Positions 1 to 64,000 are shown, numbered from the stretch's first letter. The stretch: DNA of 64,000 bases from Desulfuromonas sp. AOP6 (GCF_009731355.2 NZ_AP022810.1:2136001-2200000), one strand, 5' to 3'. Made by a program: numbers and translations. The notes: a model not told the origin generated them from the sequence alone.

Positions 1-27
1 GGCTGACTTCGGAGCGTCTTTCCCCAA

Positions 28-510
28 TCAGAGCTTCTCGACCACGAAGAGAGGATCACCGAATTCCACGGGCTGGGCATTTTCTTTAAGAATTTCGATG
101 ACCTTGCACTTGAAGTCCGCTTCGATCTCGTTCATCAGCTTCATCGCTTCCACAATGCAGAAGACCTGGCCTTTTTCAACCACGGAACCAACCTCGACAT
201 AAGAGGCTGATTCAGGCGAAGGCGCCCGATAGAAAGTGCCGACAATAGGGGAATTGATGATTTCCTGGCGCTCACCGAGGGCCGTCCCGGCAGCGGGCGC
301 CGCTGCAGGAGCGGGGGCGGCTGGAGCTTGCATGACAGGAGCGGCAGCTACGGCAGGAGCAGCCATTTGCGCTGGAGCGGCCACATGCACGATCTCCTGG
401 GTTGTGCCACGACGGATGGAGATTTTTTCTTCCGTGTTCTCCATTTCGAATTCGGTGATATCCGTTTCGGTAACCATCTTGATCAATGTTTTGAGATCTT
501 TGATATCCAT
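28..510 (-). CDS. accB: Biotin carboxyl carrier protein of acetyl-CoA carboxylase
   Basis: Carries the carboxyl group on biotin between the biotin carboxylase and carboxyltransferase parts of acetyl-CoA carboxylase, the first committed step of fatty acid synthesis. The C-terminal biotinyl domain (about residues 84-160) contains EAMKLMNEIEAD, with Lys124 the expected biotinylated residue. Residues ~44-77 form the Ala/Pro-rich linker typical of AccB, and 160 residues is a normal length. An AGGAGG ribosome site six bases before the ATG supports the start. It is the leftmost complete gene; accC usually follows it on the same strand and would lie just outside the window (inference). Confidence 0.97.
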   Translation of the reverse strand: MDIKDLKTLIKMVTETDITEFEMENTEEKISIRRGTTQEIVHVAAPAQMAAPAVAAAPVMQAPAAPAPAAAPAAGTALGERQEIINSPIVGTFYRAPSPESASYVEVGSVVEKGQVFCIVEAMKLMNEIEADFKCKVIEILKENAQPVEFGDPLFVVEKL

Positions 511-574
511 TTATATCCTCCTGTTATTTTTCTTTACACAAAGGGACGAACCACCTAGGGAGCGTGTCCCTGCA

Positions 575-1669
575 TCATGAAAGTCGGTCTGCCCTTCCAC
601 CGGGGAGAGCCGTAAAGTTTTTTGGTATTTTAGTAAGAACCCGATAACCATCCCTGGTCACCAGCACCATATCCTCGATGCGCACCCCCCCGGTCCCAGG
701 GATATATACGCCCGGTTCGATCGTAAAAACCATCCCTGCCGTGGCCACGTCATCACTTCGCGCCGACAGGGTGGGCGCCTCATGAACCTGCAAACCGACG
801 CCGTGCCCGAGGCCGTGCCCGAAAAAATCACCATAACCATGGGCCAGGATGTGCTCACGGGCTGCTGCGTCAACATCCTGCAGTCGCACACCGGGACGCA
901 CCATCTGCATGGCCCTGTCGTGCGCTTCCAGAACAATGTCATAAATATTTCGCAACCTGGACGAGACCTCACCGACGGCAAGCGTAACCGTTTCGTCGGA
1001 GTGATATCCAGCCAGACGCGTGCCAAAATCGATGGTAACAAGATCGCCCTCAGCGATTGCCTTATCCGAAGCGACTCCATGGGGCAATGCCCCGCGGATG
1101 CCGGAGGCGACAATCAGATCAAACGATCTGTCCTCCCCTCCCAGCCGCCGCATGGCAAATTCAAGAGCCAGGGCAATATCCCTTTCGGAAACTCCTGGCC
1201 TTATCTGGGGCAGCACCTCAAAAAACGCTTCAGAAGCAATAACGGCTGCTTTTTCGATGAAAGCGACCTCTTCATCCTGCTTGATCGTTCGCAAATCTCT
1301 GAGCTCTTTTCCGAGAGGAATCCAGTCCAGAGAGAGGTTGCTTTCCTTGAGGCGCTGAATTTCAGCGCAGGTCATCGACTCCGCTTCAAAGCCGACCCGA
1401 AGGCATCCTTCCGACAGAAGGAAGGATGTCACTCCTTCGGCCTTAAGCCGGTATTCCAGGACATCTCCCGTCTCCACCTGCTGACGGGCCTGCGAGGTAT
1501 AACGAGAATCGGTAAGAAAACACGTTTTCCCCCGAGTAAGGATCAAGGCTCCGTCCGATCCGGTAAACCCAGAGAGATAGCGGATATTGGCCAGTCCGGT
1601 AAAGAGCAAAGCGTCCAGTTTATGCTCCGCCAAAATAGCCTGTACGAAGGCGGTTCTGTCTTTTACCAT
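575..1669 (-). CDS. Xaa-Pro aminopeptidase / dipeptidase (M24 family)
   Basis: Cytoplasmic dinuclear-metal peptidase that removes the residue before proline from short peptides. The N-terminal creatinase-like domain (about 1-125) precedes a pita-bread catalytic domain (about 130-355). All five M24 metal ligands are visible: Asp214 (IDFGT), Asp225 (HSDET), His289 (GHGLGHG), Glu318 (IEPGVY) and Glu332 (RIEDM); His197 in LPHG fits the proton-shuttle position. At 364 residues it matches the short PepQ/YpdF-like branch rather than long PepP, and the sequence does not decide between aminopeptidase and prolidase activity. It lies 64 bases upstream of accB and just downstream of aroQ, probably in one operon. 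Confidence 0.93.
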
Positions 1670-1695
1670 AACGGGCTTTTACCCTCAATAACTAT

Positions 1696-2130
1696 CTATT
1701 TCAGTCTCGCTAAAAGACCACGAATCGCCAATTGGTAGCCAAAGGTCCCAAGGCCGGCAATCTGCCCAAGGACGACAGGAGCCACATACGAGTGCCGCCT
1801 GAACTCTTCACGCGCATGCACATTGGAGAGATGAACCTCCACCGTGGGAATGGCAACCCCCGCAATGGCATCGCGAAGCGCTACACTGGTATGGGTCAGC
1901 CCTCCCGGATTGATGACCATCCCGGCAACACCTTCGTTCCGGGCAGCGTGGATACGGTCGATAAGAGCACCTTCATGATTTGATTGGAAAAACAAGAGGG
2001 TAACGCCTAATTCCCGACCGAGAGCTGCCAACTGACGATTAATATCATCAAGAGTCTCATGACCATACACTTCAGGTTCACGGGTGCCAAGAAGATTGAG
2101 ATTGGGACCATGCAATACAAGAAAGGTCAT
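1696..2130 (-). CDS. aroQ: 3-dehydroquinate dehydratase, type II
   Basis: Converts 3-dehydroquinate to 3-dehydroshikimate in the shikimate pathway. The type II signature is intact: [16 protein letters not shown] at the N-terminus, with Arg17 and Tyr22 in the positions of the catalytic Arg/Tyr, [10 protein letters not shown] in the middle, and EVHLSN with His100 as the catalytic histidine. At 144 residues it is the standard length of this dodecameric enzyme. It lies 8 bases after a roadblock-domain gene in a run that also carries aroB and aroK, so three shikimate-pathway steps are clustered here; aroE is 25 kb away on the same strand. Confidence 0.98.
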
Positions 2131-2138
2131 AACGGGCC

Positions 2139-2498
2139 TTATTGAAGTGCATCCAAAAACCGGGGTGCCTCTTTCATGAGGAGATAGCGCCCTTTGCCAA
2201 AGTTGCCATCAGATCTTACCGTCAGCGCCACAAAATATTCGGGCCCAAGAGCGCGCAAAATGACATAAAACCGTGAGGTCCTGATAGCCACTTCTTCCAT
2301 GGCCCCGGTGCCAAGTACATCAATGGTTTTTCTGATTTCTTTGAGGATATTGGCATATTCCACCGAAACCAGCTGCAGGTCGACATCATCAACGGGCTGA
2401 AAATACTGGTCGATGGCAATGCCGTCGTATCCCATAAGGACGGCGCCCACGCCGCCGGAGGTCTTCTCCACAATTTCCTGCAGCATTTTAGCGAACAT
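2139..2498 (-). CDS. Roadblock/LC7 (MglB-like) domain protein
   Basis: A 119-residue single-domain roadblock/LC7 protein. This fold includes MglB, the GTPase-activating partner of the polarity GTPase MglA in Myxococcus. Visible family features are the N-terminal helix [16 protein letters not shown], the strand [15 protein letters not shown] and the long helix [18 protein letters not shown] longer reading is open upstream, but the ATG at 2498 has a GGAGG site seven bases away and is preferred; the gene then overlaps the preceding TPR gene by 11 bases. No MglA-type GTPase is encoded nearby, so the partner is unknown. The pairing with a TPR protein in the aro/pil region suggests a role in scaffolding or polarity, but this is inference. 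Confidence 0.85.
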
Positions 2499-3339
2499 CC
2501 ATTTTCCTCCTGTGGATGGATTCAAGCCAGCCATTCAGGATCACGAGCATATCAGGAGGCGGCGAATTCTCGACAACGGGGGCCGGCAAAGATTTCGGTG
2601 GCTCGGCAGGCTTGGCGGACGCAACCGCAGCATCGAAAGGCGTCTCAAGATCGTTACTGCCACCAGAGCCCCCTTCCGCTTCCAAAATGCTCTGTTTCAA
2701 AGCCACGAGTTTCTGTCTGACAGCGTCATTGTGGTCATCTGCACGCAACAAATCCCGATAGACCTTCAGGGCTCGACGCAGAAATCCCTGCCGAATGTAG
2801 ATTTCAGCGATGGTAGCTGTGGTGATCGGTGCCACTCCACGATCGGTAGCACTTTCAGTTGATACAGGGGTTGCCATGGGGGATGGTTCTATCCTGGAAG
2901 GGTTAGTATCTCCTCCCTCTCCCGTCAGTTCTTCGAGCTGTATTTTGATCTCGTCATCCTCAGCGACCAGAGCAGCTGCTTTTTGCAGCCACTGCAGGGC
3001 GAGGTCATCCCGATCCATGAGTCTGCAGGTCCGCGCAAGTTCTTTGAGAGCCTCGCTGTTTTCAGGCTCGGTAGTTAAAACCTTTTCGAAGGATTGCAGC
3101 GCATCCGCAAATTGTCTTTTCTCGACCTGAATACGACCCAGGGCAAGAAAGCCGGGAGGATAAAAGGGCTGGGAATGGGTTCCCTTCACAGCAATATCCA
3201 GGGCGTCGTCAAGCAGACCCATATTTCGGTACGCCTCGGCCAGAGGAACAAAGACCGTGGACTTCGGGTCACGAGACAAAATTTCAGTGTAGGTGGCTAT
3301 TTTACCAAGAAGGGTGGAGGCGGGAGAGCTATTTGACAT
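2488..3339 (-). CDS. Tetratricopeptide repeat protein
   Basis: A 283-residue protein without a signal peptide, so probably cytoplasmic. TPR-like helix pairs run from about residue 8 to 130, for example AEAYRNMGLLDDALDIA and ALGRIQVEKRQFADALQ, and another is near 175-210 (AEIYIRQGFLRRALKVYRDL). These are joined by an acidic, Pro/Ser/Thr-rich linker and followed by an Ala/Pro-rich tail. TPRs normally mediate protein contacts, and no enzyme motif is seen. It overlaps the roadblock gene by 11 bases, which implies translational coupling and possibly a physical complex (inference), and it starts 9 bases after aroB ends. Confidence 0.85.
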   Translation of the reverse strand: MSNSSPASTLLGKIATYTEILSRDPKSTVFVPLAEAYRNMGLLDDALDIAVKGTHSQPFYPPGFLALGRIQVEKRQFADALQSFEKVLTTEPENSEALKELARTCRLMDRDDLALQWLQKAAALVAEDDEIKIQLEELTGEGGDTNPSRIEPSPMATPVSTESATDRGVAPITTATIAEIYIRQGFLRRALKVYRDLLRADDHNDAVRQKLVALKQSILEAEGGSGGSNDLETPFDAAVASAKPAEPPKSLPAPVVENSPPPDMLVILNGWLESIHRRKMDVR

Positions 3340-3348
3340 GCGCGATAC

Positions 3349-4443
3349 CTAACCTTCTGACAAGTTGTTCAAAAGAGGGGCGAAAAGCGCTTCCGGGTCA
3401 GGGATATCTCTAACCAGACAGTCCCCGATTCCCTTGTTGAGCACCATGCGCAGAACTCCCTGTTTGACCTTCTTGTCCCGTCCCATGGCTTGGAGATATT
3501 GTTCGATTGAAAATGACGGGAAGGAGACTGGCAGTCTGAACCCAACCAACAGGTTTTTAATAGACTGCACGTCCTGACTGGAGCAGAGCCCGAGCGACAT
3601 GGCAACCTCGGACGCGAAAACCATTCCGATCGAAACCGCTTCCCCATGGCGATACCTGCCATACCCCGTCAGCGTTTCAACCGCATGTCCGAACGTGTGT
3701 CCAAAATTGAGTATAGCCCTTAGAGAGCTTTCTTTTTCATCAACTTCTACAACATCCGCCTTGATTTGGCAAGACCTCTTTACGGCATGAACGAGGGCCT
3801 GGGGATCCTGTTTTAAAAGCCTGCTTCCGTGAGAATAGAGCCATTCAAAAAACGTGTCATCGCGTATGACACCGTATTTGACAACCTCGGCCAGTCCCGC
3901 CGAAAACTCACGATCAGGCAAGGTGACAAGAGTTTCCACATCAATATGAACGTGAACAGGCTGATAGAAGGACCCAATCAGGTTCTTGCCCAAGGGATGA
4001 TTGATGGCCGTTTTCCCTCCGACAGAGCTGTCAACCTGGGAAAGCAACGTGGTTGGGACCTGAACAAAAGGAATTCCGCGAAGATAGGTGGCTGCGGCAA
4101 AGCCGGTAATATCACCAATAACCCCCCCCCCGAGGGCAAGCAGCCCGGAGGAACGGTCGAACCCTTTGTCGATAAGCGCGTCATAAATTTGCTGCAACGA
4201 AGAAAAGTTTTTAAATTCTTCCCCATCGTTAATAAGAATCGAGGTCGGAGAGAACTTTTGGGCCGCCAGAATATCCGTAACACGCTGACCGTATAATCCA
4301 TAGACCGTAGGATTGCTGACAATGGCAACTTTCCGCGGAAAGGAAACCGCGGCCATGGCCGCACCTAATTGGTCGAGGATTCCCTGTCCAATCCAGATTG
4401 GGTAGCTTCGCTCTCCAAGCCCAACGACAATTTTTTCAGGCAC
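3349..4443 (-). CDS. aroB: 3-dehydroquinate synthase
   Basis: Converts DAHP to 3-dehydroquinate, the second step of the shikimate pathway, using NAD and a divalent metal. The glycine-rich NAD site LLALGGGVIGDITGF, the ligand region GLAEVVKYG, and the two histidine motifs FGHTFGHAVE and RHGEAVSIGM are all present. The frame stays open 210 bases further upstream, but that stretch is the antiparallel-frame shadow of aroK. The GTG at 4443 has a GGGAG site seven bases away and gives the usual ~364 residues. GTG overlaps the aroK stop (GTGCCTGA), so the two are translationally coupled. Confidence 0.95.
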   Translation of the reverse strand: MPEKIVVGLGERSYPIWIGQGILDQLGAAMAAVSFPRKVAIVSNPTVYGLYGQRVTDILAAQKFSPTSILINDGEEFKNFSSLQQIYDALIDKGFDRSSGLLALGGGVIGDITGFAAATYLRGIPFVQVPTTLLSQVDSSVGGKTAINHPLGKNLIGSFYQPVHVHIDVETLVTLPDREFSAGLAEVVKYGVIRDDTFFEWLYSHGSRLLKQDPQALVHAVKRSCQIKADVVEVDEKESSLRAILNFGHTFGHAVETLTGYGRYRHGEAVSIGMVFASEVAMSLGLCSSQDVQSIKNLLVGFRLPVSFPSFSIEQYLQAMGRDKKVKQGVLRMVLNKGIGDCLVRDIPDPEALFAPLLNNLSEG

Positions 4444-4981
4444 GATGTGTCTCCCTTGAGAGCATCTCGACGATGGTGAGCGCGACTTCTGCGGGGTCTT
4501 GATTTGTAACGGGCACACAAAGATCGGCCGTTTCGTATAACGGTCGCCTTCGTTCAAAAAGAGCCTGTACCTCTTCAAGAGCCTTGCCGGTGACCAGCGG
4601 ACGATCGGGGCAAGCAGCAATCCTGGAGACAATGGTTTCCCAGTCATTCTCAAGATAGACGACAGTACCCAGGCGCCGCATCAACTCCCAGTTCTTGGCG
4701 CGCCCCACTATACCGCCACCGGTGGCCACAATACAATGCGTTCTTTGCATCATAGCCGCCAGCGCTTCACTTTCGAGCGCTCTGAAGTATTCTTCTCCTT
4801 TGTCACTGAATATGTTTTTGATCGAAGTTCCGGCCTTTTCTTCAATCCAGCCGTCGAGGTCGATAAACTGCCGCCCGGTCAAAGCAGCCAAAGCTCGGCC
4901 TACCGTCGTTTTTCCCGCCCCCATAAAGCCGACAAGAATAAGATGACCTCGCTTTTCACCAGACACAAAGTTTTCTGTCAT
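4436..4981 (-). CDS. aroK: Shikimate kinase
   Basis: Phosphorylates shikimate at the 3-hydroxyl with ATP. The Walker A loop GFMGAGKTTVGRALA lies at about residues 18-32, followed by the shikimate-binding DLD (41-43), Arg67 in EEYFRALE, the GGG triplet (88-90) and the lid arginine in CPDRPLV. The 181-residue length is slightly above the family norm because of a ten-residue N-terminal lead. It overlaps aroB by eight bases, and a hairpin terminator (5020-5049) separates it from pilQ, so aroK-aroB are probably not simply part of the pilQ transcript, although the aroK-aroB-near-pilQ arrangement is common in proteobacteria. Confidence 0.96.
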   Translation of the reverse strand: MTENFVSGEKRGHLILVGFMGAGKTTVGRALAALTGRQFIDLDGWIEEKAGTSIKNIFSDKGEEYFRALESEALAAMMQRTHCIVATGGGIVGRAKNWELMRRLGTVVYLENDWETIVSRIAACPDRPLVTGKALEEVQALFERRRPLYETADLCVPVTNQDPAEVALTIVEMLSRETHRA

Positions 4982-5019
4982 AGCCCTCTTCGACTTCGCC
5001 CCCTACCGGCTTTTTACAC

Positions 5020-5049
5020 AAAAAAGGACAGGTCACCCTGTCCTTTTTT
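5020..5049 (-). terminator. Rho-independent terminator between pilQ and aroK
   Basis: A 13-bp perfect inverted repeat (arms 5020-5032 and 5037-5049, loop TCAC) with a GGACAGG core flanked by A6 and T6, so it can act in both directions. On the minus strand it follows the pilQ stop by about 25 bases and would end the pilMNOPQ transcript, with aroK-aroB starting beyond it. Confidence 0.8.
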
Positions 5050-5072
5050 GCACGGCATGACCGAAGCCCACC

Positions 5073-7724
5073 TTATTCGGAGATAATCCTCGGCGTAATA
5101 AAAACAAGCAGTTCGCGACGATCATTGGACTTGTTCGTCGACTTGAACAAGTGTCCCAGCACCGGGATGTGCATGAGAATAGGCACCCCCTGCGAGCTGT
5201 AGGACTCATTTTCTACAAAAATGCCACCAAGAACGGTCGTCTCGCCATCCTTGAGAAGCAACTTGGTTTCCGCCTCTTTTTTATCGATAGCGGGCGCGGT
5301 CGCTCCAGCCACAGTCGTCGGAGTATTATTGGATGCCTTGATTTCAAGGATAACGGTATTGTCAGGGTTGATGATGGGTTTTACCTGCAATTCGAGGGTC
5401 GCATCGACGAACTCGGTTCGGGTTCCAGCATCACCAACGGACTGATAAGGTATCTGCGTTCCCTGGGAGATCGTGGCTTCCTCACCGTTGAGTGTCGTCA
5501 CCCGCGGCTTGGAGATAACCTTGCTCTGCCCCCGTGTTTCCGAGGCAGCCAGTCTCAAATCAAGAATCGTGGAATCGATACCAACATTGCCGAACCGGAA
5601 GTTACCTCCGAGTCCTGGGGTGCCGACCGTAGACGGGAGCAAGAAACTACCGCCACCGGCGAGATTGCCAAGAGCCGGATCAAGGTAGTTATCGCCGTCA
5701 CCAGTGTAACTGACCCCCCAGTTGATACCGAGGTCACGGCCAAAGTTGGAGTTGGCTTCGACAATTCTGGCCTCGATCATGACCTGTTTCTCTGGGGTAT
5801 CAAGAATCCTGATCAGTTTTTTCACTTCGACAATGCGGGAAGCGACATCACTGACGATAATCTGCTTATTGCGAGAATCTTCGGTAATTTTTCCGCGCTC
5901 AGTAAGCAGCTCACGCGCGGGGGCTGAGACGTTTTTCAGATCCGTGTAACTGACACTGATCACCTCAGTCACCAGATCTTCGAGTTGTTCTTTGGTGCGG
6001 GCGGCGGTCAGCTTGGCTTCATCCATGGAGCGGATTTTGCCTTTGGGCAGAATACGAACCACGTTGCCTTCCTGGATCATGCCCAGCTCCTTGATTTCAA
6101 GCACCAGATCCAGGGCCTGATCCCAGGGAACATCGATAAGACGCAGGCTGATGTTGCCTTTGACTTCTTCACCGACAATGATATTCAGATCGCTTACCTC
6201 GGCGATCAACTGAAGAATTCTTCGAATATCAGCATCATCAAAAACGAGGGTTACCTTTTCACCGGAATATTGAGGCTTGACCACGGCAGAAAGGGTTGTC
6301 GGGCTTTCTTCAGACAGGGCGACGTCCTGAACGGGGGTCACACCACCTGCCTCTGGGGTCGCCACAGCCGTAACCGCAGGGGTTTCCGTCGCAGCCGACA
6401 CAGCGAGGCTGACCGTCTCCAGGGGAGCAGCAGGCGCTTCGGCGTAGATGCCATCTTGCACGATCAGCCGAACCTGTTTGCCCTCGGCCTTCAGTTCATA
6501 GGGAACAGCGCCTTTAAGTTCAGCTGCGAAACGAACTGTCTGACCAGCTTTTTCCTGAACCGTGTAAGGTGTGATGAGTTTGACCGCACTTGGGAAGGCG
6601 GAAGCGTCAAAAACACGACGCAGACTGCGACTGATGTCGGCGTTTTTGACATCGAAAAGAACCACATCCCCTTTCTGCTGGGGTTGGCTAATCGTTGCCG
6701 GGGCAGAAAGACTTATAGTAAAGACAGATCGACCATTTTCAGCACTGAAATCCAAAGCCTCGACATCAACAGCAGGGGAAGAGGCAGAAGCGACAGGTTC
6801 GGGAGCAGAAACCACCTCGGCAGCAGGAGCCGTAGTCCCAACCGGCACCATAGCCTCTACGGGTAGCTTGGTCGCATCCTTCACCTGACCAGCGGCGTTC
6901 CAGGTAACAAACACCTTGTTCTCAACACTGTCGACTTCAAAAGAAGGAAGAGACTCGCCAGAAGCATCGAAGACAAAACGGGTTTTATCGGGGTAGGCAC
7001 CAACCCTTACCTTGTCAAAACCGTCTTGGGCAGGAAAAGATTTTTCAGTAAAGCCGGGCTTGACCTGTAGAAGGTCAACGACCAGGCGGGATGGTGTTTT
7101 AAGAGTAAAATACTTGAAAGCCGGGGTCCCTTCGGCCAGGCTGAAAGTCGCCTTACCTGGGCTTACCTCGACCGAAGAAATCAACTTTCCTGCAACGGGA
7201 GCTGGAGCAACAACCTTCTTTACCGCCGGGGCAACCCTTGCTGCAGGTGCGGCAGCCACCGTCTTCGGCTCGGCTGATCCCCTGAAGGTCAGAGTAAAGC
7301 ACTCCTTGACCAAAGAAACATCATAGCCTGACGGCTTGGACAAAACCAGTTCAACTCGCCCCAGCTTACCTGAAGGAAGCGTCGTTGTTGACGCCTTGAC
7401 TTCCTTAAGGGGGGATTGATTGACAGCAATCAAAGGAGAGACAGCCGAAACATCCATGCCGGGAAAATCAATGACTACCCGCACGGGGTCAAAAGATTCA
7501 TAGACCGTGTAGCGGTATTCGACCGGCTTTTCGGTAATCAACTCCACCACGGGCAGGCCATTGGCTTCCTGCACCTGAACGTCGATAAGCCGGTTTCCAG
7601 AGGTAGTTGAAGGCTTGTCGACAGCACCGGCGTATCCGACCAGAAGGAAGAACACTGCAAAGACAGCGGAAAGGCTAATCTTGCCCATTTTAAAACACAG
7701 ACCCCCAAATAACATTCGCTTCAT
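5073..7724 (-). CDS. pilQ: Type IV pilus secretin PilQ
   Basis: Outer-membrane secretin through which the pilus leaves the cell. A signal peptide (about residues 12-34, SAVFAVFFLLVGYAGAV) is followed by AMIN-type cell-wall-binding domains, an Ala/Val-rich linker, an N0/STN domain at about 488-561 (VTLVFDDADIRRILQLIAE), an N1 domain, and the secretin core from about 650 to the end (EKQVMIEARIVEANSNFGRD, then VILEIKASNNTPTT near the gate). An ATG 45 bases upstream is open in frame but overlaps pilP. The ATG at 7724 has GGAG nine bases away and leaves a 4-base gap after pilP. It is the last gene of pilM-N-O-P-Q. Confidence 0.97.
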   Translation of the reverse strand: MKRMLFGGLCFKMGKISLSAVFAVFFLLVGYAGAVDKPSTTSGNRLIDVQVQEANGLPVVELITEKPVEYRYTVYESFDPVRVVIDFPGMDVSAVSPLIAVNQSPLKEVKASTTTLPSGKLGRVELVLSKPSGYDVSLVKECFTLTFRGSAEPKTVAAAPAARVAPAVKKVVAPAPVAGKLISSVEVSPGKATFSLAEGTPAFKYFTLKTPSRLVVDLLQVKPGFTEKSFPAQDGFDKVRVGAYPDKTRFVFDASGESLPSFEVDSVENKVFVTWNAAGQVKDATKLPVEAMVPVGTTAPAAEVVSAPEPVASASSPAVDVEALDFSAENGRSVFTISLSAPATISQPQQKGDVVLFDVKNADISRSLRRVFDASAFPSAVKLITPYTVQEKAGQTVRFAAELKGAVPYELKAEGKQVRLIVQDGIYAEAPAAPLETVSLAVSAATETPAVTAVATPEAGGVTPVQDVALSEESPTTLSAVVKPQYSGEKVTLVFDDADIRRILQLIAEVSDLNIIVGEEVKGNISLRLIDVPWDQALDLVLEIKELGMIQEGNVVRILPKGKIRSMDEAKLTAARTKEQLEDLVTEVISVSYTDLKNVSAPARELLTERGKITEDSRNKQIIVSDVASRIVEVKKLIRILDTPEKQVMIEARIVEANSNFGRDLGINWGVSYTGDGDNYLDPALGNLAGGGSFLLPSTVGTPGLGGNFRFGNVGIDSTILDLRLAASETRGQSKVISKPRVTTLNGEEATISQGTQIPYQSVGDAGTRTEFVDATLELQVKPIINPDNTVILEIKASNNTPTTVAGATAPAIDKKEAETKLLLKDGETTVLGGIFVENESYSSQGVPILMHIPVLGHLFKSTNKSNDRRELLVFITPRIISE

Positions 7725-7728
7725 ATCG

Positions 7729-8259
7729 TTAGACTCCTTCCCTCTGCGGAAGTTGGATTTTTTGTTCACTCTGCTGTTCCTTACCCATCATATCCAGATA
7801 GGTTTCAAGAATCACGACGGCGTCTTTCTTTACCGAGGTCACCACGCCCCCGTTACGACCCACCTTAACTCCTTTTTTAAGGATATAGGATTTCTGATCT
7901 GGTGCGATGACCATGGCAACAGGATCACCCTTGCCTAGAATAATCCCGATCAATTTAAGTTGAGACAAATCGAATTTCTGCAAAGGGGTCAATTGCTCAG
8001 GGGCTTCCATGGAAACTCTCTTAACCTGAACAACAGCCTGAAAGGGATCCCGCTTCCCCTCTGCCGTATAGACATACTGGGGAACCTCTTTGACCTCCTC
8101 TTCAGGAGCAGCCGCTTCCTTGGGTTTAACCTGAGCCTTGGTGACAGGTTTTTTCTGCTTGGGGGCGGTCTTAGTCGTGTCGTTGTCAGCACCACACCCA
8201 CTAAGCAAACCCACGGCCAGCACAATTGTCAGCAATGGCAAAAAGAGTCTGCGCATCAT
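7729..8259 (-). CDS. pilP: Type IV pilus inner-membrane lipoprotein PilP
   Basis: Periplasmic lipoprotein that links the PilN/PilO inner-membrane pair to the secretin PilQ. The lipobox LLSGC places the acylated Cys at residue 22, followed by a Lys/Pro/Glu-rich flexible segment (about 30-60). The PilP beta domain begins at YVYTAEGKRDPFQAVV and contains LSQLKLIGIILGKGDPVAMV, typical of the family. At 176 residues it has normal length. The start overlaps the pilO stop in TAATG, and a second in-frame ATG follows immediately. Confidence 0.95.
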   Translation of the reverse strand: MMRRLFLPLLTIVLAVGLLSGCGADNDTTKTAPKQKKPVTKAQVKPKEAAAPEEEVKEVPQYVYTAEGKRDPFQAVVQVKRVSMEAPEQLTPLQKFDLSQLKLIGIILGKGDPVAMVIAPDQKSYILKKGVKVGRNGGVVTSVKKDAVVILETYLDMMGKEQQSEQKIQLPQREGV

Positions 8260-8852
8260 TATCTCTTCCTCTTCTTTTTATCAGATTGCGCTGCGGGTTG
8301 ATCCACAAACCGGAATGTCGTCGCCATACAATCAACTGACAGCAGATTACCCTTACCGGCTGAAAGCTTTACATTTCCGATATTGACAATGCGAGGCAAT
8401 TGGCCAACCTCATAGAAGAAAGAGGCCACCTGGTGAAAGGAGCCGACCAGTTTCAACTCTACGGGGACATCGGCATAAAATCCGCGGGAGACCTCTTTGC
8501 CCGGTTTGAACCGAAGAACCTCCAAACCCTGGTCATTGGCCAGAGAGGCAATGCTCGAAAGGAGGCTGGGAATTTCCTTCTGGTTGGGGAGTTGGGTCAG
8601 AGCCGCCTGCAGCTGCTCCGACATTTTCTCGAACTCAGCCTTGAACTTGGGAAGGTTATTGGCTATACGCCGGTCTTCCTGCAGTTTGGATTCAAGAGAT
8701 GCACTCTTTTTCTGCAGATTGCGGAGCTCTTCCTGCTTGGGAAGATACAGCGAGTACACAAAGAGAGCGACAACGATTGCCACAAGCCCTGCCAGAATAA
8801 GAATTCTCTGGTAGAGAGGGAGCTTCAGAAGTTTTTCAACGCGAGGATTCAT
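8259..8852 (-). CDS. pilO: Type IV pilus alignment protein PilO
   Basis: Inner-membrane component of the PilM-N-O-P alignment complex. It has a short cytoplasmic N-terminus, one transmembrane helix (about 16-36, ILILAGLVAIVVALFVYSLY), a coiled-coil stretch (about 38-85), and a ferredoxin-like periplasmic domain with the PilO signature LSSIASLANDQGLEVLRFKPG. The C-terminus is basic (KKKRKR). Length 197 fits the family. It lies 12 bases after pilN and is coupled to pilP. Confidence 0.95.
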   Translation of the reverse strand: MNPRVEKLLKLPLYQRILILAGLVAIVVALFVYSLYLPKQEELRNLQKKSASLESKLQEDRRIANNLPKFKAEFEKMSEQLQAALTQLPNQKEIPSLLSSIASLANDQGLEVLRFKPGKEVSRGFYADVPVELKLVGSFHQVASFFYEVGQLPRIVNIGNVKLSAGKGNLLSVDCMATTFRFVDQPAAQSDKKKRKR

Positions 8853-8864
8853 GGTCTACGCACC

Positions 8865-9428
8865 TCATTTCGCGGGAGATTGTTTGGCGGGCATCTGTGC
8901 TCTGCAGGAGATCTCAAACTTGTGCAGCACATTTTCCTTGTTGCGAGTCTGCTCCACAACCCTCAGCTCCACATTTTGATAGTAATCAGAGGATTCAAGC
9001 TTTCGCATAAATTGCGCCACGGTCTCTTCCGTAAGACTGATCCCGCTCATAACAATACTGCCGTTTGATTCCGAATAGCTTATGATCCACATTTTTTCAG
9101 GAATAGATAGACTCAACTCATCGAGAAGACGCACAGGCCCGGTCTTTCCGTCGCTGAGTTTATCCAGTATTTCAAGTTTCTCCCGCAACTCCTGCTGTCG
9201 CTTCTTGAATTCGGCCACCTCGCCGATTTTCTTTTTCAAGGAGGCAATTTCTGCCTCTTTTTTGGAGATCAATTCCTTTTCGTCGCTAACCTTCGAAGAA
9301 ACCATGGCATAAAGCCCACCACAGGCCAGCAAGGCAATGAGCAAAGCCACGCCGAGTATGGCCAGCTGCCCCTTGACTATCTCCTTCTTTCTTGCGGCCT
9401 TTACGGGTAACAGGTTGATCCGTATCAT
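8865..9428 (-). CDS. pilN: Type IV pilus alignment protein PilN
   Basis: Partner of PilO in the inner membrane. The cytoplasmic N-terminus MIRINLLPVKAARKK carries the INLLP motif that PilM binds in characterised systems. It is followed by a transmembrane helix (about 21-46), a coiled coil (about 48-90) and a periplasmic domain beginning near LLDELSLSIPEKMWI. The ATG overlaps the pilM stop by four bases (ATGA), so PilM and PilN are translationally coupled. Confidence 0.96.
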   Translation of the reverse strand: MIRINLLPVKAARKKEIVKGQLAILGVALLIALLACGGLYAMVSSKVSDEKELISKKEAEIASLKKKIGEVAEFKKRQQELREKLEILDKLSDGKTGPVRLLDELSLSIPEKMWIISYSESNGSIVMSGISLTEETVAQFMRKLESSDYYQNVELRVVEQTRNKENVLHKFEISCRAQMPAKQSPAK

Positions 9429-10483
9429 TTATCCCCCGCCCTCCTCATCGCCAGGCCAACCCCTACGGTAAACAAAGGGCCGACATTCTGGATGTATTCA
9501 GGGTCAAATTCCTTACTATCGACAACCATCTGCTCAAAAGGATTAAATACTTCCACGGCAATACCGAGACGCTTTTCCAGCATCCCTTTAATTTCAGGAG
9601 TCTTGGCCACACCTCCCGTAATAAAAACCTTGTGAACCTTTTCATCTGCCGAAGTCGCCGAGAAGAAATCGAGAGAACGCTGCACTTCCTGGGCCAGGCT
9701 CTCCGACGCAGAAGCCACGACCTCCTGAACGGAACCGGCATCGGCGCCCTCGACATCCTCGCCAAGCTTTGCCCGCTCACTGTCCTCGCTATTGAGACCG
9801 AGGCGTTTTTGAATCTCGTCGTTGACCATATTGCCACCGACCTGAACGTCACGGGTAAACACCGTATTGCCCGCCTTGAGGATATTCACGTTCATGGCGC
9901 TGGCCCCCATGTTGATCAGGGCAATCACCTCGTCATCATCAAAACCACGACAAGACTCAAAGGCATTCTCAAGGGCGAAACAATCGACATCCACGACAAT
10001 CGGTGTCAGACCGCATTCATTGAACACGGCGACATAATCGTTGACCATATCCTTTTTGGCAGCCACCAGAGTGACGTTCATAATGGAAGGATCATTGGCG
10101 TCCGCTCCAAGAATATGGAAGTCGAGGTTGACCTCGGAGACTTCAAAAGGAATATACTGCTCAGCCTCCCATTGAATCGAAGCCTCCAGCTCATCTTCTG
10201 TCATGAGCGGCAACTGTATCTTACGGATGATAACCGAATGGCCGGAGACCGAGGTGGCGACATTTTTTGTCTTGATCTTGAGGCTTTCCACCAGACCACG
10301 GATCGTATCCGCCAATGCCGCCGAATCCATAATGGCATTATCGACGATGACTTCCGGAGGCAATTCGGTCATCCCGAAAGTCACCAGGTGAAAACCACCC
10401 TTGGACTCTCGCAACTGCACCAGCTTTACAGAACTGGATCCGATATCGACACCAATCAAATCCTTATTTGACCTGAACAACAT
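9425..10483 (-). CDS. pilM: Type IV pilus assembly ATPase-like protein PilM
   Basis: Actin/FtsA-fold cytoplasmic protein that binds the PilN N-terminus and connects the periplasmic alignment complex to the motor. The phosphate-1 region IGVDIGSSSVKLVQL is near residue 10, the middle region ALINMGASAMNVNIL fits phosphate-2, and KVFITGGVAKTPEIKGML fits the adenosine-binding loop. At 352 residues it is a standard PilM. It is the first gene of pilM-N-O-P-Q, with a sigma-54-like promoter 62-77 bases before its ATG. The start has GGGG eight bases upstream. Confidence 0.97.
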   Translation of the reverse strand: MLFRSNKDLIGVDIGSSSVKLVQLRESKGGFHLVTFGMTELPPEVIVDNAIMDSAALADTIRGLVESLKIKTKNVATSVSGHSVIIRKIQLPLMTEDELEASIQWEAEQYIPFEVSEVNLDFHILGADANDPSIMNVTLVAAKKDMVNDYVAVFNECGLTPIVVDVDCFALENAFESCRGFDDDEVIALINMGASAMNVNILKAGNTVFTRDVQVGGNMVNDEIQKRLGLNSEDSERAKLGEDVEGADAGSVQEVVASASESLAQEVQRSLDFFSATSADEKVHKVFITGGVAKTPEIKGMLEKRLGIAVEVFNPFEQMVVDSKEFDPEYIQNVGPLFTVGVGLAMRRAGDK

Positions 10484-10544
10484 GAATTCATCCCCGTAAA
10501 AAGGTTGACTGACTTTTTCACCACATTAAACCACCGTCATAGAA

Positions 10545-10560
10545 AGCAAGGTATATGCCA
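10545..10560 (-). promoter_or_regulatory. Sigma-54-type promoter of pilMNOPQ
   Basis: Read on the minus strand the site is TGGCATATACCTTGCT, close to the sigma-54 consensus TGGCACG-N4-TTGCW, with GG and GC exactly ten bases apart. It sits in the 84-base gap between the HTH gene and pilM, with a predicted start about 50 bases before the pilM ATG. The call comes from motif and position only; transcription has not been shown. Confidence 0.7.
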
Positions 10561-10567
10561 GTGACTT

Positions 10568-10768
10568 CTAATCTTCGGGAAAGATCTTTTCCTTTTCCGA
10601 CAGGGGCAATCCCAGCGCCAGGATGATCTTGCGCATGGTGGCCATTCGGCAGGCCTCGCCACGCTCAATGCGATCCACCGTCAAAGGTGACACCCCAGCC
10701 TTACGTGCCAGCTCTGCCTTACTCATAAGCAAGGATTCACGAATATCCTTTACACGGTTTCCGGCCAT
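10568..10768 (-). CDS. Small XRE-family helix-turn-helix regulator
   Basis: A 66-residue stand-alone HTH protein: MAGNRVKDIRESLLMSKAEL begins helix 1, and LARKAGVSPLTVDRIERGE is a clear HTH turn and recognition helix, followed by a short helical tail. The ATG at 10768 has GGGAG nine bases upstream. An upstream in-frame start at 10813 falls inside the predicted operator and at the transcription start, so it is rejected. The gene has a consensus sigma-70 promoter with a palindrome over the start site, which suggests autorepression (inference). Its position directly before pilM suggests it regulates pilus genes, but no target is proven. Confidence 0.85.
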   Translation of the reverse strand: MAGNRVKDIRESLLMSKAELARKAGVSPLTVDRIERGEACRMATMRKIILALGLPLSEKEKIFPED

Positions 10769-10796
10769 CCAGAACAACTCCCATCCGACATGATAG

Positions 10797-10815
10797 TTAT
10801 GCAAATTGTGCATAA
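10797..10815 (-). promoter_or_regulatory. Palindromic operator of the HTH gene
   Basis: Inverted repeat TTATGCA-N5-TGCATAA (arms 10797-10803 and 10809-10815) that touches the -10 box and covers the predicted transcription start of the HTH gene. Perfect 7-bp arms at this place are what a dimeric repressor operator would look like. The likely binder is the HTH protein itself (inference). Confidence 0.6.
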
Positions 10816-10842
10816 TTATATTTCAGTAAAAACACCTGTCAA
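10815..10842 (-). promoter_or_regulatory. Consensus sigma-70 promoter of the HTH gene
   Basis: On the minus strand, TTGACA and TATAAT, both perfect matches to consensus, are separated by 16 bases. The predicted transcript would start near 10808, giving a leader of about 40 bases before the ATG at 10768. The flanking 10843-10975 is AT-rich and holds no gene. Confidence 0.75.
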
Positions 10843-10975
10843 GAACTATATTTCTATAACATATTGTTTTTTATAGTTAAATAGACTTAAAACACAAGAT
10901 AGGGCCATTAACCCCGATCGGCATCACAAGATATAGGGGGCAATAATGACATTTTTTTTAGACTGGAAAGTCAGA

Positions 10976-11746
10976 TCAGGCAAAAAGGGAAAGGTACCAG
11001 GAGATGATTGCATAGCCCCAAAAGAGATAAATCAAAGCTCCCAGGGCCAGAAAAGGGCCGAAAGGAATGGCCAGACGGCTGTCGGCTTTTTGTGCCAGCA
11101 TCACCGGCACGCCCACCAGGGTTCCGAGGAGAGAGCTGAAAAAAATGACGGGGAAAACCGCCTTCCAGCCCAGAAAGGCACCGATCAGGGCGAGCAGCTT
11201 GATATCGCCGCCGCCCATACCTTCCTTTTTGGTCAGCAGTTCGTAGAGGAAAGCCACCAGATACAGGCTGCCGCCGCCAATCAGAATGCCCAGCAGCGAG
11301 TCGGTCCAACTAAGCCAGGGAACGAAAAAAGAACACGCAAATCCCACCGGTATCCCAGGCAGACTGATGACGTCGGGAATGATCTGGTGATCGAGGTCTA
11401 TAAAGGTGATGACCACCAGCGCAGCGGCGAAGAGCCAGTAAACGAGGGTGGCGGCCTGAAATCCAAAAGTCCACAACACCAGCACAAAAAGCCCGCCGGT
11501 GAGCGCCTCCACGGCGGGATAACGCAAGGAAATAGGCGCTTTGCATGAGGCGCAGCGTCCTCGCAAAAAAATCCAGCTCAAAACAGGAACATTCTGGTAC
11601 CAGCGGATGCCGGCATCGCATTTGGGGCAACGGGATGGCGGTGAAATAACGGACTCTCCCGCTGGAACGCGATATATGCATACATTGAGAAAAGAGCCGA
11701 TGACGGCACCAAGGATAAAAGCAAAGATCAAAAAGGGGTATGGCAT
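10976..11746 (-). CDS. pilD: Prepilin peptidase / N-methyltransferase PilD
   Basis: Inner-membrane aspartic protease that cleaves prepilin leaders after Gly and methylates the new N-terminus. The N-terminal domain has the conserved IGSFLNVCIYRVP and two zinc-type pairs, CPKC and CASC, as in methylating PilD enzymes. Catalytic aspartates lie in FIDLDHQIIPD and MGGGDIKLLALIGA. About eight membrane helices are apparent. The ATG at 11746 has GGGAG five bases upstream and is preferred over a TTG four codons earlier. Candidate substrates in the window are PilA-N and eight further prepilin-like proteins. Confidence 0.96.
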   Translation of the reverse strand: MPYPFLIFAFILGAVIGSFLNVCIYRVPAGESVISPPSRCPKCDAGIRWYQNVPVLSWIFLRGRCASCKAPISLRYPAVEALTGGLFVLVLWTFGFQAATLVYWLFAAALVVITFIDLDHQIIPDVISLPGIPVGFACSFFVPWLSWTDSLLGILIGGGSLYLVAFLYELLTKKEGMGGGDIKLLALIGAFLGWKAVFPVIFFSSLLGTLVGVPVMLAQKADSRLAIPFGPFLALGALIYLFWGYAIISWYLSLFA

Positions 11747-11786
11747 GGGAACTCCCAAAAGCGAAGACTCACTGTCGCGTGAAAAG

Positions 11787-12884
11787 TTAAGACGGCCTCC
11801 CGGTTGAGCGAGCCGAAAGACCTCTCTCCAGTAGATGATTGACGGAGGACCACACCTCGTCGACGCTGATATCTTTAATACAACGAGCTTCTAAAAGACA
11901 GGGCGGCGTCGTGCCGAAACGGGTGCAGGGAGAACAGTCAAGACTGAGATTGATAACGCGATGATGTTCCCCTTTGGGTGCCCATTTGGCTGAAATGCCG
12001 GGACCGAAGAGGGACAGGGTCGAGATCCCCAACCCCACGCCCAAATGCAGCACACCTGAATCACCGCTGACTAGCAGGGTACTGCGTTGCAGGATGGCTG
12101 CTGTTTCCGCAAGAGTCGTTCGTCCCGCCAGATTGAGCCCACCCTGTTTGACGATCTCCTCCCCTGCTCCGCGATCCTCCCCTCCCCCCACGACGACGAC
12201 ATTCATCCCCGCACGGAGCAAGCGCCCGGCTAATTCCCTGAACCGTTCCGTTCCCCATCGGCGCTCGGGGATACTGGCACTGGGGAAGAGGGTGACGATG
12301 GGTTCGCCCATGCCGGCAAGCAGTTCCTGAACGCGGTCGGCAGCGACCGTTGGGACAGAAAGAAAAGACTTGTTGCCAACGGGAATGCGAGAAATGTCGA
12401 GAGGACCAAGAAGGTGGGCGAAGCTCTCCAACTCATAATCGTCGTGGGAGTACGCCACCGGGTGGGTAAACATCCGCTGTCGTTCGTTGGTAGCGAAGCC
12501 GACCTTGAAATTCGAGCGGATCAAACGAGCGACAATCGCGGAAAGCCTGTGCCACTGCTCAGTATCGATGATGGCGTCATAGCGACGACGCATGACACTG
12601 AAAAACTCTGCAGGCCTATCGTAGTGGAACACGTGGTTAACCTGAGGACACAAGGCAAAAACAGCGGCATTGCGCTGTTCTGCCAGAATGTCGACTGTTG
12701 CGGCAGGATAGGCGCGTTTCAGCGCCTGGATGGACGGAATAAGGTGGACGGCATCGCCGATACCGCCAGGGCGAATAAATAAGACATTCTGCAATGTGTC
12801 ATGCAAGGCGCCTGGCGCCTTGGGTTTTGGCAAAAGCCTGCAGAGCCAAGACCCTAGAAATGTATCAACTTTTTTTAGTGGCAT
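11787..12884 (-). CDS. Glycosyltransferase family 9 (heptosyltransferase-like)
   Basis: GT9 enzyme of the ADP-heptose:LPS heptosyltransferase type. The N-terminal domain has FIRPGGIGDAVHLIPSIQAL and the C-terminal nucleotide-sugar domain has VSGDSGVLHLGVGLGIST and LFGPG. The C-terminal CSPCTRFGTTPPC segment is cysteine-rich, as in many GT9 proteins. The acceptor cannot be read from sequence. It is the gene nearest pilD in a five-gene run of surface-sugar genes. The start is ambiguous between ATG 12884 and an in-frame TTG at 12893; the ATG is chosen. Confidence 0.87.
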   Translation of the reverse strand: MPLKKVDTFLGSWLCRLLPKPKAPGALHDTLQNVLFIRPGGIGDAVHLIPSIQALKRAYPAATVDILAEQRNAAVFALCPQVNHVFHYDRPAEFFSVMRRRYDAIIDTEQWHRLSAIVARLIRSNFKVGFATNERQRMFTHPVAYSHDDYELESFAHLLGPLDISRIPVGNKSFLSVPTVAADRVQELLAGMGEPIVTLFPSASIPERRWGTERFRELAGRLLRAGMNVVVVGGGEDRGAGEEIVKQGGLNLAGRTTLAETAAILQRSTLLVSGDSGVLHLGVGLGISTLSLFGPGISAKWAPKGEHHRVINLSLDCSPCTRFGTTPPCLLEARCIKDISVDEVWSSVNHLLERGLSARSTGRPS

Positions 12885-12894
12885 AGTGTCCAAA

Positions 12895-13854
12895 CTATTT
12901 GACCTTCGCCACCAGATTCAGGTTATCGCCCATCCCCATTAACTTTCCAGCAACCGCTAAAGGAGCACATAGCATCATGGCGACAACGCGATTTTTACCA
13001 AAGACCCATTTGACAATCTTATGTGGAAAAACACGCATGATCGCGCCGGGATAATACAGAGGAGTCGGAGTTTGATAAAACTCAAGGACTTTGAAATATT
13101 CGTGATTCAAAAAAGCCTGTAATGATTTTGGCGAGAAGAAATTACAGTGCCAAGGAAGAACCCAGGCCCATTTCGTTTCGAATAGATAACGTCCGAGGCA
13201 GTTGATATTGGGAACAATAACCAGAACCACCCCATCATCTTTGAGAAAGCCACGGATTTTGCGCAGTACCAGCCCGGGGGCAGAAAAATGTTCGACGATA
13301 TGACGAAGCACGACGACATCGAACTTCTCCGTTATTTCCACATTTTCAATGTAATCGCAAATGACGTCGATGCCGTATTTCTCACGGGCGAACTCGGCCC
13401 GCCCTTTGGAAGGTTCCAGCCCCGTCACCTCAAATCCCTGATCGGCATAAACCTTGGTGGTCCAACCGGTTCCGCAGCCAATATCCAGAAGACGCAGTGC
13501 CCCCTTCCCCTTTACGCGCCTCAGCGCCCGAATCTCCTTTTTGATGAAATAATGGACATAGATTCTTTTCAGCATACGGGAATTGAACAACTCGGCGTTT
13601 TCCAGCCCGTCCATCTGCCGATGGTCCAGTTCGGGAATAAAAATCGGGCGGGCGAACAAGAAACTGCACTCCGGGCATTGAAAGAAATTGGATTTCTTTC
13701 CCTCATTCTCAAAGACGTACGAGATATCGAAGACCGGCGTTGCGCAGACCGGGCATGAAAAGGCTTGGTCGCTCTGAAGACGAACCTTGTCGAATGATTT
13801 CAAATCGTAAATCCATTCAGGGGAAGCGGCGCTCACCGGTGTGTATCGAAACAA
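12895..13854 (-). CDS. Class I SAM-dependent methyltransferase with N-terminal zinc ribbon
   Basis: The N-terminal part carries two Cys pairs (CPVC and CPEC, about residues 34-61) forming a probable zinc ribbon, as found in sugar/polyketide C- and O-methyltransferases. The Rossmann domain begins with LRLLDIGCGTGWTTKVYADQ, followed by VTGLEPS and VVLRHIVEHF. A hydrophobic C-terminal segment may associate with the membrane. Substrate is unknown; in this cassette a sugar or lipid-linked sugar is likely. The start is uncertain: a TTG at 13854 (used here) or a GTG at 13836, both overlapping the preceding gene and neither with a strong ribosome site. Confidence 0.83.
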   Translation of the reverse strand: MFRYTPVSAASPEWIYDLKSFDKVRLQSDQAFSCPVCATPVFDISYVFENEGKKSNFFQCPECSFLFARPIFIPELDHRQMDGLENAELFNSRMLKRIYVHYFIKKEIRALRRVKGKGALRLLDIGCGTGWTTKVYADQGFEVTGLEPSKGRAEFAREKYGIDVICDYIENVEITEKFDVVVLRHIVEHFSAPGLVLRKIRGFLKDDGVVLVIVPNINCLGRYLFETKWAWVLPWHCNFFSPKSLQAFLNHEYFKVLEFYQTPTPLYYPGAIMRVFPHKIVKWVFGKNRVVAMMLCAPLAVAGKLMGMGDNLNLVAKVK

Positions 13855-14557
13855 AAGTTGAGAAGACCGTATAAAAGACGATCAACAACAGCAGGTAAAA
13901 ACCAATATGAAGACCGGCGGCAGGCCTGCCCAGCAGAGGGAAAAGCACGAAAATAAACGCTGTGTAATCCGGAAAAGAGAAGAAGGATTTGATGTTCTTG
14001 TCGAACCACCAGCGGCGGTAGCGATTCACCAAGGTGAACAGGGCGAAAGAAGGTTTATCACTTTTCTCGGTGGCAATAGCAAAACCGCTGAGATAGCTGA
14101 TATAGCTTTCGGCCACATGCATGAACATCATGCCGAATATCATCGGCGTTCCCAGCAGACCCTGAGAACCCGCCAGAACAAGAAGAATAACGACATCACC
14201 GACAAGATCAGCAACATGGTCAAGATAGCGTCCAAGTTCAGAGGTCTGCCCTGTAATTCTGGCGACCGTACCATCCGTGCAGTCGCAGACATAGGCTAGA
14301 TAGTAGGCCAAAGCGCCACCAATGAGGGCCCAACGCTCGCCCTGCAAAAAACAAAGAAGAGTAACTCCGCGCAACCCCATGGCAAAGAAGGTAATTTGGT
14401 TAGGAGTGAGCCGCGTACGATTGACTATGAGGACCGTCAGGCGACGGGCCAGCGGGTAGATGAAAAGAAGCGCCCACCAAGTCTTAAGGGACATGGCAGT
14501 ATCGGCGAGCTTCACGTTAATCAGATCACGCTCACGGGATATTGTTTCAGCATTCAT
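13817..14557 (-). CDS. CDP-alcohol phosphatidyltransferase family protein
   Basis: Multi-helix membrane enzyme that moves a phospho-alcohol from a CDP-alcohol to an acceptor. The full signature DG-x2-AR-x8-G-x3-D-x3-D is present (DCTDGTVARITGQTSELGRY, then LDHVADL). It follows a cytidylyltransferase gene by ~10 bases, so the pair may make and then use a CDP-activated alcohol such as a polyol phosphate (inference). The acceptor is unknown. The ATG at 14557 has AGG eight bases upstream; another in-frame ATG lies at 14563. Confidence 0.88.
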   Translation of the reverse strand: MNAETISRERDLINVKLADTAMSLKTWWALLFIYPLARRLTVLIVNRTRLTPNQITFFAMGLRGVTLLCFLQGERWALIGGALAYYLAYVCDCTDGTVARITGQTSELGRYLDHVADLVGDVVILLVLAGSQGLLGTPMIFGMMFMHVAESYISYLSGFAIATEKSDKPSFALFTLVNRYRRWWFDKNIKSFFSFPDYTAFIFVLFPLLGRPAAGLHIGFYLLLLIVFYTVFSTFVSIHTGERRFP

Positions 14558-14566
14558 ACTCATCGC

Positions 14567-14950
14567 CTACCGAAGTCGACCCTTCAGAATTGAAGTTGAA
14601 ATGTCATTGGTCCGCTTAAGATAAACAACGTCACAGTGCATTTTCAAAAAATCAAATTCACCGGTCCAATCATCACCCATTACAAAAACATCGACTCGAT
14701 GCTCCTTGACATCAGAAATTTTCTGGTCCCAAGTAGATTCGGGAATAACCTTGTCGACATATTTGACGGCTTCAAGTATTTCCTTACGTTGTTCATAGGG
14801 CAGGAAAGAACTTTTGTGTTTGACCGCGTTAAATTCATCTGTGGAAAGGCCAACAATCAAGTAATCTCCAAGGGCCTTTGCGCGCTCTAGAAGCCGGATG
14901 TGGCCAACATGTAGGAGATCGAAGGTACCGTAAGTAAGGACAGTTTTCAT
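14567..14950 (-). CDS. Glycerol-3-phosphate cytidylyltransferase-like nucleotidyltransferase
   Basis: A 127-residue nucleotidyltransferase of the TagD type, which activates a small phospho-alcohol with CTP. Both hallmarks are seen: the N-terminal [19 protein letters not shown] (HxGH) and a C-terminal RTNDISTS, corresponding to the RTxGISTT motif. The Gly-to-Asp change in that motif is unusual. The next gene is a CDP-alcohol transferase, which supports a CDP-linked product; substrates other than glycerol phosphate are possible. It lies between an AT-rich GT2 gene and the transferase. Confidence 0.88.
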
Positions 14951-14953
14951 ATA

Positions 14954-15844
14954 TTATTTTCTTTCTGGCTTGCGCCCAAAAGAAAGACAGACCATCTCAA
15001 ACAATCTGGCTATTTTTAAAAAAAATGCCAAAAAGAAAGCTACGCACTTTTCATAGAGAGTCAAATCACCCCGCTTCAAAAGCCTAGAAAGCACTGAAAA
15101 AGGGGCAAATGCTTCATTATATAAAAACTTAAATAAACTTTTATTTTTGCTTAAAAAGAAATTCCCCCCAGAAAGTCTTCTGTTTTTTAAATATATTTCA
15201 TAAAAATTATTCCTTGCGGGATGACTCACTACACTATTGTCACAATATTTGATTGAAAATCCAAGCTCAGATGCCCTTTTTCCCCACTCAAAGTCTCCGC
15301 ATGACAAAAGAGATTCATTGAATTTGCCAACTTTTTCAAACACAGATTTATAACTCATCATATTGGCAGTAACGGCAAATTGCATATTTTCCACATATCT
15401 CTCTTGCTGAAAAGCATATGCCTTATCATAAATTTCGGCACAGGTTCTTTTTTTTGATTTGAAATTAAGTTCTATCTTACCACCAATCCGTGAAACACCT
15501 GCCTCTAACATCTTAATGCCGTTAGTCAGCCAGTCTTTATGAGGAATGCAATCAGAGTCGGTAAAAGCGAACAGGTCCCCCCTAGCAACCATAACACCAG
15601 CATTCCTGGCAGCGTATGAACCGAGCTTAGATTCAGAGATAAAAATGTAATTGGGAAAAAGGTCTGGAACCACTGATTTATCATCTGGATCGTTATTGAC
15701 AATAATAACTTCAAATGAATTTTCAGGATAACTTTGTTTTGACAATGCTAAAAGACATATTTTGAGCCTGTCCCAATCATAGTATGTTGGAATTATTACA
15801 GAGACAAATGGGCAATGTTTCGATTCAGACATCACATTATTCAT
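14954..15844 (-). CDS. Glycosyltransferase family 2
   Basis: GT-A fold transferase: FVSVIIPTYYDWDRL at the N-terminus, VIIVNNDPDD, GSYAARNAGVMVARGDLFAF and the metal-binding TDSDCIP (DxD). The C-terminus is hydrophobic and basic and may sit at the membrane. The gene and the following 160 bases are clearly AT-rich compared with the GC-rich surroundings, a sign of separate origin. Donor and acceptor cannot be told. The start is uncertain: GTG 15856, ATG 15844 (used) and ATG 15832 are in frame and none has a good ribosome site. Confidence 0.85.
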   Translation of the reverse strand: MNNVMSESKHCPFVSVIIPTYYDWDRLKICLLALSKQSYPENSFEVIIVNNDPDDKSVVPDLFPNYIFISESKLGSYAARNAGVMVARGDLFAFTDSDCIPHKDWLTNGIKMLEAGVSRIGGKIELNFKSKKRTCAEIYDKAYAFQQERYVENMQFAVTANMMSYKSVFEKVGKFNESLLSCGDFEWGKRASELGFSIKYCDNSVVSHPARNNFYEIYLKNRRLSGGNFFLSKNKSLFKFLYNEAFAPFSVLSRLLKRGDLTLYEKCVAFFLAFFLKIARLFEMVCLSFGRKPERK

Positions 15845-15982
15845 TAGAACAGACACTCTTTATAACACATTAGTTTTACAATAAAATTGTTTGCTTTCAT
15901 ATGTCTTCTAAGCTTGATTTCCTTATTGTTTGACGCTACACAATTTGACTTCACGTTATAAATTCTAACTTCAGATGAGCAT

Positions 15983-15993
15983 CGCAAATTGCG
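15983..15993. repeat. Short palindrome in AT-rich gap
   Basis: Perfect inverted repeat CGCAA-A-TTGCG in the 160-base AT-rich gap between the GT2 gene and the UbiA-type gene. It resembles the palindrome at 50457-50469 and shares GCAAATTG with the operator at 10797-10815. Function unknown; it may be chance. Confidence 0.25.
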
Positions 15994-16018
15994 TCTTTAT
16001 TGCCAGAATACGTTATCA

Positions 16019-16873
16019 TCAAAGGCTTTTCATGTATATGGCGAAGCCCACCATGATCACCCAAGCCAATCCGACGAGGAACATGACCGGATCTTTCAGC
16101 AGAGAATCCGTAGGGTCGCCGCTGTTTCCGCGCTTTACGATGAGAATGTAGCGAAACAACCCGAAACAGCAGAGGGGGACAGTGTAGATCAGACGATGTC
16201 GGGTTATGACATACAGGGTATAGGTTACCAATACGGCAGCACCCGATATGTAAATGTACCCTTCCAACACTCCGGGGGGATAGTCCTCTAAAACCTTTCG
16301 ATGCTCAGAGGATGATTCTCCCAGCAGGTATTTTTCTCCCAGCCGCTTCCCACAGCTAAGAAAAATGGCCAGCAGCAGCACGGTGAGAAAAAGCCAGTCC
16401 GACACTTTGACATCGAAAGCAGCACCACCTGCAAAAATCCGGAAGACAAAACCCGAGGCGATGCAGAAAATATCGAAAATCGGTTGATCTTTCAGCTTTA
16501 TCGAATAGGCTGCGGACAGACCCAGATAAGCCAAAAGCCACATTAAAAAGGCAGAAGACACACTCGATCCCACGATTATCGCACCAGCAAAAAGCAGGAT
16601 CGCCAAAATTATGGCAGCAGGAACGGAAATTATCCCACTGGCCAGAGGTCGATGCTGTTTTCGTGGATGGGCGCGGTCTTTCTCACGGTCGCGTAAGTCA
16701 TTGAACACATACGTACCGCTTGAAGCCAGACAAAAGGCCACAAAAGGAACAATCCCTTTTTGCAAAACACCCGGTTCAAAAAGGACTCCCCCCAAAAAAG
16801 GGGGAAAGAGCAGCATCAGGTTCTTCAGCCACTGATGGGGCCGCAGTAATTGCAGAATCGGTTTAAGTTTCAT
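16019..16873 (-). CDS. UbiA-family decaprenyl-phosphate phosphoribosyltransferase-like protein
   Basis: Polytopic UbiA-superfamily prenyltransferase closest in motif pattern to decaprenyl-phosphate 5-phosphoribosyltransferase, which makes the lipid precursor of arabinofuranose in mycobacteria. Visible motifs are LRPHQWLKN, the first Asp motif NDLRDREKDRAHP with the following RPLASG, SIKLKDQPIFDIFCIASGF with FRIFAGG, and CGKRLGEK. At 284 residues it has the expected length. The ATG overlaps the stop of the preceding GT-C/TPR gene (ATGA), which couples the two. By analogy it would provide a lipid-linked pentose for surface or pilin glycosylation; epimerase and phosphatase partners are not in the cassette. 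Confidence 0.85.
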   Translation of the reverse strand: MKLKPILQLLRPHQWLKNLMLLFPPFLGGVLFEPGVLQKGIVPFVAFCLASSGTYVFNDLRDREKDRAHPRKQHRPLASGIISVPAAIILAILLFAGAIIVGSSVSSAFLMWLLAYLGLSAAYSIKLKDQPIFDIFCIASGFVFRIFAGGAAFDVKVSDWLFLTVLLLAIFLSCGKRLGEKYLLGESSSEHRKVLEDYPPGVLEGYIYISGAAVLVTYTLYVITRHRLIYTVPLCCFGLFRYILIVKRGNSGDPTDSLLKDPVMFLVGLAWVIMVGFAIYMKSL

Positions 16874-18621
16874 CGGCTCTCTAGGCGGCTAATTTGAGTG
16901 GCTGCAGCCCCACGATAATGGGCATCTTGAGGTGCCTGAGCATAAGCCTTTTTGAAATAGTCAAGCGCCCTGGCCTCGTCCTCCAAAGCCAGATACCGCT
17001 TTCCAATACGATACAGGGTAAAAACTTGAGGTTTAAGGCGCTGTTGTTCCAGAAGCCAATCCAGGTTTTCTCTATGAATAGCGGCCTCGCTCTCGGGAGT
17101 ATCTACCTTACCCAGGCGCATATCGTTGACTTTGATCAGCGACTGCAGTACATCAAATCGTTTTTTGGGGTTTTGTTCTAAAAGAGGCAGCAGCATTTGG
17201 CGAGCATCATCCAATTTTCCCTCGACCGCGAGTGCATAGGCCAGATTCATATCGTCACTGATATAAGAAGCTGGAGAATCATCCACCTGCATGCTCCCCA
17301 ATATTTTTTTTGCTTCTTCAATACTTCCAGTTTTAAAAAGGGCAGAGGCCAGTTCACTCTTCGCGGGAGGGAAATTGGGGCTTTTAGCCACCGTATCACG
17401 ATAGAGACGCACGTTATCCTGCCAAATCCAGGCGCGATGAATGGTCGTACTGAAAAAAATACCGAGCCCAGCAATCAGCACCATGTTTACAAGCGGCCCG
17501 AAGGAAGGGGCGACTTTGGCTTTAACATACATAGCAGAGCTGGCGGCCAAGGGTGCAACGAGGGCCACAGGAGCGTAAAGGTAGCGTTCAGACAGGGGAG
17601 TCCAGGCCATTTTGCCAAAAACAATCAGCAAGGCGGGCGACAGCACGCAAAAGGCCATTAAACCGAAGGCACCCAGCACATCGGCACGCCAGGCCAGGTA
17701 GAGAAGAGCCAGGGCCAGCAGAACACCAACCAGAACGTACCAGCCTGAGATTTCGACAATCCCAAAGTTGAGCGGCCAGGGAACAAAAAGTTTCTTAAAA
17801 TAAAAACCATAGACCTTAAAGGCTACACGGACCTTATCGAGCCATTCAAAAAGTCCATGCCCTTCGTTCCCCGCAATACCCTTTAGAGCTGTCTTAATGC
17901 CGCTATCTCGCTCTATAGCCAAAGCACGTAAAGAGAAATAGGCCAGGATACTGCCGAGCGTTGAGGCCAAAAGCAACCAGCGCTGCTGCAGGCGGCCGAA
18001 CAATCGTGCCTCTCCGGGATAAACGGCAATCAACCACAGCATGCCTGGCAAAATGAAGACGGCCACTTCTTTCGCGAGTGGAGCGACAAAAAGCGAAACC
18101 CCGGCTCCCGCAATCACAACGGGATGTTTACTTTCCAATGCCAACAGGGTTAACCATACGGCCAAAAGCAAAAATACGCTCATCAGCAGATCGGTACGAC
18201 CGCTGATCCAGGCCACGGATTCAGTCGCCAGGGGATGAAGAGCAAAAAAGAGACCAGCAAAAAGAGCGGGCCACAGGCTACCGTAATTAAAAACTTTAAA
18301 AAGTTGTCGTGTGATGGCAAAAACCAGAAGAGCATTGATCAGATGGAGCAGAATATTCCCCAGATGCATGAAAGAAGGAATAGAGCCCCAAAGATCACGG
18401 TCGAGGGTGTACGTCAGAATGGTCAAAGGACGGTAATAGTAGGAACCACTACGAACGAAAAGACGTTCCAGTCGTTCTAAATCCAAGGGGCCGGCCCGGT
18501 CGATATTTGTGACCATTTTAAGGTCATCGACCGAATTATAGCCGGCATGTACGGTAGGGTAGTAGGCAAGAAGGACGAAAAGCCCTATCAGACAGAGACA
18601 GTGCCAGGTTCTGAGACGCAT
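16870..18621 (-). CDS. Membrane GT-C-like glycosyltransferase with C-terminal TPRs
   Basis: A 583-residue protein with about ten membrane helices in residues 1-400, followed by a C-terminal TPR region (about 415-575, for example SELASALFKTGSIEEAKKIL). The first extracytoplasmic loop has an acidic pair (NSVDDLKM) where GT-C enzymes keep catalytic acids, followed by YYYRPLTILTYTLDRDLWG. The architecture resembles TMTC/O-mannosyltransferase-like proteins that transfer sugars from polyprenyl phosphates to proteins. It is coupled at both ends: it overlaps the ABC ATPase stop by one base and the UbiA-type start by four. A role as the pilin or surface-protein glycosyltransferase is inference. Confidence 0.8.
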   Translation of the reverse strand: MRLRTWHCLCLIGLFVLLAYYPTVHAGYNSVDDLKMVTNIDRAGPLDLERLERLFVRSGSYYYRPLTILTYTLDRDLWGSIPSFMHLGNILLHLINALLVFAITRQLFKVFNYGSLWPALFAGLFFALHPLATESVAWISGRTDLLMSVFLLLAVWLTLLALESKHPVVIAGAGVSLFVAPLAKEVAVFILPGMLWLIAVYPGEARLFGRLQQRWLLLASTLGSILAYFSLRALAIERDSGIKTALKGIAGNEGHGLFEWLDKVRVAFKVYGFYFKKLFVPWPLNFGIVEISGWYVLVGVLLALALLYLAWRADVLGAFGLMAFCVLSPALLIVFGKMAWTPLSERYLYAPVALVAPLAASSAMYVKAKVAPSFGPLVNMVLIAGLGIFFSTTIHRAWIWQDNVRLYRDTVAKSPNFPPAKSELASALFKTGSIEEAKKILGSMQVDDSPASYISDDMNLAYALAVEGKLDDARQMLLPLLEQNPKKRFDVLQSLIKVNDMRLGKVDTPESEAAIHRENLDWLLEQQRLKPQVFTLYRIGKRYLALEDEARALDYFKKAYAQAPQDAHYRGAAATQISRLESR

Positions 18622-19556
18622 CAGGACTCTCCTTCGCTCCTGGCGACCAGATCCAGAAAGTATTTTTCCACATCCCGGCGGCGGGGTTCGATAAGGTCGA
18701 AGGCGCCGCCATGCCCTAGAAGCTCTGCAGAAAAAGTATCGAAACCGTCTCTTGGCACAAAGACTTCACACACGCCATCGCCACAGTCTGAACCTTTAAG
18801 AGACTGCATTTTGGCCGACTCCAATCCCCGCACCCGGCAGAAGTAACCATCGATCCCTTCTCGAAGCAATTCACTGACGACACGCTGTTCACGGAAAATA
18901 CCGTTGACAATCACACCGATACGATCACAGACCCGCTCCACATCTGCAGTCACATGCGTACTGAAGAACACTGTTTTCCCCCGCGCCTTTAAATCGAGGA
19001 TAATTTCTTTGACCAGAGCCCGGCCAATGGGGTCAAGGCCACTCATCGGCTCATCCAGGATAAACAGATCGGGGTCATGCAGCAGGGTTTGGGCAATACC
19101 GAGGCGCTGCACCATGCCCTTACTGTAGCTTCTCAGAGGACGTCCAGCCGCGGCAGTCAGGTCAAGGAGGTCGAGGACACGGTCGCCTTGGGACTTGATG
19201 GCGTCCCGAGTCATACCAAAAGATTTTCCAACGAAATCCAGGTATTCGCGTCCCGTCAAAAAATCGTAAAAAGCTGGATTTTCAGGCAAAAACCCGACAC
19301 GGAGCCGAGCCTCTGAATTATTGACTGGAGCACCAAAAAGTAAGGCCTCCCCGCCACTCGGACGAATCAAGCCCATCAGGATCTTTATCGTTGTGCTCTT
19401 GCCTGCTCCATTTGGACCGAGAAAACCGAATACTTCACCGGGTACGATATCCAACGACAGATCACGAAGAGCTTCGACCTGCCTGCCTCGCTTGCCCCGA
19501 TAGGTTTTTTTGAGTTTTGATATATGAATCGGATAGGATGTTTTATTCAAAGCCAT
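18621..19556 (-). CDS. ABC transporter ATP-binding protein (PilH-like)
   Basis: ABC ATPase with Walker A GPNGAGKSTTIKILMG, Q-loop VGFLPENPAFY, signature YSKGMVQRLGIAQ and Walker B LFILDEPMSGLDP. A C-terminal extension of about 80 residues is as in CcmA/NatA-type exporters. It belongs with the permease at 20464-21273. In Myxococcus xanthus the order pilA-pilG-pilH-pilI-pilD includes an ABC ATPase (PilH) and permease (PilI) needed for pilus formation. The same place between pilA and pilD supports equivalence, but the substrate is unknown. Confidence 0.88.
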   Translation of the reverse strand: MALNKTSYPIHISKLKKTYRGKRGRQVEALRDLSLDIVPGEVFGFLGPNGAGKSTTIKILMGLIRPSGGEALLFGAPVNNSEARLRVGFLPENPAFYDFLTGREYLDFVGKSFGMTRDAIKSQGDRVLDLLDLTAAAGRPLRSYSKGMVQRLGIAQTLLHDPDLFILDEPMSGLDPIGRALVKEIILDLKARGKTVFFSTHVTADVERVCDRIGVIVNGIFREQRVVSELLREGIDGYFCRVRGLESAKMQSLKGSDCGDGVCEVFVPRDGFDTFSAELLGHGGAFDLIEPRRRDVEKYFLDLVARSEGES

Positions 19557-19580
19557 AACCTGTTTGCCAAAAGAAAGATG

Positions 19581-20456
19581 TCAGGGCGCATTATCGGGCG
19601 AATCGGGGGACGAGGAGAAAGCGAATTTACTGGTGGTGCGAACTTGCTGGTTTTGATCGAGGTAGAATCGGCCACCATAGGGGTCCGGGGGTAAAGTATC
19701 AAGAAAACCACCTGCGACAAGTGCTTCAAGAGTATCAGGCGCCCGCCCCTTGGCCGCCGTATAGCGATCACGTGCCTGCTCGATGAGTAAAACCGCCTGA
19801 AAAGCCTCGATTCTTACCTGTAGCGATTTTTTGACAGCAGGATTATGCGCACTGTTCAGCATGGTTTGCAGGTAATCTATGGCCATCTGGGTCTGTCCGG
19901 ATTCCTGCAGATAGCGGCCAGCCAACTTGTTAAAAAGTGCCGAACCAGATAGTTCACCGGCGCGCATATACATTTGGGCGGCTTTTTCTTTATCACCGAG
20001 GAAATATGCGTAATTGAAGCCCGCAAAAAAAGGTAACTGCCAATCCCAGGTGCGATGCTGCATGCCGTATTCCAGCAGATCGGAAGCCAGTTGATACTGA
20101 CGGGCATCCCAAGCCAAAATAGCCTGCCCGAAATAATACCCATCCATATTGTAAGGATCAAGACGCAAAGCCGCATGAACAGTGCGCGACATAGCCGGGT
20201 AATCCGCTGCGTAAATAACCTTGCCGGGTTGATCAAGATGCCCGGTCAGGGACCCGTAGTAGAGGATCACCTTGCCGATGATCGAAGCTGCCATCATCTC
20301 CTGATAGTCGGGTAAAAGCACCTGCAGGACCTTGGGGTTGGGAACCAGTCCAAGTTTCTCCTCGAACGGTTTCTGCGCCATGGCCCGCGTAAAGGGGCCA
20401 AGCAGAGCTAAATAAGCGAGCAGCACACAGACAGCGGGTGCGACGTAACGCTTCAT
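19581..20456 (-). CDS. Secreted/membrane-anchored TPR protein between ABC genes (PilG position)
   Basis: A 291-residue protein with an N-terminal hydrophobic signal or anchor (about 3-27, VAPAVCVLLAYLALLGPF) and TPR-like helices across about 90-225 (AGFNYAYFLGDKEKAAQMYM, LAGRYLQESGQTQMAIDYL). The C-terminal part (about 240-291, DRYTAAKGRAPDTLEAL and PPDPYGGRFYL) recalls the globular end of pseudopilins. It is placed between permease and ATPase, so it probably works with the transporter at the outer face of the inner membrane. The ATG at 20456 has GTAGG six bases upstream. Equivalence to PilG of Myxococcus rests on position only. Confidence 0.75.
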   Translation of the reverse strand: MKRYVAPAVCVLLAYLALLGPFTRAMAQKPFEEKLGLVPNPKVLQVLLPDYQEMMAASIIGKVILYYGSLTGHLDQPGKVIYAADYPAMSRTVHAALRLDPYNMDGYYFGQAILAWDARQYQLASDLLEYGMQHRTWDWQLPFFAGFNYAYFLGDKEKAAQMYMRAGELSGSALFNKLAGRYLQESGQTQMAIDYLQTMLNSAHNPAVKKSLQVRIEAFQAVLLIEQARDRYTAAKGRAPDTLEALVAGGFLDTLPPDPYGGRFYLDQNQQVRTTSKFAFSSSPDSPDNAP

Positions 20457-20463
20457 GGCCAAC

Positions 20464-21273
20464 CTACCCGAGTTCCCGCCGCGAATAAATAGCGGCAGCG
20501 AGGATCAAGACAAAAGCTGTATAAAGAAGGCCATAGCAGGCGGTAAGAGCAATAGCGCTGAGGTCGAGAGGCAGGGCATAAATGGCGTTAACCTTTAAAT
20601 CGAAAGCGGAGAAATTGGGCAGGATGTAGTAGAGCACCTCCGCCACTTGGCGAACCAGCGGTGTCAAGGTTTGCCCGGCCGGCGAGAGGACATAATCGTA
20701 AGCCTGCTGCGATGCGCCACCAACCAGGTAAACAGCAAGAGTACCGAAGACCGGGAGAAAAAAAGAGGTACTGACGGAAGAAAAGAGAACAGCGAATCCA
20801 ACCAGCAAAAGGCACTGGAGCATTTCAAAGCCAAGAGCAGCTATCACTGCCGTCCAGGCCACCGACCGTTCGGGAACGTATGTTGCCGAGACAAAGGCGA
20901 CCACAGCTAAAGTCAGCCCCCCCAGGAAGATAACGGTCCCAAACAAAAATGTGCTGATCCCAACAAAGCGCCCAACGACGTAACGCCCTCGGCTGATCGG
21001 CAACGTCAACACACCGTGGGTATATCTCCGTTCGACATCACGCCAAAGAGAAACTGACCCAAGAAATATTGCCAGCAGCAAAAGCAGGAAGGAAACCAAC
21101 GACAGACTCAAAGTCAAAGACAACTCCGTGACCTGCCGCATAGACAGGGCGCTAATGGCTGGGATCACCAAGAAAATCAAGGCGCAACTCAGAATACCCT
21201 GCGGCACCCGATCACGGAGTATTCCCTTGAATGTGACAATAGCAATCGACATCAGTAGAAATCTATTTCTCAT
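20464..21273 (-). CDS. ABC transporter permease (PilI-like)
   Basis: Six-helix integral membrane permease of the ABC-2 type. The cytoplasmic start SIAIVTFKGILRDRVPQGIL is typical for this family, and the helices lie at about 24-45, 55-80, 100-130, 140-165, 175-195 and 245-268. It forms a transporter with the ATPase at 18621-19556. The frame remains open into the terminator hairpin of pilA-C, so starts within the hairpin are rejected; ATG 21273 is used and ATG 21252 is an alternative. Neither has a clear ribosome site. Expression may depend on readthrough from pilA. Confidence 0.84.
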   Translation of the reverse strand: MRNRFLLMSIAIVTFKGILRDRVPQGILSCALIFLVIPAISALSMRQVTELSLTLSLSLVSFLLLLLAIFLGSVSLWRDVERRYTHGVLTLPISRGRYVVGRFVGISTFLFGTVIFLGGLTLAVVAFVSATYVPERSVAWTAVIAALGFEMLQCLLLVGFAVLFSSVSTSFFLPVFGTLAVYLVGGASQQAYDYVLSPAGQTLTPLVRQVAEVLYYILPNFSAFDLKVNAIYALPLDLSAIALTACYGLLYTAFVLILAAAIYSRRELG

Positions 21274-21278
21274 AAAAA

Positions 21279-21304
21279 AAACGGGATGTCGAAACATCCC
21301 GTTT
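21279..21304 (-). terminator. Terminator after pilA-C
   Basis: Perfect 11-bp inverted repeat (AAACGGGATGT, loop of four) followed on the minus strand by a run of T, about 20 bases after the pilA-C stop. It would end the abundant pilA-N/pilA-C transcript before the ABC transporter genes. Confidence 0.85.
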
Positions 21305-21325
21305 GGAGTTAAAGCTGTAGCTGAT

Positions 21326-21712
21326 TTACATCTGATTCCAGGATGTGAAGTCGGTAGTATCAGTTGCGCTCAAAGCCCCGCCAGTCCAAGCCGGATTGCC
21401 GGGATCGACCGAACCTGGGGTCTGGAAAATCGCTGTGCTGTCATAAGAGGTACCGTAAGCTTTGGTGCCACTCTTATGCTGTGTTGCAATCGCATAACCA
21501 TTGCCACCAGCGTCACAATACCAAGCAATGGCAACCCCAGTGGATGTCTTTCCAATAGAGGTACGGGTGGCTGCCGTGGCAGCAGCAGCTTCATCGCCAT
21601 ACAGAGTACCACCGGTAATGGCGAAATCATCAATATATGTATCATTTCCTGCAGCAAAGCTAGACACTGCAAACAACAAAAGAAATGCAGTTAACACAAA
21701 TGTCTTTTTCAT
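21326..21712 (-). CDS. PilA-C, secreted partner of the split pilin (geopilin domain 2)
   Basis: A 128-residue protein with a classical signal peptide (MKKTFVLTAFLLLFAVSSFA, cleavage about residue 20-21) and no prepilin motif. The rest is rich in Gly, Ala, Thr, Ser and Tyr, with DDFAITGGTLYGDEAAAA, SIGKTSTGVAIAWYCDAGG and GYAIATQHKSGTKAYGTS. This matches the globular-domain protein encoded next to the short pilin in Geobacter, where it stabilises PilA-N. It lies 60 bases downstream of pilA-N with no terminator between, GGGAG six bases before ATG, and a strong terminator after it, so the two form a bicistronic unit. Confidence 0.87.
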   Translation of the reverse strand: MKKTFVLTAFLLLFAVSSFAAGNDTYIDDFAITGGTLYGDEAAAATAATRTSIGKTSTGVAIAWYCDAGGNGYAIATQHKSGTKAYGTSYDSTAIFQTPGSVDPGNPAWTGGALSATDTTDFTSWNQM

Positions 21713-21772
21713 AAATATCTCCCAAATTAATAATGTGTAAAAATTTGTTTACCTTCAAAAATACTGTTTTAA

Positions 21773-22003
21773 TTAGAGCTCGAACGCCATATCGATCGGA
21801 TATTCCTGATTGTCAGCGTTATAGGCTTCCATGCCAGTCTTCATATTCTTCAGGTCAGACTGGGATGCGCTGTTGTAAGCCTTCTGGCGGTAAGAGGCGA
21901 ACTGGGGGATAGCAATGGCGGCCAGGATGCCAATGATCGCGACGACGATCAGCAGCTCGATCAGGGTAAAACCCTTTTGATTCTTTCTGAACTTTTTGAG
22001 CAT
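21773..22003 (-). CDS. pilA: Short type IV major pilin PilA-N
   Basis: A prepilin of 76 residues: leader [11 protein letters not shown], then mature [20 protein letters not shown] with Phe1 and Glu5, and a 65-residue chain that is almost only the long helix. Normal type IVa pilins have an extra globular domain of about 100 residues; here that part is encoded separately as PilA-C. Aromatic residues in the mature chain (F1, F24, Y27, Y32, Y50, Y57, F63) closely follow the spacing in the Geobacter sulfurreducens pilin linked to conductive filaments. AAAGGAG eight bases before ATG supports the start, and a sigma-54-like promoter lies 72 bases upstream. Confidence 0.95.
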
Positions 22004-22074
22004 GTCTGTACTCCTTTCGGGGTTGATGTTTCATGCCGGAAACGGCACTGACTTCATGTGATGACATTATCCAT

Positions 22075-22090
22075 AGCAAAGCACATACCA
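22075..22090 (-). promoter_or_regulatory. Sigma-54-type promoter of pilA
   Basis: Minus-strand TGGTATGTGCTTTGCT matches TGGYAYR-N4-TTGCW with GG and GC ten bases apart. The predicted start near 22064 gives a leader of about 60 bases. PilR, encoded just upstream, is a sigma-54 activator. A GATAA-N11-TTATC inverted repeat (22095-22115) lies next to the -24 element. The rest of the 22004-22230 gap shows no gene. Confidence 0.75.
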
Positions 22091-22230
22091 AAAAGATAAC
22101 ACTGAAATTTTTATCAATATACTCCTGTTTTTATTGCATTTTATTCTTGGACCCATCCCTGACCGGAAACTTCTTCATGCGTTTTTCAGCCAAAGACCCA
22201 GAAATCACGCTGCCACGTTGACAAATATCG

Positions 22231-23616
22231 TCACTCTTCGTCCCCATCCGCGTCGATGCCAAACTTGGCCAGACGGTACCGGATGGATCGAAAGGAGATG
22301 CCGAGCAGTTCAGCCGCCTTTTTGCGCACGCCGCCGGTCTTTTCCAGGGCTCTAAGCAAAATATCTTTCTCGATGCCGCCAAGATAGGCATCGATGTCCA
22401 ATCCGGTATCCGGAATCTGGGTGATCCCTCCTTCGGCGGAAGAGACATCGGCGGCCAGGTTGGCGGGCAGACAGTCTTCCGTCAATTCCTCACCCTGCCC
22501 CAGCACCAGGCAGCGTTCGACGATATTTTCCAGTTCACGGATGTTGCCTGGCCAGTGGTAGTCCAGCAGGCGGCGCATGGCTTTCTCACCGACATGCAAG
22601 CCCTTTTTTCCCGTGAGTTTCTGGTAGAAATGCTCAATCAGCAGGGGGATATCGTCCCGACGGTCGCGCAGAGGTGGCAGCGCCAGCCGAATAACGTTGA
22701 GACGATAGAAGAGGTCTTCGCGAAAAGTACCCTGGGCGACCTCGGTATCCAACTCTTTATTGGTCGCGGCAACGACGCGCACATCGACGGGGATATCGCG
22801 GGTACCGCCAACGCGTCGCACTTCCCGCTCCTGCAGAACACGCAGCAGCTTGACCTGCATCATGGCGGGCAATTCGCCAATTTCATCAAGAAAGAGCGTG
22901 CCGCCGTTGGCCACTTCAAAAAGCCCTGGTTTCTGCTGAATAGCCCCGGTGAAGGAGCCCTTTTCGTGGCCGAAGAGTTCACTTTCGAGCAGGTTTTCGG
23001 GAATGGCGCCGCAGTTGATGGGCACAAAGGGATGCTCATGCCGTTCACTGTTGTAATGGAGGGCCCGGGCTACCAGTTCCTTGCCTGTACCGCTTTCCCC
23101 CGTGACCAGAATGTTGGCCCGGCTGGCCGCTACCTTGGCGATCAGGTCGTAAACCTGTTGCATGGAACGACTTTTGCCAATGAGGTTGCCGAAAGAATAA
23201 CGCCGCCCGAGTTCTTTTTTAAGCTCCTGGTTTTCCTGCTTTAAGAGTTTGCGTTCGAGGGCATTTTTGACAATGAGGCGGATTTCCTCATTTTTGAAGG
23301 GCTTGGTGATATAGTCGTAGGCCCCCTGCTTCATGGCCTCCACCGCCTGTTCGGTGGACGAAAAAGCGGTGACCATGATCATGGCCGTTTCGGGAGTGCG
23401 GCTCATTACCTGGGCCAAAAGTTCAAATCCGCTGAGCCTTGGCATCTGGATATCGCTGATGATCAGATCGTAGCTATTTTCCTTGAGCAGCTCCAGCGCC
23501 TGAGCGCCATCACTGGCCACATTGACCCCATAGCCCTCTCTTTTAAGCATGATGGAGAGGAACTCCCGCATGCTTTCTTCGTCATCGACGACCAGAATGT
23601 GCGCATCTCTTTTCAA
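22231..23616 (-). CDS. pilR: Sigma-54-dependent response regulator PilR
   Basis: Activates sigma-54 transcription of pilA. Receiver domain (about 4-120): [10 protein letters not shown] and phospho-acceptor Asp in [12 protein letters not shown]+ domain (about 140-375): Walker A GESGTGKE, the sigma-54 contact loop as GSFTGA (GAFTGA in most), and FLDEIGELP. The C-terminal Fis-type HTH contains [18 protein letters not shown]. Of several in-frame starts, TTG at 23616 directly before [11 protein letters not shown] has GAGG eight bases upstream and gives the usual 461 residues. It follows pilS and precedes pilA. Confidence 0.95.
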
Positions 23617-23719
23617 AATGATTACCTCACGGCCTTTCTCGCAACAATGTAGCCGATTATAGCGGTTTGGCAAGCAACTGACAATTTTTGTTTCATGCAG
23701 GTTAAAAAGACGTCGTCAC

Positions 23720-25351
23720 TTAAGGCAGGATGAGGGTAAAGCGGGTACCCTGGGGTTCGACATGGCGCACGTCGAGGCTACCGCCGTGGGCCTCCAGGAT
23801 AGCATGGACCGTGGCAAGTCCCAGGCCAGTGCCACGATCCTTGGTGGTAAAGAAAGGATCGAATATCTGGCTGCGTATCTCTTCGGGAATTCCCGGACCA
23901 GAATCTTCCACGTATATTTCATGGAATTCGGGATGGATGCCGACATGGAGAGTTCCCCCGGCGGGCATCGCTTCAGCCCCGTTGATCGCGAGATTCCACA
24001 GGGCCTGATGCAACTGCTGAGGATCGGCAAATATTCGGCAGGCGCCGGGATAGTCCCGATAGATGCGGACGGCGGCAAAGCGCGGGTCGCAACTGGCCAT
24101 TTCAATAAGGTCATCCAGAAGAGAGGATACGTCGACGGATTCTTTGCGGGGCTTGGCCGGACGGGCGAACACAAGAAAATCGCTAAGCAGCAGGCTAAGG
24201 CGATCCGCCTCACGTACTACGATGCGCATCAGGCGACGATCATCTTCGTTCATGGAAGGATTTTCCATAAGAAGCTGTACGGAACCGCTGATCGACGCCA
24301 AAGGATTGCGAATTTCGTGAGCCATGCCGGAAGCGAGCCGCCCGACCGCCGCGAGACGGTCAGTGCGCTTGAGCTCTTCTTCCATGGATTTGAGATGGGT
24401 GAGGTCCTGAAAGGTCACCAGGAGCCCGATGGTCTTGTCGTCCGGCCCATCAAGAAGGGAGGTGGCGTAACCTAAAATGAGTTTTTCGCCTCGTGGGCTG
24501 ACGAAAGTCCCCTCACCACGGCTGATGAGAATAAAATCTTCTCCGCGCAGAAGGGGCATATCGGGAAACAACTCACTGACGGGACGGTTATAGACATCGG
24601 CCAGGGAAAACCCTGTGATACGGGAAGCGGCAACATTAAAGGAGCGGATTCTGCCTTGCTCATTGACAATCATCAGACCGCTGGGCGTATTGGCCAGAAT
24701 GGCCTTGTTAAGGGTTTCGAGTTCTTCGTAGTCGATTTCTCGTCGTGCCAGATCGCGCTGACTGCGGCGCTGCCGTTCGACCAGAATGCCGCTAAGAAAA
24801 GCGGTGAGAAAAAAAGCAGTGACATTAACGAAGACAGCAAAAAATACTTCGCCACCGTCATAGTAATCGACAAAAAACACCCCTTTGAGACGAGGCAAAT
24901 AGCCATAGTATTGCAGGTCGAGAAGGCTGCCATACAGAATGGCGGCAGCAGAGGCAACGATATACAAGTCCTTCCTTGGCAGGAAAACCCCGGCACCCAG
25001 AATGACCAGAATAAAGAGAAAAGAAAAAAGACTGTCGATACCGCCGGTGAGGTATATGAGGGTTGTGCAGAAAAGAAGATCCCAGGAAAACTGGATATGC
25101 AGGAAAAGGCGGTAAAGACGGACCTGGGGCAGCAGCAGAGCAGAGAGAAGAGCCTGAATAAAGGTGGCGGCAAAAAGCAGATAAAGATAGGTATGCGCGG
25201 TGGAGCCTTGGGGAACGCCACCGCGCATCTGGTAAACCAAAGTGCCACCGAGAAAAAGGGCGGTCACCAAAATTCTGACAAAAAGCAGCCAAGCCAGTTG
25301 ACGCCGGCTCAGGGACAAGGGCCGGTCAACGGTCGAATCATAAGCGACCAA
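23720..25351 (-). CDS. pilS: Sensor histidine kinase PilS
   Basis: Membrane sensor that phosphorylates PilR. About six N-terminal membrane helices (roughly 18-180) make up the sensing part; in Pseudomonas PilS detects pilin in the membrane. A PAS domain follows (about 210-310, TPSGLMIVNEQGRIRSFNVA), then a HisKA box with LASGMAHEIRNPLASISGSV and an HATPase domain with the G1 loop DSGPGIPEEIRSQIFDPFF and TGLGLATVHAI. The start is a TTG at 25351, with AGG seven bases upstream. It ends 103 bases before pilR and begins eight bases after pilC. Confidence 0.94.
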   Translation of the reverse strand: MVAYDSTVDRPLSLSRRQLAWLLFVRILVTALFLGGTLVYQMRGGVPQGSTAHTYLYLLFAATFIQALLSALLLPQVRLYRLFLHIQFSWDLLFCTTLIYLTGGIDSLFSFLFILVILGAGVFLPRKDLYIVASAAAILYGSLLDLQYYGYLPRLKGVFFVDYYDGGEVFFAVFVNVTAFFLTAFLSGILVERQRRSQRDLARREIDYEELETLNKAILANTPSGLMIVNEQGRIRSFNVAASRITGFSLADVYNRPVSELFPDMPLLRGEDFILISRGEGTFVSPRGEKLILGYATSLLDGPDDKTIGLLVTFQDLTHLKSMEEELKRTDRLAAVGRLASGMAHEIRNPLASISGSVQLLMENPSMNEDDRRLMRIVVREADRLSLLLSDFLVFARPAKPRKESVDVSSLLDDLIEMASCDPRFAAVRIYRDYPGACRIFADPQQLHQALWNLAINGAEAMPAGGTLHVGIHPEFHEIYVEDSGPGIPEEIRSQIFDPFFTTKDRGTGLGLATVHAILEAHGGSLDVRHVEPQGTRFTLILP

Positions 25352-25359
25352 GTGCCTAC

Positions 25360-26577
25360 CTAGCCTCCGACCGTGCCGGCGAGCTTGAATATGGGCAGAT
25401 ACATGGCGATAACCAGGCCACCGACGGTCGTGCCGAGAAAGAGCATAAGCAGCGGCTCCATCATCGCCGTCAGGTTGGCGACAGCGTCATCGACCTCGTC
25501 ATCGTAAAAATCGGCGATCTTGTTGAGCATGGTATCGACGGCGCCGGACTGTTCACCAACGGCGATCATCTGGCAGACCATGGGCGGAAAAACGCCGGAT
25601 TGCTCAAGGGGTTCGGCAATGGTCTTGCCTTCACTGATACTCTGCCGCACCTTATAGATGGCAGTTTCGACCGTTCTGTTGCCGGCAGTCTTGGCGACGA
25701 TATCCAGCCCATCAAGGATAGGCACGCCGCTGGACATCATGGTGCCAAGCGTGCGGGTAAATTTGGCGACGGCGACCTTGCGGATGAGAATGCCCATAAC
25801 CGGCAGTTTGAGCGCCCAGGCATCGATCTTTCTGCGGCCGGCTTCGGTCTTGTATATTCTCTTGAATCCCCAGATAAAAATCACAATGGCGGCGATAATA
25901 AACAGAATATAGTCCTGGATAAAGTTACTGAGGTTGATGACCACCTGGGTGGGACCAGGCAGGGATCCACCAAAATCGGCGAACATTTTCTCAAAAGCGG
26001 GGATGACGAATATGAGAATGACGGCGATAACGACCAAAGCAATGCCGATGATGGTGGTCGGGTAGGTCATGGCGCTCTTGACCTGTTTTTTCAGCTTGAG
26101 CGCTTTTTCGATATAAGCCGCCAACCGGTTGAGAATGGTATCGAGAATACCGCCCACCTCGCCGGCGGCGACCAGGTTGACATAGAGCTCATCGAAGGCC
26201 TTGGGGTGTTTTTTTAGAGCTTCGGCAAAGGTAGAGCCCGACTCGACATCTTCTTTGACCTGAAGCAGGATTTTCTTGAAGGTGCTGTTGTCCTGCTGCC
26301 GGCTTAAAATATCGAGGCACTGAACCAAGGGCAGGCCGGCGTCGATCATGGTCGAAAACTGGCGAGTGAAAACAACCAGGTCCTTGGTGGAGATTTTAGG
26401 CTCGAACCCAGGGATTTTCAGCTCCATATCGAGACCTTTGCCCCGCGCCTTGATGTTGGAGGGCGTAATCCCCTGACGACGCAAGGTGGCAGTAACCGCC
26501 GCCTCGTTCTGTGCTTCCATTTCTCCTTTTTGTACCTGGCCGGTCCGGGTTTTTCCTTCCCAAGAGAATTTTGCCAT
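25360..26577 (-). CDS. pilC: Type IV pilus inner-membrane platform protein PilC
   Basis: Polytopic platform protein on which the PilB and PilT motors act. Two GspF/T2SSF domains are visible (about 70-195 and 275-398), each ending in hydrophobic segments such as IGIALVVIAVILIFVIPAFE, with repeated family motifs GLPLVQCLDILSRQ and GVPILDGLDIVAK. The N-terminal cytoplasmic start FSWEGKTRTGQVQKGEM is typical. At 405 residues it is full length. AGAGGGG lies just before the ATG. It is co-oriented with pilT, with a 27-base gap. Confidence 0.97.
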   Translation of the reverse strand: MAKFSWEGKTRTGQVQKGEMEAQNEAAVTATLRRQGITPSNIKARGKGLDMELKIPGFEPKISTKDLVVFTRQFSTMIDAGLPLVQCLDILSRQQDNSTFKKILLQVKEDVESGSTFAEALKKHPKAFDELYVNLVAAGEVGGILDTILNRLAAYIEKALKLKKQVKSAMTYPTTIIGIALVVIAVILIFVIPAFEKMFADFGGSLPGPTQVVINLSNFIQDYILFIIAAIVIFIWGFKRIYKTEAGRRKIDAWALKLPVMGILIRKVAVAKFTRTLGTMMSSGVPILDGLDIVAKTAGNRTVETAIYKVRQSISEGKTIAEPLEQSGVFPPMVCQMIAVGEQSGAVDTMLNKIADFYDDEVDDAVANLTAMMEPLLMLFLGTTVGGLVIAMYLPIFKLAGTVGG

Positions 26578-26604
26578 CAGTCCCCTCTTCTTCCTTTAAA
26601 TGAA

Positions 26605-27744
26605 TTATCCGCGCCCAGGCGCCGTCGGCACCTGCCGTTTTAGCACAGAGGCCGGGTTGGCAATCATCTGCTTGAGTTCTTCCGGTTCGGAAGAACGCGT
26701 CAGGGCCATTTCCATGGAAATCTGCTTTTTGTGATAGAGCATGAATAACGATTGATTCATCGTCTGCATACCGAACTTATCCTGCCCCATCTGCATCTGC
26801 GAATACATCTGATGTATCTTGTCGTCACGGATGAGGGCCCGTATGGCCATATTGGGCACCATGACCTCCAAAGCCAGAGCACGCCCCTTGCCCGACATTT
26901 TGGGCAGCAGGATCTGTGACATAACCCCTTCAAGCACGAAGGAAAGCTGGGTGCGCACCTGGGCCTGCTGATTGGTGGGAAAGACGTCGACGATACGGTT
27001 AATCGATTGTACGGCACTGTTGGTGTGCAGGGTGGCGAAGCACAGGTGCCCCGTTTCGGCGATGGTCAGCGCCGCCTCGATAGTCTCCAGGTCGCGCAGC
27101 TCGCCGAGCAGCACGACGTCGGGGTCCTGGCGCAGAATGTACTTGAGAGCCTTTTTGAAGGACTGGGTATCGGAACCGACCTCCCGCTGGTTGACCACGC
27201 ATTTTTTGTGGGGATGGATGTATTCGATCGGGTCTTCGACGGTAATGATATGTTCATGGCGCTCGCTGTTGATGGAATCGATGATGGATGCCAGCGTCGT
27301 CGACTTACCACTACCCGTAGGCCCGGTAACCAGCACCAGTCCGCGCGGTTTATGGGCAATGGTGCGAACCACCGGTGGCAGCCCCAACTCTTCAAAGGTC
27401 ATGATTTTATAGGGGATCTGCCGGAAGACACCGGCCATGGCGCCTCTTTGCAGAAAGATATTGCCCCGGAATCGGGCCAGCCCTTTGACGCCGAAGGAAA
27501 AGTCCAGTTCGTTTTCTTCCTCGAACTTGCGTTTCTGGGAGTCAGTGAGGATGCTGTAGCAGAGTTGCTTGGTTTCCGGCGGCTGCATGGGAGGAAGCTT
27601 CATCGGCACCATGTGCCCGTCGATGCGACACTGGGGGGCGCTGCCGGTGGTAATATGCAGGTCGGAACCGCCCTGATCCACCATGGCCTTAAGCAATTGG
27701 TGCATGCTGGGAGTTCCGGGACGGGGTTGCTGTTCACTGGTCAT
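26605..27744 (-). CDS. pilT: Pilus retraction ATPase PilT
   Basis: Hexameric ATPase that depolymerises the pilus. Motifs: Walker A GPTGSGKSTTLASIIDS, the Asp box, Walker B LLGELRDLETIEAALT, His box FATLHTNSAVQSINRI, and the C-terminal retraction motif MAIRALIRDDK (AIRNLIRE-type). The frame is open for 27 codons further upstream, but the ATG at 27744 starting MTSEQQPRPGTPSMHQLL fits the family and has GGAT six bases upstream. It is the only PilT seen in the window. It lies 43 bases after pilB. Confidence 0.96.
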   Translation of the reverse strand: MTSEQQPRPGTPSMHQLLKAMVDQGGSDLHITTGSAPQCRIDGHMVPMKLPPMQPPETKQLCYSILTDSQKRKFEEENELDFSFGVKGLARFRGNIFLQRGAMAGVFRQIPYKIMTFEELGLPPVVRTIAHKPRGLVLVTGPTGSGKSTTLASIIDSINSERHEHIITVEDPIEYIHPHKKCVVNQREVGSDTQSFKKALKYILRQDPDVVLLGELRDLETIEAALTIAETGHLCFATLHTNSAVQSINRIVDVFPTNQQAQVRTQLSFVLEGVMSQILLPKMSGKGRALALEVMVPNMAIRALIRDDKIHQMYSQMQMGQDKFGMQTMNQSLFMLYHKKQISMEMALTRSSEPEELKQMIANPASVLKRQVPTAPGRG

Positions 27745-27787
27745 AATTCGATCCGTTTCCTTTGGTATGTATCCATGACTCGCCGGT

Positions 27788-29485
27788 TCAATCGTCAGCC
27801 ACGGTACTGCGCAAAACCTCTTCAAAGGTCGTGGCGCCTTCTTTGAGTTTGGTCAGGGCCGACTGGCGCATGGTTTTGACACCGAGTCGCATCGATTCGC
27901 GTTTGATCTCGGCAGTATTGGCACCGGCCAGAATCAGTTCACGGATTTCCTCAAACATGGGCATGACCTGGTAGATGCCGACACGTCCCTTGTAACCGGT
28001 GTTGTTGCAGGCCGGACAGCCCTTGCCCCGGTAGCAGACGTACTCATCGACCTCCTCGGGAGGGGCGCCGGCGTCAATGAGGGCCTGTTTCGGTACATCC
28101 TCGATTTCTTTACACTCCGAACAGACCCGGCGTCCCAATCTCTGCGCGGTAATCAGGTTGACGGCGGAGGCCACCAGAAAGGGCTCGATGCCCATATTGA
28201 GCAGACGGTTGATGGTGCTGGGAGCGTCGTTGGTGTGCAGGGTGGACAGGACGAGGTGTCCCGTCAGGGCGGCCTTGACACCGATCTCGGCGGTCTCAAA
28301 GTCACGGATCTCGCCGATCATGATGATATCGGGGTCCTGCCGCAGAAAGGCGCGCAGCGCTGAGGCGAAGTTCAGACCAATCTCCTCGTGCATCTGCACC
28401 TGATTGATGCCGGCGAAGTTGAACTCGACCGGGTCTTCGGCGGTGGAAATATTCTCGGTAACCTTGTTGAGCTCGGCCAAGGCCGAATAGAGGGAGACGG
28501 TTTTCCCGGATCCCGTCGGCCCCGTCACCAGGACCATGCCGAAGGGCTTGTGGATCTGTTCCTTGAACCACTTGAGCGCGCTTTCCTCATAGCCCAGCTT
28601 GGTCATGTCGAGCTGCAGGTTCGACTTGTCGAGCAGACGCAGACAGATCTTCTCACCGAAGAGCGTCGGCAGACAGTTGACGCGGTAGTCCATGTCCTTG
28701 CCGCCGGGCAGCTTGATCTTGATACGGCCGTCCTGGGGCAGGCGCCTTTCAGCGATATCCATCTCGGACATGATCTTGATGCGCGAGGTGATGGCATTTT
28801 TCAGTTTCATGGGCGGCTTCATCACCTCATAAAGCACCCCATCGATACGATAACGCACGCGGAAAGACTTTTCGTAGGGCTCGATATGGATATCAGAGGC
28901 TTTGCGCTTGATGGCGTCCGTCAGAATCAGGTTGACCAGCTTGACGACAGGGGCATCCTCGGTGGCCTTTTCAAGAGCATTGACGTCGACTTCCTCTTCA
29001 TCGATCACTTCCAGGTCGATGTCATCGAGGTCTTCCATGACCTCGGCCAAGGTCGCCGACTGGTCGAAATACTGGTCGATGGCGTTTCTGATGGCCGTCT
29101 CGGAAGCGACCACGACCTCGACATTGTAGCCGGTCATGAACTTGATATCGTCGATGGCGAAGATGTTGGAAGGATCGCTCATGGCGACGATAAGGGTGGC
29201 GCCGGCGCGATTGATGGGGATGATCTGGTATTTCTGCGCCACCTCCGCCGTAATCAGCTTGGTCACTGCCGCGTCGATCTCGAAATCGTTGAGATTGATG
29301 GAGGGCACCCCGTACTGGCGGGAAAGAAAGGAGGCCAGCTCATCTTCCTTGATAAAACCCAGCTTGACCAGACTTGCTCCCAGTCGCCCGCCCTGGGTCT
29401 TCTGCTCTTCCAGGGCCTTCGTCAGCTGTTGGGAATTGATCAGATTATTACGTACCAGCAGTTCGCCAAGTCTGTTACTTGTCAT
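27788..29485 (-). CDS. pilB: Pilus extension ATPase PilB
   Basis: Hexameric ATPase that drives pilus polymerisation. The N-terminal MshEN-type domain contains two motif copies, RLGELLVRNNLINSQQL and RLGASLVKLGFIKEDEL. The second matches the c-di-GMP-binding consensus well, while the first has Asn instead of Gly. The ATPase domain has VTGPTGSGKTVSLYSAL, MIGEIRDFETAEIG and LSTLHTNDAPSTINRL. A four-Cys zinc motif (CSEC and CPAC, about 35 residues apart) is typical of PilB/GspE. ATG 29485 is chosen by family alignment; ATG 29512 adds nine residues and is also possible. Confidence 0.96.
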   Translation of the reverse strand: MTSNRLGELLVRNNLINSQQLTKALEEQKTQGGRLGASLVKLGFIKEDELASFLSRQYGVPSINLNDFEIDAAVTKLITAEVAQKYQIIPINRAGATLIVAMSDPSNIFAIDDIKFMTGYNVEVVVASETAIRNAIDQYFDQSATLAEVMEDLDDIDLEVIDEEEVDVNALEKATEDAPVVKLVNLILTDAIKRKASDIHIEPYEKSFRVRYRIDGVLYEVMKPPMKLKNAITSRIKIMSEMDIAERRLPQDGRIKIKLPGGKDMDYRVNCLPTLFGEKICLRLLDKSNLQLDMTKLGYEESALKWFKEQIHKPFGMVLVTGPTGSGKTVSLYSALAELNKVTENISTAEDPVEFNFAGINQVQMHEEIGLNFASALRAFLRQDPDIIMIGEIRDFETAEIGVKAALTGHLVLSTLHTNDAPSTINRLLNMGIEPFLVASAVNLITAQRLGRRVCSECKEIEDVPKQALIDAGAPPEEVDEYVCYRGKGCPACNNTGYKGRVGIYQVMPMFEEIRELILAGANTAEIKRESMRLGVKTMRQSALTKLKEGATTFEEVLRSTVADD

Positions 29486-29585
29486 GAGACAGATGTTCTC
29501 CCGGGATGTCATTTTCCCTGAATTTTATTAAAAACAATTCCTCAAAAAAATTTTTATCTATTTGCTTAAGTGAGGTGCAACCTTC

Positions 29586-30437
29586 TCACTCCGTCAATAT
29601 ACTGTCTGCCATCACGCCAGAAGGCGACTCTTGCCCCGTCCACAGGGCAAAGGCGGCCTCTCCCTGGGCAATCAGCATCCCCCGACCGTCAGCCGTACTA
29701 TGTCCTCGTTTTTCCGCCTCTATTTGCAGAGACGTCTTGCCGCGAGCGTAGACCATATCGTAGACGCAGGCGGCTTCGGGCAAACAGTGCCAAGGGAGGT
29801 GGGCACAGGATTCACCTTTGAGGCCCATGGCCGAGGTGTTCACCAGCAGGTCAACACCGGCAAAAAACTGGCACAATTCCCCTGCGTCCAGTGAACTGCA
29901 AGCAAAATCCGTACCCGGAAAAAAGGCGCTAAAAGATTCACACAGCAGGCGCGCTCGCGCTGGAGTCCTGTTGGCGATCACGATAGTCGCGGCGCCAGCC
30001 TGGGCCAGTGCCACCAGGGCAGCGCGGCTGGCGCCGCCGGCACCCAGGACAAGAATCTTTTTCTTTGCCGGCACGAAACCGAGATCGACACCGAGGGCAT
30101 GCAGAAATCCCGGCGCATCGGTATTGTGGCCGACGAGATAACCGTCTTCATGTGTCACCGTATTGACAGCCCCAATCAGACGGGCCTGCTCTGTCACCCG
30201 GTCAAGGAGTGGCAACACCGCTTCCTTGTGGGGAACGGTCAGATTCACCCCCCACAGCGAAAGGGCTCGCAAAGCCTGGATGGCGCCCGCCAGATTGTCC
30301 GGGGTTACGTGGAAGGGGACATAGATCGCATCGATACCGGCAGCAGCCAGCGCCGCATTGTGCATGCGCGGCGACAGGGAATGCGCCACGGGATCCCCGA
30401 AAATTCCAAGAACACGCGTGCTGCCCGACAGCTTCAC
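29586..30437 (-). CDS. aroE: Shikimate dehydrogenase
   Basis: Reduces 3-dehydroshikimate to shikimate with NADPH. Motifs: substrate-binding DPVAHSLSPRMHNAAL, catalytic Lys in GVNLTVPHKEAVLP, the Asn/Asp pair in GAVNTV and GHNTDAPGF, and the Rossmann loop LVLGAGGASRAALVAL with NADP-type NRTPARA. At 283 residues it is normal length. It starts with GTG overlapping the ribF stop, giving a tight rnr-ribF-aroE run. It ends about 100 bases before pilB on the same strand. Confidence 0.97.
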   Translation of the reverse strand: MKLSGSTRVLGIFGDPVAHSLSPRMHNAALAAAGIDAIYVPFHVTPDNLAGAIQALRALSLWGVNLTVPHKEAVLPLLDRVTEQARLIGAVNTVTHEDGYLVGHNTDAPGFLHALGVDLGFVPAKKKILVLGAGGASRAALVALAQAGAATIVIANRTPARARLLCESFSAFFPGTDFACSSLDAGELCQFFAGVDLLVNTSAMGLKGESCAHLPWHCLPEAACVYDMVYARGKTSLQIEAEKRGHSTADGRGMLIAQGEAAFALWTGQESPSGVMADSILTE

Positions 30438-31432
30438 AACGCCTCTCCCTTGCTCAAAGTCGACTCCTGCAGACCACAGTCAAGATAATCCCGGTATTCG
30501 AGAATGGGGGTTTCAGCCAAAAGCTGGCGGGCCCGGCAGATATCGGCATGAATCGCTTTAACCAACAGCTCGACGGCAGGAAACTGCACTTCGTCACGCA
30601 GGTGCTCGACAAAGTAGATACGCACCGTATCCCCGTAAATCTCGCCGGAAAAACCGAGGATATGCACCTCGATGGTCGTCTTCGTGCCGCCGAAGGTCGG
30701 ATTGGTGCCAATATTGGCGACGCCATCCCACAGGGAGTCCTGCCAGCGGACCTTGACGGCATAGACCCCCGGCCGCGGGAGAAGCTCCTTGTCCGTGCTC
30801 AGATTGGCCGTAGGAATGCCGATGGTGCGGCCGCGGGACAGACCATGTACGACCTGGCCTTCGAGGGTAAAATGCCGCCCCAGATAACGGACCACCTCCG
30901 CCACCTCCCCGGCGCCGATGAGCTGGCGGATACGGGTGGAGCTGTAGACCAGGCCTTCTTTGCTGACCGGCCCGACCACCTCCACGCCAAACCCCCATTT
31001 GCTGCCCATATTCTGCAAAAACTCGACATTTCCCTCGCGGTTTTTCCCAAAAGCGTAGTCGTAACCCACCACCAGATGCTTGACCCCGATCGTGCGCACC
31101 AGGATATCTTCAACGAATTCCACGGCGGAAAGACGAGCCGTCTGGATGGTAAATGGGGCACAAATCAGCACGTCAATACAGGAGGCTTCGATAAGGCGCT
31201 CTTTTTCTTCATAGGTATTGATGAGGCGAAGAGCACGGTCGGGGGCAAGAACCTTGAGGGGATGTGGCACAAAAGTGTAAACCACTGAAGTCCCCTTGAT
31301 GGCGCTGGCCTTGGCCACCACACGGCGAAAGATTTCGCGGTGCCCCAGATGGATGCCGTCGAAGTTGCCCAGCGTCACTACGGCGTTTTCAAAGGGGGTC
31401 GTGATATTTTTCAGATCTTTGAGGATGATCAT
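30434..31432 (-). CDS. ribF: Bifunctional riboflavin kinase / FAD synthetase
   Basis: Makes FMN and FAD from riboflavin. The N-terminal adenylyltransferase domain (about 1-170) shows TLGNFDGIHLGHREIF and YDYAFGKNREGN. The C-terminal kinase domain (about 185-310) has GRTIGIPTANLS and VYAVKVRW. At 332 residues it is slightly long at the C-terminus. It overlaps rnr by four bases at its start (ATGA) and aroE by four at its end. Confidence 0.96.
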   Translation of the reverse strand: MIILKDLKNITTPFENAVVTLGNFDGIHLGHREIFRRVVAKASAIKGTSVVYTFVPHPLKVLAPDRALRLINTYEEKERLIEASCIDVLICAPFTIQTARLSAVEFVEDILVRTIGVKHLVVGYDYAFGKNREGNVEFLQNMGSKWGFGVEVVGPVSKEGLVYSSTRIRQLIGAGEVAEVVRYLGRHFTLEGQVVHGLSRGRTIGIPTANLSTDKELLPRPGVYAVKVRWQDSLWDGVANIGTNPTFGGTKTTIEVHILGFSGEIYGDTVRIYFVEHLRDEVQFPAVELLVKAIHADICRARQLLAETPILEYRDYLDCGLQESTLSKGEAL

Positions 31433-33624
31433 CGTTTTTTCGATTTTCTCTGAGGGCGTCGACCTTTCGGTGGCTCCTGCGAATCAGCCGGGTTGACGGC
31501 CAGATCGACCAGCACGAAATCGATTTCCCGCCTTTCCACGCTGACATTTTTCACCTGGACCTCGACTTCATTGCCTACCTGAAAAATGCGTCGTCGATAC
31601 TGCCCGACCAGGCGATGCCTGTCCTCTTCATAGGTATAGAAATCGTCGCTGAGGGTGGTGAGATGAACCAGTCCTTCCACAAAAAATTCTTTCAGTTCGA
31701 CAAAGAGGCCAAAGGGCTGCACCCCGGTAATATAGCCAGCGTACTGCTCCCCTACCCGCTCCGCCATGAACTGGCATTTTTTCAGTTCGACAATTTCCCG
31801 TTCCGCCTCCATGGCTCGCCGCTCTGTCCGGGAGGTGTGCTCCCCCATTTCAGGGAGCGCGTCCGCGAGACCTTTTTTCTGCGACTCCGGCAGGCCACCG
31901 GACTGCAAAGCCTGGCGCAGCACCCGGTGGACCTGCAGATCGGGATAGCGCCGAATCGGTGACGTAAAATGACAGTAATGGTCCGCCGCCAGACCGAAGT
32001 GGCCGAGGTTCTCTGGCGAGTAGAAAGCCTGTTTCATACTGCGCAGGAGGACCTGGTTGATCGTCCGTTCCTCGGGTTTGCCCTCGACCTGCGCCAGCAG
32101 CTCCTGCAGAGCGCGGGGATCGACCCCCTGCGCCTCCAGGTTGAGCCCATAGTTGAAGAAGGCGATAAATTGTTGAAACGCCTGCAGCTTGGCGATGTCG
32201 GGAGGTTCATGTACCCGATAGAGCAAAGGGATGTCCCGCTGACCAAGAAAAAAAGCCACCGCTTCATTGGCAGCGAGCATGAACTCCTCGATCAGACGAT
32301 GCGCCTTGTTCCGTTCGGCCTTAATGATGTTTTCCGGCTCTCCCCGCACCCCAAGGATGATTTCCGCCTCGGGCAGGTCGAAATCGAGGCTGCCCCGCTG
32401 GCGACGCATGGCGGTCAGATCTTCCGAAAGCGCCAGCATTTCCGTGAGCATGGGGTGGAGTTCCCCATAGCGCTCGATGGTTTCCGCCAGCTGTTTCTCC
32501 ACCATCTCATGGACTTCGGTATAGGTCAGCCGCGCCCGGCTGCGGATGACCGCCGGGTAGAAACAGCTGTCCTGCCGGCGGGCCTTGGCGTCAAAGACCA
32601 TCTCGGCCACGAGCGTCAGGCGATCCACCTGGGGGTTGAGAGAACAGATACCGTTACTCAGTCTCTCGGGGAGCATGGGGATAACCTGCCCGGGGAAGTA
32701 GACGCTGGTTCCCCGCAGATAAGCTTCCTGGTCGAGAACCGATCCTTCCTTCACGTAGTGGCCGACGTCGGCAATCGCCACCCACAGACGACAGGTGCCG
32801 CCCTCCTCTCTCCGGAGACAGACGGCATCATCGAAGTCCTTCGCCGTTTCACCATCGATGGTCACGAAAGGCAGGTCGCGCAGGTCTTTACGCTGTTCCA
32901 GATCACCAGGCTGCACATCCTCCGGCAGGAGACTGGCCTCGGCCAGAACCTCGGCTGGAAACTCTTGGGGAAGCCCGTGTTTATGGATGATGGAGAGAAT
33001 TTCGACGGCTGGGTCAGACGGGTCACCAAGCACCTGAACGATGTGACCTTCGGCGTTGCGAAATTCATTGGGATAGGCATCGATGGCCACGAGGACGACC
33101 TGACCGGCTTGCGCTCCAAGCTCCTGGCCTTCTGGCACAAAAACAGGCTGATTCAGCCGGGGATCGGCGGGATGAACCGAGCCAAACTTGCGTCCCGGCT
33201 CATAAAGGCCGATAAGGGTGCTGTGGGCCCGTTTCTCCACACTGACAATGCGTCCCTCTGGTTTCCCTGGCCTGCCCCCTCTTTCGACCCGAACCACGAC
33301 CTCATCACCATGCATGATTTCGCGCAGAAAGCGGGCTGGTACAAAGACATCAGGGCCCTGACCGTCCCGTGGCGAGACAAAACCGTAGCCGTCGCGGTGC
33401 ACGGAAACCGTACCGGTCACCAGGGTCGGCTGGCGGGGGAGAGCATAGCGATCCCCTTTGAGACGCGCCACCTGGCCGTCGGCCGCCATGCTTTCAAGAA
33501 GGCGGTAGAATTTTTTTCTTTGGGAAGGAGAAATGCGCAGACCCTCGGCGATTTCCCGGGCAGAGAGGGGGCGCCCGGGCCTGCTTTCAATGAATTTGAC
33601 AATATCGTTGGATTTGACTGGCAT
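31429..33624 (-). CDS. rnr: Ribonuclease R
   Basis: Processive 3'-5' exoribonuclease. Order of domains: N-terminal winged helix (about 8-70), cold-shock OB folds (about 70-225), RNB catalytic domain (about 255-580) with DFDDAVCLRREEG and RLWVAIADVGHYV carrying the metal-binding Asp cluster and PMLPERLSNGICSLNP, S1 domain (about 625-705, GYITGVQPFGLFVELKEF) and a short basic tail (PKGRRPQRKSKKR). At 731 residues it is a normal RNase R. The long tail-less RNase II is excluded by the helical N-terminus and basic C-terminus. Confidence 0.95.
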   Translation of the reverse strand: MPVKSNDIVKFIESRPGRPLSAREIAEGLRISPSQRKKFYRLLESMAADGQVARLKGDRYALPRQPTLVTGTVSVHRDGYGFVSPRDGQGPDVFVPARFLREIMHGDEVVVRVERGGRPGKPEGRIVSVEKRAHSTLIGLYEPGRKFGSVHPADPRLNQPVFVPEGQELGAQAGQVVLVAIDAYPNEFRNAEGHIVQVLGDPSDPAVEILSIIHKHGLPQEFPAEVLAEASLLPEDVQPGDLEQRKDLRDLPFVTIDGETAKDFDDAVCLRREEGGTCRLWVAIADVGHYVKEGSVLDQEAYLRGTSVYFPGQVIPMLPERLSNGICSLNPQVDRLTLVAEMVFDAKARRQDSCFYPAVIRSRARLTYTEVHEMVEKQLAETIERYGELHPMLTEMLALSEDLTAMRRQRGSLDFDLPEAEIILGVRGEPENIIKAERNKAHRLIEEFMLAANEAVAFFLGQRDIPLLYRVHEPPDIAKLQAFQQFIAFFNYGLNLEAQGVDPRALQELLAQVEGKPEERTINQVLLRSMKQAFYSPENLGHFGLAADHYCHFTSPIRRYPDLQVHRVLRQALQSGGLPESQKKGLADALPEMGEHTSRTERRAMEAEREIVELKKCQFMAERVGEQYAGYITGVQPFGLFVELKEFFVEGLVHLTTLSDDFYTYEEDRHRLVGQYRRRIFQVGNEVEVQVKNVSVERREIDFVLVDLAVNPADSQEPPKGRRPQRKSKKR

Positions 33625-33692
33625 CGGCTAGTAGTCGATATCCTTCGGTGACGGCCTCCCGGTCTGGCCTGCGGAGCCGGCTGCAGGTTTAT

Positions 33693-35042
33693 TCAGTCTT
33701 CGACTTTCTCCGTGGGTACGATCTTATTGATGACAAGGCCGGTCAGCAGCTTCGGATAGAAATAGGTTGATTTCTGCGGCATTTTTTCCCCGGCGTTGGC
33801 CACATCACGCACTTCGCTCATGCGGGTGGGATTGAGCAGAAAAGCCAGCTGCACCTCACCCGTCAGGACGCGGGTGAAAGGTTCGTCCATGTTCTTGACA
33901 TACTTCAGATTGGTCTGCTGTTCCTGGGCTTCCGGAGAGATCTTGAGTATATCTTCCAGCACGAGGCGATGAAGGATGGAGACATCCAGCGTGCGCAGTG
34001 CCTTGGGAGCTTTTTCGTCGAAGAAACGGTCCATGACCGCCTCATCTTTCAGTGTCAGGAAATAGACGGTATTCTCGCCGCCGTAGAGGCCAAAGACATG
34101 GCCGCTCTCCCCTTTTTGCTGAAGGGTGCGCTGCACCTTCTTGCGCGCCTCGGCATCCTCAGGGTCGAGACTCATGGACTCGACCTCAAAGTAGGGACGC
34201 AGAGCCGTGATGAAGGCTGGCATGCCAAAACCGGACAGGTTGTACAGCAGCCGATGTGTTGGGAAGATCAGCATACCCTGGTCTTCCATGTTGGCGAAAT
34301 ACATCAGCACGTAGTTGAAGGGTTCTTTCCCTGTAAAGTCAGGATGCTTCTCCCGCATGTAATTACGGTAATTGATAGCCGTTTCATAGCGATGATGGCC
34401 GTCGGCGATAAACAGGGGCTTGCTGTCCAGGAGCTCCTGGGCCTTGCCGATGACCAGGGAATCGGTGACCTGCCAGAGACGATGGATGACACCATCGTCA
34501 TCGGCCACTTCCACATCAGGGGTACGTTCTTTCTGGGAACGGCTGAGAGATTCGAGTACGCAACAGGGGTCGGCATAGAGGGAAAAGATCGGACTGAAGT
34601 TGGCGCCGCAGGCTTTGGTCAGATTCAACCGGTCCGTTTTGGGCCCCGCCAGGGTCTTTTCGTGGGGTTTGACCACGCCGGTGGAAAAATCCTCAATACG
34701 GGTCAGGGCCATGATCCCTTTCCGAACGACCGTCCCTAGCCCCTCGACTTCATATTGCTGGTCATAGAGGTAAATAGAGGGCTCACCATCCCGCGTCAGG
34801 GTCTGATCCTGCTGCCACTTTTCAAAATCGGCGGCGGCACGGGTGTAACAGTTGTTTTTCTCGTCGTCCCCCGCCGTCTTCTTGCCGAGAATAAGCCGCA
34901 CCACGTTGGACGGATGCCGGTCATACAGGTCGTCCTGCAGGGCAGGAGAAATAACATCGTAGGGGGGCGCCATTACCGCATCGGGCTTTTTAACCTGCGT
35001 CAGGTTGTAACGAAGCCCGCGAAAAGGAACAATCTTGGCCAT
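33693..35042 (-). CDS. DUF1015 family protein
   Basis: A 449-residue cytoplasmic protein of the widespread DUF1015 family, whose function is unknown; some members are annotated as kinase-like or phosphatase-like without proof. Recognisable family motifs are PFRGLRYNLTQ near the N-terminus, MAPPYDVISPALQDDL, LFIADGHHRYETAINYR in the middle and VSILHRLVLEDIL near the C-terminus. It has its own sigma-70-type promoter. It stands alone between rnr and the minor-pilin region. Confidence 0.88.
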   Translation of the reverse strand: MAKIVPFRGLRYNLTQVKKPDAVMAPPYDVISPALQDDLYDRHPSNVVRLILGKKTAGDDEKNNCYTRAAADFEKWQQDQTLTRDGEPSIYLYDQQYEVEGLGTVVRKGIMALTRIEDFSTGVVKPHEKTLAGPKTDRLNLTKACGANFSPIFSLYADPCCVLESLSRSQKERTPDVEVADDDGVIHRLWQVTDSLVIGKAQELLDSKPLFIADGHHRYETAINYRNYMREKHPDFTGKEPFNYVLMYFANMEDQGMLIFPTHRLLYNLSGFGMPAFITALRPYFEVESMSLDPEDAEARKKVQRTLQQKGESGHVFGLYGGENTVYFLTLKDEAVMDRFFDEKAPKALRTLDVSILHRLVLEDILKISPEAQEQQTNLKYVKNMDEPFTRVLTGEVQLAFLLNPTRMSEVRDVANAGEKMPQKSTYFYPKLLTGLVINKIVPTEKVED

Positions 35043-35080
35043 AGTGCAAACTCCCTTAAATGACTGAAAATGAAGTCTAC

Positions 35081-35109
35081 ACTATAGGAAAAGGGTACTT
35101 GGGTTGCAA
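35081..35109 (-). promoter_or_regulatory. Sigma-70-type promoter of the DUF1015 gene
   Basis: On the minus strand, TTGCAA and TATAGT separated by 17 bases, ending about 38 bases before the ATG at 35042. A good match by sequence and position, not proven. Confidence 0.55.
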
Positions 35110-35120
35110 GGGAAAAGATT

Positions 35121-35657
35121 TTACCGAAAGCAGCTGCAGGCCCCGTCCCACCGAAGGATCGTGACCCGTCCGGTGCTGGAGTGACTGACCCCTACGGCAA
35201 AAGTCCGCTCATCCTCAGCGCCCTTGCTCCTGCCAAGACATAGGTAGAGACTGTTACTTGAACCATCCGGGTTAAAGGAGAGGTAGCGGGGCGAATCATC
35301 CTCGGCACAACTCTGGGTATAGCGCAAGAAGAGCCCTTCTGGCAGAGGATAACCAGCCGCCAGGTCTTCCCACTCCGAACTGTTTCTCGACAGATTGCCT
35401 AGCTGAAAAATGAAAGAGGGATTCTGCCCTGAGGCCGGCTGCTGAGACACGAATTTGACCCGGTATTCCCGATGGTGGGCGACAGCGGCCGCCCTGGCCT
35501 CGCGCAATGCCCCGGCGATAGCACGCGCGGCGGAGCGGTTTTCCTGCTTATCGAGCCAGGCTCCATAGATGGGCAACGAAACAGTGAGCAGTCCCGCGGT
35601 AACAGCCAGTGACATAATCAGTTCGAGCAGGGTGAATCCTCGTGATGAATAGTACAA
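35121..35657 (-). CDS. FimT/GspH-type minor pseudopilin (outside the terminator)
   Basis: Prepilin-like protein with a very short leader, MYYSSRG, then FTLLELIMSLAVTAGLLTVS. Glu5 is present, and the remaining ~150 residues are of the GspH/FimT type (AIAGALREARAAAVAHHREY, then SSTGRVTILRWDGACSC). The TTG at 35657 has GGAGGG five bases upstream and gives the short leader; the longer reading from 35684 would insert extra residues with no ribosome site. It lies beyond the terminator at 35738-35760, so it is probably expressed separately. It is a close paralogue of the gene at 35789-36385. Confidence 0.82.
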   Translation of the reverse strand: MYYSSRGFTLLELIMSLAVTAGLLTVSLPIYGAWLDKQENRSAARAIAGALREARAAAVAHHREYRVKFVSQQPASGQNPSFIFQLGNLSRNSSEWEDLAAGYPLPEGLFLRYTQSCAEDDSPRYLSFNPDGSSNSLYLCLGRSKGAEDERTFAVGVSHSSTGRVTILRWDGACSCFR

Positions 35658-35737
35658 AGAGCCCTCCAGGATTATAAATTTCAAATCGAGGAGAAATCTA
35701 AACGAATTTTAATATTTTTCAAGCCATAAATTAAAAA

Positions 35738-35760
35738 GCCCCAACTACGTTAGTTGGGGC
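35738..35760 (-). terminator. Terminator of the first minor-pilin cluster
   Basis: Hairpin GCCCCAACTA / TAGTTGGGGC (10-bp arms, three-base loop) followed on the minus strand by T5, about 30 bases after the stop of the FimT-type gene at 35789. It would end the transcript that begins before pilV at 42843. Confidence 0.85.
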
Positions 35761-35788
35761 AGGAGGAAACCAGACGGTGGTAGGCTCT

Positions 35789-36385
35789 CTATTGAAAGGA
35801 TGTCGATGAGGCATTCCATTTGCGAACCTTGAAAGCTCCGGTGGTGGGAGAAACCATTTCGATCAGAAGTTTTTTGCGGTCATTCAAGGTGGTTATGGAG
35901 CTATCGCCGTCAATGATGCAAATACCGCCGAGGTCGGAGCCAGAAGTGCTTACGACAGAACTTGCACTGGCTCCTCCGCTGGGGAGGAAGAGTACCGACT
36001 GGTCATCGTCGTTGAAGGCACAGCTGGAACGATAGCGAATATCGAGATTTTCCGAAAGAGTGACGGGCGTCTCCATTATCGGCCAACTCGAGCTGTTATA
36101 GGAGAGATTGCCCCCCTGCAGCTGCATGGTCGAGGGCGCCTGGGGACTGTCGGGAGCCGCATTGAAAACCACCCGATATTCCCGATGCTCGGCAATGGCC
36201 CGACTGCGGGCCTCACGAAGCAGCGCGGTGACAGCCTGAGCTCCTTCCCGGTACTTGGCGTTGCGAAGCCAGTCCAGATAATAGGGGGTGGCGATAGTCA
36301 TAAGGACCGATATCATGGCGATGACCACGATCAGTTCTGTCAAGGTAAAACCGGCGTTACGAGGCTTGCGTCCAGTTGATATCAT
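35789..36385 (-). CDS. FimT/GspH-type minor pilin
   Basis: Prepilin with leader MISTGRKPRNAG and N-terminal helix FTLTELIVVIAMISVLMTIA (Glu5 present). A GspH/FimT C-terminal domain follows, with ALLREARSRAIAEHREYRVV and a Ser/Asp-rich beta region. At 198 residues it is typical of FimU/FimT proteins that prime pilus assembly. The ATG overlaps the stop of the lipoprotein gene by four bases. It is the last gene of the cluster starting at 42843. Confidence 0.88.
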   Translation of the reverse strand: MISTGRKPRNAGFTLTELIVVIAMISVLMTIATPYYLDWLRNAKYREGAQAVTALLREARSRAIAEHREYRVVFNAAPDSPQAPSTMQLQGGNLSYNSSSWPIMETPVTLSENLDIRYRSSCAFNDDDQSVLFLPSGGASASSVVSTSGSDLGGICIIDGDSSITTLNDRKKLLIEMVSPTTGAFKVRKWNASSTSFQ

Positions 36386-37329
36386 CGGGAGAATTCCAGG
36401 TTGAGGTCATATTCCTGAGATGAGCGCCGGCCTTCTTCGTCTTCAACGACAATGCGAAAACGCCATGTCCCCTCTTGCGCGCCGGTTACATCCCAGGTCA
36501 AAACACCAGTTTCTTCGTCGATGACAGCTCCTGCCGGCCCCTCTTCAAGCTCATAGCGGAAAGGATCGTCATCGGGATCGTACGCTTCAACCTGATACAC
36601 ATAGCGCATACCGGCAAAATCGCCGGGGGGGTCGGAGACGATCCGCGGCGGTCCATTGGGAATACTCAACTCGGTGCCTTCAAAAACACGGCCCTCATCC
36701 TCACCGTCGAAGGGAACGACCTCGGCCCGAACAATATCCCCCCTCTGGAACTGATCCCCAGGCAGAACGGGGTCGTCCTGAAAAGAAAGGGGCTCGCCAT
36801 TGAGATACCATCGGTATGCGTAAGTAATGGTATCGCCGTCGGGATCAACCCCCTCGGGATTGAGCTCAATATCGACCCCCCTGAAGATATCAGCATTCAC
36901 GAAAGGAACGGCAATAATAGCCGGCGGCGCGTTGCCGATAGTCACTTCGGCAGAGACCTCCTGAGACATGTTCTGCACTGTCAGACCAACCACATCACCT
37001 TTGGCGGCACTGTGTGGTGGCAGCACCGCCCCCGTGGCCTCCAGCAGCTCGCCGTTTCTTTCCCAGGTAAACGTCAGTGTGCCCGCAGCCCCTTGCACCA
37101 GGGCTTCGATACTGTCGTTCACCGTGGGCGACTCAGGCAGCAGCCGCACCGTCATTTGGCCGCTCTCGCTCCCTGTAGCGAGCGCCCTGGCGGTATCGGC
37201 CCCCTGACTGGCAGCCTGCGGAGCGGTTTCGGGGGCGACAGCGGGCGTCCCTCCGGAATCACAGCCTCCCATCAGGAGAAAAAACAGAAGGCAGCCGATA
37301 TTCCATGAAATAACCTTGAAGTATTTCAA
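36382..37329 (-). CDS. Ig-like lipoprotein of the minor-pilin cluster
   Basis: A 315-residue lipoprotein: lipobox LLMGGC with acylated Cys23, a flexible Ala/Thr/Pro-rich segment (about 24-55), then three consecutive beta modules. The first two (about 55-235) resemble Ig-like or cadherin-like repeats with DPDGDTITYAYRWYLNGEP. The last (about 235-315) matches putative-Ig modules (VYQVEAYDPDDDPFRYELEE, IDEETGVLTWDV). No enzyme motif. It starts with TTG just after the pilY1 stop, with GGAG six bases upstream. Inferred role: an outer-surface binding partner of PilY1 or the pilus tip. Confidence 0.8.
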   Translation of the reverse strand: MKYFKVISWNIGCLLFFLLMGGCDSGGTPAVAPETAPQAASQGADTARALATGSESGQMTVRLLPESPTVNDSIEALVQGAAGTLTFTWERNGELLEATGAVLPPHSAAKGDVVGLTVQNMSQEVSAEVTIGNAPPAIIAVPFVNADIFRGVDIELNPEGVDPDGDTITYAYRWYLNGEPLSFQDDPVLPGDQFQRGDIVRAEVVPFDGEDEGRVFEGTELSIPNGPPRIVSDPPGDFAGMRYVYQVEAYDPDDDPFRYELEEGPAGAVIDEETGVLTWDVTGAQEGTWRFRIVVEDEEGRRSSQEYDLNLEFSR

Positions 37330-40300
37330 TTACCACTCCTTCCAGTAAATCTGAAATATGGTGCCGCCCGAAACGGGATTTTCGCTGCAGAGGCCACCGC
37401 CGCAACCGATCAGCAGCGTGGCATCACCACTCGGAGGCATCACCACAACCAGACCGGAGGGGATACCGATGCCGAGAGCAAGGGAACGGTCTTCCTTGCG
37501 AAGCACATCGTCGACCTCGTTGAGAGCACGCGTATTGCTAACGGAGGTGGGGTCATCCACATCATTATAAGGATAAAAGTTCAACACCGCCTCGCCGGTT
37601 TTGTAGTCTACCGCATAAAGGCGCGAAATGCCAAGGTTACCTACCTCGCAAGGGTCGGTGGACAACGCCGAAGGGGCCGTGGGCATATAGGTCGTGTAAT
37701 AGGCCACCTTGTTGAAAATCAACGGCGAGGCCAGCACCTTTTCGCCGCCGTGCGTATTTTCCTCATTCAGCCGATCGAGATCAATATACCAGCCAAAAGT
37801 GGTATCCGCATTGAGGCTGTCCAGGATAGCCTGCTGGTCAGCGGCCGTCGTGGTTTCCAACTGCAATTCATTGCCGGTGACATCGATCAGGTTGCCATTG
37901 GTTGGATAATTGACTACCGTGGCATCCGTATTCTGCCCCATGTCCTTGACCATGTACAGGCGGTCGACAACAGCGGTATTGAGGGGATGGGCGCGGTCGC
38001 CGGTACCGAAGGCCACCATCCAGTAGCCCGGCTCCTGCACCACCGAGGGGCGATAGAATATCTTGCGTCCCTCGCTCGCCCCGGCCCAGAAGATGACGCG
38101 GCCGGTCCAGTTGGCCGGATCGGTGCTGCCCACGGAAAAGCGCCAGAGCCGGCCGCCCAGATCCCCGACATACAGCCGGTCGGCGTAGCCGTCAAAATCG
38201 GAATCGAGCACCGTGATGTCGGAGGGAATCGCGACCTTCAGCCAGGAGTCGTTTGAAGCCGTATAGCCCCAGATCTTGGTCGGGGCCGTCGGGATGGTCG
38301 GCACACCGCTGCTGTTCAGGGTCGCCACCTCGAAAGCGTAGACGCCTCTGCCTTTGGCGTCAGGTCGACTGGTCAAGGGACTGTTCGGGTTGACGTCAGA
38401 GGCGCTGGTGACGTTGCCTTCGCCCACCAAAGGATCGAGGGGATCAGGGAAATTGAAGGTCGACCCGAAGCGGCTGTCTTCCTCCTTGTCGTAGCCGGCG
38501 CCAATAAAAGCCACGACCTTGCGCTCGGTGCCGATCTTCATCAGGTGCATCTGCGGCTCACTCCAGGTCTGCCCCAGGTGTGGGAAGAGCACATTGCCGC
38601 TGCCATCAGTGGTGGTATTGTCAAACTTCCACAAAAACTTGGGATTCAGCGGATCCGTCACATCCAGGGCGTAGTAGGCGTTGCCGCCCCGACGCTGGCC
38701 GAAAACCAGAATAACCTTGTCGTCCAGCCCATTGTCGGTGACGCCAAAGGGATCCAGGTCGCCCGCCATGGTCTCCGCGATCGGGCCGATATTGCCATCG
38801 CCATCCTTGTCGTAGATATAGGCCACCGGCGAAGAATCCATATAATAAGGATGGCTGCCACTGGTCAGTTCCTTGAGTTCGGGGATGATGTTATCCGGGA
38901 CAAAAGACCACATCTCCTGTCCGTCCGCATCGCGGAAAGCGTGCAGCATGCCGTCGTTGCTGCCGACGAAGATCATGGTCTTGTTAACAGCGGGGTCCAC
39001 TTCATTGTCTTCGGTAAAAATATAGGAGTTGTAATTAACGATCAGCGGTTTGGAATGAAGGATATCCCCCATAACCCAATCGCGGGTATCGGTGGTACTG
39101 CCGTCTCCATTTTCGTCGCCCGTATCATAGCCGTAAATGTAATCGACAAGAGCAACGGCGTCGGCGGCGTCCTGCGTAGGATCCATGGAGGTGATATCGA
39201 GCATACCCGCCGTGACATTCGTGGTATTGAAACGGTTACTGGTGTGGGTGAGATCTGTCTCGGTGGTGAGGTTGGAGTAGAGCATGCGCGTGGAAAGATC
39301 CCGCTCGACCAACCCCTCGCCCACACCGCCATCTTCGACATCCCCGGCATCCGCGTTTAAACTCCAGTAGGACTGGGCGTTGAGCTTGAAGCCGCCGGAA
39401 GGAATGCCATCGCAGGCCAGGGTGGTATCGTTGGGATCAGGACAGGTGGCGACCTCCCCGTTCTGATCGACGATCTCGGACAGGGCGTTAATACCGAACT
39501 TTTTCAGATTACCGTGCCAGGACGTCCCCGAAATGGGTTTGAAGAAGCCCAGATAGACGCGGGAACCACTATAGGTCCTGTTTTCGGGGCTGGTCGGCAC
39601 CACCGGCGCGGTAAAGGCTGTATCGACCTCGGCCACGATATTGTTGAGGATGTTGTCGATCGCCGCGCTGACCTCATTGGTACTGCCGGCCTGGGCAAAA
39701 AGACCATGCCCATCTTTGGCGGCGTCCTTCAGAAGGGGGTTGGTGGGGGTGAACACCAGCAAGGTATGCGTGCGGATATTCTGCTTGTCTTCAAAAGTCA
39801 AGGAGAGATCCGAATCAAAGGCGTACTTGGCGATATCGTCCAGCATGTGGGTGCCGTTGCCGGATACATTGGCCTGGCACTGGTCACCGGCGTCGTCGTC
39901 GCCATCGTAGTCCCCGGCATAACTACCCACCGCCGGTAGATCTTTGCACATGTTGGGGTCGCTGTCACCGACGCTCTCGCCGTTGGTGATCAAGATCACG
40001 AAATTTTTATCGCAGGAGTTCTGGATGGGCGAATCCGGCACATAGGTATTGGAGATTGGGGTGTAACTGGAAGTGCGCTCCATGTCGAAATAAAAGCGGG
40101 CGTCAAAAAGGGATTCCGCCAAGGGGCGGCTGTTGCCGGGTGTCATCGCCACATAGTTGCTCAGCTCATCCAGTTTGGTGAAAAAGGCGGCACGGTTGGT
40201 ATCGTCGGAGAGGTCACTGACCGGGAAGGTGACCTGCCCGCCTTTGTTGTTATGACCGAACTCCATGATGCCGATGCGGATGGTGTTTTTCACCCCTTCT

Positions 40301-40989
40301 GCCGCCGACTTCAAGGCTCCGATAACGAGGTCGATCTGCGAGGTTGTTTCACCGGTGGCTGGCGGCGCCTCGTTGTAGTTAAGAATATTACCCAGGTAGG
40401 TCGTGCCGGCGCTGCTTTTGCCGCAGGTGCCGTCATTTTTGAGCTCCCAGCCGTCAGAGCCGGAAAAACGGCCACCTAAAAGGAGAGCATGCTGAGCGTC
40501 TTCACAGGTGACCTTGCTGAGAAAGTCATCGTAACTGCTGGCGGTGATATGGGCGACATAGTTGGACTGCCCGGTCAGCTTGTAAACCGTCCAGGTGCTT
40601 TTCGTAGCTGCCGGGACCGTGACGTCAGGGGTACCGTCGCCGTCGGTGTCATAGTCGTCTGGGTCTGGATAAATTTTGAACTGGGTCGAGTCTTGATCTG
40701 CCCAAGGCAGCAGGTCGGCATAGTTCAAATTGCCGTCATCGGGGGTTGAATCCTGCAACCCCAACGCATAGGGGCTGCCGGCGGCAGAGTTCCCCATGGT
40801 CGAGCTGTTGTCGATGATGAAGAGCAGATTAATGGGTTTGGCCACTTCGGCGTCCGGGTCGGCCGGAGGGCTGTAGGCGTAGATGGCCGAGTCGCCCAGA
40901 AAGGTGTCTGCCGCCACGGCGGACAAAGGGCAGACAGCCAGCAGCAACAAAAGCAGAAGCGTTACGATTGTATTTATAGGTCTAAACAT
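37330..40989 (-). CDS. pilY1: PilY1-type tip adhesin (first copy)
   Basis: A 1219-residue secreted protein with a signal peptide (about 1-27). The N-terminal von Willebrand A region carries the metal-ion motif DNSSTMG (LLFIIDNSSTMG), with a calcium-type loop DTDGDGTPDV nearby. The C-terminal half is the PilY1 beta-propeller (FVGSNDGMLHAFRDADGQEM, VYAFEVATL), with the calcium-binding loop DSDFDGYADRLYVGDLGG at about 925-945. PilY1 proteins sit at the pilus tip and mediate adhesion and pilus priming. It lies between pilX and a lipoprotein gene; GGAGG precedes the ATG. Confidence 0.92.
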   Translation of the reverse strand: MFRPINTIVTLLLLLLLAVCPLSAVAADTFLGDSAIYAYSPPADPDAEVAKPINLLFIIDNSSTMGNSAAGSPYALGLQDSTPDDGNLNYADLLPWADQDSTQFKIYPDPDDYDTDGDGTPDVTVPAATKSTWTVYKLTGQSNYVAHITASSYDDFLSKVTCEDAQHALLLGGRFSGSDGWELKNDGTCGKSSAGTTYLGNILNYNEAPPATGETTSQIDLVIGALKSAAEGVKNTIRIGIMEFGHNNKGGQVTFPVSDLSDDTNRAAFFTKLDELSNYVAMTPGNSRPLAESLFDARFYFDMERTSSYTPISNTYVPDSPIQNSCDKNFVILITNGESVGDSDPNMCKDLPAVGSYAGDYDGDDDAGDQCQANVSGNGTHMLDDIAKYAFDSDLSLTFEDKQNIRTHTLLVFTPTNPLLKDAAKDGHGLFAQAGSTNEVSAAIDNILNNIVAEVDTAFTAPVVPTSPENRTYSGSRVYLGFFKPISGTSWHGNLKKFGINALSEIVDQNGEVATCPDPNDTTLACDGIPSGGFKLNAQSYWSLNADAGDVEDGGVGEGLVERDLSTRMLYSNLTTETDLTHTSNRFNTTNVTAGMLDITSMDPTQDAADAVALVDYIYGYDTGDENGDGSTTDTRDWVMGDILHSKPLIVNYNSYIFTEDNEVDPAVNKTMIFVGSNDGMLHAFRDADGQEMWSFVPDNIIPELKELTSGSHPYYMDSSPVAYIYDKDGDGNIGPIAETMAGDLDPFGVTDNGLDDKVILVFGQRRGGNAYYALDVTDPLNPKFLWKFDNTTTDGSGNVLFPHLGQTWSEPQMHLMKIGTERKVVAFIGAGYDKEEDSRFGSTFNFPDPLDPLVGEGNVTSASDVNPNSPLTSRPDAKGRGVYAFEVATLNSSGVPTIPTAPTKIWGYTASNDSWLKVAIPSDITVLDSDFDGYADRLYVGDLGGRLWRFSVGSTDPANWTGRVIFWAGASEGRKIFYRPSVVQEPGYWMVAFGTGDRAHPLNTAVVDRLYMVKDMGQNTDATVVNYPTNGNLIDVTGNELQLETTTAADQQAILDSLNADTTFGWYIDLDRLNEENTHGGEKVLASPLIFNKVAYYTTYMPTAPSALSTDPCEVGNLGISRLYAVDYKTGEAVLNFYPYNDVDDPTSVSNTRALNEVDDVLRKEDRSLALGIGIPSGLVVVMPPSGDATLLIGCGGGLCSENPVSGGTIFQIYWKEW

Positions 40990-41004
40990 AAAGAACCTCC
41001 GCTC

Positions 41005-41511
41005 TTATTTGGGAACGATGCGCGCCACCTGGGCTTCGATGCGCGACGTGGCCCTTGAGGGACCTTCGGCCGTGACGTTGATGGTGTAAAAACGCGACTG
41101 GAAATAGGTCGGATCAGAACCGCTGCCCGGCGGCAGTGGCCCGGTGGTCAGAAAACGCACCTCATTGACGGCATCGGTTTTCAGGTGGCTGTTGGGCGTA
41201 TCGGCAGCGATCGCCGTGGCATGAGTGCCATCGAGAGTTACCGCGCCTGCCCCGATGGTTGAATAGATATTCTCACTGACGGTGGCGTAGGTAATGGCTC
41301 GCTCCGCCGCATAGAAAGCCTGCTGGCTGGCGCGGTAGTTGCGTGAAATACTCAATTCGGTATCGGTGGTATTCAGGGCCATGACGCCAAGGAGGCTCAT
41401 CAGAGCCAGCATGACCAGAGCGATGATCAAGGCAGCGCCGCGCTCATTGCACAGGCTTCGGCCCCTGCCCTTGCCACAAAGATTGATTTTCAGGAAGAAC
41501 AACTTCTTCAT
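41005..41511 (-). CDS. pilX: PilX-type minor pilin (first copy)
   Basis: A 168-residue protein with a long basic leader ending in LCNERG and a hydrophobic helix AALIIALVMLALMSLLGVMA. It lacks Glu5, as is usual in PilX/GspK-type proteins, and contains the family pattern NTTDTELSISRNYRASQQAF followed by YAAERAITYA. The ATG at 41511 has GGGGAG nine bases upstream; the longer reading is not used. It is followed by pilY1 15 bases later and preceded by pilW. Confidence 0.87.
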   Translation of the reverse strand: MKKLFFLKINLCGKGRGRSLCNERGAALIIALVMLALMSLLGVMALNTTDTELSISRNYRASQQAFYAAERAITYATVSENIYSTIGAGAVTLDGTHATAIAADTPNSHLKTDAVNEVRFLTTGPLPPGSGSDPTYFQSRFYTINVTAEGPSRATSRIEAQVARIVPK

Positions 41512-41536
41512 AAACAGAGACTCCCCATAAAAAACC

Positions 41537-42409
41537 CTAGCGATTTCGCAAAGTGACAACATTGGTCAGGCTTCGTGTTTTCACGTCGCCCTGCACATTG
41601 GCTTCGCCCGTCACGGTGACCCGCACGGCTCTGATATTCCAGCGGTCCGTACCCGTGACAGTGGTCAGGGTGCTGCCGTTCTCCATCAGATATTCATACT
41701 CCAGGCCGGTGACGCCATTGACCAGGTTGGCCCCCACCTGCCTTTTGGCGGTGATCCGCTGAGCCGCACCACCGTTAATCTCCTTGAAAATCTCGAAATC
41801 CTTGAGATAAAAGGCAATGGTGCCCGGATGCGTACCCGAACTGACCACCATGCCATCACCCGCTTTGTACTGAATGCCCGGTGAGGCGCCGAAGCCCTCC
41901 AGGGTCACGGTACGGGCCGTCCTGTTATTGCCGACCACGCGGAACAGGGCTGCGTACGGCTGCTCCTGACTGGGGGGCCGCAGAATGCGCACGAGGTCTC
42001 CAGTTGTGGCCTCCGCAAAAAAGAGGTCGACCATGTCGGAGGACCCCAGGGTGAAGGTGGCCTCGGTGTCGCCCGCGGCAATCGGTAAGTCGCTGTCGAT
42101 ACGGGCGGCACGGCCGGAGGGACTGGCGGTATTCATGATGAAGGCGTCCCCCTCGACGGGAAAATTGGGCGCGTTCTGGATGGGGGGATCATCGAAGGCC
42201 ACCACAAAACCGGCCATGCGGATATCGCGCACCATCTGATCCATGGCTATACGCAGGTTCTGCTGCAGCTCGACCACCTCATCCTGGGTGGTGGCGGTAC
42301 GCTGGGTGGTCAGGTAAAGGCTGTAGATGGCCATGGTGACAATGCCGAGGAGCGCCATGGTGACCAGAATTTCAATCAGGGTAAAACCCCTGTGATCAAC
42401 AGATTTCAT
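41537..42409 (-). CDS. pilW: PilW-type minor pilin (first copy)
   Basis: A 290-residue prepilin: leader MKSVDHRG, then FTLIEILVTMALLGIVTMAI with Glu5. It has the PilW pattern QDEVVELQQNLRIAMDQMVR followed by RDIRMAGF and a long beta domain. The frame extends 64 codons further upstream with no prepilin features; the ATG at 42409 overlaps the pilV stop (ATGA) and has AGAGG upstream, so it is the start. Minor pilins PilV-W-X together form the tip-priming complex that recruits PilY1. Confidence 0.9.
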   Translation of the reverse strand: MKSVDHRGFTLIEILVTMALLGIVTMAIYSLYLTTQRTATTQDEVVELQQNLRIAMDQMVRDIRMAGFVVAFDDPPIQNAPNFPVEGDAFIMNTASPSGRAARIDSDLPIAAGDTEATFTLGSSDMVDLFFAEATTGDLVRILRPPSQEQPYAALFRVVGNNRTARTVTLEGFGASPGIQYKAGDGMVVSSGTHPGTIAFYLKDFEIFKEINGGAAQRITAKRQVGANLVNGVTGLEYEYLMENGSTLTTVTGTDRWNIRAVRVTVTGEANVQGDVKTRSLTNVVTLRNR

Positions 42410-42843
42410 ATGCGCCTCTTGAAACCAACCAAAGTAATAGGACGATTGAGCACGCCGCCGACCTGGGTCACCGTTACCTGCACGCGACTGACATTGACGA
42501 CGCCATCGTAGTCGGCGTCGATGGAATAGGTCGCCGAAAAGGTGCCACCACCTTCGACGGCAAGGGTGGCTTGCGGCGAGCCGACGGTGCCGAAATTCCA
42601 CGCCAGGTCAGTGGCATCCGCAGCGAAGACCGGCCGGGAACCATCCCAGGAAAGCACCTCTTCCAGGATACCTTCGGCCACGGCCGTCCCGGAAGTGACG
42701 ATATTGGCCGTCGAGTTGCCCCGAATCGAGGTGATCTGCATGCCGGCGACCGCCAGCAGACCGATGGCGAAAATAGTGACGGCAATGAGCAGCTCGACGA
42801 GGGTAAATCCTGCCTGCCCCTTCGTAAAGCGAGATCTCTTCAT
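42406..42843 (-). CDS. pilV: PilV-type minor pilin (first copy)
   Basis: A 145-residue prepilin: leader MKRSRFTKGQAG, helix FTLVELLIAVTIFAIGLLAV with Glu5, followed by MQITSIRGNSTANIVTSGT and AEGILEEVL typical of PilV. A GGGAG site precedes the ATG at 42843, and 29 extra upstream codons are rejected. It is the first gene of a six-gene run (pilV-W-X-Y1-lipoprotein-FimT), with a sigma-54-like promoter about 55 bases upstream. Confidence 0.88.
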   Translation of the reverse strand: MKRSRFTKGQAGFTLVELLIAVTIFAIGLLAVAGMQITSIRGNSTANIVTSGTAVAEGILEEVLSWDGSRPVFAADATDLAWNFGTVGSPQATLAVEGGGTFSATYSIDADYDGVVNVSRVQVTVTQVGGVLNRPITLVGFKRRI

Positions 42844-42896
42844 GTTTCGAATCTCTCCCAAATAGGTGAAAACTTTATTAGACATTTCAAAAAACT

Positions 42897-42912
42897 TGCA
42901 AAAAGTATACCC
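42897..42912 (-). promoter_or_regulatory. Sigma-54-type promoter of the first minor-pilin cluster
   Basis: Minus-strand GGGTATACTTTTTGCA keeps GG and TTGC with exactly ten bases between GG and GC. The predicted start near 42886 lies about 43 bases before pilV. The first base differs from consensus (G for T). The remaining 42913-43067 gap holds no gene; it has a CCGGG/CCCGG hairpin near 42987-43004. Confidence 0.6.
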
Positions 42913-43067
42913 CCTTTCCTCCGCAGACACAACCCATGGCCATAGCAGGAAAAGGGGGCATATAAAGATGTCAACGGAATTGCAAGCCGGGCAAAAAACC
43001 CCGGAAAATGCCCTTAAATGTCACCGGACGTCAAAGATCTGACTAGCATGCAAAAGATCATCGGCGA

Positions 43068-43433
43068 TCAAGGCAGCTGCCCATCGAAGAGATAAACCCG
43101 GAAGACCTCACCCTCTTTGTTTATCTGGTAGCCGACCTGAGTCCCCGCGGTGAACAGAGTGCGGGCGACATATCTCCCCTGCTCGTCGTGAAAGGTCACC
43201 CGCGGAGACAGGCGCTTGATCGAATCGTTGATGATCAGACGTTCCGGCTCAATCTGATCGATCACGCCAAAGCCATCGTAGGAAAGAGGGACACGGCGGC
43301 CGTCGGCGGCCATAGCCGCACTCCCGACCAGGGTGAGAACAAAAAGCAGCGCCGCCAGAGTGAGGCCCAGCCTCCTCGGAAAAAACTTATGGGAAGCAGT
43401 CAGTACGGTCTTGTCTTTTATCCACTTGAGCAT
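43068..43433 (-). CDS. Small exported protein in PilY2 position
   Basis: A 121-residue protein with a basic N-terminus and a signal or anchor segment (about 22-43, LGLTLAALLFVLTLVGSAAM), then a compact beta-type domain (YDGFGVIDQIEPERLIINDS, followed by VTFHDEQGRYVARTLF and INKEGEVFRVYLF). No enzyme motif. It lies 42 bases after the second PilY1 gene, the place PilY2 holds in Pseudomonas, and has an AAGGAG site. The PilY2 link rests on size and position and is weak. Confidence 0.65.
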   Translation of the reverse strand: MLKWIKDKTVLTASHKFFPRRLGLTLAALLFVLTLVGSAAMAADGRRVPLSYDGFGVIDQIEPERLIINDSIKRLSPRVTFHDEQGRYVARTLFTAGTQVGYQINKEGEVFRVYLFDGQLP

Positions 43434-43475
43434 ATCAACACTCCTTTTTTGTCATTGCTGACGACATGCGCCTCA

Positions 43476-46400
43476 TCAACGCTCCAGCCAGTAACTCATC
43501 CCTATGCGTTCGGCATCGACGTCTTCTTCTTCGATCACCCCGGTGGACGAACTCATGTACAGGCGTTCCACCCCGTTCCCCAGGCGGATGATCTTTGGCA
43601 TGTGCAGCATGCCGGTGAAGGACTTGCCCGTAGGCGCCACATAGACGGGATCATCGACCGTACCGATATTGATCAGATCATCCGGCGAACCGATGCGGAA
43701 CTGGGCATCATCCAGGCGCCCTCCGCTTTCCGCGTCAATGACGTAGAGGAAGGAATCGCCGCCGCCCGAGCAGGGCGAGGTATTGGGGACGAAGGAGACG
43801 ACGAATACCCGTCCATCACGGATGAGAAAATCCTTGATCGCCCTCTCTCCTTCATACGGTGCCGTATTGGGAAACCTGACAAACCAGCCGGCATGGGCGG
43901 CCGGATTGGGCTGCTGATCGTCGATGGTGATGAAGCCATCCCCGTTGACATCGCTGTTGTTGGTCGAATCGTTGTCCCCATCGACGATATCAGCCGCCGT
44001 TGTCCAGTCAATGAGATGGTTGCTGAATGTCCTGTAGGTGGCGGTATCCTGATAGGCAATATTCCGGACATCGATGATGGTCTGCTGAAGCAGGGTCGCC
44101 CCGTTGCCGTTGGACAGGCCTCCCGTGGTCGTATTAAGACTGCCCAGATACTCCAGGTCATCGGCGTCGTCACCGGAATCCCAGATGCCGTAAATCCCTT
44201 TAGGGGAAGCATCGGCGCGATCCGTCTCGCCCAGGAACTTTCCGGTACCGAAAAGGACCAGGTAGCCGTGCTTCATGGGATGGCGCATGACATCGGGCTT
44301 GGCGGTGATCGCCTCCCCGCCAATATTGACCAGCGGTTGCGGACTGGTACCGTCATGGAAGGCGACAGTCCATGCAGCCGCATCGTTCGCGGTCAGGTCG
44401 AACTTCCAGAGGTTGCCCTTAAGATCGCCGGCGTAGACGTAATCCGCCCGGTTGTCATTATTGACGTCAATGACCGAGGGGGTGGACAGACCGTTGTCAG
44501 AAGCAACACCCGTCGCAATTTTGCGAATGACATTGCCATTGAGATCCATCACATACAACATGGCCTGCCCATTGACACTATTGTAGCCGTTGCCGAAAAT
44601 AATGACCCACTCGTGATCGGCATTGCTCGAATTGGAGCGAACAATATAAGCCTGGCTGTACGTGTAGCCGAGATCGTCGTCCGGCGAGGTGGCGGGATCG
44701 GCAGGATACTCCCACTCGACGATCGGGGCGACAGCCAAGGCTTCATCGGAGGTGGCGCCAATCGAGCCGACATTGGCGATATTCAGGGCATAATACCCCT
44801 TGCCCCCCTTGCCGAGCCCACCGATCAACAGCGTCTTGGTAGCGCTGATACGGCGGGCATAGGGCGTCAGGTCGACATAGAACTTATGCTGATAATCGGG
44901 ATCGGTCAGATGGTGGAGGTTTTCGAAAACCAGGTTGGGAACATAGGAGAAACGCTCCCGCCCCGTTTCTGAGTCAAACGCATGCAGCATGCCGTCATTG
45001 CCGCCGGCATAGACGGTTCCATTGAAGTACATGGGGGATGAATGAACGATATCCCCGAGCACCCGAGTGCGATAGCGGAAACCGGTGGCGGTGACGTTGT
45101 CGGTGCGCCCGCGCAGAAACTCGATCATATTGCCGGCCGTCGTCGCGTCCGCGTCCAGGAGGGTACGTTGCCCGGCACTGATGTTGGCGCTGCGGAAAGG
45201 GACACCGGTGGCGGTTTCCGGGTTGTAGGTAATAACTTTGCGGTCGTTCCAGTCGATGGTCTGCAGGACATGGGAAGCCTGCCAGAGAATTTCTCCCACC
45301 CCGGAGCGCACGGCGCCGCTGATGGGGTCAATGGGATAGGCGATGACATCGCCGACCCACTCACCGGTCTGATAGCGAGCCTGGTACAGCACGGTATCGG
45401 TTTTCAGTTCTTCACTGTTGACCGAAACGGAGTTGCCCGAGGCGGGGTCGGTCAGATCAGTGACGATGCTGGAAACGGCCTCGATCATCTCTTCCGGGTT
45501 CATGGCGCTGAAAAAGAGACCGCGACCATTGACGGCGGCATGCCACATGTCATCGATCTTGGCGCTGTCGCTATAAGCCGGGTTGGGCCAGGCAGGGCGA
45601 GGGGTCCGGTCATCCAGGAAACAGGTATTTTCTTCGTACAGGGGCGAGTCCTCCACCCCATCGTCGTTGATATCGGCGAAATCGATTGAACCCTGTACAC
45701 CGAAAGATACCGTGTAGGTGACCAGATGCTGATAATTGGCCTGGTCGCATGAATTGGTGGGAACGACATTGGACAACGTGCTGGAGAGGTCGTTTTTATA
45801 AAACTTCATGGCGATGTCCGCCAGCGTATTGGAATAGGAATCGGCGTAGGGGGCACCCAAGGTGCCATCCTGGTTGCCTACGGAACTGAAAGAATCGTTA
45901 TAGTAGCCATCGGTCATGACGATGGCGAAGGCTTTCTGGCAAGCGCCGCCATCGTCTTCGGCGGCATAAGGACTGCCGTCGACACCAGAGCTGCCACTGA
46001 TGCCGCCGTTATGATTGTCCCCCTGGTCAAAATAGCGGCCAACGTTGTAAAAAGCGGTGCGCAGCGGCGTGCTGCCGCTCGCGCCAACCTCATAGAGAAT
46101 GTCCAGAAGGGTACCGGTCTCGTTGACTACCGTAGCCGCCGTGGCGGTGGGAACAAACTTGACGGCGTCTGCCGCCGTACTCGTGCCGGTGCTGCCGGAG
46201 TGCCGATCGACCCGAACGCTGCCGGTGGAGCCTGCCGCGAAATCGTAATTGCCCAACAGAACCCAGTCACCGCACACATTGCTGCCCGAGTCGCTCTGGT
46301 CCTTGTAGAGGGTATCGGTACCACCGTCATAGGCTATGGTGTATTTGGCATTGCTGTCACCGGTGCTGTTGCAGTGCCACCAGGCATAGACATCGTAGTT

Positions 46401-48023
46401 GCCGCTGGTGTTGAGACTGGGAGTCCAACGGGCATAATCGCCTGAATCGGCCGTATAGCGGCTGTTGGCCTGATACGCCGTGTCCAGATAGCCGCTGGTG
46501 TCGTAATAAACCCAGTAACCATCCCATCGTTTCCTGCCCGTACTGACCCAATAGCGTCCACTGCTGGGGCTGTCCCAATCGCCATTTTCGTAGTATCCGC
46601 TATCGCCGTTGTCAACAACGCTGGTTCCCGCCGCCTCCTCAAGCTTAATGGGGAGTACCCGGGTGCGGGTTGACGAATCGTTAATGCTATAAATTCCAAC
46701 ATTTACCCGCGACATCTTTACAATCGAATGCGAAACAGCGGCCTTGGCCGTAAGCTCGCGGCGTCGGTAGAACGAAAACCAGTCGGCGAAATTCTGCAGA
46801 TCCTCGGCGTCGGTTTTGAATCGGCTGACACTGCCATCTTCATTGAAAAGATTGGGCCGGATGCTGTCGGGTGGCGTCTCCACCGGGGTGAGCAGGCTGA
46901 CCGCATCACCGGAGGCGGTCACTTCGTAATAATCCCGGCGATCCAGGGTTCCGTTCGAATCAGAATCGACGAAGTTGACGAGATAGATCCTCTCACCAGT
47001 GTCGAGTTGGCCATTATCGTCCGCATCGTCCCAAGTATAATAGTGGGCGTTGTTGATCCGCACCGTGGAAGGCATGCCGACCGGCGTGAACTTGACAGCG
47101 TCGGCCATGTAGGTGCTGACGCCGGAAAGCGTGGCCGCCAGGTGCACGGACTGGGCGTCGGAAGGAGACTGGGAGCGAAAATACCAGGTTCCCAGCTTAT
47201 ACCAGCCAGGTGACTTGTTCTGGTTCAGGGTGACCGTGGCCGTGCCAGCACCGTTATTGTAGGTCACCGTGTAATTGGCGGCCGTATCACGTGACGGGTT
47301 GTTGTCATTGATCCAGACCCAGACATCATAATCGCCATTGCGGGGGATCTGCGGCAGCCATTTGGCTTCCTGGGCCGGATCGACCACATTTTTCCAGTGA
47401 TAGTTATCCCCGATGCAATTGGAGGTACTGGTGCCCCAACCGGCCGAAATCACGAAATTGGGTCCGGGAACGTTATCGACAACGACCTCTTCCACGGCGG
47501 TCAGATTGGCTGTCGTGTATTCCAGCCGCAGATCAAAGGTCGGCGTGGCATTGTGGGGATTGGAGCGGGGCGTGCTGACATCGGCGTGGCTTTTGTTGGG
47601 CCAGGGTTTATAGTCGACGGATGGGTTGTAGTAAATCTTGTTGTAACCCGACCACTGGGATTTCCACTCCAGGCGCTCTGAACCAGTCAGGTGATAAGTG
47701 GTCCAGTAGGAGGAAAAGGTGTTGTCATGGCCTGGCGAGTAATGGGCCGGATCAAAGACATAGTAATGTCCGTCGAACAGGCCGTCTCCTTCAGAAGTCA
47801 TGAACTCCCAGTCCATACTGCCCGAGTCGTCGACGACGAACATGATGTTGGGCGCGGCCGAGGTGATGTTGGTGCCCATGGGAGTATCACTGATATCCAC
47901 CGACCAGGCTGGCAGGGCCGCAGACAGGAGGATTGCGAGGGACAGCGTCACGATGGACGACAACGAGGCTGTTTTCTTCAAAAAACCAAACACGGGTGTG
48001 TAAATCGCGGATGCATTCTTCAT
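43476..48023 (-). CDS. pilY1: PilY1-type tip adhesin with two golvesin-like modules (second copy)
   Basis: A 1515-residue secreted protein: signal peptide (about 1-41), von Willebrand A start with FVVDDSGSMDW, and the C-terminal PilY1 propeller (NGTVYAGGNDGMLHAFDSET) with the calcium loop DVNNDNRADYVYAGDLKG at about 1180-1200. Inserted in the N-terminal part are two related modules, about 178-308 and 468-625. Each starts with VVDN and ends with ADAVKF, and contains NGDYDVWVWINDNN or SGNYDVYAWW, as in golvesin/Xly carbohydrate-binding-like domains. The first PilY1 lacks these. It is preceded by CAGGAGG. Likely a tip adhesin with extra glycan-binding capacity (inference). Confidence 0.91.
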   Translation of the reverse strand: MKNASAIYTPVFGFLKKTASLSSIVTLSLAILLSAALPAWSVDISDTPMGTNITSAAPNIMFVVDDSGSMDWEFMTSEGDGLFDGHYYVFDPAHYSPGHDNTFSSYWTTYHLTGSERLEWKSQWSGYNKIYYNPSVDYKPWPNKSHADVSTPRSNPHNATPTFDLRLEYTTANLTAVEEVVVDNVPGPNFVISAGWGTSTSNCIGDNYHWKNVVDPAQEAKWLPQIPRNGDYDVWVWINDNNPSRDTAANYTVTYNNGAGTATVTLNQNKSPGWYKLGTWYFRSQSPSDAQSVHLAATLSGVSTYMADAVKFTPVGMPSTVRINNAHYYTWDDADDNGQLDTGERIYLVNFVDSDSNGTLDRRDYYEVTASGDAVSLLTPVETPPDSIRPNLFNEDGSVSRFKTDAEDLQNFADWFSFYRRRELTAKAAVSHSIVKMSRVNVGIYSINDSSTRTRVLPIKLEEAAGTSVVDNGDSGYYENGDWDSPSSGRYWVSTGRKRWDGYWVYYDTSGYLDTAYQANSRYTADSGDYARWTPSLNTSGNYDVYAWWHCNSTGDSNAKYTIAYDGGTDTLYKDQSDSGSNVCGDWVLLGNYDFAAGSTGSVRVDRHSGSTGTSTAADAVKFVPTATAATVVNETGTLLDILYEVGASGSTPLRTAFYNVGRYFDQGDNHNGGISGSSGVDGSPYAAEDDGGACQKAFAIVMTDGYYNDSFSSVGNQDGTLGAPYADSYSNTLADIAMKFYKNDLSSTLSNVVPTNSCDQANYQHLVTYTVSFGVQGSIDFADINDDGVEDSPLYEENTCFLDDRTPRPAWPNPAYSDSAKIDDMWHAAVNGRGLFFSAMNPEEMIEAVSSIVTDLTDPASGNSVSVNSEELKTDTVLYQARYQTGEWVGDVIAYPIDPISGAVRSGVGEILWQASHVLQTIDWNDRKVITYNPETATGVPFRSANISAGQRTLLDADATTAGNMIEFLRGRTDNVTATGFRYRTRVLGDIVHSSPMYFNGTVYAGGNDGMLHAFDSETGRERFSYVPNLVFENLHHLTDPDYQHKFYVDLTPYARRISATKTLLIGGLGKGGKGYYALNIANVGSIGATSDEALAVAPIVEWEYPADPATSPDDDLGYTYSQAYIVRSNSSNADHEWVIIFGNGYNSVNGQAMLYVMDLNGNVIRKIATGVASDNGLSTPSVIDVNNDNRADYVYAGDLKGNLWKFDLTANDAAAWTVAFHDGTSPQPLVNIGGEAITAKPDVMRHPMKHGYLVLFGTGKFLGETDRADASPKGIYGIWDSGDDADDLEYLGSLNTTTGGLSNGNGATLLQQTIIDVRNIAYQDTATYRTFSNHLIDWTTAADIVDGDNDSTNNSDVNGDGFITIDDQQPNPAAHAGWFVRFPNTAPYEGERAIKDFLIRDGRVFVVSFVPNTSPCSGGGDSFLYVIDAESGGRLDDAQFRIGSPDDLINIGTVDDPVYVAPTGKSFTGMLHMPKIIRLGNGVERLYMSSSTGVIEEEDVDAERIGMSYWLER

Positions 48024-48036
48024 TTTTACCTCCTGA

Positions 48037-48561
48037 TCAAAACCGACGACGGTAACCGACTTCCACTATGGACTGGCCCCTGAAGGCCCCTGTGGGATTG
48101 TCGTACAAACCGAAAACGCCATACTGATGAACCTGGCTGGCGGACATATCCAGAGACCCTCCGGCCGCGATACCCTCATAAACCACGGAAAATCGCGTGC
48201 GGCTGTCGATATCCGCCACGGCGGCCGTATCGTTGGCCGGATCGGCGTCACCTACAACCCAGTTTCCCAGGTTGGCCGCATCAAAATCGCTGTTCAGATT
48301 CAACCAGGCCGGCGGTGCCGCCGCGTCGGGAGCGATTTCATCGGAGGGCAGGCTCTCCAGCCGACTGGTCGCTTCCAGGGCCGACGCTTCGGCGAGATAG
48401 AAATTCTTCTTGACGATCCGGTCATTGCTGGCGATCTTCTGCTCGATCTCTGAAATATCCAGAGCCGAAATACCGATGATGGTGAGCAGCGCCATCAGCA
48501 GCAGGGCGATGAGCATGATGGACCCCCTCTGATTCTGCAGTATTTTCGATGATTTATTCAT
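48037..48561 (-). CDS. pilX: PilX-type minor pilin (second copy)
   Basis: A 174-residue PilX-like protein: leader ending LQNQRG, helix SIMLIALLLMALLTIIGISA without Glu5, then the PilX pattern LDISEIEQKIASNDRIVKKN and FYLAEASALEA. The ATG at 48561 has AAGG nine bases upstream; an in-frame TTG three codons earlier is not used. It lies between pilV and the larger pilY1. It shares layout with the copy at 41005 but is clearly divergent in its C-terminal part. Confidence 0.86.
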   Translation of the reverse strand: MNKSSKILQNQRGSIMLIALLLMALLTIIGISALDISEIEQKIASNDRIVKKNFYLAEASALEATSRLESLPSDEIAPDAAAPPAWLNLNSDFDAANLGNWVVGDADPANDTAAVADIDSRTRFSVVYEGIAAGGSLDMSASQVHQYGVFGLYDNPTGAFRGQSIVEVGYRRRF

Positions 48562-48591
48562 GGCAGACAACCTTCCTCACCCCTGTTGACA

Positions 48592-49011
48592 TCAGCGGAT
48601 CTTGATCGATTCGACAAAGTAATTCTTGGGTAGCAGCCGTTCTCTCCAGGTGACAATGACCCGGATAATTTTGGAGTTGGCGTCACGGTCAGCGATATTC
48701 CAATACACCATGAAGCTGTCATTCAGGGTGGACGGATTCTGACTGTGGTCGGCGGCTGGGCGGTCGTCAAGGCCGGCGTTGCCGTCCGCATCCGTATCGA
48801 CCAGGTCGGCATGCTCAAAATTCAGCGTCATCAGTTCTTCCAGTTTGCTTTCCGCCAGCAGGGCTCCTTCCGTCATCAGAGTCGCATTGACATTGTGACG
48901 GCTGGAAAAAAACTGCATGTTGGTGACGGCCAGAATGCCTATGACGAAAATAGACATGGCAAAGATCAGCTCGATCAGGGAGAATCCTCGTTCATTCAGG
49001 CGCATCTTCAT
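48592..49011 (-). CDS. pilV: PilV-type minor pilin (second copy)
   Basis: A 139-residue prepilin: leader MKMRLNERG, then FSLIELIFAMSIFVIGILAV (Glu5 present), followed by NMQFFSSRHNVNATLMTEGA and AESKLEELM as in PilV. GGGGC lies shortly before the ATG, which is only two bases after the pilW stop. In this cluster the order is FimU-W-V-X-Y1, with W and V swapped relative to the first cluster. Confidence 0.87.
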   Translation of the reverse strand: MKMRLNERGFSLIELIFAMSIFVIGILAVTNMQFFSSRHNVNATLMTEGALLAESKLEELMTLNFEHADLVDTDADGNAGLDDRPAADHSQNPSTLNDSFMVYWNIADRDANSKIIRVIVTWRERLLPKNYFVESIKIR

Positions 49012-49013
49012 GA

Positions 49014-49772
49014 CTAAAGCCCCATATTCCGAAGTTTGACAATGGTCGACACATCGCGGTAATAGAATCCATCGGCCGGGGAAAGTACCGTGTTGGCGAC
49101 CACGAAAGATCGGGAATTCACGTGCTCCGGCTGCGGGTTCTGGCTCCGGGCCACCAGCCAGATGCGCAGGGCCCGAATATCGGCCGCCCGGAACAGAATG
49201 CCGGTGTCGAGGGTATTGATGGCACCATCGCCATCGGTGTCGTCGTCGGAGGTGATCTGGTCATCGCCGTTGGCGTCGAGCTCAAACCAGTTCCCTCCGG
49301 GGGTCGGGATGGCCCAGTGTATACGCCCACCGGCGTCGGTATCGAGCTCCCCGTCGCCGTCCGCGTCGAAAGCGTAGGCAAATCCCAGGGCCACCACGTT
49401 TGCTGCCACAATATCGGCGGCCGTCGTCTGGCGCTCCAGATTGCCGCCAGCAAGGGCATAGCTGATCGACTCACCGGCATCGGCCACGTCCCAATCCTCA
49501 TTAAGGTCCATGGTAACCCTGATAGCGTTGATACCGGCATTGAGCACACCCGCGCTGGACTGGTGCGAGGGGTCGTAGCCGGTCATCCGCAGATCTTTGG
49601 CCATCATGGAAACGGCGGCGCGCAGGTTCTGCTGGATATCGACCACCTGGGTCTGCACGGTATAATCCCGGCTGTTGGTCACATAGAGCCCCAGCATGGC
49701 CGTACTGAAAATACCCACCAGGACCAGGGTCACCAGGATCTCGGTCAGCGTGAAGCCTTTCTGGTTCATCAT
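49014..49772 (-). CDS. pilW: PilW-type minor pilin (second copy)
   Basis: A 252-residue prepilin: very short leader MMNQKG, helix FTLTEILVTLVLVGIFSTAM with Glu5, and the PilW pattern VQTQVVDIQQNLRAAVSMMA followed by KDLRMTGYDP. The middle has a string of Asp-rich calcium-type loops (DADGDGELDTD, DANGDDQITSDDDTDGDG). AAGGA lies five bases before ATG 49772, and a longer upstream reading overlaps the preceding gene and is rejected. Confidence 0.89.
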   Translation of the reverse strand: MMNQKGFTLTEILVTLVLVGIFSTAMLGLYVTNSRDYTVQTQVVDIQQNLRAAVSMMAKDLRMTGYDPSHQSSAGVLNAGINAIRVTMDLNEDWDVADAGESISYALAGGNLERQTTAADIVAANVVALGFAYAFDADGDGELDTDAGGRIHWAIPTPGGNWFELDANGDDQITSDDDTDGDGAINTLDTGILFRAADIRALRIWLVARSQNPQPEHVNSRSFVVANTVLSPADGFYYRDVSTIVKLRNMGL

Positions 49773-49818
49773 GATTATCCTTCCTCGCCTCTTCACCGCC
49801 GGAAGAGTCAAACAGAGC

Positions 49819-50322
49819 CTATTGCTGGGATACGGCACCGGCCAGAGTGACGTTCACTGTGCGCTCCCGGGATTCGTTTTTCAGGGTAACGATGCCTGAA
49901 GACGAGGCAAATCCCCGGTTGTTGAAGGTGACGACATTGCCGAAATTGGTGGACGTCAGCGACACCCCTTTAGGCATATCCTGCTGAGCCAGAATCCGTT
50001 CACCGCCGTCGCGCAGACTATTTCCGGCGGTGCCGCCGCCGCTGCCGTCATCGATAAAGACCATGTAACTGCCCACGCCGCCAGCAGGGGTATACGCACC
50101 GCTGACAAAACGGGCCACGACATTGACATTACTGGAGACCGCGGTCGACTTGCCCAATCGCAGAGCCGACAACAGGTCGCGGCTTACCGCCGAAAAGGCG
50201 GCATTCTTCATCCAGAGCGACACGTTGGGGATCGCGATGGTCATGACTATAGCCAGCAGGGCCATGGCAATGATTAGCTCGATCAGGGTAAAAGCTTTTT
50301 CGCTGGAGACATCCACAGTCAT
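49819..50322 (-). CDS. FimU/GspH-type minor pilin (second cluster, first gene)
   Basis: A 167-residue prepilin: leader MTVDVSSEKA, helix FTLIELIIAMALLAIVMTIA with Glu5, and a GspH/FimU domain (DLLSALRLGKSTAVSSNVNV). Odd point: the residue before the cleavage site is Ala instead of the near-invariant Gly, which may lower PilD processing. GGGGAAG directly precedes the ATG. It is the first gene of the second minor-pilin cluster, with a sigma-54-like promoter about 45 bases upstream. Confidence 0.88.
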   Translation of the reverse strand: MTVDVSSEKAFTLIELIIAMALLAIVMTIAIPNVSLWMKNAAFSAVSRDLLSALRLGKSTAVSSNVNVVARFVSGAYTPAGGVGSYMVFIDDGSGGGTAGNSLRDGGERILAQQDMPKGVSLTSTNFGNVVTFNNRGFASSSGIVTLKNESRERTVNVTLAGAVSQQ

Positions 50323-50365
50323 CTTCCCCTCGTCAAATAAGTTTAGAACCTGTGCCCACAGCTAA

Positions 50366-50381
50366 AGCAAAGACCATTCCA
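50366..50381 (-). promoter_or_regulatory. Sigma-54-type promoter of the second minor-pilin cluster
   Basis: Minus-strand TGGAATGGTCTTTGCT fits TGGCACG-N4-TTGCW with GG and GC ten bases apart. The predicted start near 50356 is about 34 bases before the FimU-type ATG. A palindrome 76-88 bases further upstream would suit an activator site. Confidence 0.7.
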
Positions 50382-50456
50382 AAGGGGGAATAAACCGCAA
50401 GTGGCTGTTTTTATATGTTAATCATGAGAGGACTGGCGAAGGCACGCAAGGATCTA

Positions 50457-50469
50457 CGCAAATTTTGCG
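50457..50469. promoter_or_regulatory. Palindromic candidate activator site
   Basis: Perfect inverted repeat CGCAAA-T-TTTGCG, with another ACGCAA half-site at 50444-50449. It lies upstream of the sigma-54-like promoter at a distance usual for enhancer sites, in the 187-base gap next to the sigma-54 activator gene. Its binder is probably that regulator (inference). Confidence 0.5.
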
Positions 50470-50509
50470 CAGTCACATGCAGAGTTTTCATAGGAGGGTG
50501 TTAGAAAAA

Positions 50510-51877
50510 TCAGGAGATATCGTATTCCCTGATTTTATAGATGAGGGCCCGCAGGCTGATTTCGAGCAGTCTGGCGGCGTGGGTCCGGTTGCCATCGGTC
50601 GCCTTGAGCGCCTTTTCGATGTACTCCCTTTCGAGTCGGCGGATGGCTGCTTTCAGGGAATAATTATCGCTGTGGTCACGGGATTTTCGCCGCGCTTCCC
50701 AGGGGAGAGCGCCTTTGTCGATTTCATCCCGCCGGCAGAAGATCATGGTTTTCTCAAGGAAGTTCTTCAGTTCGCGAACGTTACCCGGCCAGGGGTAGTC
50801 CTGCAGGGCGGCAAGAGCGTCCGACTTTAAATTGGGCACGCTTCTCCCCTCGCGTGAAGCAATCTGTCCTAAAAATCTCTCCGCCAGGGGTTGGAGGTCT
50901 TCGCGCCGCTCCCGCAGGGGGGGGATGTCAATCTCAACAACCGCCAGCCGATAGTAGAGATCATCCCGGAAACGTCCGCCAGCCGCTTCTTCGCGCAGGT
51001 CGCGGGCTGTGGCGGCCAGAACCCTTACATTAACTGACCGGGGACGGGTTTCGCCGACCCGCAGGATTTCTCCTTCCTGCAGGACACGCAACAGCTTGGG
51101 CTGCAGGTCCAGGGGCAACTCACCGATTTCATCAAGAAAGAGTACGCCGCCGTCGGCTGCACTGAACAGCCCCTGGCGCTCGCGGTCGGCGCCGGTAAAG
51201 GCCCCTTTGACATGGCCAAATAGTTCTGACTCCATCAGCCCCGAGGAAATGGCACCGCAGTTCACGGCGACAAAAGGCTTGTCGTGACGGCCGCTCCGGC
51301 TGTGCAGCGCCCTGGCGACCAGTTCCTTGCCCGTGCCCGTTTCCCCGGTGATCAGCACGGGAGAGGTGGAATCAGCAACGGCGTCCACCAATTCGAGCAC
51401 CCGCGCCATGCCAGACCCGGCAAAGACAATTTCGTCCCTGAACTGGGTCTGGCTCAACTCTTTTTTCAGCTGCCGGTTTTCCTGCTGCAGGCGTAGACGC
51501 TCTTCCGCCTTTTTGACGGTCAGCAGCACTTCATCCGGCTTGAAGGGTTTGGATATGTAATCGTAGGCGCCCAGTTTCATGCATTCGATGGCGGTGTCGA
51601 TTGCGCCATAGGCGCTCATGACGATCACCGTGGCCGGGTTGTTGGTGCGGCCCAGTTCACGCAGGAAGGTCATCCCATCCATTTCCGGCATGCGGATATC
51701 ACAGAGGACCAGGTCAACCGTCGCGTGTGAAAGGATGTCCAATCCCTGTAGTCCCTGAGTGGCCTCCAGAACCACATAGCCCTCCTTTTCGAGAACCATA
51801 CGCAGCATGTGCCGCATGGACCCTTCATCGTCCACAATCAGAATAGTGCGTTCTCTGGTAACCATGGTGTCCATCAT
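50510..51877 (-). CDS. Sigma-54-dependent response regulator (NtrC/AtoC type)
   Basis: A 455-residue activator: receiver domain (about 8-125) with [13 protein letters not shown] and the phospho-acceptor Asp in [16 protein letters not shown]+ domain (about 150-380) with Walker [11 protein letters not shown], an intact GAFTGA loop ([13 protein letters not shown]) and [12 protein letters not shown]; and a C-terminal Fis HTH ([20 protein letters not shown]). The ATG overlaps the stop of the sensor kinase gene (ATGA), so they form a pair. It ends just before the second minor-pilin cluster with its sigma-54-like promoter. It is related to but distinct from PilR. Confidence 0.93.
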
Positions 51878-53382
51878 CCCTGTTCCTTAAGCCATACAGT
51901 GAATACGCTTCCCCGGCCCGGTTCCGACTCAACATCGATCCGCCCGGCGGCTTCATCGATGATGCGGTGAGACACGGAAAGACCCAGTCCTCTGCCTTTG
52001 CCGGTGAATTTCGTAGTAAAAAAGGGGTCGAAAATATTGGCCTTAACCTCGGGAGCCATCCCCGTGCCGTTGTCCGCCACGGCAATCCAGACTGACTGGT
52101 CGGTGGTTCCGCCAGAAATACGGACCTCCCCATCGGCCGAGGTGGCATCACGGGCATTGAGCAGGAGATTGACAAAAACCTGCAACAGTTTGTGCCGAGG
52201 GATAAAGACCGCAGGGAGGCCTTCCGGGAGGTCGACCGCCAGCCGGCGGTCTTTCCATCCTCCCTGACTGCGCAGAATATCACAGGCATCCCGCGCCACC
52301 GCGGAAGGGTCGAGCCACTCCCCTTCACTTCGTCCAGGAGCCGCGTAGTCGAGCAGATCTTTGACAAGGCGGTTGATACGTTCGGCTTCTTCGAGGGAAC
52401 GGCCAATGACGTCCGCTTCTCTCCCCTCGGGAAGTTCCTGTTTCAAAAAACCGAGATAGCCGATGATCGCCCCCAGAGGATTACCGATTTCGTGCCCCAT
52501 GCCAGCAGCAAGGTGGCCGACGGAGGCCATCTTTTCCGACAGGATCAGCTCTCGTCTGGCCTGCTGCAAATCCCGGTTTGTCCGCTCCAGAACCTCAATA
52601 TTGGCCTCGGTCTGGGCTCTGCTGTGGGACAAGGCCTCGATCATGGTGTTGAATGCGCCCGCCAGTTCGGCGATCTCACGGGGGCCGTCTTCCGACAGTT
52701 TGTGCTCCAGGTTGCCTTCGGCCACCTGGCGTGTGCTCTCGATCAGCATACGCACAGGCCGAATGACATTGCGACGCAGCAGAAACATCCCGAACAGCGC
52801 CAGAATTGCCCCATACAAACCAACATAGATCAATGCGACCCTTCTGGCTTCCAGGAGTTGCCGTGACACATCGTCCAGCGGGAACAGGGCCTGCATGGTG
52901 GCGACCCGCTGCCCTTCATGACGGACAGGCAATGTAAGGACAGCAAAGTTATCGGCGGAACCGGCAAAGGGAAGCAGAGAGGTGGAATAAGATACGGAGA
53001 ACAGTGGCCCTTCCCCGTATCGCGCCAAGCCAAGATCGTCCTTGTAAAACATCAACCGACCGAAACGGTCGTCTTGAACAAGGGGCGCAAGGTCTCTGTC
53101 CAGGATCTGCCAGGCGGTCGCGCCCAACTGCGCCGGAAGCAGGCGCACAGGATGGTCGTCTTCGAAAGAGCCGGACGGGGCTTCCGCCATCTGGGCCAGA
53201 TCGGGCGCCAAAGCCCTGGCCGTGGTCTGCAGTACCAGCGACGCCCCTGCCAGTCGCTGATCAAGGATCTGGGTTTCAGCGATTTTCAGAATGAGCAGAC
53301 CGGAAAACAGGAGGGCGGCCCCCATCAACAACGCGATGCTGACCACAACCTCGGCCTGAAGGCCAAACCGCCTTTTACCCAT
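51874..53382 (-). CDS. Sensor histidine kinase with periplasmic sensor and HAMP domain
   Basis: A 502-residue membrane kinase: transmembrane helix at about 12-33, periplasmic sensing region (about 35-165), second helix (about 180-202), HAMP domain (about 203-255, RPVRMLIESTRQVAEGNLEH), a coiled stretch, then HisKA with AAGMGHEIGNPLGAIIGYLG and an HATPase domain ending DNGTGMAPEVKANIFDPFF and GRGLGLSVSHRI. It is partnered with the sigma-54 activator by overlap. The signal is unknown; the sensor lacks a PAS domain, unlike PilS, which points to a different cue. The start has AAGG seven bases upstream. Confidence 0.92.
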   Translation of the reverse strand: MGKRRFGLQAEVVVSIALLMGAALLFSGLLILKIAETQILDQRLAGASLVLQTTARALAPDLAQMAEAPSGSFEDDHPVRLLPAQLGATAWQILDRDLAPLVQDDRFGRLMFYKDDLGLARYGEGPLFSVSYSTSLLPFAGSADNFAVLTLPVRHEGQRVATMQALFPLDDVSRQLLEARRVALIYVGLYGAILALFGMFLLRRNVIRPVRMLIESTRQVAEGNLEHKLSEDGPREIAELAGAFNTMIEALSHSRAQTEANIEVLERTNRDLQQARRELILSEKMASVGHLAAGMGHEIGNPLGAIIGYLGFLKQELPEGREADVIGRSLEEAERINRLVKDLLDYAAPGRSEGEWLDPSAVARDACDILRSQGGWKDRRLAVDLPEGLPAVFIPRHKLLQVFVNLLLNARDATSADGEVRISGGTTDQSVWIAVADNGTGMAPEVKANIFDPFFTTKFTGKGRGLGLSVSHRIIDEAAGRIDVESEPGRGSVFTVWLKEQG

Positions 53383-53512
53383 GGGCCACCTTTAAAAAGT
53401 TCACCATATATCCGTTTGCGCCACCAGCGTTTTGAAGGGTATGATTTCCCATAGTCAAGAGAAGATCAAGCTGTTATGATGCCGATCATTTTATCCGGAA
53501 AGGATTTCTGCC

Positions 53513-53722
53513 ATGCCCCGCATACCCGTTGTCGATCAGGATGAATGCATCAGCTGCGAAGTCTGTGTCAGCATCTGCCCCGAAGTCTTCCGCATGCAAG
53601 GCGAGGGAGATGATCATCACCACCATAAATCCTTCGTCTACAACCCCACCGGCGCCCCAGAGGAGAAGATTGAACAGGCCATGGACAACTGCCCCGCCGC
53701 CTGCATTCACTGGCAGGACTAG
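53513..53722 (+). CDS. Small [4Fe-4S] ferredoxin
   Basis: A 69-residue ferredoxin: C12-x2-C15-x2-C18-x3-C22-P and a C-terminal CPAAC pair (Cys60, Cys64), as in Desulfovibrio-type single-cluster ferredoxins where four Cys bind [4Fe-4S] and two may form a disulfide. An odd run, DDHHHHKSF, lies in the loop (about 33-41). It carries electrons in the cytoplasm; the partner is not obvious from neighbours. First gene on the plus strand, with GGAAAGGA before the ATG. Confidence 0.92.
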   Translation: MPRIPVVDQDECISCEVCVSICPEVFRMQGEGDDHHHHKSFVYNPTGAPEEKIEQAMDNCPAACIHWQD

Positions 53723-53767
53723 ACGGATCGGGGATTCATCTTGGCCCCTGACCTGCGAGGCCAGCCT

Positions 53768-54964
53768 GTGACCTTGACCTCTAACATCCGCAAGCTCTAC
53801 GCCTTTTCCTTTCTTAAGATGGCCCTCTTTCCCATGGCCATCATCACCCTGTTCTGGAAGGACCACATCGGGCTGTCGCTGAGCGAGATCCTGCTGCTGC
53901 AGGCCATCTTTTCGCTGGCGACCCTGCTGATGGAATACCCGTCGGGCTACCTGAGCGACCGCCTGGGCTACCGTCTCACCCTCAGCCTGGCCTCGCTGCT
54001 GGGCATCGCCGGCTGGAGCTGGTACACCGTTGCCGGCTCCTTCGCCGGCGTACTCGGGGCCGAAATCCTACTGGGCATTTCCTACGCCTTTATCAGCGGC
54101 GCCGACAGCGCCCTGCTCTTCGAGACGCTAAAGGCCGACGGCCAGGAGGAGCACTACGCCCGCTACGATGGCCGCATGACGGGTTACGCCCAGTTCGGCG
54201 AAGCGGCGGGCGCCATCTTTGCCGGCACCCTCTACGCTTTCGCTCCTTTGACCCCCTTCTTTCTGCAGATTGCCGTATGGGGGCTGGCTTTCGTCCTCAC
54301 GCGCACCCTGCAGGAACCGCCACATCTACGCCAGGGAGCGCCCGCCGCCGGTCTGAGCGAGGCCATCCAGATCAGCCGCCACGCCCTGCTGGAAAATCAC
54401 CGGCTGCGCTATGGCATTGCCCTGGCCGGCCTGCTGGGCCTGGCCTCCTTCATCCCCGTCTGGCTCATTCAGCCCGCCATGCAACTCAACGCCGTTCCCC
54501 TGGCCTGGTTCGGGCCGGTGTGGGCCGGAGCCAATCTGACCGTCGCCCTCTTCTCTCTGCTCAGCCACCGCCTCAGCTTCCACCTGGGCCATCGTGGCAT
54601 GATCATCCTCTGCCTTTGTCTGGTGGTCGTCGGCTATGCCGGGCTGGGACTGGTGGAGAGTGTCTGGGGCTTCGTGTTCTATTATCTGCTGACCGCCATG
54701 CGCGGACTGCAGGGCCCGCTGCTACGCCACCACCTTCAAAAAGAAAGCCGCCCCGGCACTCGGGCCAGCATCCTGTCGCTCAAATCCCTCGTCTTTCGTC
54801 TGCTCTTTGTCGCCAGCAGCCCGCTGGTGGGCCGCCTGGCCGACAGCCAGGGCCTTTCCACGACCTTCCTAGTGCTGGCCGCCGCCTTTGCCCTGGTCCT
54901 GCTCCCCTTCGCGATCCTCTTTCTGCGCAGCCAAACAACCCCACCCGCCACAGTGAACGACTAA
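53768..54964 (+). CDS. Major facilitator superfamily transporter
   Basis: A 398-residue protein with about 12 membrane helices. The cytoplasmic loop after helix 2 has the MFS motif GYLSDRLGYRLT, and a central loop (about 180-210) is followed by six more helices. Substrate is unknown. The GTG at 53768 has GAGG seven bases upstream and starts TLTSNIRKLYAFSFLKMAL; an in-frame TTG at 53741 is less likely. It lies 45 bases after the ferredoxin and converges with the RND gene, with five bases between stops. Its GC-rich codon use matches the right end of the window. Confidence 0.9.
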   Translation: MTLTSNIRKLYAFSFLKMALFPMAIITLFWKDHIGLSLSEILLLQAIFSLATLLMEYPSGYLSDRLGYRLTLSLASLLGIAGWSWYTVAGSFAGVLGAEILLGISYAFISGADSALLFETLKADGQEEHYARYDGRMTGYAQFGEAAGAIFAGTLYAFAPLTPFFLQIAVWGLAFVLTRTLQEPPHLRQGAPAAGLSEAIQISRHALLENHRLRYGIALAGLLGLASFIPVWLIQPAMQLNAVPLAWFGPVWAGANLTVALFSLLSHRLSFHLGHRGMIILCLCLVVVGYAGLGLVESVWGFVFYYLLTAMRGLQGPLLRHHLQKESRPGTRASILSLKSLVFRLLFVASSPLVGRLADSQGLSTTFLVLAAAFALVLLPFAILFLRSQTTPPATVND

Positions 54965-54969
54965 CCGCC

Positions 54970-57900
54970 TCATGCCTCACGCCTCACCCTCTCCAGCAGG
55001 GACTGGGACAGGGAATAGAGCACCGGCACCACCACCAGGGTAAGCATGGTGGACACGGCCAGACCGAAGATCACCGCGATGGCCATGGGTCCCCACCACT
55101 CGACGGACTCTCCGCCGATTTCCCAGGTGAGGCTGCGAAAATCGAAACTCAGGCCAACGGCCATGGGCAGCAGGCCGAGGATGGTGGTCATGGCCGTGAG
55201 CATGACGGGACGGAAGCGCACGATCCCGGCGCGGATGAGGGCTTCGTTCAGTTCCAGTCCCTGCTTGCGCAGCTGGTTGATGTAGTCGATAAGCACGATG
55301 GCGTTGTTGACCACCACCCCGGCCAGGGAGATGACGCCGATGCCGGTCATGATGATGCCGAAGGGGGTCACAGTCACCAACAGACCGAAAAAGACACCGG
55401 ACAGAGACAGGACCACCGAGGTCATGACAATGAGCGACTGGGACATGGAATTGAACTGCGTGACGAGAATCAACGTGATGAGGAAGACCGCCGCCATAAA
55501 AGCCTTGCCGAGAAAGGCGGTGGCCTTCTGCTGTTCTTCCTGCTCACCGGAGAAGTTGACGCGATAACCGGCCGGCAGGTCCAGAGTGGTCAAGCGATCC
55601 TGGACCTCGCGCAGCACTTCGTTGCTGTTGCGTCCATAGGTGTTGGCCGACAGGGTCACCACCCGCTTCTGGTTGAGGCGGCGGATGGAGCCGAAGCCGG
55701 TACTCAGTTCCACCTGGGCCACCGTCGACAGGGGGACGGGGGCGCCGGACATCGTGGGAACCAGCAGGTTCTCAATATCGCTGAACTCCTGGCGGCGGGG
55801 CTCCGGCAGGCGGGCGACGATATCATACTCGTCCTTCCCTTCGCGGTAGACGCCGAGCTTACTGCCGCTGATGGCCGCCTTGACGGTGCGGGAGATCTCG
55901 GCCGTTGACAGGCCGAGCAGACTGGCTTTTTCGCGGTCGACCATCACGCGTATCTCCGGCATGGCCATGGAGAAGTCGTCCTTCAGGTCAACCAGGCCGG
56001 GCACATCCTGAATGAGCGCCTTGGCCTGGGCGGCAAGCGCCCCCAGGGTCTCGACTTCCTCGCCGCTGATTTCGACGTTAACCGGCGGCCCCGTGGGAGG
56101 TCCTTCCTCCTGCTTTTCCACCTTGATTTCCGCGCCGGCGAAGGGCACGACGGTTTCGCGGATACGAGCGAGGACATCATTGGAGTTTTCCCGACGATCG
56201 TGGCGATCCTGAAAATCAAGGGAAATCTTGCTCATATGGGCCTGCCCCGTCGAGCCGCCGCTGTCGCCGCTCGAACCCACCCCCACTTCGGCGATAACAT
56301 AGCGGATATCCGGCTCCTGCATGGCGACCTCTTCCACCGCCAGCGCCAGCGTGTTACTGGTATCGAGGTTGGCCCCTTCCGGCGCCTTGATCTCGACGAA
56401 GGCCCGGTTGGGCTCGGTGTCGGGGAAAAGTTCGACGCCATGGCCGTAGACGGCGTAGATGGCCATCAGCCCCACCAGAAAAATCACCGAGGCCAGCACG
56501 ACCAGCCCTCGGAAACGCAAAGCCACCTCCAGCGTCCGGCGGTAGAGCCGCAGAATGAAGGGCTCGCGCTGTTCACCGGCACTTTGCGCGGGAGGCACCC
56601 GCATGAAGCTGGCGCACACGACAGGATTGATGACCAGGGCGACAAAGAGGGAGGCACTCAGGGTAACTATCAGGGTCAGGGGCAGGAATTTCATGAATTC
56701 CCCCATGATGCCTGGCCAAAAGAGCATGGGGAAAAAGGCGCACAGGGTGGTCAGGGTCGAGCTGATCACCGGCCAGCCTACCTCGGAAACGGCCTCCCTG
56801 GCGGCGTCGAGGCGGCCCTTGCCTTCCTGCATGTGACGGTAGATATTTTCGACAATAACGATGGCGTTATCCACCAGCATGCCCAGCGCCAGAATCAGGC
56901 TGAACAACACCACCATGTTGAGAGTGATGCCCAACGCCTGCAGAATGGTGAAGGAGAGCAGCATGGAATAGGGGATAGCCAGGGCGACAAACAGAGAGTT
57001 GGTGAAGCCCAGGAAGAGAAAGAGAACGAGGATAACCAGAATGAGACCGTTGAGGATATTGTTCTCCAACTCGGCGACGATGCGGCGGATGTCCTTGGAC
57101 TGGTTGAGGGTAACGGCGAGCTGCACCCCTTCCGGCAGCAGGCGTTCCGCTTCGCCGAGCAGGGCAAAGACCTGATCGGCCACGGCAATGATGTTCTCCC
57201 CCGTACGCTTTTTGATGGAGAGGGTGACGCTGTCGCGGCCGTTGAGGCGGGCGTAGCTGGTGCGATCCTCGAAACTGTCGTGAACGGTGGTGACGTCCTT
57301 GAAATAGACGGGGCGGCCGTCACGGCTGACCAGGACCAGATTGTCGATCTGGGCGGGGTCGGTGAATTCACCCGGGATGCGCAGCAGATACTTGCCGCGG
57401 CCGATGTCGATACTGCCGCCGGGGATGTTGACGTTTTCCCGTTGGATGGCCGCTAGAATCTCTGAGAAAGAAAGGCGATAAGCAGCCAGGCGCTCAGGAT
57501 CGAACTCCACCCGGATCTGCCGTTCGCGGGCCCCGGCCAGCACCACATCAAGCACTCCGGGGATCTCCTCAATGCGATCCTCCAGTTCTTCCGCCACGGC
57601 CTTGAGAACCCGCTCGTCGACATGCCCCGAAACGGCCACGGAGAGAATAGGGAATTCGGCGAGGTTGATTTCGAGGATGGAAGGATCGTCCTCCAGGTCG
57701 TCGGGCAATTCGCCCTTGGCCTGGTCGACCTTGTCGCGTACCCACTGCAGGGCGTTTTCGATATCCACATCGGGCGTGAACTCGATGGTAATCATGGAGG
57801 AGCCTTCGGCGCTGACCGAGCGGATTTCCTCCACGTTCTTCAAGCCTTTGAGCTTGCGTTCGATGGGCAGGGTAATAAGAGTCTCGATGTCGGCTGGAGC

Positions 57901-58062
57901 CACCCCTTCATAGATGGTCTGCACCAGCACGTAGGGCACCGTGATATCGGGAGTCGATTCCCGTGGCAGCGTCAGATAGCTGGTGAGCCCGCTGATGACC
58001 ACAATAACCATGAGGGCAAAGACGGTGCTGCGGCGGCTGATGGCGGCATTGGTGATAAGCAT
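54970..58062 (-). CDS. RND-type efflux transporter (AcrB family)
   Basis: A 1030-residue inner-membrane pump of the hydrophobe/amphiphile efflux RND family. It starts at MLITNAAISRRSTVFALMVI and has two sets of transmembrane segments (about 12-30 plus 335-530, and 865-1020) and two periplasmic loops. The proton-relay region contains LGMLVDNAIVIVENIYRHM. The longer reading from 58095 overlaps the fusion-protein gene; the ATG at 58062 follows it by one base, with AGG eight bases away. No outer-membrane channel gene is next to it, so the pump probably shares a TolC-like partner elsewhere. Substrate unknown. Confidence 0.94.
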   Translation of the reverse strand: MLITNAAISRRSTVFALMVIVVISGLTSYLTLPRESTPDITVPYVLVQTIYEGVAPADIETLITLPIERKLKGLKNVEEIRSVSAEGSSMITIEFTPDVDIENALQWVRDKVDQAKGELPDDLEDDPSILEINLAEFPILSVAVSGHVDERVLKAVAEELEDRIEEIPGVLDVVLAGARERQIRVEFDPERLAAYRLSFSEILAAIQRENVNIPGGSIDIGRGKYLLRIPGEFTDPAQIDNLVLVSRDGRPVYFKDVTTVHDSFEDRTSYARLNGRDSVTLSIKKRTGENIIAVADQVFALLGEAERLLPEGVQLAVTLNQSKDIRRIVAELENNILNGLILVILVLFLFLGFTNSLFVALAIPYSMLLSFTILQALGITLNMVVLFSLILALGMLVDNAIVIVENIYRHMQEGKGRLDAAREAVSEVGWPVISSTLTTLCAFFPMLFWPGIMGEFMKFLPLTLIVTLSASLFVALVINPVVCASFMRVPPAQSAGEQREPFILRLYRRTLEVALRFRGLVVLASVIFLVGLMAIYAVYGHGVELFPDTEPNRAFVEIKAPEGANLDTSNTLALAVEEVAMQEPDIRYVIAEVGVGSSGDSGGSTGQAHMSKISLDFQDRHDRRENSNDVLARIRETVVPFAGAEIKVEKQEEGPPTGPPVNVEISGEEVETLGALAAQAKALIQDVPGLVDLKDDFSMAMPEIRVMVDREKASLLGLSTAEISRTVKAAISGSKLGVYREGKDEYDIVARLPEPRRQEFSDIENLLVPTMSGAPVPLSTVAQVELSTGFGSIRRLNQKRVVTLSANTYGRNSNEVLREVQDRLTTLDLPAGYRVNFSGEQEEQQKATAFLGKAFMAAVFLITLILVTQFNSMSQSLIVMTSVVLSLSGVFFGLLVTVTPFGIIMTGIGVISLAGVVVNNAIVLIDYINQLRKQGLELNEALIRAGIVRFRPVMLTAMTTILGLLPMAVGLSFDFRSLTWEIGGESVEWWGPMAIAVIFGLAVSTMLTLVVVPVLYSLSQSLLERVRREA

Positions 58063-58063
58063 G

Positions 58064-59176
58064 TCAGTCGCCTGCCACCTTGACTTTGGCTCCATGGGTC
58101 ATGAGCTGCTGCCCTTTGACGACCAGACGCTCCCCGGCCTCTACCCCACTGAGGATGACCACTTTATCACCGATGACGGCCCCCAGTTCAACGGGACGAC
58201 GAAAGACGGCTCCCCCTTCTTCGACAAAAAGAAACTTCTGCCCCTCCCTTTCGACGACAGCGTACAGCGGTACCGCCAGCACATCGGGAAGACTGCGGCG
58301 CACGATGCGGGTGCGCACGATCATACCGGGGCGAAGCAGTCCGGTGCCATTGCTTACCTCTATTTTAGCGAGGTATGTCTTGGTCGAGGCGTCGGCTTTA
58401 TAGGCCAGATGGATGATCTTTCCCGGCAACACGATCTGCGGCAAACCTTCAATGGCCGCCTGCTCGATGCGAACCTGGTCGCCAATCTTAACAAAGGCCA
58501 CATCTTTTTCCGGCACCTCGATGAGCACTTTCAGGCGATCGATCTGAATGACGACGGCCGCAGCGGTACCCTCCTTGACATATTCCCCCCGATCCACCAG
58601 CAGACGATCGAGCCGGCCGGTCACAGGAGTTCGCAGAGCGCTTTTTTCCAGGGTAGTTCGCAGGCGCTTGAGCTCGGCGTCGGCCACGTCAAAGGCATTG
58701 ATGGCCGTGTCGAACTCCTGGGCGCTGACGAAGTTCTGTTCACGCAGGCGCCGAATCCGCTCCAGCTCTTTCTGACGCAGGCGATAATCGGCCTCGGCCC
58801 GTTCCAGGCTGGTCTCCAGAATGTCCGTGTCCATATGCAGGATCGTCGCCCCCGCCTTGAGCTGATCGCCTTCCTGCGGGCCGATCTGCCTGACGGTGCC
58901 AGCGACTTCAACGGAGAGGGTCAGATCCTCCCAGGCTTCCAGCGTGCCCGGCAGGGTGAAGGTCTCTTCGAGGTTTTCCGGCTGCAGTACCTGCACCTCT
59001 ACCGTGGGGATCTGCCCGGGACGCTCGGCGGCAGTGAACGTTTGCGGATTCTCCTTATCGCTGCAGCCCAACAGCAGCGCCAGAGACAACAGGGTCAAAG
59101 ACCACCTGACCGGCAGCCCATACCGCCCTTTTTCAGGGGCTGAGGCTTGACTGCGATGGCAAAAATCGACTTTCAT
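58064..59176 (-). CDS. RND efflux periplasmic adaptor (membrane fusion) lipoprotein
   Basis: A 370-residue adaptor that connects the RND pump to an outer-membrane channel. The lipobox ALLLGC gives an acylated Cys at about residue 38. The rest is the HlyD/AcrA layout: a beta-barrel/lipoyl half (LPGTLEAWEDLTLSVEVAGT), a short helical hairpin (about 120-170), the second lipoyl half (SALRTPVTGRLDRLLVDRGE) and a C-terminal domain (FVEEGGAVFRRPVELG). It is first in a two-gene operon with its pump. Confidence 0.93.
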   Translation of the reverse strand: MKVDFCHRSQASAPEKGRYGLPVRWSLTLLSLALLLGCSDKENPQTFTAAERPGQIPTVEVQVLQPENLEETFTLPGTLEAWEDLTLSVEVAGTVRQIGPQEGDQLKAGATILHMDTDILETSLERAEADYRLRQKELERIRRLREQNFVSAQEFDTAINAFDVADAELKRLRTTLEKSALRTPVTGRLDRLLVDRGEYVKEGTAAAVVIQIDRLKVLIEVPEKDVAFVKIGDQVRIEQAAIEGLPQIVLPGKIIHLAYKADASTKTYLAKIEVSNGTGLLRPGMIVRTRIVRRSLPDVLAVPLYAVVEREGQKFLFVEEGGAVFRRPVELGAVIGDKVVILSGVEAGERLVVKGQQLMTHGAKVKVAGD

Positions 59177-59230
59177 GCTTTATCCAATGATGATAATGAA
59201 TAGATAAAATTAAAGTTGCTGCAAAACCCG

Positions 59231-59242
59231 CGCACAGGTGCG
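59231..59242. promoter_or_regulatory. Palindrome at the RND operon start
   Basis: CGCAC-AG-GTGCG inverted repeat directly downstream of the predicted -10 box of the RND operon. The position suits a repressor operator; the repressor is not identified. Confidence 0.35.
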
Positions 59243-59243
59243 T

Positions 59244-59272
59244 ATTATTGATTACAGGCTGACAGGGGTCAA
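59244..59272 (-). promoter_or_regulatory. Sigma-70-type promoter of the RND operon
   Basis: Minus-strand TTGACC and AATAAT separated by 17 bases, about 68 bases before the adaptor ATG, in the 129-base gap between divergent genes. Confidence 0.5.
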
Positions 59273-59305
59273 GACAAAACCTGAAGAGATAAAAGGAGTT
59301 TTCTG

Positions 59306-59863
59306 TTGGACCTGATGAGAATTTTCAACACCTATTACCCGCCGGGCACCAAGGCCCACGACATCCTGCTGCGCCACAGCCGCAAGGTGACCGAGAAGGC
59401 CGGCCTGATTGCCGAAAAACTCGGCAGCAGCCGCGTCAACCTGAAGTTCGTGCAGGAAGCGGCCTTCCTGCACGATATCGGCATCTGCCGGACCCACGCC
59501 CCCGAACTGGGCTGTCACGGCGACCTGCCGTATCTGGCCCACGGCTACAAAGGTCGGGAACTGCTGGAAGAGGAAGGCTTCCCCCGGCATGCCCTCGTCT
59601 GCGAACGTCATATCGGAGTGGGCCTGACGGCAAGGGAGATCGAGCGAGACAAGCTGCCCCTGCCCGTACGGAACATGGTACCCAAATCCCTGGAGGAAGA
59701 GATCGTGGCCTACGCCGATCTCTTCTTTTCCAAAAACCCGCTGGAGAATGACGAGGAACGGTCGGTGGAGGCCGTCCGCCAGAGCCTGGAGCGCTTCGGT
59801 CGCGACAAGGTGATCGTCTTCGACCAGTGGCACCGCTATTTTTCCACCGGCGTGCCTGTCTGA
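59306..59863 (+). CDS. HD-domain phosphohydrolase-like protein
   Basis: A 185-residue single HD-domain protein: ILLRHSRKVTEKAG supplies the first His, AAFLHDIGICRTHA the HD pair, and CERHIGVGL plus VAYADLFFSK the remaining metal-ligand regions. Such proteins hydrolyse phosphate esters of nucleotides, but the substrate cannot be told. The TTG at 59306 has GGAG seven bases upstream and is preferred; ATG 59315 is three codons later. It lies 13 bases before the DedA-PAP2 gene, probably co-transcribed. Confidence 0.87.
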   Translation: MDLMRIFNTYYPPGTKAHDILLRHSRKVTEKAGLIAEKLGSSRVNLKFVQEAAFLHDIGICRTHAPELGCHGDLPYLAHGYKGRELLEEEGFPRHALVCERHIGVGLTAREIERDKLPLPVRNMVPKSLEEEIVAYADLFFSKNPLENDEERSVEAVRQSLERFGRDKVIVFDQWHRYFSTGVPV

Positions 59864-59876
59864 GAAAGGACTGTGG

Positions 59877-61403
59877 ATGGAAGACTGGCTGCAGGAGCTC
59901 TTTGCCTGGCTGCCGCAGGGCGGCAGTTACTATCTGCTTATCGCCTTCATCTCCCTCTTTGAATCCATCGTCGGCATCGGTCTGCTCATGCCGGGGAGTG
60001 TGCTGGTGGTCTTCGCCGGGTTCCTGGCCGCCAGCGGCAAAGGGGCGATCCTTCCCTTGATGGGGAGCGCCGCCTTCGGCGCCCTGCTTGGCGACTTGCT
60101 CAGCTTCTGGCTGGGAGCGAGGCTGGGGGCTCAGCTCATGAGGCGCCCCTTCCTGCATAAGCGTCGCGCCCTGGTCCACCGGGCGGAAGCTTTTTTCGCC
60201 ACGCATGGCGGCAAAAGCGTCTTTATGGGGCGCTTTACCGGCCCCATCCGCGGTTTCATCCCCTTTGTCGCCGGCAGCTCTCGCATGCGGGCGCTGCCCT
60301 TTGTCCTCTATACGCTGATCAGCGCCATCCTCTGGGGTCTCTGCTATCCGGGACTGGGCTACCTCGGCGGCGCCAGTTGGCAGCAGGTCCGGCGGCTGAC
60401 CGGGCAGCTGAGCCTGGCGGTGACGGCCTTGGTGGTGCTGCTGATTCTCAATGGCCTCTTCTGGAAAAAGTTGGCGCCGCGGCTGGTCGACCTGGGCACG
60501 CGCGGATGGTTGCGGCTGCGACGACAGGGTGAACGGCTTTTGCAGGGACCGACGGCGCAACGGTTGCAGCGCCGCTATCCCCTGCTCTGGCAGTTTCTGG
60601 CCGACCGTTTCAGCCTGCGCAAAGGGGCCGGTCTCTACCTGACCACGGGGCTGCTTTTCAGCGCCCTCTTCGCCGCTCTCTTCGTCGGACTGACCAACGC
60701 CATGCACATCCGGGAGCCTCTCTTTCGCTTCGATCTGTGGGTTTACGCGGAAGTGTCCAAGCTGAAGCATCCCGTAGCCGACGCCTTCTTCATGGCGGTC
60801 ACCACTCTGGGCAGTGCGGGAGCCGTGCTTATGCTGGCGCTGCTGGCCCTGTTCTGGCTGATGCTTTACCAGCGTTTTTTTTCGGCCACGATCCTCGCAG
60901 CCGGCACGCTGGGGGGTGAACTGCTCGTCTTTGCCCTCAAATTCGTCTTCGACCGTCCCCGCCCCGTCCCCCTGCTGCCCCACCTGGAGCCATTCAGCGC
61001 AAGCTTCCCCAGCGCCCACGCTTTTGTCGCCCTGGTCTTTTATGGATTATTGACCTATATGCTGCTCGACCATATCCGCGATTGGCAGTCGCGCGCGGTT
61101 CTGCTTTTTTGCGGCAGCTTCGTTGCCCTGCTCATCGGCTTTAGCCGCATCTATCTGGGCGTTCACTGGCTCAGTGACGTGCTGGCGGGCTTTGCCCTGG
61201 CGGCCATGTGGTTGACCTTTCTTATCACTGCCTCCGAAATTCGCCGCCGCTACGCCGGCGAATTTCCCTGGCATTCGCACTGGCCGCCCCTACAATTCCC
61301 TCGGGGGATACGGCTGGTGCTCCTGAGCCTGGGGATTGCCGCTGCAATAGGCGGCGTCACCCTGCTCATCCGTGCCCAATTGCTGCAAATGGGCTGGCCC
61401 TGA
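59877..61403 (+). CDS. DedA-PAP2 fusion membrane protein
   Basis: A 508-residue fusion. The N-terminal half (about 1-200) is a DedA/VTT-type domain with GSAAFGALLGDLLSFWLGAR and GRFTGPIRGFIPFVAGSSRM, linked to lipid-carrier recycling. The C-terminal half (about 245-480) is a PAP2 phosphatase with all three motifs: KFVFDRPRPVP, FPSAHAF and SRIYLGVHWLSDV. Together they suggest handling of a lipid pyrophosphate such as undecaprenyl pyrophosphate at the outer face of the inner membrane (inference). GAAAGGA precedes the ATG. Confidence 0.93.
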   Translation: MEDWLQELFAWLPQGGSYYLLIAFISLFESIVGIGLLMPGSVLVVFAGFLAASGKGAILPLMGSAAFGALLGDLLSFWLGARLGAQLMRRPFLHKRRALVHRAEAFFATHGGKSVFMGRFTGPIRGFIPFVAGSSRMRALPFVLYTLISAILWGLCYPGLGYLGGASWQQVRRLTGQLSLAVTALVVLLILNGLFWKKLAPRLVDLGTRGWLRLRRQGERLLQGPTAQRLQRRYPLLWQFLADRFSLRKGAGLYLTTGLLFSALFAALFVGLTNAMHIREPLFRFDLWVYAEVSKLKHPVADAFFMAVTTLGSAGAVLMLALLALFWLMLYQRFFSATILAAGTLGGELLVFALKFVFDRPRPVPLLPHLEPFSASFPSAHAFVALVFYGLLTYMLLDHIRDWQSRAVLLFCGSFVALLIGFSRIYLGVHWLSDVLAGFALAAMWLTFLITASEIRRRYAGEFPWHSHWPPLQFPRGIRLVLLSLGIAAAIGGVTLLIRAQLLQMGWP

Positions 61404-61471
61404 GACGTCAACTGTGATAGAGAATGAAGCCGAAAAACCCGACTCTTACCTAACGCATAAAAGGAATAGCC

Positions 61472-62497
61472 ATGAATATACGCATGCCTGCCGAATGGGA
61501 GAGACAGGACGGCGTCCTGCTGGCCTGGCCGCACCAGGACAGCGACTGGGAGCAGCACCTGGATGTGGTCGAACCGGTCTTTCAGCGGCTCGCCACCGAG
61601 ATCAGTCGTTTTGAGCGCGTCATTATTGTCGCCCCAGACGTCGAACGCGTCCGCACGCAACTCGCCCGCACCGACGCGGACATGACGCGCATCCGCCTCT
61701 ACACTATTCAAACCAACGACACCTGGTCGCGGGATTTCGGGGCCATCACGGTCCTGCGGGACGGCGCCCCCGTCCTTCTCGACTTCGGGTTCAACGGCTG
61801 GGGCCTCAAGTTCGCCGCCCATTACGACAATCAGGTTAACCAGGCGCTGGCCAAAGACGGCGCTTTCGGCTCCATACCCCTTGAAATCCCCGGGCTCATT
61901 CTCGAAGGAGGCAGCCTGGAAAGCGATGGCTGCGGCACCCTGCTGACCACGGCGGAATGCCTGCTGAACCCCAACCGCAATCCGCATCTCTCCCGGCCGG
62001 AAATCGAGACCCGGCTGAAGGCGCTGTTGGGATTCAACCACTTTTTATGGTTGGAAAACGGTTATCTTGCAGGCGACGACACCGACTCGCACATCGACAC
62101 CCTGGCTCGACTCTGCCCCGACGATACCATCGTCTACGTAACCTGCGACGATCCCGTCGATGAGCATTTCGAGGCCCTCAAGAAAATGGAGGCCGAGCTG
62201 CAAACCTTCCGTACGCGGGACGGCGCGCCCTACCGCCTGCTCCCCCTGCCCTGGCCGCGGGCCGCCTACGACGAGGACGGTGAGCGTCTGCCCGCCACTT
62301 ACGCCAATTTCCTGGTCATCAACGGAGCCGTGCTGGTACCGACCTATGAGGATGCCCGGGATGAACAGGCGCTGCAGGTCATCGCCGAGGCCTTCCCCGG
62401 CCGCGAAATCATCGGCGTCAACTGCCTGCCGCTGATTCTGCAGCACGGTTCCCTGCACTGCGTCACCATGCAGTTTCCCGAAGGAGTTCTGCCATGA
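61472..62497 (+). CDS. aguA: Agmatine deiminase
   Basis: Hydrolyses agmatine to N-carbamoylputrescine and ammonia. It belongs to the pentein fold: MPAEWERQDGVLLAWPHQ at the N-terminus, NDTWSRDFGAITV (substrate carboxylates), GGSLESDGCGTLLTT, the NGYLAGDDTDSHIDTLARL histidine region, and the catalytic Cys in HGSLHCVTMQFP near the C-terminus. At 341 residues it is standard length. Its stop overlaps the start of aguB, so the pair acts in series to make putrescine. Confidence 0.95.
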   Translation: MNIRMPAEWERQDGVLLAWPHQDSDWEQHLDVVEPVFQRLATEISRFERVIIVAPDVERVRTQLARTDADMTRIRLYTIQTNDTWSRDFGAITVLRDGAPVLLDFGFNGWGLKFAAHYDNQVNQALAKDGAFGSIPLEIPGLILEGGSLESDGCGTLLTTAECLLNPNRNPHLSRPEIETRLKALLGFNHFLWLENGYLAGDDTDSHIDTLARLCPDDTIVYVTCDDPVDEHFEALKKMEAELQTFRTRDGAPYRLLPLPWPRAAYDEDGERLPATYANFLVINGAVLVPTYEDARDEQALQVIAEAFPGREIIGVNCLPLILQHGSLHCVTMQFPEGVLP

Positions 62498-63375
62498 AAA
62501 ATCTCACCGTCGGACTGGTTCAGCAGTCCTGCAGCGCCGACCGCGAGGCCAACGTGCGCGCCAGTATGGAGGGGATCCGCCGCGCCGCCGATCAGGGTGC
62601 CGAGCTCGTCGTGCTGCAGGAGCTGCACACGGGGCTGTACTTCTGCCAGAGCGAGGACACCGCCTGCTTCGATCAGGCCGAGACCATTCCGGGTCCGTCG
62701 ACGGAAGAATTAGGCGCCCTGGCCAGAGAGCTGGGCATCGTGCTGGTGACTTCTCTTTTTGAAAAGCGAGCGCCGGGACTCTATCACAACACAGCGGTGG
62801 TGCTGGAGAAGGACGGCTCCATCGCCGGCATCTACCGAAAAATGCACATCCCCGATGACCCCGGCTACTACGAAAAATTCTACTTCACCCCCGGGGATCT
62901 GGGCTTTACCCCCATCGATACGTCCGTCGGTCGTCTGGGTGTACTCGTCTGCTGGGATCAGTGGTATCCGGAAGCTGCCCGCCTCATGGCCATGGCCGGC
63001 GCCGACCTGCTGATCTACCCCACAGCCATCGGCTGGGATCCCCGTGATGACCAGGAGGAACAGCAGCGGCAGCTGCAGGCCTGGGTCACCATTCAACGCA
63101 GCCACGCCGTGGCCAACGGCATCCCCGTCATCAGCGTCAACCGTGTTGGCTTCGAGTCCGCTCCAGAAGAGACAGGTGCCGGCGCCCAGTTCTGGGGACA
63201 CAGCTTTGTGGCCGGCTGTCAGGGAGAAATCATCGTGCAGGCGGGTGAGCGGGAAGAAGTTTTGCTGGCCGACCTGGACAGGGAACGCAGTGAGTCAGTG
63301 CGGCGCATCTGGCCTTTTCTGCGGGATCGGCGCATTGACGCCTACGCTGAGTTGACCAGGCGCTACCGGGACTAA
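62494..63375 (+). CDS. aguB: N-carbamoylputrescine amidase
   Basis: Hydrolyses N-carbamoylputrescine to putrescine, carbon dioxide and ammonia. Nitrilase superfamily with the Glu-Lys-Cys triad: Glu in LVVLQELHTGLYF, Lys in YRKMHIPDDPGYYEKFYF and Cys in LGVLVCWDQWYPEAARL. At 293 residues it is typical. The ATG overlaps the aguA stop (ATGA). Together with aguA it forms the arginine-derived route to putrescine; no arginine decarboxylase gene is in the window. Confidence 0.95.
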   Translation: MKNLTVGLVQQSCSADREANVRASMEGIRRAADQGAELVVLQELHTGLYFCQSEDTACFDQAETIPGPSTEELGALARELGIVLVTSLFEKRAPGLYHNTAVVLEKDGSIAGIYRKMHIPDDPGYYEKFYFTPGDLGFTPIDTSVGRLGVLVCWDQWYPEAARLMAMAGADLLIYPTAIGWDPRDDQEEQQRQLQAWVTIQRSHAVANGIPVISVNRVGFESAPEETGAGAQFWGHSFVAGCQGEIIVQAGEREEVLLADLDRERSESVRRIWPFLRDRRIDAYAELTRRYRD

Positions 63376-63405
63376 GGCATCAGTTTTTCAGAAAACAGGG
63401 GATTT

Positions 63406-64000
63406 TCAATATCGGAAAACCAGCCCCAGATTCAGGGCAAGGGAGGTCCAGCAGACCTCGTGAAGGCGCGTGGAGGCGACAGTGCCATCGGTGAGATAGA
63501 TGAGATCCGTGCCATCCTCGGCGCGCCAGTCACCGTAGGCCAGGACCAGCTCCAACCCCCAACGCGAATCCAGGGCGTATTTCCCCGTTACTTCGCCAAC
63601 CAGGCCATATCCCGTCGCCTCCTGGACAAAGCTTTTGGGATGCTGCATATCGCTGCGAAGATTCCAGTTCGCTTCGGCCCGGAAGTCGACCAGATGGAGT
63701 TCCAAACGCCCGGCAAGAGAGAAGCGCTCTACGGGGGAAAAGACCATTTCCACGCCCGTCCAGGGTCCGTGCCACTGGGTCTCATAGGTGCTGTCCAACC
63801 CAGGAAAAGGGCCGAGGGCAGGGACAGTCACCTCCCCTGCCCCGAAAAACTGGTCAGCAAGATCCTGTTCGGAAAGGACCTGCACTCCATCGTGCAGGGT
63901 CAGGTTCTGCGCGTGGTAGGAATAGCCGAGCAACGGCGTGATACGTAAGCGCCCACTGGCCAGAGGAAACTGCGGGCCACCGGCCAGAGACAGATCAAAC
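63406..64000 (-). CDS. Outer-membrane beta-barrel protein, C-terminal part
   Basis: The frame runs open to the window edge, so the N-terminus is missing; about 197 residues are visible. Alternating hydrophobic/polar strands with many aromatic residues (FSLAGRLELHLVDFRAEANW, WGLELVLAYGDWRAED) and a final strand LALNLGLVFRY ending in an aromatic residue are the mark of an outer-membrane barrel recognised by the Bam machinery. The loops resemble omptin-like or Protochlamydia-type porin families, but the match is uncertain and no protease residues can be assigned. Convergent with aguB, with 30 bases between. Confidence 0.75.
   Translation of the reverse strand, partial: FDLSLAGGPQFPLASGRLRITPLLGYSYHAQNLTLHDGVQVLSEQDLADQFFGAGEVTVPALGPFPGLDSTYETQWHGPWTGVEMVFSPVERFSLAGRLELHLVDFRAEANWNLRSDMQHPKSFVQEATGYGLVGEVTGKYALDSRWGLELVLAYGDWRAEDGTDLIYLTDGTVASTRLHEVCWTSLALNLGLVFRY

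Follow-up and report, generated by a model that had tools for sequence, protein, structure and literature searches.

Two diverged minor-pilin/PilY1 gene sets and a candidate switch for proposed alternative type IV pilus tips in Desulfuromonas sp. AOP6

Introduction

Why does a bacterium with a single PilY1-associated type IVa pilus (T4aP) machine carry two complete and very different minor-pilin/PilY1 gene sets in tandem beside that machine, and what might decide which of them furnishes the tip of the pilus? In Pseudomonas aeruginosa, the minor-pilin and PilY1 genes form a fimU-pilVWX-pilY1 operon. Each of the two sets of Desulfuromonas sp. AOP6 resembles that operon in gene content, and the likeness extends, in sequence and in fold, to the C-terminal PilY1 propeller (3HX6); set A, in contrast, departs from it in the order of PilW and PilV. 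Here we ask how old the two sets are, whether both are maintained, and how their expression may be controlled.

Results

Two complete sets beside one pilus machine. We analyzed a stretch of 64,000 nucleotides, hereafter the window, that forms part of the complete 3.27-Mb genome of Desulfuromonas sp. AOP6 (NZ_AP022810.1:2136001-2200000). Two minor-pilin/PilY1 sets lie there in tandem, followed by a stray FimT gene, an arrangement that a sequence-only reading of the window had described correctly in both gene order and coordinates (Table 1). The frames of both sets are intact, and each set encodes the complement of a tip cluster: four minor pilins with prepilin signals (FimU or FimT, PilV, PilW, and PilX) and a PilY1 protein with a C-terminal PilY1 propeller, recognized by PF05567 in both and matched to 3HX6 by sequence and fold. 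Pfam models back FimU and both FimT proteins (GspH), both PilX proteins (PilX_N), W_A (PilW), and both PilY1 propellers; W_B, V_A, and V_B are named by reciprocal best match and gene position, the curated pilin models falling below cut-off. Among the pilins of both sets, Glu5 is missing from PilX alone, a pattern already described (PMC7541494). The small secreted open reading frame (ORF) of set A takes the name PilY2 from its position only; it had no match in Pfam or NCBIfam, collections that may hold no PilY2 model. The stray FimT-type gene is a paralog of FimT_B (33 to 35% identity over the full length), and it occupies the same place in the sister species, G108.

A search of the whole genome found two PilY1 genes, PilY1_A and PilY1_B, a third listed match being a second segment of PilY1_B. 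There is one PilY1-associated T4aP machine in the genome, with one PilB-PilT-PilC set beside both tip sets. Its major pilin, PilA, is a geopilin-like protein of 76 residues; PilM is identified by a PilM_2 match (1.8e-85), and the four genes that follow it are labeled PilN to PilQ by order and length only. More than one complete cluster is found with one major pilin and one machine, as in the multicluster arrangement of the Myxococcus xanthus type. Other N_methyl pilin clusters, at 466-471 kb, 2.12 Mb, and 2.35 Mb, have their own PilB/GspE-type ATPases, and the whole-genome search found no PilY1 in them. An Rfam scan of the window for riboswitches gave zero matches at the gathering threshold.

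Both sets are kept under purifying selection, dN/dS relative to the sister species being 0.05 to 0.22 for pilins and PilY1 proteins in set A and set B alike. A recent foreign origin of set A finds no support in base composition, the G+C contents of set A (0.569) and set B (0.573) being nearly equal; its patchy distribution leaves room for an old transfer.

Table 1. Features of the tip locus and the pilus machine (positions counted from the first letter of the window)
Feature	Position	Strand	Evidence or remark
Sensor histidine kinase (HK), cognate of RR	51874..53382	-	PF02518, PF00512, PF00672
NtrC-type response regulator (RR), upstream of set A	50510..51877	-	PF00158, PF00072, PF02954
Palindrome CGCAAAATTTGCG, candidate upstream activating sequence (UAS)	50457..50469	-	
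Sigma-54 -24/-12-like site TGGAATGGTCTTTGCT before FimU	50366..50381	-	identical in G108
Set A overall: FimU-W-V-X-PilY1-small secreted protein	50322-43068	-	
Set A FimU, GspH-type minor pilin	49819..50322	-	PF12019 2.4e-12, N_methyl
Set A PilW, likely start 49772	49014..49838	-	PF16074 PilW 1.7e-7; reciprocal best match W_B
Set A PilV	48592..49011	-	TIGR02523 below cut-off; best match V_B, 34% over 119 aa
Set A PilX, without Glu5	48037..48570	-	PF14341 (PilX_N) 8.3e-10
Set A PilY1, 1515 aa	43476..48023	-	PF05567 7.6e-48; PF25275 6e-38, two stretches; 3HX6 6e-58
Set A small secreted ORF at PilY2 position	43068..43433	-	signal-peptide-like N terminus
Promoter-like GGGTATACTTTTTGCA before set B	42897..42912	-	weak sigma-54 or sigma-70 -10 match; identical in G108
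Set B overall: V-W-X-PilY1-Ig lipoprotein-FimT	42843-35789	-	
Set B PilV	42406..42843	-	TIGR02523 1.2e-10, below cut-off
Set B PilW	41537..42430	-	N_methyl; best match W_A, 45% over N-terminal 77 aa
Set B PilX, without Glu5	41005..41562	-	PF14341 (PilX_N) 1.7e-12
Set B PilY1, 1219 aa	37330..40989	-	PF05567 5.9e-14; model's best match 3HX6
Set B lipoprotein, Ig-like domain, lipobox LMGGC	36382..37329	-	PF05345, PF17963
Set B FimT	35789..36385	-	PF12019 3.4e-4, N_methyl
Intrinsic terminator after set B	35738..35760	-	10-bp stem then TTTTTAATTT
Extra (stray) FimT	35121..35684	-	PF12019 2e-6; terminator between it and FimT_B
PilR, PilS, PilC, PilT, PilB	22231..29512	-	in the 64-kb window
Major pilin PilA (PilA-N), short, geopilin-like	21773..22003	-	sigma-54-like site upstream at 22090-22075
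PilM and four genes in PilN, PilO, PilP, PilQ positions	5073..10483	-	

Old divergence of the sets. PilY1_A and PilY1_B share 24 to 28% identity, and over parts of their length only. A tree of PilY1 C-terminal regions from relatives (64 rows) places PilY1_A in a 16-row clade (support 100/100) and PilY1_B in a 34-row clade (support 100/99). The FimU-W-V-X-Y1 cassettes form one clade in the PilW tree (support 98/93), and the PilV tree recovers this W-V cassette group (support 0.908). On these trees the two sets are evidently anciently diverged, comprising two old head classes and two old scaffold classes, for which the W/V order serves as a marker. Trees and low identities rule out a recent duplication of the tip sets, and the earlier claim that the sets are diverged rather than recent copies, with very different PilY1 proteins, agrees with the minor-pilin and PilY1 phylogenies alike. 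The difference in W/V order that the same reading had noted is real; it is no local rearrangement, since the PilW and PilV trees show that W-V is the normal order in a separate scaffold class that is itself widespread.

Reassortment of heads and scaffolds. PilY1_A and its closest relatives ride W-V scaffolds, their sister group of heads rides FimU-V-W-X scaffolds, and B-like heads are found on other W-V scaffolds (G099, G101, G091, and G034). Forcing the heads of W-V cassettes into one clade lowered the log-likelihood by 392 units (AU test, p 1.5e-50), and forcing the PilW proteins of A-like heads into one clade lowered it by 65 units (p 1.2e-4); these groups were named after the first trees had been seen, which makes the p-values optimistic, but the 392-unit difference leaves little doubt. 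At a separate locus in G106, a PilW of the W-V class is joined to a PilX and a PilY1 that both fall in another class; deep branches of the PilX tree lack resolution, and the side that PilX followed can be read for this mosaic alone. Together, the trees indicate that heads and scaffolds have been reassorted between sets during evolution.

A shared slot across the order. Many relatives have the slot order HK-RR-tip cassette(s)-DUF1015-RNase R-RibF-AroE-PilB, and its usual occupant order-wide is a B-type cassette (V-W-X-Y1-lipoprotein-FimT), in which the Ig lipoprotein gene is common. Set A has the conserved HK-RR pair on one side and set B on the other. Close relatives of PilY1_A were found in the sister species, in three genomes of one other family, and in one genome of a third; the class of set A is patchy in the order, and set B represents the resident type across it. 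Of the 93 genomes with a PilY1 match, at least 14, spread over six family codes, have tandem cassettes; this count is a minimum, given how many assemblies are fragmented. Their makeup varies: two B-type sets, mixed types, or three PilY1 genes in a row.

Different heads on the two sets. PilY1_A combines two Golvesin_C modules (CBM-like jelly rolls), a MIDAS-like DxSxS motif at residue 65, and the C-terminal propeller. Among the heads scanned, all six of the A class have Golvesin_C modules, and the 22 of the B class have none. Their modeled folds match, among others, xanthan lyase and CBM6 carbohydrate-binding modules, so that CBM-like beta-sandwiches in the PilY1_A head are supported by both domain and fold matches; the N-terminal model is poor overall, with the two Golvesin_C modules, both modeled well, its sole usable parts. 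A domain scan of PilY1_B found no CBM-like module, and its model consists of the PilY1 propeller and a separate N-terminal region. Both heads have a MIDAS-like motif near residue 60 to 65 and an acidic calcium-loop-like propeller motif; elsewhere in the order, heads are found with PA14 or MopE-type modules. Given the Golvesin_C modules and the carbohydrate-binding fold matches of PilY1_A, a sugar-binding tip is a reasonable guess for set A.

A candidate switch before set A. The palindrome CGCAAAATTTGCG lies ~88 bp upstream of the sigma-54-like site of set A, and the single occurrence of its YGCAAANTTTGCR core in the 3.27-Mb genome is the one before set A. Comparable sigma-54-like sites precede pilM and pilA. 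The weights that ranked these sites were fixed after the sites had been seen; in relatives, where unweighted matches to the consensus were counted instead, 28 of 74 cassette upstream regions matched at least 9 of 11 positions, versus 4.8% of random windows. In 1.13 Mb of sequence examined, 26 YGCAAANTTTGCR cores were found, of which 19 are no more than 400 bp upstream of a tip cassette (0.7 expected); order-wide, 18 of 78 matches have a PilY1 gene no farther than 8 kb away (0.4 expected), a set that contains the loci from which the motif was first suspected and draws on related, nonindependent genomes. The palindrome and the sigma-54 site occur as a pair at 21 of 47 cassettes, compared with 2% of random windows, and the pair was undetected at the other 26. 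Distances between the two range from ~65 to 110 bp and cluster near 65, 76, 88, 98, and 109 bp; a period of 11.5 fits best, and 10.5 and 11 also fit. This phased spacing suggests that the palindrome is placed on one face of the helix.

The NtrC-type RR gene is conserved at the tip cassettes of relatives, and its recognition helix, usually LLEISLRxLxYKI, is strongly conserved and differs from that of PilR. The simplest reading is that the adjacent RR would bind the palindrome. Set A has the makeup of a predicted NtrC/sigma-54 operon, namely a -24/-12 site, a phased palindrome, and an adjacent enhancer-binding RR; set B, which lacks the palindrome and is preceded by just the weak GGGTATACTTTTTGCA, does not. 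That the predicted UAS/sigma-54 promoter of set A is missing from set B favors separate control. No terminator was found in the 224-bp gap between the sets, and transcription could therefore continue from set A into set B. A palindrome at the first cassette of a tandem only, as seen in the window and the sister species, is a rule that fails elsewhere: second cassettes have it in G042, G044, and G112, and a second site in G045 precedes its second cassette, which suggests joint control in those relatives. The HK-RR pair, the palindrome, and the sigma-54 site likely constitute a dedicated genetic switch for the tip sets.

Discussion

The explanation that we favor, and regard as fairly probable, is that two self-sufficient tip cassettes serve one T4aP machine and that a signal through the HK-RR pair shifts the mix of tips. 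Each set would supply FimU or FimT, PilV, PilW, PilX, and a PilY1 head, prime a filament, and end at its tip. Set B would be the resident cassette of the order, and set A a second class with a longer head that bears two carbohydrate-binding-like modules. The palindrome at 50457-50469 is most likely the binding site from which the RR activates sigma-54 polymerase at 50381-50366; the HK signal would then raise set A, and perhaps set B by read-through, leaving a shifted mix of tips. We infer tip function, RR binding, differential expression, and ligand type alike.

The terminator-free junction admits another account, in which the sigma-54 promoter drives a single 15-kb transcription unit that ends at the terminator at 35738, and constant coexpression yields a fixed tip mixture or a mixed complex. 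Both sets do share a strand and a short gap, with a strong terminator only after FimT_B. We nevertheless consider this account rather unlikely, because set B is preceded by a separate promoter-like region that is identical in the sister species, terminators stand between tandem cassettes in several relatives, and a full pilin complement in each set makes a joint complex unneeded. It is less likely still that the cell relies almost wholly on one set, probably B, and seldom expresses the other. M. xanthus offers a precedent for such an outcome in its cluster_2, which went undetected (PMC7541494), and the patchiness of the set A class would fit it, but purifying selection on set A is as strong as on set B, and set A holds the only palindrome in the genome as well as a sigma-54-like site. 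The further N_methyl clusters, with ATPases of their own, might be taken to mean that one of the two sets works for a different filament system of the cell (MSHA-like or type II secretion); this seems very improbable, for those clusters have their own pilins and lack PilY1, whereas both sets lie beside pilB/T/C in a slot that cassettes occupy order-wide.

Shifting of the tip mix by the HK-RR signal can be extended to the order, as a more tentative proposal that we hold to be possible rather than probable. The slot beside pilB would be an order-wide exchange site where older FimU-PilW-PilV scaffolds received PilY1 heads from one another (in one mosaic, PilX together with PilY1), and the tip of the single machine would be decided by an HK and an NtrC-type regulator dedicated to that task, acting via a 13-bp palindrome phased to a sigma-54 promoter.

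Alternative tips have precedents. In M. xanthus, three minor pilin/PilY1 clusters share one pilus, two of them independently sufficient (PMC7541494), and the NtrC-like regulator HsfA shifts the balance of two PilY1 heads (PMC9109919). Clusters 1 to 3 of that species resemble the present sets in that several FimU-PilV-PilW-PilX-PilY1 clusters accompany one major pilin and one machine (PMC7541494, PMC9109919, PMC13190605), in heads that differ N-terminally, and in the involvement of an NtrC-like regulator. Here, however, the sets stand in tandem at the core pil locus with the HK-RR pair adjacent, whereas HsfBA is encoded elsewhere in M. xanthus; PilY1_A has Golvesin_C modules in place of DUF4114, and set B has an Ig lipoprotein in place of the cytochrome TfcP. 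Xylella fastidiosa likewise has two minor-pilin operons with PilY1 paralogs: its paralogous pilEVWX/fimT/pilY1 operons give opposing mutant phenotypes, and its FimT paralogs have different roles (PMC9956873), although these operons occupy two separate genome regions rather than a tandem slot. Because alternative tips are known from Myxococcus and Xylella, it is plausible that AOP6 cells make pili with alternative tips from the two sets, as the sequence-only reading had envisaged.

Closer to hand, multiple minor pilin/PilY1 versions in Geobacter and a single set in Pelobacter carbinolicus were noted in 2012 (PMC3543383). Those related bacteria share with AOP6 a geopilin-type PilA and more than one FimU/PilV/W/X/PilY1 version; the main text of that account says that the versions differ, without treating a slot, class structure, or regulation. 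The P. aeruginosa tip operon is linked in one account to FimS-AlgR (PMC5979040), as against the adjacent NtrC/sigma-54 system here. In the open-access literature we found no report of the palindrome-sigma-54-RR arrangement, the shared tandem slot, or head/scaffold reassortment in these bacteria. Alternative tips are a known idea in other bacteria; here, it is the regulatory element and the swapping of heads that deserve follow-up.

Whether one pilus machine switches tips, and what decides it, is a question still open outside Myxococcus. In AOP6, a candidate switch composed of the HK-RR pair, the palindrome, and the sigma-54 site adjoins two complete, different-headed tip sets in one genome. 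That the trees of heads and scaffolds disagree indicates that a PilY1 head can work on more than one minor-pilin scaffold over evolution, and, in bacteria with a geopilin-type PilA, the choice of tip could separate the adhesive role of the pilus from its role in electron transfer.

Regulation and accessory genes

Sites resembling the predicted sigma-54 site of set A, the first of the two tandem minor-pilin/PilY1 cassettes, lie upstream of pilM and pilA; an RpoN pilus regulon is likely common to pilM, pilA, and set A. In relatives of the same order, the palindrome that is a candidate activating sequence before set A occurs within the terminator between tandem cassettes (L091, L089, and L081, from G041, G042, and G044), as GGCCATGCAAAnTTTGCATGGCC followed by a T run; a single element may therefore act there as terminator and activator site at once.

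Between pilM and pilA lie ABC-2 transporter, UbiA-like, PMT/TPR, and glycosyltransferase genes, possibly for pilin or surface glycosylation. Directly after the 76-aa geopilin-like PilA, in a PilA-C-like position, comes an ORF of 128 aa whose N terminus looks like a signal peptide, and the pair resembles the split geopilins of Geobacter.

Features discussed (window positions unless a relative's locus, L, is named)
Feature	Position	Strand	Remark
Sigma-54-like site, pilM	10545-10560	-	similar to set A site
Sigma-54-like site, pilA	22075-22090	-	similar to set A site
Genes between pilM and pilA	14954-21297		
PilA and 128-aa ORF	21326-22003		
Ig-domain lipoprotein	36382-37329		
PilY1 head	L073:10930-16695		PA14 or MopE-type
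PilY1 head	L099:8879-13717		PA14 or MopE-type
PilY1 head	L093:8584-14244		PA14 or MopE-type

Some PilY1 heads elsewhere in the order have PA14 or MopE copper-binding-type modules where the set A head has Golvesin_C. Set-B-type (B-class) cassettes across the order repeatedly have a gene for an Ig-domain lipoprotein immediately behind PilY1; by analogy with M. xanthus TfcP, restricted to the pilY1.1 cluster type, we propose that it is a class-specific helper of these cassettes.
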